From positions 1-28,931 of the IMG/VR virus record IMGVR_UViG_3300025896_000143: 28,931 nucleotides of DNA; one strand, 5' to 3'. Below, piece after piece: positions 1 to 28,931 of this stretch. The notes beneath the pieces are model-generated. The model was given only the letters and a program-made list of their open reading frames with translations. It was not told the DNA's origin and ran no database searches. Within the stretch, counting starts at the first letter, position 1. Each line of letters starts with the position of its first letter. This DNA comes from a virus. The position numbers were made by a program, and so were the translations under genes.

Positions 1-365
1 TGGCCAGCCAGAATAGTGCGGCACACAACATGAAAAGCATCGTCGGGAATTTCGGCGGCGGAAGTCCAGAAACGAGGGATAATGTCATGCAGCCCGCTTT
101 CCGTGATAGATTGGAAGAATAACTTCTTGTTGCTGGCAGGCCGGATAGCCGTGCAAGGATTAAGAAGCCGGTAACTGCCGGGCACAGAGGTCAGCAGCAT
201 TTCGGGGACATGGGCAGGATTGATGTTACCCCAGTTGACGATGACGTCTTCGGCTTGCTGGAAATAACTACTGCCCGACAGCTTTAGCACCTTCCCTCCA
301 AGGGCTTCGGCCAAAGCCTTAGCACTCTTGGAGCCAGTGCGGTAGGGAAGAACTCGGTATCGCAT
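1..365 (-). CDS. ATP-grasp ligase, N-terminal part (partial)
   Basis: About 121 residues are visible; the gene runs off the left edge, so the catalytic ATP-grasp core is missing. The product starts MRYRVLPYRTGSKSAKALAE and contains VIVNWGN, then a stretch with NPCTAIRPASNKKLFFQ. This resembles the pre-ATP-grasp region of phage ATP-grasp proteins, where a short tyrosine/arginine-rich start leads to an INWGN-type strand and then an N-K-x-x-F helix. ATP-grasp enzymes join a carboxylate to an amine through an acyl phosphate. The start has a strong ribosome site (GAGGAGGG) inside the end of the preceding amidoligase gene, one base separating that stop from this ATG, so the two are probably co-translated. 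The family call rests on motif recognition of the N-terminal part only; the neighbouring ligases support it. Confidence 0.68.
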   Translation of the reverse strand, partial: MRYRVLPYRTGSKSAKALAEALGGKVLKLSGSSYFQQAEDVIVNWGNINPAHVPEMLLTSVPGSYRLLNPCTAIRPASNKKLFFQSITESGLHDIIPRFWTSAAEIPDDAFHVVCRTILAG

Positions 366-366
366 A

Positions 367-1503
367 TCAGCCCTCCTCGTCGAAGTCGATATCGACGTCA
401 TAATCGGTGTCGTAGATTTCCTCGGGCTCTTCCGGTTCCTCGGTGTAGCCGGGGAAGGGGATGGCTTCCATCTGTTGAATCGGCATCAGGGTATTCGCCG
501 TAGTAGCCAGCGAAAAGAATTCGTTAGCCGATTGGTGAGACGTGGCCCACGCATCAGATTGCGCCACCATCCCGCCGAGTTTTTTCATGACCTTCCGTGG
601 GTCACGGCCAAAAGGGTCGTCGGCCAACTCCACAGGTTTGTAGAGTGACCAGTCTCGACAGTAACAGATATCCTGCGCCAGCCGGATTCCGTCGTAGAGC
701 GAGTCACGAATCTGATCTTCGGTCATCGCAATCCCTTGCCGGACAATCGCGGCGGTATCGCCGAGGATGGTGTCGAAGAAGGTGGCCGGTCCTTCCGCCG
801 AGAACATACCGCAGATATCGCGCGGATCGGAGAACTCTGCCGACAGATCGTAGAGACGGCGAAGAATACTCAACCAGTCCATAATCGCCTGTGGGTTCGT
901 GCAGCCACGCAGGGTGCGGATTTCGAGCGAGCCGAACTTCATCAGCGCATGGGCGTTCAAGCCGCCGTAGTGGAGGTTGTCACGGAGTTCGAGCTTGCCG
1001 TCGCTACGGATGAACCGCTTGATCTGAGAAACCAGAGCGGGAGCGTCCTTCGCCCGCAGACAGAAGAGATTGCCGACGCGGTGGTCGCCGCACCACTCGG
1101 TCAAGGCTTCCTCGACGATGAAGTAGAGAGCCATGAAAGCCGTCAGACGGTTGAGGTGAAACTTCTGGCAGTTGAGGTGGACGTGAACCGACGTCCGATT
1201 GGAGACGTCAAGGACGGTGCCGTATTTATCCATGATCTTCCAGAGGGCTTCGATGGCCTCGGGGACCTGATCGAACTTGATCGGCTTCGCCAGAACGTAT
1301 TCGGCGTTGTCCTGCCCCCGCAGAGAATGGTCCTGATGGAATTCCCAGAACGGCGCGAGGTTGGCGTTGTTCTTCTCGAACTTATTGCCCTCGCACTCGA
1401 TTTCGATACCGACCTCGCCTGCCGTCGGAATACGGCCCAGCAGAGTCTTGATATCGTAACCCGGCGAAGGGTTCTCGGTTGTCCGGAGAAACGGCGACTT
1501 CAT
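367..1503 (-). CDS. Amidoligase_2-type COOH-NH2 ligase
   Basis: 378 residues. The product resembles the putative amidoligase family (glutamine synthetase-like fold), which is predicted to form amide bonds using ATP. Visible motifs in order: VGIEIECEG at about 31-39 (metal-binding glutamates), a D-H-S-L segment at 58-61 followed by AEYVL, HVHLN at 107-111, a basic/aromatic middle, and FGSLEIRTLRG at about 190-200. These acidic, histidine and E-x-R motifs are the family's hallmark. The C-terminal 25 residues are very acidic. The ATG at 1503 is chosen because AAGGAGGTGCCC precedes it; a longer open frame to 1608 has no comparable site. It sits ten bases after a 259-aa gene of unknown role and one base before the ATP-grasp gene. 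The substrate is not deducible. Confidence 0.85.
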   Translation of the reverse strand: MKSPFLRTTENPSPGYDIKTLLGRIPTAGEVGIEIECEGNKFEKNNANLAPFWEFHQDHSLRGQDNAEYVLAKPIKFDQVPEAIEALWKIMDKYGTVLDVSNRTSVHVHLNCQKFHLNRLTAFMALYFIVEEALTEWCGDHRVGNLFCLRAKDAPALVSQIKRFIRSDGKLELRDNLHYGGLNAHALMKFGSLEIRTLRGCTNPQAIMDWLSILRRLYDLSAEFSDPRDICGMFSAEGPATFFDTILGDTAAIVRQGIAMTEDQIRDSLYDGIRLAQDICYCRDWSLYKPVELADDPFGRDPRKVMKKLGGMVAQSDAWATSHQSANEFFSLATTANTLMPIQQMEAIPFPGYTEEPEEPEEIYDTDYDVDIDFDEEG

Positions 1504-1513
1504 GGGCACCTCC

Positions 1514-2293
1514 TTATTCGACGACGATGTTAATGAAAATCCCGAGGTCCTGAACGGCTTCCCGGGTGTGGTAGTGGTTGACGTCGAGGATAACCTCGGT
1601 GGAGTCACGATGCGGCAGAACCCCGATAACGCTGTCCTTGTAGCCGAGGAACAACGTGTTGATCGGGCCTCGGATCAAGGCGAAATGCCGGTGGAAGGCG
1701 ACCCCGTCGTTCGTGACGGTCCTATCCTTGAGATTGGTCAGACATTCCTCGAACGAGGGATACTCGTTACGGATGGTAGCCGCGAGAGCCGGGGAAGTCA
1801 AGGCAATTCCACGCGGCCCGCCCATTATGGGCTGATCGTCCAGCCGAAGACGACTCTCGGCGATCATGTTGCTGGTCAAACCCTGCTCGGATTTGCGGGT
1901 GGGTTGACGTTCGAGATAGTAAACCCGACCGTTGTAGTTGCACATTCCCAACGGGAACGGGCGGAACTTGTTGAACTTCGGCGAGTTAATCATCTTCCGC
2001 ATGAGAGCGGACTTCGGATTCTTCTCCATCCATTCGTCCATCGCGGTGCCGAGCGACGGGTGATCGGACGGATACTGCTCGAACGGCGGACGGTTCGACG
2101 AGTGGACGATCATTTCATCCGACAGCGGTTCCATGTAAACACGGAAGATGCCGTCCGGGTTATGAGCGGTGATCGCCATGATGTAGTGCGGAAGACCGTA
2201 ATAGAGAACGACGGTTCCACGGAGCCGCATATTCGCTTCCTTGATATTCTCGTAGAAGTTGATATGCTCTTTCGTTTTGTCTTCGGTTACCAT
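1514..2293 (-). CDS. Unrecognised protein of the amidoligase cassette
   Basis: 259 residues, soluble, without signal peptide or membrane segment. I do not recognise a family. The N-terminal half is rich in H, P and aromatic residues; the middle carries YNGRVYYLERQP and a glycine-rich DQPIMGGPRGIAL stretch; the C-terminal half includes HRHFALIRGPINTLFLGYKD. The ATG at 2293 is supported by AAGGAGAGTGAC. The gene lies ten bases downstream of the COOH-NH2 ligase and ten bases upstream of the Amidoligase_2 gene, with each ribosome site inside the gap, so it is almost certainly made with them. It could be a substrate, acceptor or carrier, an accessory subunit, or an uncharacterised enzyme. Nothing in the sequence decides this. 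Confidence 0.88.
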   Translation of the reverse strand: MVTEDKTKEHINFYENIKEANMRLRGTVVLYYGLPHYIMAITAHNPDGIFRVYMEPLSDEMIVHSSNRPPFEQYPSDHPSLGTAMDEWMEKNPKSALMRKMINSPKFNKFRPFPLGMCNYNGRVYYLERQPTRKSEQGLTSNMIAESRLRLDDQPIMGGPRGIALTSPALAATIRNEYPSFEECLTNLKDRTVTNDGVAFHRHFALIRGPINTLFLGYKDSVIGVLPHRDSTEVILDVNHYHTREAVQDLGIFINIVVE

Positions 2294-2303
2294 GTCACTC
2301 TCC

Positions 2304-3158
2304 TTAATAGCGGGCGTAGCTGTGGTCGATGGTGGTCAGCGGGAACCGGAAGGCCCGGCTGAAACTGGCGGGGACGCTCGACTGATTGATGGCGTCAACC
2401 AGCGTCGAGTTGTAGCGCGAGACACGCTCCGGCAGATACGTGTTCCGCATATCGGCAATCGCCTGCACCATACGGTTCCAGACGGCGAGACGACGATCCC
2501 GGGTAGTCACCCAGAAGTTCGACAGGACACGGTATTCGACGCCGTAGTCCTTGATGCGACACGCCCCGGCCTTGCCGTATAGCGAGCGACGTTCGGTGTT
2601 CTCGTCCAGCTTGAGCGACCAGCCGCCGAGATACCAGTCAAGCTGCTTCACGAGGTCGCAGCAATTCAGCATATGCTGCGGATCGGACAGCGCGGCGTCC
2701 TTCGTCCACCCGAAGTGGATATGCCCCCCGGCACAGCGCAGAAACGGGTCGTGATCGAGCGACGGCGGAGGGTTCACGGTCTGCGTCCACGCGTTATAGT
2801 CCGGCGAACACCCAAGAGCGAGGGCTTCCTTCGACGACGCGAGGAAGACTTCTTCGGAGAACCGAACGGACGGAACCGCCTGCAACGTATGGCCCGCCGG
2901 GAGCATCGCTTCAAGCTGCCCCATCACCGCTTGGATATTGCGGTTCCAATCGCGGAAGTTGTCGACCGGGTCGATGTTGAACTCGGCAGCGAGGCCGTCA
3001 CGCTGGACAGCGCCGTATTCGACCTTGTGCGGTTCTTCCTTCGAGCCGGGAATCAGCCCTTCGGCGGAGACAGGCTGGCCGTCCGGGCCGAAGATGAACA
3101 GTTCGGGGTCGCACCCGAAGGTGAACCCGTCCATCGGGGTGAGTGCTTGGGTCGTCAT
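2304..3158 (-). CDS. phiEco32-like COOH-NH2 ligase, type 2
   Basis: 284 residues. It matches the phage phiEco32-like COOH.NH2 ligase family, distant relatives of glutamine synthetase and glutamate-cysteine ligase predicted to join an amine to a carboxylate with ATP. Motifs: FGCDPELFIF at 14-23, a second acidic motif VQRDGLAAEFNIDP at 51-64, AGGHIHFGW at 143-151, and YGVEYRVLSNFW at about 205-216. Residues E19, E59, H146, H148, E208 and R210 are the expected metal, ATP and substrate ligands. The ATG at 3158 follows AAAGGAGTAGC; in-frame sequence upstream is not used because it overlaps the preceding gene and reads through the 16-bp palindrome. The palindrome separates this start from the stop of the class II amidotransferase gene. 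Confidence 0.87.
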   Translation of the reverse strand: MTTQALTPMDGFTFGCDPELFIFGPDGQPVSAEGLIPGSKEEPHKVEYGAVQRDGLAAEFNIDPVDNFRDWNRNIQAVMGQLEAMLPAGHTLQAVPSVRFSEEVFLASSKEALALGCSPDYNAWTQTVNPPPSLDHDPFLRCAGGHIHFGWTKDAALSDPQHMLNCCDLVKQLDWYLGGWSLKLDENTERRSLYGKAGACRIKDYGVEYRVLSNFWVTTRDRRLAVWNRMVQAIADMRNTYLPERVSRYNSTLVDAINQSSVPASFSRAFRFPLTTIDHSYARY

Positions 3159-3170
3159 GCTACTCCTTTC

Positions 3171-3186
3171 TTGGCAAACTTGCCAA
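3171..3186. repeat. 16-bp palindrome, copy 1
   Basis: TTGGCAAACTTGCCAA, with 7-bp arms and a two-base centre. It fills the gap directly after the stop of the class II amidotransferase gene and ends 12 bases before the ATG of the COOH-NH2 ligase. Candidate operator or RNA hairpin; one of seven identical elements in the leftward arm. Confidence 0.9.
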
Positions 3187-4326
3187 TTACAACAGTTGAT
3201 CGAGGTTGGCGACGTGGACCCGGGAAGCCTGATTGTCACCGCCGGAGCAGGTGGGGCACAGGCAAATCTGGTCACGCTCGAAGATCGTCACGCCCTGATC
3301 GGCGAAGTCCACAGACTGCCCACACCATGAGCAGCCATACTTGGCGATTTCCTCGAACTGCTCGCGGGTCATCAGGCCCGCCATCGGGTCTTCCTCGCTG
3401 CCGAACAGGTGGACGATGTTGACGTTGTCAGTGGGTTGTTTGCCCAACGTCGTCGTGCCACGGGATTTCGTCGTCGTAGTCCGGGTATGTGAAGCCGCAT
3501 TGGTAGCGCGATTGAAAGGGTCGTAGGTAGTCGACACCGCTACCGGCTCCTTTCCTGCTAGCTTCTTGCACTTCGGTTTCGGGACGTCGTCCCCGCCCGC
3601 CGTCAGCTTGTCGAGGTCGAACTGATACCAGACGTCCTCTTCCGTCGAGAAGTAGCGGTGCGCCTTCTCGTTGTGGTAGAGCTTGTATTCCTTGCCGGTG
3701 CCGGTGGGCAGAGCCGTGGCGACGTCGATCATCGGCCATTCCGAAGCCCAGAACAGCTTCTTGAAATCGTCCGAATACGCATACCACATCGGGCGTTGAT
3801 CGTTACGCAGGAAGTTGAGCGTGTTGTTTTCACGATCCATCCATACGAGTGACCACGCCCCACCGGTCGTTCCGCCGCCGGATCGCAGCATCGGGATGAT
3901 TTCTTCGACACCGAACTTGGCGATACCGGCGATGATTGCGTGGCTGTCGGTGCCGAATTTCTCGTCGAGCAGCTTTTCGAGTTCGGCGTAAGACTGCGTG
4001 TCGAGCGTTCCGTTATGAGCGCCGACAATGTGATCGACTTCATACGGATGGGCGTTGACGTTGTTGACGACACCCTTGGTGGCAGCCCTGTTGTGACCCA
4101 GAAAAACCTTCGACTGGAAGGCATTCAAGGCCGTTTTGAACCGGGGCATATCGAACAAGTCGATGGGATTCAACGCCCCCTTGGAGATAACGGCTTCACC
4201 GTTCTTGCGGATGGCCGCAATACCAGTCGAGTCCGGGCCGCGAAGGTAGTCGATCAGCAAGAGGCGCTTCATCGTCGCCTCGTCCTTGAATTCCAGATTT
4301 CCGGCAATGCCGACGTGACCGCACAT
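3187..4326 (-). CDS. Class II (Ntn) glutamine amidotransferase with zinc-ribbon tail
   Basis: 379 residues. The product starts MCGHVGIAG, so removal of Met exposes the catalytic Cys of an N-terminal-nucleophile amidotransferase that takes ammonia from glutamine. Family motifs are present: RGPDSTG at 29-35, LGHNRAATKG at 76-85, NAHPY at 91-95, HNGTLD at 104-109 and DSHAI at 127-131. After the catalytic domain comes a threonine-rich linker (about 270-310) and a C-terminal cysteine cluster (C332, C335, C355, C357, C360) that looks like a zinc ribbon. No synthetase domain is fused, so the acceptor is probably handled by the separate ligases encoded nearby. The start is fixed by the catalytic Cys and by a TGATG overlap with the upstream class I enzyme. 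Confidence 0.88.
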   Translation of the reverse strand: MCGHVGIAGNLEFKDEATMKRLLLIDYLRGPDSTGIAAIRKNGEAVISKGALNPIDLFDMPRFKTALNAFQSKVFLGHNRAATKGVVNNVNAHPYEVDHIVGAHNGTLDTQSYAELEKLLDEKFGTDSHAIIAGIAKFGVEEIIPMLRSGGGTTGGAWSLVWMDRENNTLNFLRNDQRPMWYAYSDDFKKLFWASEWPMIDVATALPTGTGKEYKLYHNEKAHRYFSTEEDVWYQFDLDKLTAGGDDVPKPKCKKLAGKEPVAVSTTYDPFNRATNAASHTRTTTTKSRGTTTLGKQPTDNVNIVHLFGSEEDPMAGLMTREQFEEIAKYGCSWCGQSVDFADQGVTIFERDQICLCPTCSGGDNQASRVHVANLDQLL

Positions 4327-5249
4327 CAGTTTGTTCCCTTCTTGGTCTGGGTGATAGTGAGTGGCTTGGTGATAGATTTCTTGCGCTTCGCCCAGCCAGC
4401 ATTGCGTTGCGCGACTAGATCGGGTTTGATCCGATACTGGGAATCCTGCCAGTGCAGATCGGGGTTGCAGACGATGTAGCTCTGGATCAAGTCGAGAGTC
4501 CACTTGGCGAACTGGTTGTAGCCACGGTATTCGGGGTGGCCTTGGATGCCGAGGAAGCACGAGTCCCGGAAGAAGAACGCTTCCACGTCCTGCCGCTTGC
4601 CGACGTCGCAGTCCATGTCGTTCAACCAGCGAGCCGTCGACTTGTTGCAGACAGCGATGACTTCCATCCCGATTTCCGGGTTGGCGATGACGGCCTGATG
4701 ATGGACGGACGAGATACGGGGGATAGCCGTCTTGTTGACGACGTCATAAATCCCGTGATCGCCGTAGTGCTCATCGACGTCTTGGAACAACTTGCCGCCC
4801 ATGAGGACGTTGCCGAGTTGCGCCCCGCGACAAATGCCGAGCATCGGGATACCGAGTTCCATGCACTTGTCGAAGATAGCAATATCCTCCTTGTCTCGTT
4901 CGACATGAACGCGAGTCGTATCGTGCGGCTTCTCGCCGTAGAGCCGAGGATCGACGTCCGGACCGCCGGTCAGCACGACGAGGTCGGCGATTTCGACGGT
5001 AGTTGCCCGCTTGCATCGAGCACGAGCAAAGAGTTCCGCGAACTGCCGTTCTTCATACGGCGGACCGGCAACGAAAACATCGAGCCAGAGTTCGGGATAG
5101 TCGAGCAGATGGTCACGCAGAACCGACACCTTCGGCGGAGCGCGATTGCCCTGCGTCAGAGTGATCTTCGACTTGTCGATTGTCAGGCCGAGGCACTGGG
5201 CCGTAATCGTTGAGTTCTGCTGTGCGAGAGCAGAGTTAGCGGCGGCCAT
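4326..5249 (-). CDS. Class I glutamine amidotransferase / gamma-glutamyl hydrolase-like (C26)
   Basis: 307 residues. This is a flavodoxin-like class I amidotransferase fold: VVLTGGPDVDPRLYGE at about 91-106, nucleophile elbow GICRGAQLGN with Cys140, SSVHHQAV at about 180-187 and GIQGHPEY giving His238 and Glu240 of the triad. The GGPDVDP and SVHHQ signatures fit the peptidase C26 branch, which cleaves gamma-glutamyl bonds (as PuuD does), better than a synthetase subunit. It may trim gamma-glutamyl intermediates or release ammonia for the ligases. The C-terminal 40 residues are basic. The ATG at 5249 is chosen for its GGAGGT site; the longer frame to 5312 would overlap the preceding small gene extensively. 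It overlaps that gene by 14 bases and the next by one. Confidence 0.87.
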   Translation of the reverse strand: MAAANSALAQQNSTITAQCLGLTIDKSKITLTQGNRAPPKVSVLRDHLLDYPELWLDVFVAGPPYEERQFAELFARARCKRATTVEIADLVVLTGGPDVDPRLYGEKPHDTTRVHVERDKEDIAIFDKCMELGIPMLGICRGAQLGNVLMGGKLFQDVDEHYGDHGIYDVVNKTAIPRISSVHHQAVIANPEIGMEVIAVCNKSTARWLNDMDCDVGKRQDVEAFFFRDSCFLGIQGHPEYRGYNQFAKWTLDLIQSYIVCNPDLHWQDSQYRIKPDLVAQRNAGWAKRKKSITKPLTITQTKKGTN

Positions 5250-5442
5250 GCGACACCTCCTTTCCTGTTTCTTCCGTGCTGCCTTGGTGCTTCGGCGTGA
5301 GCGTCGGCCCATGATCGGACTCCTTCACTATGTCTTGAATGACGTCGATGGCAATCTTATACGCCTCGCTCTTGGCCCCATACCAATGAAGGCGGGCAGC
5401 CCGTTCAAGCCGTATCTTGCCGTAATATTTCGAGATACCCAT
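5236..5442 (-). CDS. Small basic protein, first gene of the amidoligase cassette
   Basis: 68 residues, beginning MGISKYYGKIRLERAARLHW. No family recognised. It is basic, probably mostly helical in its first 45 residues, with a polar tail ending EVSHGRR. The ATG at 5442 follows AAAAAGGATCATC; an upstream in-frame TTG would place the palindrome inside the coding region and lacks a ribosome site. The end overlaps the class I amidotransferase start by 14 bases, consistent with coupled translation. The leader upstream contains a palindrome copy and a stable minus-strand hairpin. Confidence 0.7.
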   Translation of the reverse strand: MGISKYYGKIRLERAARLHWYGAKSEAYKIAIDVIQDIVKESDHGPTLTPKHQGSTEETGKEVSHGRR

Positions 5443-5453
5443 GATGATCCTTT

Positions 5454-5469
5454 TTGGCAAGTTTGCCAA
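5454..5469. repeat. 16-bp palindrome, copy 2
   Basis: TTGGCAAGTTTGCCAA on the plus strand. It lies 11 bases upstream of the ATG of the first gene of the amidoligase cassette, just before its ribosome site. Confidence 0.9.
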
Positions 5470-5480
5470 GAGTGACAGGA

Positions 5481-5507
5481 GGGATGAGGATTTGGAGTCC
5501 CCATCCC
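5481..5507 (-). other. Leader hairpin, 10-bp stem
   Basis: As minus-strand RNA the segment folds as GGGATGGGGA, a 7-base loop, then TCCTCATCCC: ten continuous pairs with one G-U. On the plus strand the G-U becomes an A-C mismatch, so the structure fits a leftward transcript. It sits in the untranslated leader of the amidoligase cassette, 12 bases before palindrome copy 2. There is no U-run, so it is not an intrinsic terminator. Confidence 0.55.
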
Positions 5508-5844
5508 CCCTGTTATTAACCCGTGCATTGCCTCTACCTTGACCGTTGACCTTCCCAAGTCTTTTCGCAATTATCTTCCGCTTGCTAAGGCGGGGCGATT
5601 GGAATCTGACTATACCCGGGACGCAAGTCGGCTAGGGGCCAGTGTGCGTGGCGGGCGGGCGCGGGCGGTGTGGGCCGGATGGCTTATGGATAGCGCCGTT
5701 TCGCGGACGGCTTTAAGGGTCTTGCTCCCACTTCCTGCATTTCCAGACTCTCACAGTTGATCCCATATGATGATGGACTCAAGGCGTAGGGGAAACGAAC
5801 CCCTATCTTACTAGACCTATAGCGTGAGCAGGGTTAATGGTGGA
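5508..5844. other. Gene-free interval before the amidoligase cassette
   Basis: About 340 bases between the 250-aa gene and the leader of the cassette. No open frame with a ribosome site was found on either strand. It contains a perfect hairpin TAGGGG-7-CCCCTA at 5787-5805 just after the upstream gene's stop, and a smaller GCCGT/ACGGC stem near 5700. I could not identify a convincing promoter, although a leftward one is expected here. Confidence 0.5.
5787..5805. other. Intergenic hairpin after 250-aa gene
   Basis: TAGGGG and CCCCTA arms with a 7-base loop; perfect on both strands. It lies about 40 bases downstream of the stop of the leftward 250-aa gene. The loop reads TTCGTTT on the minus strand, resembling a tRNA T-loop, but no acceptor stem or D-arm accompanies it. 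It lacks a U-tract. Possible processing site or transcript 3' end. Confidence 0.45.
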
Positions 5845-6597
5845 TCAGGCGGCCTTCGCACCACGCAGAGCGGTCTGCTCGACGTGATTCTTGTCGGCCT
5901 TCTGGGCGGATTCCCGCTGTTTGGCGGTCTGCTGCGGATAGCGCGAACGCAGGCCAGCATAGACCACCGGCGCACCGGCTGCTTCGACTTCGGCGCGGGT
6001 CAGCAGCTTGGTCGGACCGGTCGCGTCCCAGCGCGCCAACTGCTCGGCGCTCATCTTCTGAGCGAGAGCCGCCGTGTCCTGCGATTCGTTGAACAGCGCC
6101 GACGGTTCGGTGAAGTCCGATTTCAGATCGGTCCACGCCTTCGGCGGCAGGAACGGATTGTCCATCGCGCCCTTGCCGATGTTCCGGAACAGACCGAAGA
6201 TGTAGTTCGGATTACCGCCCTTCATGTTCGAGGCCGGGTCGCCGCCGGTATAGACCGAATTGTCCGTGGCCCGCAGGAACTCGAAGCCTTCGTCCCGCAG
6301 AATCTTGAGCCACTTCGCGCCGACGCCGCCCGAAATCTGTCTGGCAGTCAGGATGGCGAGGAAGACGTGGTTCGGCATATCGCGGTTCGAGAACGTGCCG
6401 ATGCGGATGCGCTGCCGGAAGATATCGGCGTAGGTGGGACCGGCGAAGCAATCGCCCATCGGGGTGCCGCTGTCGCCCGACACGATCTGGATGGACGACT
6501 TCTCGTCAGGATCGACCCCGAAGTTCTGGATGATGCAGCAAGCGCAGCAGCCCCAGTAGGTTCCCGGAATCGAGGAACCGAAACGCAGAAATTCCAT
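5845..6597 (-). CDS. Unrecognised 250-aa phage protein, cysteine-rich start
   Basis: 250 residues, soluble. The start contains WGCCACCIIQNF with four cysteines at 17-21, followed by a G-D-S-G-rich stretch, then DMPNHVFLAIL and ILRDEGFEFLRATDNSVYTG, which look like the core of an alpha/beta domain. The C-terminal 60 residues are alanine-, glutamine- and lysine-rich and probably flexible or helical. I have no family assignment; the cysteine quartet could bind metal. The ATG at 6597 follows AAGGAGAATGAC. The stop of the preceding 91-aa gene is one base upstream of this ATG, so the two form one unit. The hairpin at 5787-5805 follows the gene. Confidence 0.85.
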   Translation of the reverse strand: MEFLRFGSSIPGTYWGCCACCIIQNFGVDPDEKSSIQIVSGDSGTPMGDCFAGPTYADIFRQRIRIGTFSNRDMPNHVFLAILTARQISGGVGAKWLKILRDEGFEFLRATDNSVYTGGDPASNMKGGNPNYIFGLFRNIGKGAMDNPFLPPKAWTDLKSDFTEPSALFNESQDTAALAQKMSAEQLARWDATGPTKLLTRAEVEAAGAPVVYAGLRSRYPQQTAKQRESAQKADKNHVEQTALRGAKAA

Positions 6598-6598
6598 G

Positions 6599-6874
6599 TC
6601 ATTCTCCTTCGAGAGAGTTCAAACGCTTGCGATATTCTTGGCGCTTTTCGTCACGCCATGCATCACGAAGGTCCTCGCAATAGACCCCGCGATATGGGAT
6701 GCGCGGGACGAGACTGCCGATGACGACAGTCGCTTCCCTCTTTGTGCGACACCACGAGCAATCGCAATGCCGCCAATTCCGCTTGTGCTGAACAATCCCT
6801 GCGGTGACGATTTTACCAGCAAGGAGTTCGTTGGCCCGCGATGAAATCGCCGACCGCAAGGATTGCACAGTCAT
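6599..6874 (-). CDS. Small CxCxxC protein
   Basis: 91 residues. The centre has NWRHCDCSWCRTKRE (C37, C39, C42), and C66 lies in YRGVYCEDLRDAW, giving four cysteines plus H36 that could hold one zinc. The C-terminus is strongly charged and helical. No family recognised. The ATG at 6874 has no good Shine-Dalgarno of its own; it overlaps by ATGA with a nine-codon frame (6871-6900) that does have one, so it may be translated by coupling. It ends one base before the start of the 250-aa gene. Confidence 0.72.
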   Translation of the reverse strand: MTVQSLRSAISSRANELLAGKIVTAGIVQHKRNWRHCDCSWCRTKREATVVIGSLVPRIPYRGVYCEDLRDAWRDEKRQEYRKRLNSLEGE

Positions 6875-6900
6875 GGTTCGCTTTCACGAATCGAGGTCAT
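6871..6900 (-). CDS. Nine-residue leader peptide (MTSIRESEP)
   Basis: A ten-codon frame with a ribosome site (CAGGGAGTATTCC) whose TGA overlaps the ATG of the 91-aa gene as ATGA. The palindrome copy 3 ends 17 bases upstream. It looks like a translational coupling leader for the CxCxxC protein. It is too short to judge by composition, and the alternative is a weak direct start of the downstream gene. Confidence 0.45.
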   Translation of the reverse strand: MTSIRESEP

Positions 6901-6917
6901 GGAATACTCCCTGAAAG

Positions 6918-6933
6918 TTGGCAAGTTTGCCAA
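6918..6933. repeat. 16-bp palindrome, copy 3
   Basis: TTGGCAAGTTTGCCAA in the 60-base gap between the 215-aa gene stop (6961) and the nine-codon leader start (6900). Confidence 0.9.
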
Positions 6934-6960
6934 GATGGAACGAAAGGGGAACGGATGGTA

Positions 6961-7608
6961 TTACCCGATGACAGGTTCCCAGTTCTGCCAGCGGGCGAGG
7001 TATTCGACTTCGGCGCGCGGAATCGTCTGGCATCCGATGGACACCTGCGTTTCCGTGATGACGACGTTGTGGCCGTTCGAGTAGTAGTTGCTGCCGATGT
7101 AGTAGGACTGCGGCTTCTTGCCCCCGGCCCAATACTTCGACGCACGTTCCCAGACGGACTTCGCGGTCTTGACCCCGATATCGTGGCCGTTCCGGCGAAT
7201 CTTAGGCCCTTTGCTCGTGAGTTCGAAACAGGCGAATTCTTCCGCCGGGTTCAACCACGGGTAGGCAGGAACCTTCGCGTTGAGCTTCGTCAGCACAGGC
7301 AGGAAAGCCCGCATCGCAGCGCGTTCTTCGGCGGTGAATTCGATCCCGTTGAATTCGAGTTCGATTTCGATGTCCTTGCCGTCCAGCAGCCGGTCGCGCA
7401 ACCGCTTGATGTTCATGAGGTCGAGGAAATTCGGCACGAACCGAACCGGCTGGGTCGGCGTGGCCAGCGCGATGATAGATGTTTGCTTCGTCACCGACTG
7501 CCGTGCAAACTGATCGGATGAAATCAACAGGACCGCCGACAGCCGTCGGAAAATCCGATCATCGGGGTTATCGGTGGTCGTCTCGGCAACGGCTTTCTTC
7601 TGGTCCAT
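6961..7608 (-). CDS. Unrecognised 215-aa phage protein
   Basis: 215 residues from the ATG at 7608, which follows AAAGGTGACTGAT; a GTG nine bases earlier is possible but badly placed. No family recognised. The first half is mixed helix and strand with a predicted buried strand at SAVLLIS. The second half contains WLNPAEEFACFELTSKG, then aromatic/polar GGKKPQSYYIGSNYYSNG, suggesting a compact domain. It begins one base after the stop of the 50-aa gene and is followed by palindrome copy 3, so it probably closes a translational unit. Confidence 0.82.
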   Translation of the reverse strand: MDQKKAVAETTTDNPDDRIFRRLSAVLLISSDQFARQSVTKQTSIIALATPTQPVRFVPNFLDLMNIKRLRDRLLDGKDIEIELEFNGIEFTAEERAAMRAFLPVLTKLNAKVPAYPWLNPAEEFACFELTSKGPKIRRNGHDIGVKTAKSVWERASKYWAGGKKPQSYYIGSNYYSNGHNVVITETQVSIGCQTIPRAEVEYLARWQNWEPVIG

Positions 7609-7609
7609 A

Positions 7610-7762
7610 TCAGTCACCTTTCTTCACGGTCGGTGCGGAAACCTGCGGCCAGTGGCGACCGACCTGCTCGCCTTGGCTGTTGTAGATGAATCCGTCGGTG
7701 TGACGGACGAATCCCTGTGCTTTCGCAATCCGCTTCTGGATGCGACGAACGAGACTGGACAT
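7610..7762 (-). CDS. 50-aa basic protein
   Basis: A 51-codon frame starting MSSLVRRIQKRIAKAQGFVR and ending APTVKKGD. It has a strong ribosome site (TAGGAGGGCTT) that overlaps the stop of the upstream 81-aa gene, and its own TGA is one base from the next ATG, so spacing supports expression. Basic N-terminal helix, then an H-T-D-G-F-I-Y strand pattern. Function unknown. Confidence 0.7.
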   Translation of the reverse strand: MSSLVRRIQKRIAKAQGFVRHTDGFIYNSQGEQVGRHWPQVSAPTVKKGD

Positions 7763-7770
7763 AAGCCCTC

Positions 7771-8016
7771 CTATTCAGGTGTTTCAACGATGCGATATTC
7801 ACGACGGGCACTTTCCCCTCGCTGACTGACCGCGTAGTCATTCAAGTCCCGCCAGAATTCCAACCGACTTTCGGTTTTTTCGGGCGGCACATCATACTCG
7901 AAAACTCCCCACTCCGAATACTGCCACTCCCACCCGGCATAGCAGCCGTTGTAGCACCGCCGCTTTCCATCGACGTTGACTAACGTCTTGGCGCGACATT
8001 CGAGATTGAGTGCCAT
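7771..8016 (-). CDS. Small aromatic/cysteine protein
   Basis: 81 residues; MALNLECRAK start, then KRRCYNGCYAGWEWQYSEWG with C7, C21 and C25 and four tryptophans in the first half. The second half is charged (RLEFWRDLNDYAVSQRGE). No family recognised; the CYNGC motif might hold metal or a disulfide. The start is four bases from the stop of the 136-aa gene and has only a weak ribosome site, suggesting coupling. Confidence 0.75.
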   Translation of the reverse strand: MALNLECRAKTLVNVDGKRRCYNGCYAGWEWQYSEWGVFEYDVPPEKTESRLEFWRDLNDYAVSQRGESARREYRIVETPE

Positions 8017-8019
8017 CGG

Positions 8020-8430
8020 TTACTGCCCGTAGGCGTAGTGGTAGACGGTGACGTCACAACCCGAGTTCGAGTTGCGGAACGTCGTGACAGGGACGAACCC
8101 CATCTTTTCGAGAATCGGCCCCCAGACGTCGATCTGGCGCACCGGGTTGTAGCGGCTCTTGTCGAAGTTGTATTTCCCCGACGTCAGAACGGCCTCGATC
8201 AACCCCTTCGGGCGTTCGGCGATGGTGAGTTCGATCAGCCGTGCCGCGCGTTCTTCGTGCGTCTGTTCGGGGTGGCTATACCTCTTCCCGATATCCCGGC
8301 ACTTGTCGTAGTCGTCAGGGAAATCATACTTGACGGCCTCGTGTTTCCCGATCTTCATGTCCGGGCCGTCGTCGAATCCCCAGAGGGTGCTGATCCCGCA
8401 GCAATGCCCGCCGTGCGAAAACATGAACAT
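8020..8430 (-). CDS. Unrecognised 136-aa protein
   Basis: 136 residues from the ATG at 8430, preceded by AGGAGAACACTG and overlapping the stop of the cyclotransferase-like gene as TGATG. It begins MFMFSHGGHCCGISTLWGF, with His and paired Cys near the N-terminus, and ends in CDVTVYHYAYGQ. The segment TTFRNSNSGCDVTVY resembles the end of small phage-specific domains, but I cannot assign a family. Coupling to the cyclotransferase-like gene makes a shared process possible. Confidence 0.8.
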   Translation of the reverse strand: MFMFSHGGHCCGISTLWGFDDGPDMKIGKHEAVKYDFPDDYDKCRDIGKRYSHPEQTHEERAARLIELTIAERPKGLIEAVLTSGKYNFDKSRYNPVRQIDVWGPILEKMGFVPVTTFRNSNSGCDVTVYHYAYGQ

Positions 8431-8813
8431 CAGTGTTCTCCTGTCAGCCAATCACCGGATTCGACAGGCGTGGCTGCGTAGCCCGTCGAACCCATGTATT
8501 CGTAGACCCACGCATCGCGCCCGCTTTCGGTCTTGACGACCTTGCGACAGAACAGGTGGGGATGGCCCTCGTAGTGGTCGAGACGCGCCGTGATAGATTC
8601 GTCTTCGATCAGGAAGCACTCGCCAACGACAGCGGGTTTGTCCGCGTCGAAGGTTTCGCCTTCCAGTTTCACCCCGGGAAACCACCCGAGAGAGAACAGG
8701 TTGCCGCTGACGCGATCCGGGCCAGCGAACAACGCGGCACCAGTGCGAGTAAGATCAGCACTCTGGCCAAGCCGAAGCGTTCCGTAGACAAAGAGGAAAT
8801 CTCCCTTCTTCAT
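8430..8813 (-). CDS. Gamma-glutamylcyclotransferase-like (GGCT/AIG2 fold)
   Basis: 127 residues. FLFVYGTLRLGQ at 6-17 is the YGTLR signature of the gamma-glutamylcyclotransferase/AIG2 superfamily, and ARLDHYEGHPHLFCR supplies the conserved acidic residue of the active site. VGECFLI and AWVYEYMG complete the usual small beta-barrel pattern. These enzymes release a gamma-glutamyl or side-chain-linked residue as 5-oxoproline. That chemistry matches the ligase and amidotransferase cassette at 1-5249, from which it is separated by about 3.2 kb in the same direction. The ATG at 8813 is chosen for GAAGGAG seven bases away. Family assignment is firm; substrate is inferred. Confidence 0.85.
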   Translation of the reverse strand: MKKGDFLFVYGTLRLGQSADLTRTGAALFAGPDRVSGNLFSLGWFPGVKLEGETFDADKPAVVGECFLIEDESITARLDHYEGHPHLFCRKVVKTESGRDAWVYEYMGSTGYAATPVESGDWLTGEH

Positions 8814-8841
8814 TTCAATCTCCTTCAATTACGACCAGCAT

Positions 8842-8910
8842 TCAAAGAGTCGCACCCGGAAAGAGTTCGTCGTTCCGAGTCTCACGCTTTTCCCAGAATT
8901 TCCAACGCAT
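8842..8910 (-). CDS. 22-aa micro-ORF
   Basis: MRWKFWEKRE start, 22 residues, whose ATG overlaps the TAA of the upstream 92-aa gene as TAATG. It is followed after 28 bases by the cyclotransferase-like start. An AGGA lies nine bases before the ATG. Plausible but unproven; the gap would otherwise be about 95 bases of non-coding sequence. Confidence 0.35.
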   Translation of the reverse strand: MRWKFWEKRETRNDELFPGATL

Positions 8911-9188
8911 TAGCCGATATCCTGAAAGGATTTCAACAGCGCGGTGTAGTCCTTCTCCGCTTTCGCGTAGTCTTCATACCGCATCCAGTGGCGCGTCCAA
9001 CAACCGTTCTTCCCATCGCACACAATCTCGATGCCGTTGTCCGGCCCGTCCACCCCGGCGCGCCCAAGACATTTGACCAGACGCATTGACTGAATCTGAT
9101 CGTAGCGCACCGTGATGGATTGTGTTTGCCAGTGATCCGGGTTACAGGTGTGCAGAGTAACCCACGGAGTCGAGATTTCAATTCCCAT
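8910..9188 (-). CDS. Small 92-aa phage protein
   Basis: 92 residues starting MGIEISTPWVTLHTC. The first half alternates beta-strand patterns (SITVRYDQIQSMRLVKCLG, NGIEIVCDG), and the second half is helical and charged (RYEDYAKAEKDYTALLKSF). It looks like a single small alpha/beta domain; function unknown. The ATG at 9188 follows AAGGGGAAGCACA and overlaps the preceding 52-aa gene by 11 bases. Confidence 0.75.
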   Translation of the reverse strand: MGIEISTPWVTLHTCNPDHWQTQSITVRYDQIQSMRLVKCLGRAGVDGPDNGIEIVCDGKNGCWTRHWMRYEDYAKAEKDYTALLKSFQDIG

Positions 9189-9336
9189 TGTGCTTCCCCT
9201 TAACAGCACGGGCGACGACGTTCGCCGCTTCTTCGTGGCCGAGCGCCCGAAGCTGCCCTTCTGTCACCAACCCGCGTTCACCAAGATCGCGGAACGCTCG
9301 CTGCAAAACAAGGCAGCGTTGCTTCACCCATTCCAT
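9178..9336 (-). CDS. 52-aa helical protein
   Basis: 52 residues, MEWVKQRCLVLQRAFRDLGE onward, predicted helical with an LRALGHEEAANVVARAVKGK ending. The ATG at 9336 has a GAGGAG site and shares TGATG with the stop of the RMF-like gene. Function unknown; tight packing on both sides supports reality. Confidence 0.65.
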   Translation of the reverse strand: MEWVKQRCLVLQRAFRDLGERGLVTEGQLRALGHEEAANVVARAVKGKHNGN

Positions 9337-9545
9337 CAGTAGCTCCTCTTGCTCTCGTCCCTGCGTGACCGCAGGTCGCAATCGTTCCATCCCTTGAGCC
9401 ATTCGACATAGCTCTTGGTCCCGCGCTGATACGGGTTATCCCGCTTCGACCATCCGAGAGAACGGGCTTCTTCCCCTTCCTCGTATGCCTCGGTCTTGCG
9501 AAACTTGGCAAGTTTGCCAAACTTTTCCTTGGTCAGACAGCCCAT
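9336..9545 (-). CDS. Ribosome modulation factor (RMF/CrpP)-like small protein
   Basis: 69 residues. The stretch EAYEEGEEARSLGW, then NPYQ, then VEWLKGWNDCD follows the RMF pattern: a G-x-x-A helix, a conserved N-P-Y and a terminal W-x-x-G-W. RMF binds the 30S-50S region and drives ribosome hibernation; short RMF-like proteins (including CrpP) are known in phages and plasmids. Here it may modulate host ribosomes or have drifted to another role. The ATG at 9545 follows TTGGAGTTAATC. Palindrome copy 4 lies inside codons 9-14, the only copy in a coding region. Immediately upstream is the tRNA-like RNA. Confidence 0.6.
   Translation of the reverse strand: MGCLTKEKFGKLAKFRKTEAYEEGEEARSLGWSKRDNPYQRGTKSYVEWLKGWNDCDLRSRRDESKRSY
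9505..9520. repeat. 16-bp palindrome, copy 4 (intragenic)
   Basis: TTGGCAAGTTTGCCAA inside codons 9-14 of the RMF-like gene, encoding part of FGKLAK. It is the only copy that is not in an intergenic gap, yet it is unchanged at all 16 positions. Confidence 0.9.
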
Positions 9546-9558
9546 GATTAACTCCAAT

Positions 9559-9682
9559 GTTATAAGAGCAGCGGAGAGACTCGAACTCCCATACCGTCCT
9601 TAGATCATTGCCTTTTGTAATAAATTACTTCCGGCTCTCTAACATGACGGCTTTTCCACTTAAGTTACGCCGCTCATATAAC
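9559..9682 (-). ncRNA. tRNA-like structured RNA with abnormal anticodon arm
   Basis: On the minus strand, GAGCGGCG (9668-9675) pairs with CGCTGCTC (9566-9573), one pair being G-U. Flanking GTTATA/TATAAC adds six pairs across one T-T mismatch. Abutting the 3' strand is a canonical T-arm, GGGAG-TTCGAGT-CTCTC (9574-9590). After the 5' strand comes TA and a D-arm-like CTT-AAGTGGAA-AAG whose loop has the A-A-G-T-G-G-A-A pattern of a D-loop. No standard 17-base anticodon arm exists. Instead CCGTC (9646-9650) pairs with GACGG (9594-9598), enclosing 47 bases with further pairs TTAGA/TCTAA and GTAA/TTAC. No CCA is encoded. It may be a degenerate tRNA, a tRNA with an insertion, or a tRNA mimic. No anticodon is assigned. 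Confidence 0.55.
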
Positions 9683-9760
9683 AGGGGCCTTTTAGTGTGT
9701 TGCCCCAGCACTGTGGTTTTAGCTGCGGGCCGTCTCCGCTATCGGCAACAGTCTAACGCA

Positions 9761-9847
9761 TTACTCGTCCTCCTGTTCTTCGCCGTTCTTCTCCTTGAGC
9801 AATTCTTCCGCCCAATGGAGATATTCTTGGTATTCGCGGTGGTCCAT
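9761..9847 (-). CDS. 28-aa acidic micro-protein
   Basis: MDHREYQEYLHWAEELLKEK followed by an acidic tail; 28 residues, helical. A GGAG site lies ten bases upstream, inside the end of the preceding 47-aa membrane gene, whose stop is seven bases away. The coupling and helix-like composition support it, but the length limits certainty. Confidence 0.5.
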   Translation of the reverse strand: MDHREYQEYLHWAEELLKEKNGEEQEDE

Positions 9848-9854
9848 GATAGAT

Positions 9855-9998
9855 TTACTCCACCATCTTGACGGCTTCGACGATGCACCACCAGACGAAG
9901 ATGGCGACACCGAAGGACAAAAGAAAAGCACCAGCCCGCGCAAACAGGCCGATGCTCCGAGCCGCTTCACGCGGCGGCAAATGGCAAAACTTACCCAT
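9855..9998 (-). CDS. 47-aa single-pass membrane protein
   Basis: 47 residues: a basic, arginine-containing N-terminus (MGKFCHLPPREAARSIGLF), then one hydrophobic span of about 20 residues (AFLLSFGVAIFVWWCIV) and a short charged tail. The positive start predicts the N-terminus inside the cytoplasm. GGGAG lies seven bases before the ATG. Small inner-membrane proteins of this kind in phage early regions often act on the host envelope or in superinfection exclusion, but no specific role can be read here. Confidence 0.65.
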   Translation of the reverse strand: MGKFCHLPPREAARSIGLFARAGAFLLSFGVAIFVWWCIVEAVKMVE

Positions 9999-10008
9999 GT
10001 TGTTCTCC

Positions 10009-10284
10009 CTACCAACCGTCACCGAGATAGTTCAGGCATTCTTCGAGTTCTATAGGCTCGTCTTCGAGAATCGGAAAAGCCGGGTCAGGAGGGCAAAGCT
10101 CTTCCTTCGTCCCGATTGCGTAACACGGAGCAGGAAACTCGTCCTCTTCGTTAGCGGTCATCGTCAGGTGCTTCGGGCCGCAACCCAATCCGATCAGACG
10201 CGGTTCAGGCATCGGTTGCGGAGCATCAGCCGGAGCGGCGACGAACAAAGCAACCATTGCGAGGAGAACAACAGAGAGACGCAT
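10009..10284 (-). CDS. Secreted protein with four cysteines
   Basis: 91 residues. MRLSVVLLAMVALFVAAPADA is a typical Sec signal peptide, with cleavage likely near residue 21, leaving about 70 residues for the periplasm. The mature part has four cysteines (C35, C54, C64, C83), compatible with two disulfides, and is acidic and proline-rich (PEPRLIGLGCGPKHL, CPPDPAFPILEDEPIELEEC). No lipobox is present. The ATG at 10284 follows AAGGAAGGATTTAGA, which directly follows palindrome copy 5. Function unknown; an envelope-directed role is inferred from export. Confidence 0.75.
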   Translation of the reverse strand: MRLSVVLLAMVALFVAAPADAPQPMPEPRLIGLGCGPKHLTMTANEEDEFPAPCYAIGTKEELCPPDPAFPILEDEPIELEECLNYLGDGW

Positions 10285-10299
10285 TCTAAATCCTTCCTT

Positions 10300-10315
10300 T
10301 TGGCAAGTTTGCCAA
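10300..10315. repeat. 16-bp palindrome, copy 5
   Basis: TTGGCAAGTTTGCCAA in the 34-base gap between the stop of the 154-aa gene (10319) and the ATG of the secreted protein (10284). Confidence 0.9.
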
Positions 10316-10318
10316 GAT

Positions 10319-10783
10319 TTACTTCACCCGGATTATTTCCTTGTGTTTCCGTGCCTTACGGAGAGCAATCAGTATCCGTCCAGCCTTTTCTTCGGACCGG
10401 GACTCAACAGGCTTCGAGCGAAGAAAGCCTTTGCCGTGATTAGAGGCTTTCTTCTTCTGCTTCTTCGGGGACTTATACTCCGCTTCCAACCACCTGTCCA
10501 TATCGGGGTTGCCAAGGGCCGCTAGATCAGCTTTCTTTCGCTTCTCATGCAGAGCCTTCGCCACCGATGCAGGCAGCAAGTGGATGCACCTTTCAGGCTT
10601 ACCGAGTATCCGCATCGCCCGATTGAGCTTGACGATATACGCCCGCTCTTCATCGGTGTAAATACCCGGTGGCGGGATTTGTTCCGGCGGCCTATCGGGG
10701 ATATTCCAAGGATCGCCCCGGACCGCGAACATATCCATATTCGACTTCAAGCGACCACGAGTCGCGACCTTCATGCGAGGCAT
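10319..10783 (-). CDS. Basic 154-aa protein
   Basis: 154 residues from the ATG at 10783, preceded by GGGAG eight bases away; an ATG at 10798 has no ribosome site. The N-terminus MPRMKVATRGRLKSN is basic; the middle contains IYTDEERAYIVKLNRAMRIL, a helix-turn-helix-like length of charged helix; the C-terminal third is lysine-rich (KSPKKQKKKASNHGKG and RKARKHKEIIRVK). Nucleic-acid binding is likely from charge alone. No family recognised. It overlaps the 55-aa gene by 13 bases. Confidence 0.75.
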   Translation of the reverse strand: MPRMKVATRGRLKSNMDMFAVRGDPWNIPDRPPEQIPPPGIYTDEERAYIVKLNRAMRILGKPERCIHLLPASVAKALHEKRKKADLAALGNPDMDRWLEAEYKSPKKQKKKASNHGKGFLRSKPVESRSEEKAGRILIALRKARKHKEIIRVK

Positions 10784-10938
10784 CCCGTGAACTCCCATGC
10801 AGCGATGATCGACTGGACTTGCTCGTTAGTCGGTCTGCTTTCACCGAAAGATTCGATAGTCTCACCGTTCGGGCTAACCAAATGCCAGCCGGAATAGATC
10901 GACTGCCACAACACACAATCCTGAATTACTTCTTCCAT
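10771..10938 (-). CDS. 55-aa protein
   Basis: 55 residues starting MEEVIQDCVLWQSIYSGWHL and ending AAWEFTGCLA. AAGGGG lies seven bases before the ATG. The pattern of a short strand, a GW turn and SPNGETIESFGESRPTNEQV suggests a small alpha/beta domain. Function unknown. It overlaps the following 154-aa gene. Confidence 0.65.
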   Translation of the reverse strand: MEEVIQDCVLWQSIYSGWHLVSPNGETIESFGESRPTNEQVQSIIAAWEFTGCLA

Positions 10939-11052
10939 TGCAAACCCCTTTGCAAAGAGCGGCTTTCACCACGACAAAACTTAGAAGAAAGCAGGGACCG
11001 GGAAGGGGCAGCCCTATCAACCTGCTTTCACCTAAACTTTGAGCGACTAGCG

Positions 11053-11229
11053 TCAAACTCTCACTACTCTGGCTTTCCCTTTCGGATAGTAACCCTTCCC
11101 GTTGGGGAAAGGCCGGCCATCATATCGGGCGTTAAAAACTTTTGCTGTTTTTCGTGCCACTTTCCGGGTTGAATTGACGGCTTGGTAAAACCTGGGACCG
11201 TCTCCCCAATCGTATAGGGCGTTGAACAT
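11053..11229 (-). CDS. 58-aa basic protein (tentative)
   Basis: 58 residues, MFNALYDWGDGPRFYQAVNS onward, ending with a basic, glycine-rich GKGYYPKGKARVVRV. There are two related segments, FNALYDWGDGPRF and FNARYDGRPFPN, so it may contain a small internal repeat. The ribosome site is weak, which lowers confidence. Palindrome copy 6 ends 17 bases upstream. Confidence 0.45.
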   Translation of the reverse strand: MFNALYDWGDGPRFYQAVNSTRKVARKTAKVFNARYDGRPFPNGKGYYPKGKARVVRV

Positions 11230-11246
11230 AAGACTGGCTTTCACTT

Positions 11247-11262
11247 TTGGCAAACTTGCCAA
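11247..11262. repeat. 16-bp palindrome, copy 6
   Basis: TTGGCAAACTTGCCAA, 17 bases upstream of the ATG of the 58-aa gene. Confidence 0.9.
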
Positions 11263-11280
11263 AGAACAGAACGAGAACAA

Positions 11281-11348
11281 GTGACCGTTGGTCACGCAAA
11301 CAACTTTTCCAGACACGAAAGGCCCCTGCCCCTGTCGGTTTCCCGACA
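11281..11348 (-). other. Two intergenic hairpins, one with a GAAA tetraloop
   Basis: On the minus strand TGTCGG-GAAA-CCGACA (11333-11348) is a 6-bp stem with a GNRA tetraloop, followed by GTGACC-AAC-GGTCAC (11281-11295). Both lie in the 175-base gap after the 268-aa gene. The GTGACC/GGTCAC stem recurs after the coat gene at 20214-20228. Neither hairpin has a U-tract. They may end, stabilise or process the leftward transcript. Confidence 0.5.
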
Positions 11349-11404
11349 AGCGCAAGGGCAAGAGACTAGAGACAGGCTAGGCTTAGGGCTTTCGGCTATC
11401 GCCG

Positions 11405-12211
11405 TTAGGCGAATTCAGCCCCGGCTTCAATCGAAGCGCCAGCTTCCCCGATTGCTTCGATCATGACCGCAAGCGCGGCATAAGCCGACAGCAATTCAGG
11501 ATTGCCCTTGATAATCGAAACGGCTTCGGGCTTAGCAAGGCTATCGCAAAGGCTTTCGATATGCTTCGGATTGAAAGCGGCTTCGGCCTTGGCGGTATGT
11601 TCCTTACGGATAACCGCAAACCGCTCATAGGCCGTAAACAGGGAAATATATCCCTCGTTCAATTCCCGGCAAACTTGCTCGACTTCATCGGCCGGCAGGC
11701 CAGCGAAAAACTTGCCGCCATCGTCCGCCCCTGTCGAATACTCGAAGGCAGCGACGGCACGGACAATCCGCTTTCTTAGGTGTTCTCCCGCTCCATGCGG
11801 CGTTTTGCTTGCGTCAGGATGACCGGCCGGAACGCTAGGGGCGTCGGGGCCTGCACCTTTTTGCTTACACCCGAAGGTATCTTGCAAAGCCGCCGACACT
11901 TCGGCGTTGCTAAACAGTCCGGCAATGCGGCCCTGATAGAGAGGCAGCGCGCCAGTATTGGCAACTTCAGCCGCTTCCCCGTTCTTGACTTTTCCGTCCG
12001 AAAACAGGTCAGCAGCATGAGCAAGCCGTTGCTTCGACAGCGACAGCAAGTCCGCTTTGGCCGCGATATCCTTGGCGATAGTCCGCGAATAATCGCTAAA
12101 CATATTCCCCTTGGCCGGTTCACCATTGGCCGGTTCAACCTTGGCCGCTGGCATTTCCGCCGGGCTTTCGATCATGGCAGGGGCAGGCGAATTCGTTTTG
12201 GTCTTAGTCAT
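11405..12211 (-). CDS. Alanine-rich 268-aa protein, first gene of the leftward arm
   Basis: 268 residues. A proline/alanine-rich start (residues 1-35, PAPAMIESPAEMPAAKVEPA) leads into mostly helical sequence with an acidic bias: IAAKADLLSLSKQRLAHAADLF, EQVCRELNEGYISLFTAYERF and a C-terminal SAYAALAVMIEAIGEAGASI. No family recognised. It is the gene nearest the divergent control region, so it should be the first translated product of the leftward transcripts and is likely early. The ATG at 12211 follows AAGGAATGTTACC, and palindrome copy 7 lies 26 bases upstream. It could be a host-takeover or replication accessory protein; this is inference from position only. Confidence 0.8.
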   Translation of the reverse strand: MTKTKTNSPAPAMIESPAEMPAAKVEPANGEPAKGNMFSDYSRTIAKDIAAKADLLSLSKQRLAHAADLFSDGKVKNGEAAEVANTGALPLYQGRIAGLFSNAEVSAALQDTFGCKQKGAGPDAPSVPAGHPDASKTPHGAGEHLRKRIVRAVAAFEYSTGADDGGKFFAGLPADEVEQVCRELNEGYISLFTAYERFAVIRKEHTAKAEAAFNPKHIESLCDSLAKPEAVSIIKGNPELLSAYAALAVMIEAIGEAGASIEAGAEFA

Positions 12212-12237
12212 GGTAACATTCCTTGCTTAGTCCTACT

Positions 12238-12253
12238 TTGGCAAGTTTGCCAA
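12238..12253. repeat. 16-bp palindrome, copy 7
   Basis: TTGGCAAGTTTGCCAA upstream of the first gene of the leftward arm, 26 bases before its ATG; the copy closest to the divergent promoters. Confidence 0.9.
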
Positions 12254-12543
12254 TTTCACCGCTCAATCGGTGGATAGGCTTTGCCGTTTCGGGCATCGGT
12301 TGAAATGCCACCCTGCTAGGCAGGACAGCAAAGGCCCTTACTCTCTCTCCCGTCCGGTTCGCCGCTGCCGATCTTGCGTGATGCCAGTCTGATGCAAGGG
12401 TAAGCAAGGGGAAGGGGAACAGGGGAAGCGCTGCCCATGCCTTGCGGGAAATGCCGCGCATGGGGAAAGCAAGGGCCATTGCTGGCCTGCCTGTCTCTAG
12501 TCTCACAATGTCAAAGAGCGGCCCCAAAGGGCAAGGCAGATAT

Positions 12544-12559
12544 AGCAAGGGGCGTGCCA
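12544..12559 (-). promoter_or_regulatory. Sigma-54-type promoter (leftward)
   Basis: The minus strand reads TTGGCACGCCCCTTGCTA, matching the sigma-54 consensus YTGGCACGNNNNTTGCW at every fixed position, with GG and GC correctly spaced. The start would fall near 12533, giving a leader of about 320 bases to the 268-aa gene. Two identical 16-bp sites centred near -90 and -146 sit where enhancer-binding proteins usually bind. A chance match is possible but unlikely. Confidence 0.5.
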
Positions 12560-12614
12560 AACTGTCTTTCCTGTTGTAAATCAAGGGCTTAGCGTGTTCC
12601 TGTTCCGTTCTGAA

Positions 12615-12630
12615 TGTAAAGAATACCGAC
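12615..12630. repeat. Upstream site A (TGTAAAGAATACCGAC)
   Basis: A 16-bp sequence repeated exactly at 12671-12686, 56 bp away and in the same orientation. It is centred about 90 bases upstream of the predicted sigma-54 start. Possible activator site. Confidence 0.6.
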
Positions 12631-12670
12631 AGCGTTAGGGGGATAATGGCGGATTTCTGCCGTTTCGTGG

Positions 12671-12686
12671 TGTAAAGAATACCGAC
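12671..12686. repeat. Upstream site B (TGTAAAGAATACCGAC)
   Basis: Second exact copy of the 16-bp site, centred about 146 bases upstream of the predicted sigma-54 start. Confidence 0.6.
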
Positions 12687-12795
12687 GCCCCTTCCCCGCC
12701 ATGCTAGGTATATAGCCGTTGTTCCCGCTCTGTTCTGTCAAATATCCCGACAGGTTCCCGGTCCGTTCTCCTTCTGTTCTCGTTCCGTTCCGGTA

Positions 12796-12805
12796 GGGGG
12801 GGGGG
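12796..12805. repeat. G10 homopolymer
   Basis: Ten consecutive G residues on the plus strand directly after the GTTCY cluster. Non-coding, so length change would not shift a frame, but it could alter promoter spacing or be a sequencing-length artefact. Confidence 0.7.
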
Positions 12806-13033
12806 CATGGATCGCAAGGTCCTGCTGTGAGGTGAAAGTCCGCCTACGTAGCTACACAAAATTTTGAAAATTCCACTCTCCGATTTTAAGGCCCGTAGAG
12901 AGGGTTCGGCGGTCAACCGCTACATGGGTAGCCTGAATGTCGGTCTTCGCGCTGTAGCCCCTGTTTCCGGGGAAATTTCGGGGTGTTTATCCCGGGGCGG
13001 ACCTGCGGGGGTGCTTGCAGCGAGGCTAGCCCC

Positions 13034-13120
13034 TATAATCTTAGTATATAGGTTAGTATATGATTATCAATTATCATTAATCATATCATATACTAAGTTC
13101 ATATACTAGTATTATACTAG
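13034..13120. repeat. AT-rich block with five YTAGTATA octamers
   Basis: TTAGTATA at 13041 and 13053, then its reverse complement as TATACTAA at 13089 and TATACTAG at 13102 and 13113. Neighbouring copies are 11-13 bp apart, about one helical turn, and the two groups face each other across an AT-only core (13061-13088). The flanks are GC-rich. The layout fits an unwinding element with iterons or a regulator array. Confidence 0.55.
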
Positions 13121-13122
13121 AT

Positions 13123-13151
13123 AGGGTATCACAGATCGAGAGATTTGTCAA
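13123..13151 (-). promoter_or_regulatory. Leftward sigma-70 promoter (candidate)
   Basis: On the minus strand, TTGACA (13146-13151) is followed after 17 bases by TACCCT (13123-13128), which keeps the T, A and final T of the -10 consensus. Transcription would start near 13116, inside the AT-rich octamer block, and run to the leftward arm. Confidence 0.45.
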
Positions 13152-13219
13152 GTGTTTTTTCTATGTCGCCCACTCCCCACACCCCCTTACCCCTCTCCCC
13201 TCGCCCATTCGGAAATTTC

Positions 13220-13278
13220 AAAAAAAATTTTCAAAAATTCACTTTTTTCTTGACAGGTTTGTCGAATCGTGGTATAAT
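13220..13278 (+). promoter_or_regulatory. Rightward consensus sigma-70 promoter with A/T tracts
   Basis: TTGACA at 13250-13255, a 17-base spacer and TATAAT at 13273-13278: a perfect match in both boxes and spacing. Upstream, an A8 tract, an A5 tract and a T6 tract (13220-13249) resemble an UP element. The start should be near 13285. It drives the HNH-like gene, terminase and probably the morphogenesis genes downstream. Confidence 0.88.
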
Positions 13279-13305
13279 ATGCGTATAAGGTTGGGAAAGT
13301 TTCCT

Positions 13306-13367
13306 CCGGAAACGCTGGGAGATTTTCGTCTAAGAGTGGCGATAGCCACGACTAAGCGACGAAGGAG
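13306..13367 (+). other. Structured leader with SD-abutting hairpin, copy 1
   Basis: After the promoter the leader can form a GTTTCC-TCC-GGAAAC hairpin, then an outer stem TTCGTC (13325-13330) with GACGAA (13358-13363) enclosing GTGGC-GATA-GCCAC, a GNRA-type tetraloop. The 3' arm touches the GGAG ribosome site (13364-13367) of the HNH-like gene. The same TTCGTC/GACGAAGGAG layout recurs before TerS and the portal gene. Confidence 0.6.
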
Positions 13368-13374
13368 TGAGATT

Positions 13375-13656
13375 TTGAAGAAGAAAACCACGCTTCCGAA
13401 CACGAAAGGCCGTCAGGCTGCCCAACGGAAGTATAACTCCAAGCCTGAACAGATCAAACGACGCTCCGCCCGCAACAAGGCTCGCCGGATTATGGAGAAG
13501 GCAGGCCGAGTTCGTAAGGGAGACGGGAAGGACGTCGACCATAAGAACTACAATCCCAAGGATAATTCGGCTAAGAACCTCCGGGTGACGTCGGAATCCG
13601 CAAATCGTAGTAGGAACAAGGTTCGTCGTTCGACGAAGGAGAACAAACGTGGCTAA
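13375..13656 (+). CDS. Small HNH-like protein
   Basis: 93 residues from a TTG at 13375, preceded by GAAGGAG eight bases upstream. An ATG at 13279 lies before the predicted transcription start and is therefore rejected. The N-terminal half is very basic. The C-terminal half has KDVDHKNYNPKDNSAKNLRV followed by SESANRSRN, the D-H ... N ... N-L-R-V pattern of HNH_3-type endonucleases, as found beside terminase genes. In several phages an HNH protein works with the terminase in DNA cleavage. The first metal-binding half of a full HNH domain is short here, so activity is uncertain. It overlaps the terminase small subunit start by eight bases. Confidence 0.65.
   Translation: MKKKTTLPNTKGRQAAQRKYNSKPEQIKRRSARNKARRIMEKAGRVRKGDGKDVDHKNYNPKDNSAKNLRVTSESANRSRNKVRRSTKENKRG
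13622..13641 (+). other. SD-abutting hairpin, copy 2
   Basis: TTCGTCG-TT-CGACGAA (13622-13637), whose 3' arm is immediately followed by GGAG (13638-13641). It lies within the last codons of the HNH-like gene and precedes the GTG start of the terminase small subunit. Confidence 0.6.
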
Positions 13657-14206
13657 AAGCAAGGCGACCGGAAAGGCCCGGCACCCGCATGATGCCAGCC
13701 GACCGGAGAGCCAAGCCGTTCTGAATGCCCTCGCTTCGGGGGATATCGACCAGCTTGAGCTTGCGCTTTCACCTAGGCAGCGGGCGTTCTGCCATGAATA
13801 CATCGTAGACTTCAACGGGACCGCTGCTGCGATCCGTGCTGGCTACTCCACGAACTATCCAGACCGACAGGCTCACAACCTTCTCAAGAATAAGGGTGTC
13901 GCCACTTACATCGACTTCCTCACTCGCAGTAAGGAAGCCCAGATCGTGTCTGTGAACCCGGATTACGTCATCCAACAGGTGACGGCAATCATCACCAAGG
14001 AAGGCACCCGGGACGGCGATAAGCTCCGGGCACTCGAACTCCTAGCTCGTCACCTCGGTATGTTCATCGACCGGACTGAAATCTCCGGTAAGGACGGTGA
14101 GGCGATCAAGTATCAGGAAATCGAAACCGAAGCCAATGACTTCACTCGGAAGATCATGGATATCGCTTCGCGTAAGAAGCCTGACCTGAAAGTAGTAGGC
14201 GATTAA
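13649..14206 (+). CDS. terS: Terminase small subunit
   Basis: 185 residues from a GTG at 13649. LSPRQRAFCHEYIVDFNGTA followed by AAIRAGYS is the signature of the Terminase_2 family: a helix-turn-helix that recognises the packaging site on phage DNA. Later parts (SVNPDYVIQQVTAIITKEG, LRALELLARHLGMF) are the oligomerisation helices, and the C-terminus is charged. The product forms a ring that delivers DNA to the large subunit. Its TAA overlaps the terL ATG as TAATG. The GTG start is chosen for GGAG seven bases upstream, within copy 2 of the TTCGTC/GACGAA hairpin. Confidence 0.88.
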   Translation: MAKSKATGKARHPHDASRPESQAVLNALASGDIDQLELALSPRQRAFCHEYIVDFNGTAAAIRAGYSTNYPDRQAHNLLKNKGVATYIDFLTRSKEAQIVSVNPDYVIQQVTAIITKEGTRDGDKLRALELLARHLGMFIDRTEISGKDGEAIKYQEIETEANDFTRKIMDIASRKKPDLKVVGD

Positions 14207-15642
14207 TGGAAAACCTCTCCCCTGCACAACGGTTCGCGGAACTCTCGCCCGAAGAGCAGGAAGAGTTCCTGAATAGTCTCTCCCCAGACGTCCGGGCACA
14301 GTTGAAATATCACTGGCCGTTCTGGGCCCGACCGAACCAGCTACAGCCCGAAGTAGGGAATGGCGGTGGTCCGTGGTCGACTTGGTTGATTCTAGCTGGG
14401 CGTGGGTTCGGCAAGACTCGGACGGGTGCCGAGACTATTCGAGATTGGGTGTGTGGCAAGACCCCTCTTGCCCCCGGCAAGTGCTCACGCATCGCTCTTG
14501 TCGCTGAAACCGGTGCTGACGCCCGAGACGTCATGGTTCTTGGTGAATCAGGGCTTCTGGCAGTCCACCCGAAGGATTTCAGGCCCACCTATATTTCGTC
14601 TAAGCGTGTCGTTGAGTGGCCGAATGGAGCACAGGCATGGCTGTATAACGCAGTCGAACCTGACCAGCTTCGTGGTCCGCAGCATGACGGTGCTTGGTGC
14701 GACGAAATGGCTAAGTGGCGCTATATGCAGGACACTTGGGACCAACTCCAATTCGGTATGCGTCTCGGGAGCGATCCTCGCACTATCGTCACAACCACGC
14801 CTCGTCCTCTTCCTCTCATCCGGAAGCTGCTCAAGGACCCGATGGTTGCTGTCACTCGTGGGGCGACCCGCGATAACGCACAGAACATGGCTGCTAGCTT
14901 CATCCGCGAGATTGAAGACAAGTATGCCGGGACTCGACTGGGTCGTCAGGAACTTGAAGGTGAAATCCTCGATGATATCCCCGGAGCCCTCTGGAACCGA
15001 GAAACTCTCGATGCCTGCCGCGTATCGGAAGCACCTGTTGACCTTGAACGAGTTATCGTTGCAGTCGATCCTGCAACCAGTTCAGAGGAAGGTAGTGACG
15101 AGACTGGGATCGTGGTTGTCGGCCTCGCCCGAGACAAAGACGGATATGCTCGTGGCTACGTTCTTGAGGATGGTTCAATAAAAGGTTCTCCGGAAGAGTG
15201 GGCTCGTCGGGCCGTCATGCTCTACCGGAAATGGGAGGCTGACAAGATCGTCGCCGAGAAGAACCAAGGCGGAGAAATGGTCAGTGCAGTTCTCAAAGCT
15301 CAAGACCGTTCGGTCCCTGTTACGCTTGTTCACGCCTCTCGCGGCAAGATTGTCCGAGCCGAACCTGTGTCTGCTCTCTACGAACAGAAGCGGGTTCACC
15401 ACGTCGGAATCTTTGACAAGCTTGAGGACCAGATGTGCCTATTCTCGGTCGATAACTTCCGCACCCCTGCTATGGGGTCGCCTGACCGAGTCGACGCTCT
15501 CGTCTGGGGGCTAACCGAAATCTTTGACAAAATCACGTCACGTCGCCGTTCCACTAATACTCCGACCTCGGACAAGCCGAAGAAGGCTTACCACGGTCAC
15601 GTCGGATTGGAACACGTCGAGACTGGTTGGATGGCAGGATAA
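14206..15642 (+). CDS. terL: Terminase large subunit
   Basis: 478 residues. ATPase and nuclease of the packaging motor. Walker A is LAGRGFGKTRTG (about 63-74), Walker B ends in GAWCDEMAKW with D166-E167, and the coupling motif IVTTTPRP follows near 194-201. The nuclease domain begins at VIVAVDPATSSEE with D288 and ends with PDRVDALVWGL near 430-445, supplying the metal-binding acids. Length is typical for a P22/T7-sized terminase. It is translationally coupled to terS. The gene ends one base before the hairpin that precedes the portal ribosome site. Confidence 0.95.
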   Translation: MENLSPAQRFAELSPEEQEEFLNSLSPDVRAQLKYHWPFWARPNQLQPEVGNGGGPWSTWLILAGRGFGKTRTGAETIRDWVCGKTPLAPGKCSRIALVAETGADARDVMVLGESGLLAVHPKDFRPTYISSKRVVEWPNGAQAWLYNAVEPDQLRGPQHDGAWCDEMAKWRYMQDTWDQLQFGMRLGSDPRTIVTTTPRPLPLIRKLLKDPMVAVTRGATRDNAQNMAASFIREIEDKYAGTRLGRQELEGEILDDIPGALWNRETLDACRVSEAPVDLERVIVAVDPATSSEEGSDETGIVVVGLARDKDGYARGYVLEDGSIKGSPEEWARRAVMLYRKWEADKIVAEKNQGGEMVSAVLKAQDRSVPVTLVHASRGKIVRAEPVSALYEQKRVHHVGIFDKLEDQMCLFSVDNFRTPAMGSPDRVDALVWGLTEIFDKITSRRRSTNTPTSDKPKKAYHGHVGLEHVETGWMAG

Positions 15643-15662
15643 TTCGTCTTTCGACGAAGGAG
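15643..15662 (+). other. SD-abutting hairpin, copy 3
   Basis: TTCGTC-TTTC-GACGAA (15643-15658) followed directly by GGAG (15659-15662), then the portal ATG at 15668. The stem sequence is the same as in copies 1 and 2, with a different loop. Confidence 0.65.
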
Positions 15663-15667
15663 AAAAC

Positions 15668-17794
15668 ATGAAGGACGAAAAAGAACCAACCGGGCTTCCC
15701 GAAGAATACGAAGACGCCCGTGGTCTGGACGTCATTCAATACGGGTCTGACAAGATGGACGATGAGCCGGAGAAGGGATACGTCCCCGAAGGCTATGAAA
15801 CCGTCGAAGACTACTTGAAGTGCCTGCGTGAAGATTACGAGTCCGACCTCCTAGCTGACGAAGACAACCGTCGAGAAGGACTGGACGACAAGAAGTTTGC
15901 TGCAGGTGAGCAGTGGGACCCGCAAGTCCTCGAACACCGCAACGGCCTTCCGTGTCTCACCATCAACACGATTCCGCAGTTCACCGCACAGCTTGTGGGT
16001 GACTGGCGGCAGTCGAGGAATGCGATCAAGGTCCTTCCCGGCGAAAACGGGGATACCGAAATTGCCTCGGTTCGCGGGGACCTGATCCGTTCCATCGAGT
16101 ATAAGTCCCGGGCTGACCGCGTCTACGATGCGGCATTCGAGTCGCAAGTCACGTGCGGCGACGGTGCCTTCCGTATCGCCGTGGAATATGCCCGGGACGA
16201 CGTCTTCGATCAGGACGTATTCGTTCGTCCTATCGACGATGCCTTCTCGGTGGTCTGGGATCGTATGTCAATCGACCCTACTGGCCGTGACGCTCGTCAC
16301 TGCTTCGTAGAAGACGCGATTCCTCGGAAAGAGTTTGAACGCAAGTTCAAGGATGCTAACCCTGCTGAAATGCCCCGCTCGGATATGCGGGATATGCGTC
16401 AGTCGGGATGGCTCGATGACAAGACTGTCCGTGTTGTAGAACACTGGCGAATGATTGAACGCGACCGACTGCTCGGCCTCTTCGGAGACGGCTCGATTCA
16501 CGTTCTGGGTGAGACGGCTGATGAGCTTGTTGCAAAGCTCGGTCCGCCCCTCAAGACCCGCATCGCCCCGTGCCTCTACGCACAGATGCACCTGACTACC
16601 GGTTGGAAAATCCTAGCCGGTCCTTACGAATACAAGCTTAACCGTCTCCCGATCATTCGTATGTCGGGCCGCGTTACTAACGTCGGTGGTAAGCGTGTTC
16701 GTTACGGTCTTGTGAGGTTCATCAAGGACCCCGCCCGTCTGCGTAACTTCTGGCGTTCGGTGGCTGCCGAACAGCTTGGCTACGCTCCGAAGGCGCAGTG
16801 GATGGCTACCGAAGGTGCCGTCGAAGGTCGTGAGGACCTGATCCGCAAGGCTCACCTCACCCGCGACCCGCTGTTGATCTTCAACGACGAGGCTGTCTTC
16901 GGGCAGAACGTAATCCGTGTTGAGCCTCCGCAGATGCAGATGGCTCTGCTGAACGAAGCCAACATCAACACCCAAGATATGAAGGACGTCACGGGTATCC
17001 ATGACGCTTCGCTTGGGATTAAGAGTAATGAAACCTCCGGCAAGGCGATCATGGCCCGGCAGAAGGAAGGGGATATCGCATCCCTCACCTTCTACGACAA
17101 CGGGAATGCTTCGCTGCTCGAAGCCGGGGACGTCATCAACCAGCTTATCCCGCAGATTTACGACGGGACCCGTATCGTCCGGTTGATTGGTGAAGACGAA
17201 GCCCCTAAGCTCGTCAAGATCAACGACCCTTACGATATGTCGTCTCCGAACCTCGCCACCGGGAACTACGACGTAGCTCTCTCGACTGGTGCCAGCTACA
17301 CGACCCGTCGGGCCGAGGCTGCCGAGGCAATGATGCAGGCTATTCAGGTCTGGCCGAATCTCATTCAGGTCGCTGGCGATATCGTCGCCAAGGCACAGGA
17401 TTGGCCCGGGGCTGACAAGCTGGCTGAACGACTCAAGAAGACTATTCCTCCGCAGTTCCTTGATCCCGAAGATCAGGCCGAAGGCGGGCAGGTTATGCCC
17501 TCGCAGGAGGAAATCCAGCAGGCTATGCAGCGTATGCAGCAGCTTGAGTTGGAGAATCAAGCACTACAGCAGGAACTCAAGGACAAACACGAAAAGCTTG
17601 AAATTGATCGGTATAACGCTGAAACCCAGCGTATCCGGGCGCTCTCTGACCATCAGGTTGACGCCAACCAGATGGAAATGGACGCGATCCAAAACATTCT
17701 CGACGAAAGTCAACGCCAGTACGAACGCGATATGGCCGAACAGGAAGTCGAGGCCCAGAATGCCAGCAGTGGTGAAGACTCGGAAGAGTCCTAA
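15668..17794 (+). CDS. Portal protein, P22 type
   Basis: 708 residues, close to the 725 of the P22 portal. It forms the dodecameric ring through which DNA enters and leaves the head. The family pattern is clear: RREGLDDKKFAAGEQWDP, then LPCLTINTIPQFTAQLVGDW and RQSRNAIKVLP near the N-terminus. The central region includes KDPARLRNFWRSVAAEQLGY and ASLGIKSNETSGKAIMARQK, the clip/stem segments. The last 130 residues are a glutamine- and glutamate-rich coiled coil (EEIQQAMQRMQQLELENQAL), like the helical barrel of P22. The ATG at 15668 follows GGAGAAAAC; open sequence upstream belongs to terL in another frame. Confidence 0.93.
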   Translation: MKDEKEPTGLPEEYEDARGLDVIQYGSDKMDDEPEKGYVPEGYETVEDYLKCLREDYESDLLADEDNRREGLDDKKFAAGEQWDPQVLEHRNGLPCLTINTIPQFTAQLVGDWRQSRNAIKVLPGENGDTEIASVRGDLIRSIEYKSRADRVYDAAFESQVTCGDGAFRIAVEYARDDVFDQDVFVRPIDDAFSVVWDRMSIDPTGRDARHCFVEDAIPRKEFERKFKDANPAEMPRSDMRDMRQSGWLDDKTVRVVEHWRMIERDRLLGLFGDGSIHVLGETADELVAKLGPPLKTRIAPCLYAQMHLTTGWKILAGPYEYKLNRLPIIRMSGRVTNVGGKRVRYGLVRFIKDPARLRNFWRSVAAEQLGYAPKAQWMATEGAVEGREDLIRKAHLTRDPLLIFNDEAVFGQNVIRVEPPQMQMALLNEANINTQDMKDVTGIHDASLGIKSNETSGKAIMARQKEGDIASLTFYDNGNASLLEAGDVINQLIPQIYDGTRIVRLIGEDEAPKLVKINDPYDMSSPNLATGNYDVALSTGASYTTRRAEAAEAMMQAIQVWPNLIQVAGDIVAKAQDWPGADKLAERLKKTIPPQFLDPEDQAEGGQVMPSQEEIQQAMQRMQQLELENQALQQELKDKHEKLEIDRYNAETQRIRALSDHQVDANQMEMDAIQNILDESQRQYERDMAEQEVEAQNASSGEDSEES

Positions 17795-17900
17795 AAACTT
17801 ACTCCGGTCGTCGTAAGGCGACTTCGTGTCCCCGGGGAAAGCCTAGCCTCGGGGGTCACACGCAATAAATAGGCAATCGGTTGAAGGACCGCAAAACTAC
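17795..17900 (+). other. Intergenic leader with GC-rich hairpin
   Basis: 106 bases between portal and scaffold genes. A stem pairs GTGT-CCCCG (17826-17834) with CGGGG...ACAC (17850-17861), with a small bulge. A shorter GTCG/CGAC stem lies just upstream. No U-run follows, so it is more likely a processing or stability element than a terminator. The scaffold ribosome site, GAAGGA, is about 12 bases before its ATG. Confidence 0.45.
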
Positions 17901-18869
17901 ATGGTTGATAATACCACCGCAGACCTCGATTTCGGCACCGTAATGTCGGACGAAGAACTCGCTGCCTCGCTAGAAGCAGAGAAGACTACTCCCACGGAAG
18001 AACCGAAGCAGGAAAGCACCCCCGAGGACGATCCCCTCGCACCTGAACAGATCGAAGAAACTCCGAACGAAGACGACGAGGAAGTCGATATCCCCGCTGA
18101 CGAGCAGGAAGAATCGAACGCCCTCAAGTTGAAGCCGAAGAAGAAGACTGCACAGGAACGGATTGATGAACTGACTGCAGCCCGTCGGGCCGCTGAACGT
18201 GAGGCCGAAGACCTCCGTCGGCAGCTTGCCGAACGTAGTCAGCCGAAAGAAGTAGAGACTAAGGAAGCCGTTGAAGCTCCGGCAGGTCCGACCCCGGACG
18301 ACGTCGATGCAAACGGTGAAGCCAAATACCCGCTTGGCGAGTTCGACCCCGGTTTCATCCGGGACCTGACTCGTTTCACGCTGCAGCAAGAGCGTGAGGC
18401 CCTTCGGGCACAAGAAGCTGCCGAACGTCAGGCGGAGCAGGAACGCTCTGCTGTTGAGGAAATCCAGCGAGGTTGGCAGGAACGTCTTGCCGTCGCTGAA
18501 CAGACTCTTCCCGACATTCAGGAAAAGGGTATGGCTCTGGAATCGACCTTTGAAGGTCTTGACCCGAGCTACGGCACTTACCTTGCCCAGACAATCATGT
18601 CGATGGAGCATGGCCCCGAAGTCCTTTACTACCTTTCGGACCACATCGAGGAAGCCAAGGCGCTTGTCGCTGGCGGCCCCCTCAAGGCAACTCTCGGCCT
18701 TGGTGAACTGAACTCCATGTTCAAGTCGCGTAAGACCGAGCCAGCAGTCAAGGTAACTAAGGCTCCTGAACCTCCGGTGGACCGTGCTCGCGGCACCAAC
18801 GGTCGGTTCGATGTAGCTGACGATACCGACGACTTGGATGCCTTTGCCAAGAAGTTCTACGGAAAGTAA
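17901..18869 (+). CDS. Scaffolding protein
   Basis: 322 residues, lying between portal and coat genes where P22-like phages encode the scaffold (gp8). The first 90 residues are highly acidic (TEEPKQESTPEDDPLAPEQI). Next comes a long coiled coil (ERIDELTAARRAAEREAEDL and QQEREALRAQEAAERQAEQE), and the C-terminus is a short basic-to-mixed helix (DTDDLDAFAKKFYGK), in the place where scaffolds contact coat. It would co-assemble with coat and leave the prohead before packaging. No protease motif is seen. Identification is by position, charge and coiled-coil content rather than by a sequence signature. Confidence 0.82.
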   Translation: MVDNTTADLDFGTVMSDEELAASLEAEKTTPTEEPKQESTPEDDPLAPEQIEETPNEDDEEVDIPADEQEESNALKLKPKKKTAQERIDELTAARRAAEREAEDLRRQLAERSQPKEVETKEAVEAPAGPTPDDVDANGEAKYPLGEFDPGFIRDLTRFTLQQEREALRAQEAAERQAEQERSAVEEIQRGWQERLAVAEQTLPDIQEKGMALESTFEGLDPSYGTYLAQTIMSMEHGPEVLYYLSDHIEEAKALVAGGPLKATLGLGELNSMFKSRKTEPAVKVTKAPEPPVDRARGTNGRFDVADDTDDLDAFAKKFYGK

Positions 18870-18912
18870 AGGAACATTGGCAGAGGCGGTAGACTAAGGA
18901 CTAAAATCAACT

Positions 18913-20205
18913 ATGGCTACTGTTACTGTCACCCAGCAGAAGCTGGTGCTTAACACGTTTGCGACCATCTTTCAGAATAACCTGATTGCCTCCGACCTCG
19001 TTAGCTGGAAGCAGCACGATGCCGAAATGGACGACCGAAACGGTCTGCAGGTTATCGAGCAGGTTGGTCCCCGTTACACTGTGACTGAAACGACCGATGG
19101 TGTCAAGGACCTGTCGGGCGGCGTTCAGGACAGCGTGTTCGGTTCGGAAATCTTCAAGGTGAACAAGACCTTCGGCGTCAGCATGGGCTGGGGCGACTTC
19201 GTGAAGGTCCGCGATATCGGCTCGGCCCGCGAAAGCGAAGCCCTCAAGGCCGTGGCGCAGCAGCTTGCCGAGAAGATCGACGCTTACGTGCTGTCGACTG
19301 CGATTCTCGCGTCGAACAACTGGGTCGGGACTGCCGGTAATAACGTTGCTGATCTTGGCGACGTCGCTACCGCTTACACCCGTCTCAAGGAAGAAGGCGT
19401 GGACGACAACGACCTCCGCATGGTGCTGTCGTATGCCGACCGCCAGGCGCTTGCCGAAACCCTCGTGGCGTATCCGGCCACCGACAGTCTGTCGACCGGT
19501 GCGTTCCGTCGTGGCTTTGAAGGTGAAATCTACGGTGTTCCCACCGTGTTCACCCAGCAGCTTCCGGCGCTCACGATGGGCTCTCGCGCTGCTTCGGGTG
19601 CCGCTGCCATCAACGGTGGTGCGCAGAATGTGAACTATACGGCGGTTGCTGCTTCGACGGCTCCGGGTTACTTCATGACCCAGACCATCGCCATCGACGG
19701 CCTGACTGGTTCGCAGACGATCAAGGATGGTGAAGTCTTCACTATCGCGGGCGTGTATGCTTGGGACAACCGTGCTGGTGTTACCACCGGTCGCCTGCAG
19801 CAGTTCCGCGTTGTGGGGGATGCCACCGCTACCACGGGTGCGATTGCGGCTCTCCGCATCTTCCCGGCACTGATCGTTCAGGGCACCAGCGACGTCAACA
19901 CCGCTCACGCGACCGTTGACTCGGCACCGGCTGATAACGCCGCGATCACGTTCATCGGCACCGCTTCGACTGCTTATCGTCCTCGTGCGATCATCCAGAA
20001 GAATGCGATTGTCGTGGATACGGCGCAGCTTGTCCTGCCCGCGACCGGCACTGCCCGTCGTATGGGTCTGACGAAGGTCCCGCTTTCGGTTCGTATGTGG
20101 CAGCACAGCGATTTCGATACCGGCGCTCACAGCGTTCGGTTTGACGTCGCCCTCACTGCTAACGTCCGCGAGCGTCGGCGCATCGTCCGCCTCAACGGCT
20201 CGTAA
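18913..20205 (+). CDS. Major capsid protein, P22 coat type
   Basis: 430 residues, the same length as P22 coat gp5. The start MATVTVTQQKLVLNTFATIF leads to an HK97-type N-arm. The E-loop/spine region includes TYTVTETTDGVKDLSGGVQD-like sequence and NKTFGVSMGWGDFVKVRD, then AVAQQLAEKIDAYVLSTAI as the long spine helix. Residues about 215-345 form an inserted beta-rich domain comparable to the P22 I-domain, and the end MGLTKVPLSVRMWQHSDFDT is characteristic of the family. It forms the icosahedral shell. Codons use more GCG/TCG/GTG than the flanking tail genes, typical of a highly expressed gene. An intrinsic terminator follows. Confidence 0.88.
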   Translation: MATVTVTQQKLVLNTFATIFQNNLIASDLVSWKQHDAEMDDRNGLQVIEQVGPRYTVTETTDGVKDLSGGVQDSVFGSEIFKVNKTFGVSMGWGDFVKVRDIGSARESEALKAVAQQLAEKIDAYVLSTAILASNNWVGTAGNNVADLGDVATAYTRLKEEGVDDNDLRMVLSYADRQALAETLVAYPATDSLSTGAFRRGFEGEIYGVPTVFTQQLPALTMGSRAASGAAAINGGAQNVNYTAVAASTAPGYFMTQTIAIDGLTGSQTIKDGEVFTIAGVYAWDNRAGVTTGRLQQFRVVGDATATTGAIAALRIFPALIVQGTSDVNTAHATVDSAPADNAAITFIGTASTAYRPRAIIQKNAIVVDTAQLVLPATGTARRMGLTKVPLSVRMWQHSDFDTGAHSVRFDVALTANVRERRRIVRLNGS

Positions 20206-20213
20206 TGATCGTC

Positions 20214-20228
20214 GTGACCTAGGGTCAC
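20214..20228 (+). other. Hairpin after capsid gene
   Basis: GTGACC-TAG-GGTCAC, a perfect 6-bp stem eight bases after the capsid stop. The same stem arms occur at 11281-11295 in the other arm. It precedes the terminator. Confidence 0.5.
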
Positions 20229-20235
20229 TGAATTT

Positions 20236-20273
20236 GGGGGAGACTGGGAGTTCTCGGGCTCCCCCTTTTTCTT
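20236..20273 (+). terminator. Intrinsic terminator after capsid gene
   Basis: GGGGGAG (20236-20242) pairs with CTCCCCC (20259-20265), an inner GAG-TT-CTC adds pairs, and TTTTTCTTT follows. It lies between coat and the gp4-like gene and probably reduces read-through, setting a higher level of coat than of tail mRNA. Confidence 0.8.
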
Positions 20274-20281
20274 TGGAGTAA

Positions 20282-21040
20282 ATGATGACGACTATTTCGC
20301 AGATCATCACTGACGCCTACCGCGAGAGCAACCTCATCGCTGTTGGTGCCTCGCCTACCACGGCAGAGCAGACCGAGGCGCTCCGACTGCTGAATCGTGT
20401 CGTCAGTTCGCTCTTCGGTAACGAAATGGGCGACCCCCTTTCCGTGCTTCCACTCGGTAAAGGAAATATACAGACGCCGAACAGTGTCAACCTCTACATG
20501 GATGACCTACTGGACTACTACGTCCCGGCGAACACTCGGTTGCAGTGCAATCTCGAAGAAGAGACTACTGTCAACCTCTCACCGAATCCGCGTGACGGTG
20601 AACGCTTTTCGGTAGTGGACGCTAGCAACAACCTTGCTACCCACAACCTTCTCGTTTACGGTAACGGACGTCTGATTGAAGACGCTACGAACATTGTTCT
20701 CGATACCAACGGTTTGACCCGCGACTGGTTCTACCGTGATGATCTAGGAGAATGGGTTCGACTCTCTGATCTGACGGTAGACAACAACAGTCCCTTCCCG
20801 ACTGAATTCGATGACCTCCTAGTCACTCGTCTGGCTCTCCGCCTTTCGCCGCGACAGGGGGCTGAATTCGACCCGGGCTCACAGGTTGAAATGACCCGGC
20901 TTGAAAAGAAGTTCCGGGCTCGTTACAAGCAGTCGACTACGGTAGACGTGGAAGACGGTCTGGTAAAGCTTCCCAGCCGACGTCAGTGGGCTAACGGGGG
21001 AAGCGGGACTTCATTCAATAGGGGTATCCCACGGTGGTAA
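20282..21040 (+). CDS. Head-to-tail adaptor, P22 gp4-like
   Basis: 252 residues. The start TTISQIITDAYRESNLIAVG followed by SPTTAEQTEALRLLNRVVSS is the helical pattern of the gp4 tail accessory factor family, which forms a ring under the portal. The C-terminal part (LALRLSPRQGAEFDPGSQVE) is the helix near the end of that fold. P22 gp4 is 166 residues; the extra 90 here lie in a beta-rich middle (NVNLYMDDLLDYYVP-like and ETTVNLSPNPRDGERFSV), which may be an elaboration. Two tandem ATGs are possible; GGAG spacing slightly favours the second. It ends in an overlap with the hub gene. Confidence 0.75.
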   Translation: MMTTISQIITDAYRESNLIAVGASPTTAEQTEALRLLNRVVSSLFGNEMGDPLSVLPLGKGNIQTPNSVNLYMDDLLDYYVPANTRLQCNLEEETTVNLSPNPRDGERFSVVDASNNLATHNLLVYGNGRLIEDATNIVLDTNGLTRDWFYRDDLGEWVRLSDLTVDNNSPFPTEFDDLLVTRLALRLSPRQGAEFDPGSQVEMTRLEKKFRARYKQSTTVDVEDGLVKLPSRRQWANGGSGTSFNRGIPRW

Positions 21041-22305
21041 GTTCCGTCACCTTCTTCCCGAGTCTTTCGTCGCGCCAAGTCGCGGCGGAGCCGGTAATCA
21101 CTCTCAAGAACCGCTTTGCCGAACAGAACCCGCGTCTGAACGACAGCCCGGTTTCTCTGATTGCTCGACCCCGGTTGAAAAAGTTCGTGGAAGTCGGGAC
21201 GGGCCATATCCGGAAAGTATTCTCAACCCCCGGTGTCTTCGACGACGACCTTTTCGTAGTGTCTGGGTTGAAGCTGTATCGTGGTGGATACGACGGAGTA
21301 TTCGCCGACAAGGGAACTATTTCCACTCAACTGACTGGCGCAGTCTCGATGTGCGCTGTAGCACCTATCGGAACTACTCCTGCTTTCCTTTGGATTGCCG
21401 AGGGCGGTATCCTCTGGGTCTATACTGACAACGGTCAGGCTATGGGCCACTTGGAAGTGACTGGCACTCTCGCCAACAACGATACCTTCGTCATCGGAGG
21501 CGTCTACTACAAACTGACTAATGGGTCAGTCGATACCGGAACCCCTAACGGGACGTCTGGAACGCCTTACCTTGTTAACATCGGTTTGAACAACGGCGAC
21601 GCCATCACGAACCTCTACAACGCTATCAACGCCACCGGTGTAGCAGGCACGGACTACTCGACGAATATCGTCGATCCTCACGCTACCGTGTTTGCAGGGT
21701 CTTCGTCCAGCACGGACCTTTACGTCTACGCCATCGAATATGGAACTTCCGGGAACTCCATCGCAGTATCCGAGACTTCGGCTAACGCCGCTTGGACTGC
21801 CGCTACTCTTACTGGCGGTGGGGCTGAACAGCTTCGGCAGGTTCAGGTTCCTGGTGACGTCGGGGCTATCTCGGTTGCCCAGATCAACAGCTACGTAATC
21901 GTTGTTCCTGTTCAGACTACGGCTACCAACGGTCAGTTCTTCTGGGTCAACCCCGGGGAAACCAAGATCGACCCGACTGATTACGCCACCGCTGAACGCT
22001 CTCCGGATGGTATCAATCAGGTTGTAGTTTTCGGTGAAATGTTCTGGCTGATGGGTCAGAATACCACCGAGCCTTGGATTACCACTGGCGACGCAACCGC
22101 CCCGATGGAACGGTTTAAGGGTGTTCTCTACGACCGTGGTTCGTGGGAAGGCGCAGCCATCCAGGTCAAGGACAGTCTAGTCACCATAGATGAAGACGGA
22201 GGTGTCTGGGTTATATCAGGCGGCGCGAACCGAGTATCAACACCAGACATTGAGGAAAAGATTCGTCGGGCTATCCAAAAGGGAGCCCTTCTCGCGTCCT
22301 TCTAA
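21034..22305 (+). CDS. Tail hub / packaged DNA stabilisation protein, P22 gp10-like
   Basis: 423 residues from a GTG at 21034 that overlaps the adaptor gene. The order VITLKNRFAEQNPRLNDSPV, SLIARPRLKKFVEVGTGHIR and GVFDDDLFVVSGLKLYR follows the N-terminal blades of the P22 gp10 hub, which plugs the portal after packaging. Residues about 141-264 differ: GTLANNDTFVIGGVYYKL with a later AINATGVAGTDYST and GTSGNSIAVSETSANAAWT form a module known from many phage virion proteins, here apparently inserted between blades. Blade-like sequence resumes at VPGDVGAISVAQINSYVIVV. The protein ends at ALLASF, shorter than P22 gp10 (472); a blade-like region occurs two genes later. Confidence 0.75.
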   Translation: MVSSVTFFPSLSSRQVAAEPVITLKNRFAEQNPRLNDSPVSLIARPRLKKFVEVGTGHIRKVFSTPGVFDDDLFVVSGLKLYRGGYDGVFADKGTISTQLTGAVSMCAVAPIGTTPAFLWIAEGGILWVYTDNGQAMGHLEVTGTLANNDTFVIGGVYYKLTNGSVDTGTPNGTSGTPYLVNIGLNNGDAITNLYNAINATGVAGTDYSTNIVDPHATVFAGSSSSTDLYVYAIEYGTSGNSIAVSETSANAAWTAATLTGGGAEQLRQVQVPGDVGAISVAQINSYVIVVPVQTTATNGQFFWVNPGETKIDPTDYATAERSPDGINQVVVFGEMFWLMGQNTTEPWITTGDATAPMERFKGVLYDRGSWEGAAIQVKDSLVTIDEDGGVWVISGGANRVSTPDIEEKIRRAIQKGALLASF

Positions 22306-22314
22306 GGAAAACAT

Positions 22315-23361
22315 ATGTCTATTCAATTCATGGACAACTTCCAGTTCTACGGGACGTCTACCTCTAATATGTTGGACGGTCTTCCGTGGTCTGCTGTAAT
22401 AGGTTCGCTTACTACTGATCCCGATCCAAATGCCTCAGGTAATGTCTTAAGGCTTTCTTCGTCGGCTAATAACAGCAATACCACCGATACACGACTATCG
22501 CTTCCGTCCGTGACGGATAAAGTAGGTTGCGGTATGAGGTTCTACATGGGCTCTCTACCAAGTAGTTCTGGCGTTAGACCTGTTGTTTTGGGATATCGTG
22601 ATCTGTCTAACAGTAAAATTTATGACTGGATCATTGAAACCAACGGATCACTGAGTCTATACGAGGGTAGTGGAACTTTGATTGCTACCACGACTAATCC
22701 AGTGATGGCACCGCGTTCGTGGTTCCACTACGAGTTCTATGTAGACCTAGGCGCAGGAACTTACGAAGCCCGTATTGAGGGGGTGACTGTTTTGTCTGGC
22801 AGCGGTCTTACGTCGCTACAGAATGTTTACCTCGTTGGTATGTCACCACGTCAAAACCTTAATTCGAATACTAGTTCCCAGGATTACATCAAGGATTTTA
22901 TCTTGTGGGATGCCTCAGGGTCTAACAACAACACCTTCCTTGGTCCGGTAGCAGTGTTCTTGCTAAAAGTAAATAGTGACGTATCTTCTGGTTGGACTCG
23001 TTCAACTGGTATTACCGACTACCAGCTTCTAGATGAAACCGCTCCTGATGACGCCGACTATATCTCCGCTAACTCAACACCCCCTGCGGCTTCGATCATG
23101 ACTCTGGAAGACCTTGGTTCTGAAATCGTAGGTGTCAGGGGTCTGCAGATGATGGCGCGGGCTAAAAAGTCCGATGGCGGGGATGCCACTCTGCAGCTCT
23201 CTATGCTATCTGGCGCGGCGGAAGACCTAGGTGCAACTCACGCCGTTACCACTGGCTACAAATACTGGTGGGACATTTCCGAACTTGATCCTGATACTGG
23301 TTCTCTTTGGGACCCTCTGGCCGTTAACGACGCTATGATCAAGATCAACCGCACAGTCTAA
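22315..23361 (+). CDS. LamG/concanavalin-like virion protein
   Basis: 348 residues. The start MSIQFMDNFQFYGTSTSNML is followed by a beta-rich region with RLSLPSVTDKVGCGMRFYMG and SWFHYEFYVDLGAGTYEARI, the strand pattern of LamG-like jelly-roll domains in phage structural proteins. The second half (VAVFLLKVNSDVSSGWTRST to the end) is another beta domain. It lies between two hub/tail proteins and is likely a tail or baseplate-like component, possibly carbohydrate-binding. The ATG follows AAGGAAAACAT. No catalytic residues are visible. Confidence 0.7.
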   Translation: MSIQFMDNFQFYGTSTSNMLDGLPWSAVIGSLTTDPDPNASGNVLRLSSSANNSNTTDTRLSLPSVTDKVGCGMRFYMGSLPSSSGVRPVVLGYRDLSNSKIYDWIIETNGSLSLYEGSGTLIATTTNPVMAPRSWFHYEFYVDLGAGTYEARIEGVTVLSGSGLTSLQNVYLVGMSPRQNLNSNTSSQDYIKDFILWDASGSNNNTFLGPVAVFLLKVNSDVSSGWTRSTGITDYQLLDETAPDDADYISANSTPPAASIMTLEDLGSEIVGVRGLQMMARAKKSDGGDATLQLSMLSGAAEDLGATHAVTTGYKYWWDISELDPDTGSLWDPLAVNDAMIKINRTV

Positions 23362-23372
23362 GCGAGTAATAG

Positions 23373-24221
23373 ATGGTAGCAGCAGCGACGATTGACGTCT
23401 CCCAGGCTTTTATTCTGGCGACGAATCAGTATAATGCCCAAGACCTATTAGCGTCTCAGGTGTTTGCGCTGACTGCTGCCATTTGGCCCGCAGACGGTGT
23501 TTCAGTTTCTCAAGCACATGGATTGGTCGCTGTGGCAGCCGCAAATACAATTACAACGTCTCAAGCGTTCGTCCTTGCAGCTAGCACAGGTCGAGTCGCC
23601 GATCCTAATGTCAGGGTTTGGACTTATACTCTAGATGGACATGACTTCGTAGTCTTCCGTCTAGGTAATGATGAGACTCTGGTTTATGATATCACGACTA
23701 GTCAATGGTCTACGTTCGCTTCCGGAAGCGGTGCCCTTTGGAGGGCATACAACGGAACTAACTGGCTGGGAGCTGACCCTATTTCGGCGGGCTACGGTAG
23801 TAATATCGTCGTAGGAGACGATGGAAACGGTTCTCTGTATTTCCTTGACCCGGATGGAGATACAGACGACGACGCCATAGTAGGGGCGGACACGCCAAGA
23901 CCTTTCGACCGCGTAGCTATTGGACAGGTAGTAACTCACGGATACAACGCTCAACGGTGTTTTGGTGTTACTCTTCTTGGTAGCATCGGAGAGCAGGTAT
24001 CAGACGACACCGACCTAAGATCGGTTAATCTGTCCGTCTCTGACGACAGCGGTCATAGCTATACTGATTGCGGCGATTTGACGGTTGATGCCGAAAGTTA
24101 CCAGACGCGATTGAACTGGCGCTCTTTGGGTAGTGTTCGTTATCCTGGTCGACTATTCAAAATCAGTGATAGCGGGGCCCTTAAGCGTATTGACTCACTA
24201 GATGTTCAGGATGAACGGTAA
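23373..24221 (+). CDS. Tail protein with SQ-repeat start and hub-like C-terminal domain
   Basis: 282 residues. The first 75 residues repeat an 18-residue unit built around S-Q-[AV]-[FH]-x-L: SQAFILA (10-16), SQVFALT (28-34), SQAHGLV (46-52) and SQAFVLA (63-69), a likely stack of beta turns. The rest, VWTYTLDGHDFVVFRLGNDE followed by TLVYDITTSQWSTF, then SLYFLDPDGD and DDSGHSYTDCGDL, matches blades seen in the C-terminal part of gp10-type hub proteins. It may supply the second half of the hub whose first half is encoded at 21034-22305. The ribosome site is weak; the start is ten bases after the upstream stop. Its stop overlaps the next ATG as TAATG. Confidence 0.7.
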   Translation: MVAAATIDVSQAFILATNQYNAQDLLASQVFALTAAIWPADGVSVSQAHGLVAVAAANTITTSQAFVLAASTGRVADPNVRVWTYTLDGHDFVVFRLGNDETLVYDITTSQWSTFASGSGALWRAYNGTNWLGADPISAGYGSNIVVGDDGNGSLYFLDPDGDTDDDAIVGADTPRPFDRVAIGQVVTHGYNAQRCFGVTLLGSIGEQVSDDTDLRSVNLSVSDDSGHSYTDCGDLTVDAESYQTRLNWRSLGSVRYPGRLFKISDSGALKRIDSLDVQDER

Positions 24222-25096
24222 TGACTCTACGTCTTCAAGAACTCCAACAAAGAGAAGCAATGGTGAACCCGGACGGAACCCCGTCCCAGTATTTCCTGCG
24301 CTATCTTAAAGCTAGAGGTGGGGCCCTTACTGATCTTGAGGCTTCTATATTGTCGAAGGCCGATAAATCGACCCAGGTAATCGCAGGGGCAGGTCTTGAC
24401 GGAGGGGGCGACCTATCCTCAGATGTAACACTCTCAGCGAATGAACAGGAAATCCTTGATGCTATTTCAACCACACAAGGCTCGATCTTGTATCGAGGTT
24501 CTTCTGATTGGGTTGTTCTAACTCCTAGCACCGCAGGCAAGGTATTAACAACTAACGGACCTAGTGCAAATCCTACTTGGGAGGCTGTGACTGGCGGCGG
24601 AGGGGGAGGGATGGCCCACTGCGCCCCCTTGCCTAGGGGGACGTCTGCTTCGGCTACTGGCCAAGCTACCAAGGGAATTCAGTTTGATGTAGATATTGCT
24701 TTCGATATCTACGGCGTAAGGACTCATATGACGGCTAAGGCCGGGGCTACTTATAGAGCTTCTGTCTGGTCTATGTCAGGCAGTAATCTCGGGACTAATA
24801 TTGTAACTTCCGCCCCATGGACTGGTGGGGCTACCGCCGAAGAACTTCATGAGGTTCTGTTCAGTGGAGGCCCTTATACTCTTACAGCAGGGAATACTTA
24901 CGTAGTCCTAATCACCGCGACTTCCGAATCAGCTAGTTACGTCTTTCCTCTTTACTCTACGACCAGTAACTCGTATTTCGCTAACGTCCCTGCAAGGGGT
25001 TTGGTCTACGCTAGGGCATCTGCTAACTCACTTTCAGCGGGTCAGGCTATATCAACTGGGGCTGGGAACTACTCCGTCGCACTTCTGACAGGATAA
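24221..25096 (+). CDS. Tail fibre-type protein
   Basis: 291 residues. The N-terminus (MTLRLQELQQREAMVNPDGT, SQYFLRYLKARGG) is typical of phage fibre proteins, followed by VIAGAGLDGGGDLSSDVTLS and GSILYRGSSDWVVLTPSTAG, two modules that recur in the shafts of phage tail fibres. A run of six glycines at about 125-130 acts as a hinge. The C-terminal 160 residues are a beta-sandwich-like domain (YGVRTHMTAKAGATYRASVW) that may bind the host surface. No chaperone domain or lyase motif is visible. It starts at a TAATG overlap. Confidence 0.72.
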   Translation: MTLRLQELQQREAMVNPDGTPSQYFLRYLKARGGALTDLEASILSKADKSTQVIAGAGLDGGGDLSSDVTLSANEQEILDAISTTQGSILYRGSSDWVVLTPSTAGKVLTTNGPSANPTWEAVTGGGGGGMAHCAPLPRGTSASATGQATKGIQFDVDIAFDIYGVRTHMTAKAGATYRASVWSMSGSNLGTNIVTSAPWTGGATAEELHEVLFSGGPYTLTAGNTYVVLITATSESASYVFPLYSTTSNSYFANVPARGLVYARASANSLSAGQAISTGAGNYSVALLTG

Positions 25097-25099
25097 CAG

Positions 25100-25513
25100 A
25101 TGATCTATAGAAGTCATGATATTCCGGAGATAGTGGCGGCAGTTTCAATGTATTCAGATGAAATCATAGGGTTTCACCCTAGTGATTGGATTTCCGACAA
25201 CAGGAATATAGCGTTAACTGACGGAAACGGTAACTACAATCTCCTTGAATATGAAGTCCCGGGAGTCTACACAGGACACACGTTTTATAGGGATAGAGGA
25301 AAGAACGCGATCCGACTTCTTCGCGAAGCCTTGAAAACAGCCTTCACTGACTATCCTGTCGAGATTATTCGAGGGCTGACTCCTATCAAACTCATAGGAG
25401 CGCGTTGGATGGCCCGACAAGGAGGGTTCAAATCATATGGAGTTGTCCAGACTTTGACAGGTCCTTGCGAACTCTTCATTCTGTCTAAACACGAATACTT
25501 AGGAACCAAATAA
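25100..25513 (+). CDS. GNAT-like virion-region protein (DUF2824-like)
   Basis: 137 residues. GVYTGHTFYRDRGKNAIRLL and LREALKTAFTDYPVEIIRGL followed by ARWMARQGGFKSYGVVQT show the strand-helix order and R-G-K loop of GNAT acetyltransferase folds. Small proteins of this type sit among head and tail genes in P22-like phages, where the fold is thought to be structural or of unknown use. A proven acetyl-CoA pocket cannot be read: the usual Q/R-x-x-G-x-G/A motif is reduced to R-D-R-G-K. Ribosome site CAGGATAACAG is acceptable. The next gene starts one base after this stop. Confidence 0.6.
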   Translation: MIYRSHDIPEIVAAVSMYSDEIIGFHPSDWISDNRNIALTDGNGNYNLLEYEVPGVYTGHTFYRDRGKNAIRLLREALKTAFTDYPVEIIRGLTPIKLIGARWMARQGGFKSYGVVQTLTGPCELFILSKHEYLGTK

Positions 25514-25514
25514 T

Positions 25515-26186
25515 ATGGGCGGTCTTTTTGGTGGATCGAAGCAGTCCAGCACTTCGTCGAACGTCAACAATTCTACTCTTTCCTCGGCTCTGATGCCGAC
25601 GGTAAGTGGTGTTGGCGATAGCTTCAACGCCATCAAGGCGCTGCTGTCTGGCGACACGTCGGGCTTCAACAACTTCAAGAACGCTGCTGGCTATAACTTT
25701 GCTGCCAAGCAGGGCACCCAAGGTGTTCTAGGTAGTGGGGCTGCCCGTGGCCTACTGCGGTCGGGTGCAACTGGCAAGGGGCTTGTCTCGTTCGGACAGG
25801 GCCTTGCTAACCAATATCTCGACAGCTATCTCTCGAAACTCACCGGTATGGGCCAGCTTGGTCTGGGCGCTGCAGGTGTGCTGGCGGATTCGGGCAAGGT
25901 ATCGACCCAGAAGTCGAGTTCGAAGAACGGTCTCGGTGGTCTGGTCGGTGGTCTGGCCTCGGGAATCGCCGCTTCCGATCCTCGGTTGAAAGAAAACGTC
26001 ATCCAGATCGGCCTGCTCGAAGACGGTATGCCGCTCTACAGCTACAACTACATCTGGGATAGTCCGGATGATCGACAGATCGGTGTCATGGCTACTGACG
26101 TGGCCGAGAAGCGTCCGTGGGCTCTTGGTCCACAGATCGGTGATTACCAGACGGTTGATTACAGCAAGCTAGGGGGTGTAGAATGA
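25515..26186 (+). CDS. Ejection-region protein ending in S74-like LKEN module
   Basis: 223 residues. The first 150 are small-residue- and glycine-rich (LLRSGATGKGLVSFGQGLAN, LGGLVGGLASGIAASDPRLK), typical of proteins that thread through the portal. The last 70 contain SDPRLKENV (154-162), a YSYNYIWD strand and IGVMATDV, then YQTVDYSKLGG. That is the core of the intramolecular chaperone-type (peptidase S74-like) module, which often appears on phage internal or fibre proteins. It is too short for the autocleaving trimer form, so it may be only a conserved binding or assembly tag. The position matches the first DNA ejection gene of P22-like phages. Its end overlaps the next ATG. Confidence 0.68.
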   Translation: MGGLFGGSKQSSTSSNVNNSTLSSALMPTVSGVGDSFNAIKALLSGDTSGFNNFKNAAGYNFAAKQGTQGVLGSGAARGLLRSGATGKGLVSFGQGLANQYLDSYLSKLTGMGQLGLGAAGVLADSGKVSTQKSSSKNGLGGLVGGLASGIAASDPRLKENVIQIGLLEDGMPLYSYNYIWDSPDDRQIGVMATDVAEKRPWALGPQIGDYQTVDYSKLGGVE

Positions 26187-27052
26187 GCCTGTTTGGTCTA
26201 CTTCCTCAAGGGGTCGTAGAGGCCGTAGCAGGGGCCGGTGGTCCTAATCCAATGGCCCAGATGACTGCTGATCAACCCCAGCCCCCGCAGCACTCCGGTA
26301 TGTTCGGACTGAAAGGAACCTTCCGAGACGTCCTCGGTGTCCTCGGTGACGCCTTCTTGATGAATTCGGGAATCAACCCTATCTACAGCGGTCAGCGTCA
26401 TCAGGAAAAGGTCGGAGACGCCCTCAACGGCTTCAACGATGATCCTTTTGGCGCTATCCAGCGACTCGGCGGAGTAGATGCCGCTCTGGGTCAGAAGTAT
26501 TACGGTGATTATCTCGATAGCTCGGATCGGCAGGCTGCCCTCGCACAGAAGGCGAAGTCTGACGCTTTCAACCAAGAAGGCCAGTTCGCTACTCGCCTCG
26601 GTGGTATGTTCGGTGCTTCGAATGAAGCCACCTACGGGCCAATGCTTGCGAATGCCCGGAAGCGGGCTGAATCGCTCGGAATGGGTCACTTGCTTGATGG
26701 GCTGCCTGACGTTTACGACAAGGACGCTGTCAATGCTTGGGTTCGTGGGACGATGGAGCCAAAAGAACAGGCTAATATCGACTATCGTAATACCCGCGCA
26801 AGCCAGTTCGATGCCGAGCACCAAGAGCGTGTCCGACATAACAAGGCAGCCGAAGGCACTGCCTCTACTAATGCAGCCACTTCTCGCCAGCGCGCTGGAA
26901 CCTACGGGAAGAAAGTTCAGAGCGATATCGAATACCGGGATTGGCGGAAGACGAATGCTCCGCCGTCGCCTGCTCGGCCTGGAAATACCTCCAGTCGGAG
27001 GGCACCCGCTCCTAATATTCCTCCGCCTCCCCCGGGATTCAAAGCCCAGTAA
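26183..27052 (+). CDS. Internal virion / ejection protein
   Basis: 289 residues, starting in an ATGA overlap with the preceding gene. No family recognised. The N-terminus is hydrophobic to small (MSLFGLLPQGVVEAVAGAGG), a helical middle has GQRHQEKVGDALNGF and SDRQAALAQKAKSDAFNQEG, and the last 90 residues are polar, arginine- and proline-rich, ending RRAPAPNIPPPPPGFKAQ. Such composition is common in P22-like ejection proteins that leave the capsid with the DNA. Position between two other candidate ejection genes supports this. Confidence 0.65.
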   Translation: MSLFGLLPQGVVEAVAGAGGPNPMAQMTADQPQPPQHSGMFGLKGTFRDVLGVLGDAFLMNSGINPIYSGQRHQEKVGDALNGFNDDPFGAIQRLGGVDAALGQKYYGDYLDSSDRQAALAQKAKSDAFNQEGQFATRLGGMFGASNEATYGPMLANARKRAESLGMGHLLDGLPDVYDKDAVNAWVRGTMEPKEQANIDYRNTRASQFDAEHQERVRHNKAAEGTASTNAATSRQRAGTYGKKVQSDIEYRDWRKTNAPPSPARPGNTSSRRAPAPNIPPPPPGFKAQ

Positions 27053-27058
27053 GCAGAC

Positions 27059-27079
27059 TAGCGTCAGCTAGGATAAGGA
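27059..27079 (+). other. Hairpin before large ejection gene
   Basis: CTAGC-GTCA-GCTAG, a 5-bp stem just upstream of the AAGGA ribosome site of the gene at 27086. It is a different sequence from the TTCGTC/GACGAA hairpins but a similar position. Confidence 0.4.
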
Positions 27080-27085
27080 AACAAC

Positions 27086-28931
27086 ATGGCTAATAACCAG
27101 TGGGTCGCTGACCCCAACGATCCTAGCCGGATGACTTACACCGACGAGCAGGGTAATGTCCATGTCGCGGTGAGAGACACCGGATCACAGGTTCAACGGG
27201 ATAAGAGCGGGACTGTAACTGATGTTACGTTCCCTAACTACAAGCCGCCCGCTGGTAAGCCCGCTTCTCAACAACCCGCTACTCCGCCCGAGCGTCGGGG
27301 GTGGGGTGATCGGTTCGCAGATAGTTGGACGGAGGCAGGACAACACGGCTCCATCGGAGTTATCTCGCGTAACGGCCTATACTACTCTGGTTACGGTAAA
27401 AAAGAAGTAGAGCGACTGTTCCCGAACCTCTCTCCCGAGGAACAGGACAAGAAGCGGTGGGAGCTTATCACTGCTACCCAGAAGCGTATGCGGTCAGAAG
27501 CTAACGCTCGTCGTGCTGCCGACCCTACTTGGAAGCCCGACCGGACTTTTGTTGAGCAAGTAACCTCTGGCGACTGGATTCCTGATCTGGCCGGTCAAAT
27601 CTTCGGTGGTTTCGGTCCTGAGAACGCTATCGCTCCCGGTGCTAACACTGCCCAGAGAGTTGCCGGACAGGGGGTCATCGGGGGTTTGACTAATGCGGCC
27701 TCGCAGGGTGCGGATATTCATGACTCCGTCGCCGATGATTTCGACGTATCGCAAGTAGGTATGGATGCCCTCGCTAGTATGGGTGGTCAGGCTATTCTCG
27801 AAGGTATCGGGAAGGTGGCGGCTCGTGGTAAGGCTCGGCTGTTTGGAGAAGAGCCGAGGGTCGATACTCCTGATGCCCCTGCTGCTCCGACTACTCCTGA
27901 GAGGTATGTCGTCCCTGTTGAAGACCGGGCTGGTATCGAAGATATGCTCCGGAGCGGTGCAAGTCTCGACGATATCAAGGCTAAGTATCCTCGGGCTGTG
28001 TTTGGGAAGAACGGCACCACTCTACAGTGGTATATCAACAACCGAGGGAAGTGGAAGAAGGTCAATTGGACCGGTGAAGACGCTCCCGGGGCCACCGGCT
28101 CTGGGGTTAACGAACCTATCGCTCCTAACACCCCCGATGAAATCGTAGTCACTGGCGATAAGTCAACTCTCGAACTCAAACCGTCCGATGCCATTGGTCC
28201 TAATGGAGAACGAGTAGAAGTTCTTCCTGAGAGACTCGATGATGGAGACGGTAGGACTTACCGTGAATTCCGCATCCGTGATGAAAACGGGGATATCACC
28301 CATCAAGGTGAAATCTACGATAACGGAATAGTTGCAGGACACGGGGAGCTTCCTGTTGACGCGAATTTCATCCGATTCGCCGCTAAGGGTCAGGAATCGT
28401 TAGATAACCTAGCTCCAGGTTCTCCGGTTGATCCTACTAAGAGCGTAGGAGCCCCGGATAATCTTGATCCGGAACTTGCTGCTAAGTTCGACGAAGAGTT
28501 TGGCTCACAGGCTCCTGTTGGACGCCACAACCCGGATAACTTCGTAGAGCCGGTTGTCTCCCCTTCGGGTAAGTTCACTCACGAGGTTACTGGTGAGGGA
28601 AAGAATGGGACTCGTCAGGTTTACGCCGAGTTCACTCCCGATGGTGCTGACAGTCCTCTGGAAATCCAAGTCACTATCGACAAGGATGGCTCTGCTACCA
28701 TCAACATCGAGACGAAGAAGATTGACACCGCTACGGAACACGCCGGGAAGACCGGTCCGGATGCGGTTCGTGAAGGTCTTGATGAAGTCCTGCAGGCGTT
28801 CCCCGATATCAAGGAAATCAAGGGGATTCGGAAAGTTGGTGATCGGACTGGTCGTGTAGAACGCGAGCAGAAGATTCCGGCTTCGGTTGTGGAGCGTATG
28901 CGTAAACGCGCTGCGGAGAAAGCAACTGCCG
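27086..28931 (+). CDS. Large internal virion / ejection protein (partial)
   Basis: 615 codons are open from the ATG at 27086 to the window edge, with no stop; the gene continues. The start MANNQWVADPNDPSRMTYTD is preceded by AAGGA and a short hairpin. Residues about 70-240 hold aromatic and helical segments (WGDRFADSWTEAGQHGSIGV, KKEVERLFPNLSPEEQDKKR) and a glycine/alanine-rich span (AGQGVIGGLTNAASQGADIH) that might contact membrane. Then come proline-rich linkers and polar beta-rich domains (ELKPSDAIGPNGERVEVLPE, TINIETKKIDTATEHAGKTG). The arrangement resembles the largest ejection protein of P22-like or T7-like phages. No lytic transglycosylase motif is visible in the part present, but one could lie beyond the edge. 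Confidence 0.68.
   Translation, partial: MANNQWVADPNDPSRMTYTDEQGNVHVAVRDTGSQVQRDKSGTVTDVTFPNYKPPAGKPASQQPATPPERRGWGDRFADSWTEAGQHGSIGVISRNGLYYSGYGKKEVERLFPNLSPEEQDKKRWELITATQKRMRSEANARRAADPTWKPDRTFVEQVTSGDWIPDLAGQIFGGFGPENAIAPGANTAQRVAGQGVIGGLTNAASQGADIHDSVADDFDVSQVGMDALASMGGQAILEGIGKVAARGKARLFGEEPRVDTPDAPAAPTTPERYVVPVEDRAGIEDMLRSGASLDDIKAKYPRAVFGKNGTTLQWYINNRGKWKKVNWTGEDAPGATGSGVNEPIAPNTPDEIVVTGDKSTLELKPSDAIGPNGERVEVLPERLDDGDGRTYREFRIRDENGDITHQGEIYDNGIVAGHGELPVDANFIRFAAKGQESLDNLAPGSPVDPTKSVGAPDNLDPELAAKFDEEFGSQAPVGRHNPDNFVEPVVSPSGKFTHEVTGEGKNGTRQVYAEFTPDGADSPLEIQVTIDKDGSATINIETKKIDTATEHAGKTGPDAVREGLDEVLQAFPDIKEIKGIRKVGDRTGRVEREQKIPASVVERMRKRAAEKATA

Follow-up and report, generated by a model that had tools for sequence, protein, structure and literature searches.

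The stretch of DNA analysed here (the window) is an IMG/VR virus record of 28,931 bases whose left part is coded leftward and whose right part is coded rightward (Table 1). It comes from an uncultured phage in an environmental sample. On its minus strand, positions 1-5249 hold a tightly packed cassette of six genes, five of which encode recognisable amide-bond or glutamine-handling enzymes and the sixth an uncharacterised protein that we call G3. From 5249 to the contig end the order is class I glutamine amidotransferase (GATase)/C26, class II GATase, COOH-NH2 ligase, G3, Amidoligase_2 and the N-terminus of an ATP-grasp protein. The class I stop and the class II start overlap as TGATG, and at the remaining junctions an AAGGAG/GGAGG-like ribosome site lies just 5' of the next ATG. 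The P22-like virion module is divergent in orientation from the cassette region. The initial annotation had drawn a six-gene interval at 1-5442; the six genes are real, but the ORF at 5236-5442 is not part of the core, and a gamma-glutamyl cyclotransferase at 8430-8828, which that annotation missed, lies outside the interval. In a phmmer comparison with the ORFs of 22 related loci the small ORF matched the window only, and it was rejected as a cassette gene.

Table 1. Features of the cassette region and virion module in the window.
Feature	Coordinates	Strand	Evidence or remark
ATP-grasp ligase, N-terminal 121 residues, cut by contig end	3..365	-	phrog_2599, E 8e-18
Amidoligase_2 (glutamine-synthetase-like carboxylate-amine ligase)	367..1503	-	PF12224, above cut-off
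G3, conserved component between two GS-like ligases	1514..2293	-	phrog_11055, E 1e-19
phiEco32-type COOH-NH2 ligase	2304..3158	-	PF14395; phrog_3815, E 2e-74
16-bp palindrome, between class II stop and COOH-NH2 ligase ribosome site	3171..3186	.	TTGGCAAGTTTGCCAA (minus strand); one of 7 copies
Class II glutamine amidotransferase domain (Ntn, Cys2) followed by a Cys-rich C-terminus resembling a zinc ribbon	3187..4326	-	GATase_6
Class I GATase/Peptidase_C26 (PuuD-like gamma-glutamyl hydrolase type)	4326..5249	-	PF07722, E 1.7e-24
Small ORF upstream of cassette	5236..5442	-	no homologue in 22 related loci; outside core
16-bp palindrome, immediately upstream of entire cassette	5454..5469	.	one of 7 copies
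X250, Cys-Cys motif protein, cassette-associated in the window's lineage	5845..6597	-	family in 31 of 119 cassette loci
Smaller X250 paralogue (HGG-CCGI motif)	8020..8451	-	same profile family as X250
Gamma-glutamyl cyclotransferase (GGACT/AIG2-like)	8430..8828	-	PF06094, E 2.5e-17
P22-like packaging/virion module: TerS, TerL, portal, scaffold, coat, head closure, DNA ejection	13279..28931	+	phrog_51, 979, 156, 8865, 283, 578, 598

All five enzymes named in the initial annotation are present on the minus strand with Pfam or PHROGs matches. The four complete ones exceed the Pfam cut-offs, with 28.3 bits against 22 for Amidoligase_2 (PF12224), 27.9 against 25 for COOH-NH2_lig (PF14395), 48.5 against 27 for the class II enzyme (GATase_6), and 87.3 bits for Peptidase_C26 and 33.6 for GATase in the class I enzyme; all six cassette genes have PHROGs matches. 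Catalytic residues were read from one alignment for each enzyme family, comprising 18-23 members from diverse phages. In the COOH-NH2 ligase, D17-P18-E19, E59, R141, H146/H148, R201, K203, E208 and R210 are invariant (23 sequences), and so are E34/E36/E38, H107/H109, R142, E194 and R196 in Amidoligase_2 (20 sequences). The proposed class I residues Cys140, His238 and Glu240 proved exact; together with HHQ 183-185 they are invariant in 18 sequences and constitute the Cys-His-Glu triad and HHQ motif of the Peptidase C26/PuuD type. The proposed Cys2 of the class II enzyme was equally exact and is present in most of 21 sequences, a few rows beginning at an internal Met owing to mechanical ORF starts. 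Arg80, Asn105-Gly106 and Asp127 are invariant in this family and the C-terminal Cys-rich region nearly so; the glutamine-binding set of GATase_6 (Cys2, R80, N105-G106, D127) is complete, and no synthetase domain was recognised in the protein. In profile searches of the PDB, the class II enzyme matched PurF/GlmS across its first ~156 positions, Lin1909 and PuuD were among the closest solved structures to the class I enzyme, and the two GS-like ligases had no significant sequence match. No informative fused domain was recognised in the extra-long ligases and amidotransferases of SE131, Slicky01, TacPo2 and other phages.

The ATP-grasp N-terminus covers profile positions 36-163 of the 708 in phrog_2599. 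Because the gene is cut by the contig end and its catalytic half lies beyond, the ATP and metal residues are not visible in the window; full-length relatives retain the Arg/Lys and the Asp-Glu-Asn metal-ligand positions (D213, E227, N229). When the window was compared with two relatives at 45-63% protein identity, the third position differed in 0.49-0.64 of codons and the first two in 0.23-0.46, a pattern which indicates that the genes tested are maintained as proteins under purifying selection. Chance or an annotation artefact was rejected on the grounds of conservation, catalytic residues and this codon-position divergence. As judged from sequence, the set forms one conserved run that encodes three families of ATP-dependent carboxylate-amine ligases, in two folds, each with family-conserved catalytic residues, together with two glutaminase-type enzymes whose catalytic residues are likewise conserved, a gamma-glutamyl cyclotransferase and G3.

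Members of the class II GATase family use glutamine as a source of free ammonia. GS-like and ATP-grasp ligases employ ATP to activate a carboxylate, which they then join to an amine, and C26 and GGACT-type enzymes cleave gamma-glutamyl amides. The chemistry of the set is likely to comprise ammonia release, successive amide-bond formation and gamma-glutamyl trimming: the class II enzyme would obtain ammonia from glutamine, both kinds of ligase, GS-like and ATP-grasp, would build one amide bond after another using glutamate, glutamine or ammonia, and the class I enzyme, which is PuuD-like, would with the cyclotransferase remove gamma-glutamyl groups, either as trimming or as deprotection.

Could such chemistry be directed at proteins? 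The cassette might attach amino acids to proteins of the host or the virion, in the way that RimK modifies ribosomal protein S6, and G3 would then choose the target. Consistent with this, the PDB matches of the ATP-grasp family are S6/alpha-glutamate ligases, its relatives score in Pfam against RimK (24 of 40), R2K_2 (13 of 40) and R2K_3 (5 of 40; E 0.01 for the R2K models), and phage R2K.2 enzymes were predicted by Burroughs and coworkers in 2015 to modify host proteins (PMC4431377). However, the R2K scores seen in single-protein scans (up to 23.2 bits) lie below the curated cut-offs of ~26 bits, the window itself lacks the catalytic half of the gene, and no target is known. Moreover, two further GS-like ligases and two glutaminases exceed the needs of a single tag, and we regard protein tagging as unlikely.

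The protein that separates the two GS-like ligases, G3, has no Pfam match; sub-threshold similarities to SspH (best E 4e-4) and to the EF-P N-domain (E 0.07), near the N-terminus, were treated as unproven. Its AlphaFold model is confident (pLDDT 91.8, pTM 0.86). A Foldseek search of the PDB with this model returned nothing significant (best E 0.2), only small beta-barrel pieces of HEX-1 and eIF5A/EF-P. Against viral models there were ten significant matches, all uncharacterised; the named ones belong to tailed phages, among them Salinivibrio phage CW02, whose cassette itself contains a G3. The G3 alignment is highly divergent among relatives, yet the gene is present at 111 of 119 ligase loci, as consistently as the enzymes. 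Since the few invariant columns (G116, R129, G138) are not suggestive of a catalytic set, we infer that G3 binds the ligases, scaffolds them or serves as their acceptor. As a dedicated acceptor or carrier, G3 might also serve a phage-only pathway that leads, instead of to a wall change, to an amide-linked molecule or protein tag not known before, which the three ligases would build on G3 and the hydrolase and cyclotransferase would release, although we give this scheme a low probability. The recognition of G3 as a core cassette component without a known fold match outside phages is new in this analysis.

The gamma-glutamyl cyclotransferase, 3.2 kb upstream of the cassette in the window and found at 56 of 119 cassette loci, belongs to the cassette set. 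In the window's lineage it is followed by two related proteins with Cys-Cys motifs (8020-8451 and 5845-6597), a unit that recurs at ~20 loci; a fold search with X250 gave nothing significant, only partial GNAT-like pieces. We note a gamma-glutamyl theme, in that a PuuD-like C26 enzyme and a cyclotransferase stand beside two GS-like ligases, which supports the chemistry proposed above. Protection, building and deprotection by way of gamma-glutamyl groups is the logic of the Puu and butirosin pathways, and a ligase, a hydrolase and a cyclotransferase together would follow it. The cassette might accordingly make or break a small gamma-glutamyl metabolite, such as a gamma-glutamyl polyamine or an antibiotic-like amide, a suggestion in keeping with the closeness of the class I enzyme to PuuD among solved structures. 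The likeness to the gamma-glutamyl-putrescine pathway, a GS-fold ligase with a C26 hydrolase, is one of working and not of membership: no oxidase or dehydrogenase was seen, and two glutaminase-type enzymes and an ATP-grasp are present. None of the annotated loci viewed was seen to combine the set with an oxidase, a decarboxylase, a carrier protein or an exporter, and a small metabolite of this kind is in our view improbable.

Conservation of the set was assessed by profile searches at 119 loci, which were chosen via the ligase and are phylogenetically non-independent, so that the figures are counts and not probabilities. G3 was found at 111 loci, Amidoligase_2 at 112, ATP-grasp at 111, the class II enzyme at 115, the class I enzyme at 99 and the cyclotransferase at 56. 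A lack of joint conservation had been named among the results that would refute the initial interpretation; all six families occur together at 93 of the 119 loci, at 80 of them in the window's exact order, with median intergenic gaps of -4 to 12 bases. Loci without some family are mostly cut by a contig end or are rearranged clusters, for example the LUZ24-like and Grimontviridae ones. A gene for the COOH-NH2 ligase is present in 317 of 50,697 phage records and in at least 579 IMG/VR viral contigs. Among the genomes of 84,980 species it occurs at 16 loci, every one in a MAG contig; several of these contigs are phage-sized, and we take them to be phage. The ligase is thus essentially phage-restricted. 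This distribution is unlike that of a host-derived auxiliary gene, an origin which the genome scan disfavours. It also bears on the proposal that these are auxiliary genes of nitrogen or glutathione metabolism supplying host or phage with amino acids; the authors who described ZRK32, a phage with these same gene families, suggested nitrogen metabolism (PMC10945688). Glutathione synthesis would not require six such enzymes, and we consider auxiliary metabolism most improbable.

In close relatives, a primase-helicase and a DNA polymerase come after the cassette, whereas the window ends inside it; in TC6, CVT22 and Asterion the cassette likewise lies just before these two genes. This neighbourhood is an early region. 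A location beside replication genes might also suggest that the amide-forming enzymes decorate phage DNA bases, but the annotated phages viewed showed no recognisable base-hypermodification gene in the vicinity of the cassette, and we see very little chance of such a function.

The six families stand in an order identical to that of the window in Zobellviridae (Pseudomonas TC6/PA11, Citrobacter CVT22, Salinivibrio CW02) and in Klebsiella phage Asterion, although the window proteins are ~20-45% identical to theirs and the virion genes are different. TC6 and CVT22 have an extra upstream protein (phrog_27195/34254) which was not recognised in the window. The LUZ24-like Bruynoghevirus Ab22 and ZRK32 share the window's families, including a divergent G3, but their order differs (LIG-G3-AMD2-class II-ATP-grasp-GGCT) and no class I enzyme was detected. 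Carriers of the cassette include Zobellviridae, Bruynoghevirus and Grimontviridae, among other phages. From 80 viral contigs with related coat proteins, 34 were searched whole. An Amidoligase_2 gene was found in nine of the 34, several of which are 40-48 kb long; other contigs of that size are without it, and some are perhaps incomplete. The cassette is consequently an optional module in this coat-protein group. The 25 portal matches listed, out of 176, come from phages that are P22-like or environmental, and none could be recognised as a member of the Zobellviridae. That the cassette is combined with P22-type virion genes, which the initial annotation had singled out, is real but less remarkable than supposed, given that several unrelated virion types carry the cassette and that it is found in nine of the 34 contigs with related coat genes.

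The cassette is already in the literature as a "peptidoglycan modification cassette", and the window is another member, with a P22-like virion module. Duhaime and coworkers described it in 2017 as a seven-gene set in RIO1-like podoviruses, listed RIO-1, phiEco32, 7-11, PA11, tf, MR299-2, LUZ24, PaP3 and CW02 as carriers, identified it as ORFs 40-47 of PSA-HP1 with citations to Hardies 2013 and Iyer, and gave the prevention of superinfection as a suggested purpose (PMC5498523). We did not see the cassette within the 50 kb of phiEco32 sequence examined. The HMO-2011-type phage phiM6 is also reported to carry it (PMC6256558). The superinfection proposal is credited elsewhere to Iyer 2009 (PMC10580990); it was repeated for a LUZ24-like phage, with wall weakening for lysis added as an alternative (PMC11945000). 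A literature search, with most subscription papers outside its reach, found no biochemical or genetic test of the cassette product. The reading given in the initial annotation, an amide-linked product or a modified peptide or protein, is supported by the conserved residues and gene order, but it had overlooked the established name and hypothesis (PMC5498523, PMC6256558, PMC11945000). Like the window, the PSA-HP1 cassette has a COOH-NH2 (gamma-glutamyl) amidoligase, a second amidoligase, a glutamine amidotransferase and a gamma-glutamyl cyclotransferase. It also has an ATP-grasp, of which the window shows the N-terminal part, and sits among early replication genes, as the cassette does in the window's close relatives. 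The window differs in its P22-like virion module, in having a class I C26 enzyme beside the class II enzyme, in a cyclotransferase 3 kb off beside two Cys-Cys proteins, and in an ATP-grasp gene cut by the contig end.

What would the substrate be? Wall peptide precursors contain gamma-linked glutamate, which is one reason why we favour them. Another is that the bacterial GATase-ligase pair MurT/GatD amidates wall glutamate (PMC3267633). The likeness lies in a class I GATase with an ATP-dependent ligase; in contrast to MurT/GatD, no cassette ligase was recognised as a Mur ligase, a point against this target, and the class I enzyme is of the C26/PuuD type, not GatD. A third reason is early expression: during PSA-HP1 infection the equivalent genes are "expressed immediately" (PMC7082346), and superinfection exclusion consequently fits better than late wall weakening. 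Taken as a whole, it is about an even call that the cassette is a phage amide-bond set which makes and trims gamma-glutamyl-type bonds early in infection, with wall precursors as the target, so that the host wall would be altered before other phages can inject. Considered by itself, the assignment of the target to cytoplasmic precursors of host peptidoglycan stem peptides, changed early in infection, is more tentative, with chances somewhat short of even; a wall-specific target is not forced, because phages that infect very different hosts carry this set.

Whatever its substrate, a set of six to seven genes that stays intact in many unrelated phage lineages but hardly occurs in cellular genomes must be of use to the phage during infection. 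With G3 named as a core, cassette-specific component and the exact gene set defined, the long-standing wall-modification hypothesis can be put to a direct test by deleting single genes in laboratory phages such as LUZ24 or PaP3.

The cassette, or genes related to its members, occurs in other phages. In ZRK32, described as a 'chronic' phage of Planctomycetes, its order is that of the Pseudomonas LUZ24-like phage Ab22; the ZRK32 record itself carries no annotation and is marked UNVERIFIED. A class I amidotransferase related to that of the window is found in the gut phage cr108_1. In RHph_N3_19, a phage of Rhizobium, a divergent class II amidotransferase, the second in that phage, comes after the ATP-grasp gene. 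In phages SE131 and Slicky01, genes of the NAD salvage type, for a ribose-phosphate pyrophosphokinase and a nicotin(amid)ate phosphoribosyltransferase, lie a few kb ahead of the cassette.

The window also encodes two related proteins in which a CC(G/A) motif near the N-terminus is conserved, together with a W...L..GF...NS pattern. This family is linked with the cassette in 31 of the 119 loci encoding the phiEco32-type ligase. The structure predicted for the CC-motif protein is confident (pLDDT 88); comparison of the model with the PDB gave no significant match, and weak GNAT-like pieces.

Coordinates of the features (L, related loci; LIG, phiEco32-type COOH-NH2 ligase; G3, conserved uncharacterised protein; AMD2, Amidoligase_2; GGCT, gamma-glutamyl cyclotransferase)
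Feature	Location	Detail
CC-motif protein X250	window 5845-6597 (-)	
CC-motif protein, smaller paralogue	window 8020-8451 (-)	
TTGGCAAGTTTGCCAA palindromes	window 3171, 5454, 6918, 9505, 10300, 11247, 12238	16 bp each
Palindrome variant	L107	TGGCAAGTAGTGCCA
Palindrome variant	L023	TGGCATACTGTGCCA
Cassette, phage ZRK32	L015 6576-12373 (OP650935)	LIG G3 AMD2 class II ATP-grasp GGCT
Class I amidotransferase, cr108_1	MT774385 / NC_055878 83036-83608	
Second class II amidotransferase, RHph_N3_19	L010 13654-14790	
NAD salvage type genes, Salmonella phage SE131	L012 968-3531	
NAD salvage type genes, Pseudoalteromonas phage Slicky01	L009 2009-4290	

Seven near-identical copies of the palindrome TTGGCAAGTTTGCCAA are present in the window (15 strand hits against 0.18 expected), all seven of them in its leftward half. 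Several are followed immediately by a ribosome site, and the sequence can fold into a 6-bp hairpin of about -7 kcal/mol. Some related loci have palindrome variants of their own. The TTGGCAAGTTTGCCAA palindromes are candidates for an operator or an RNA element of early genes.
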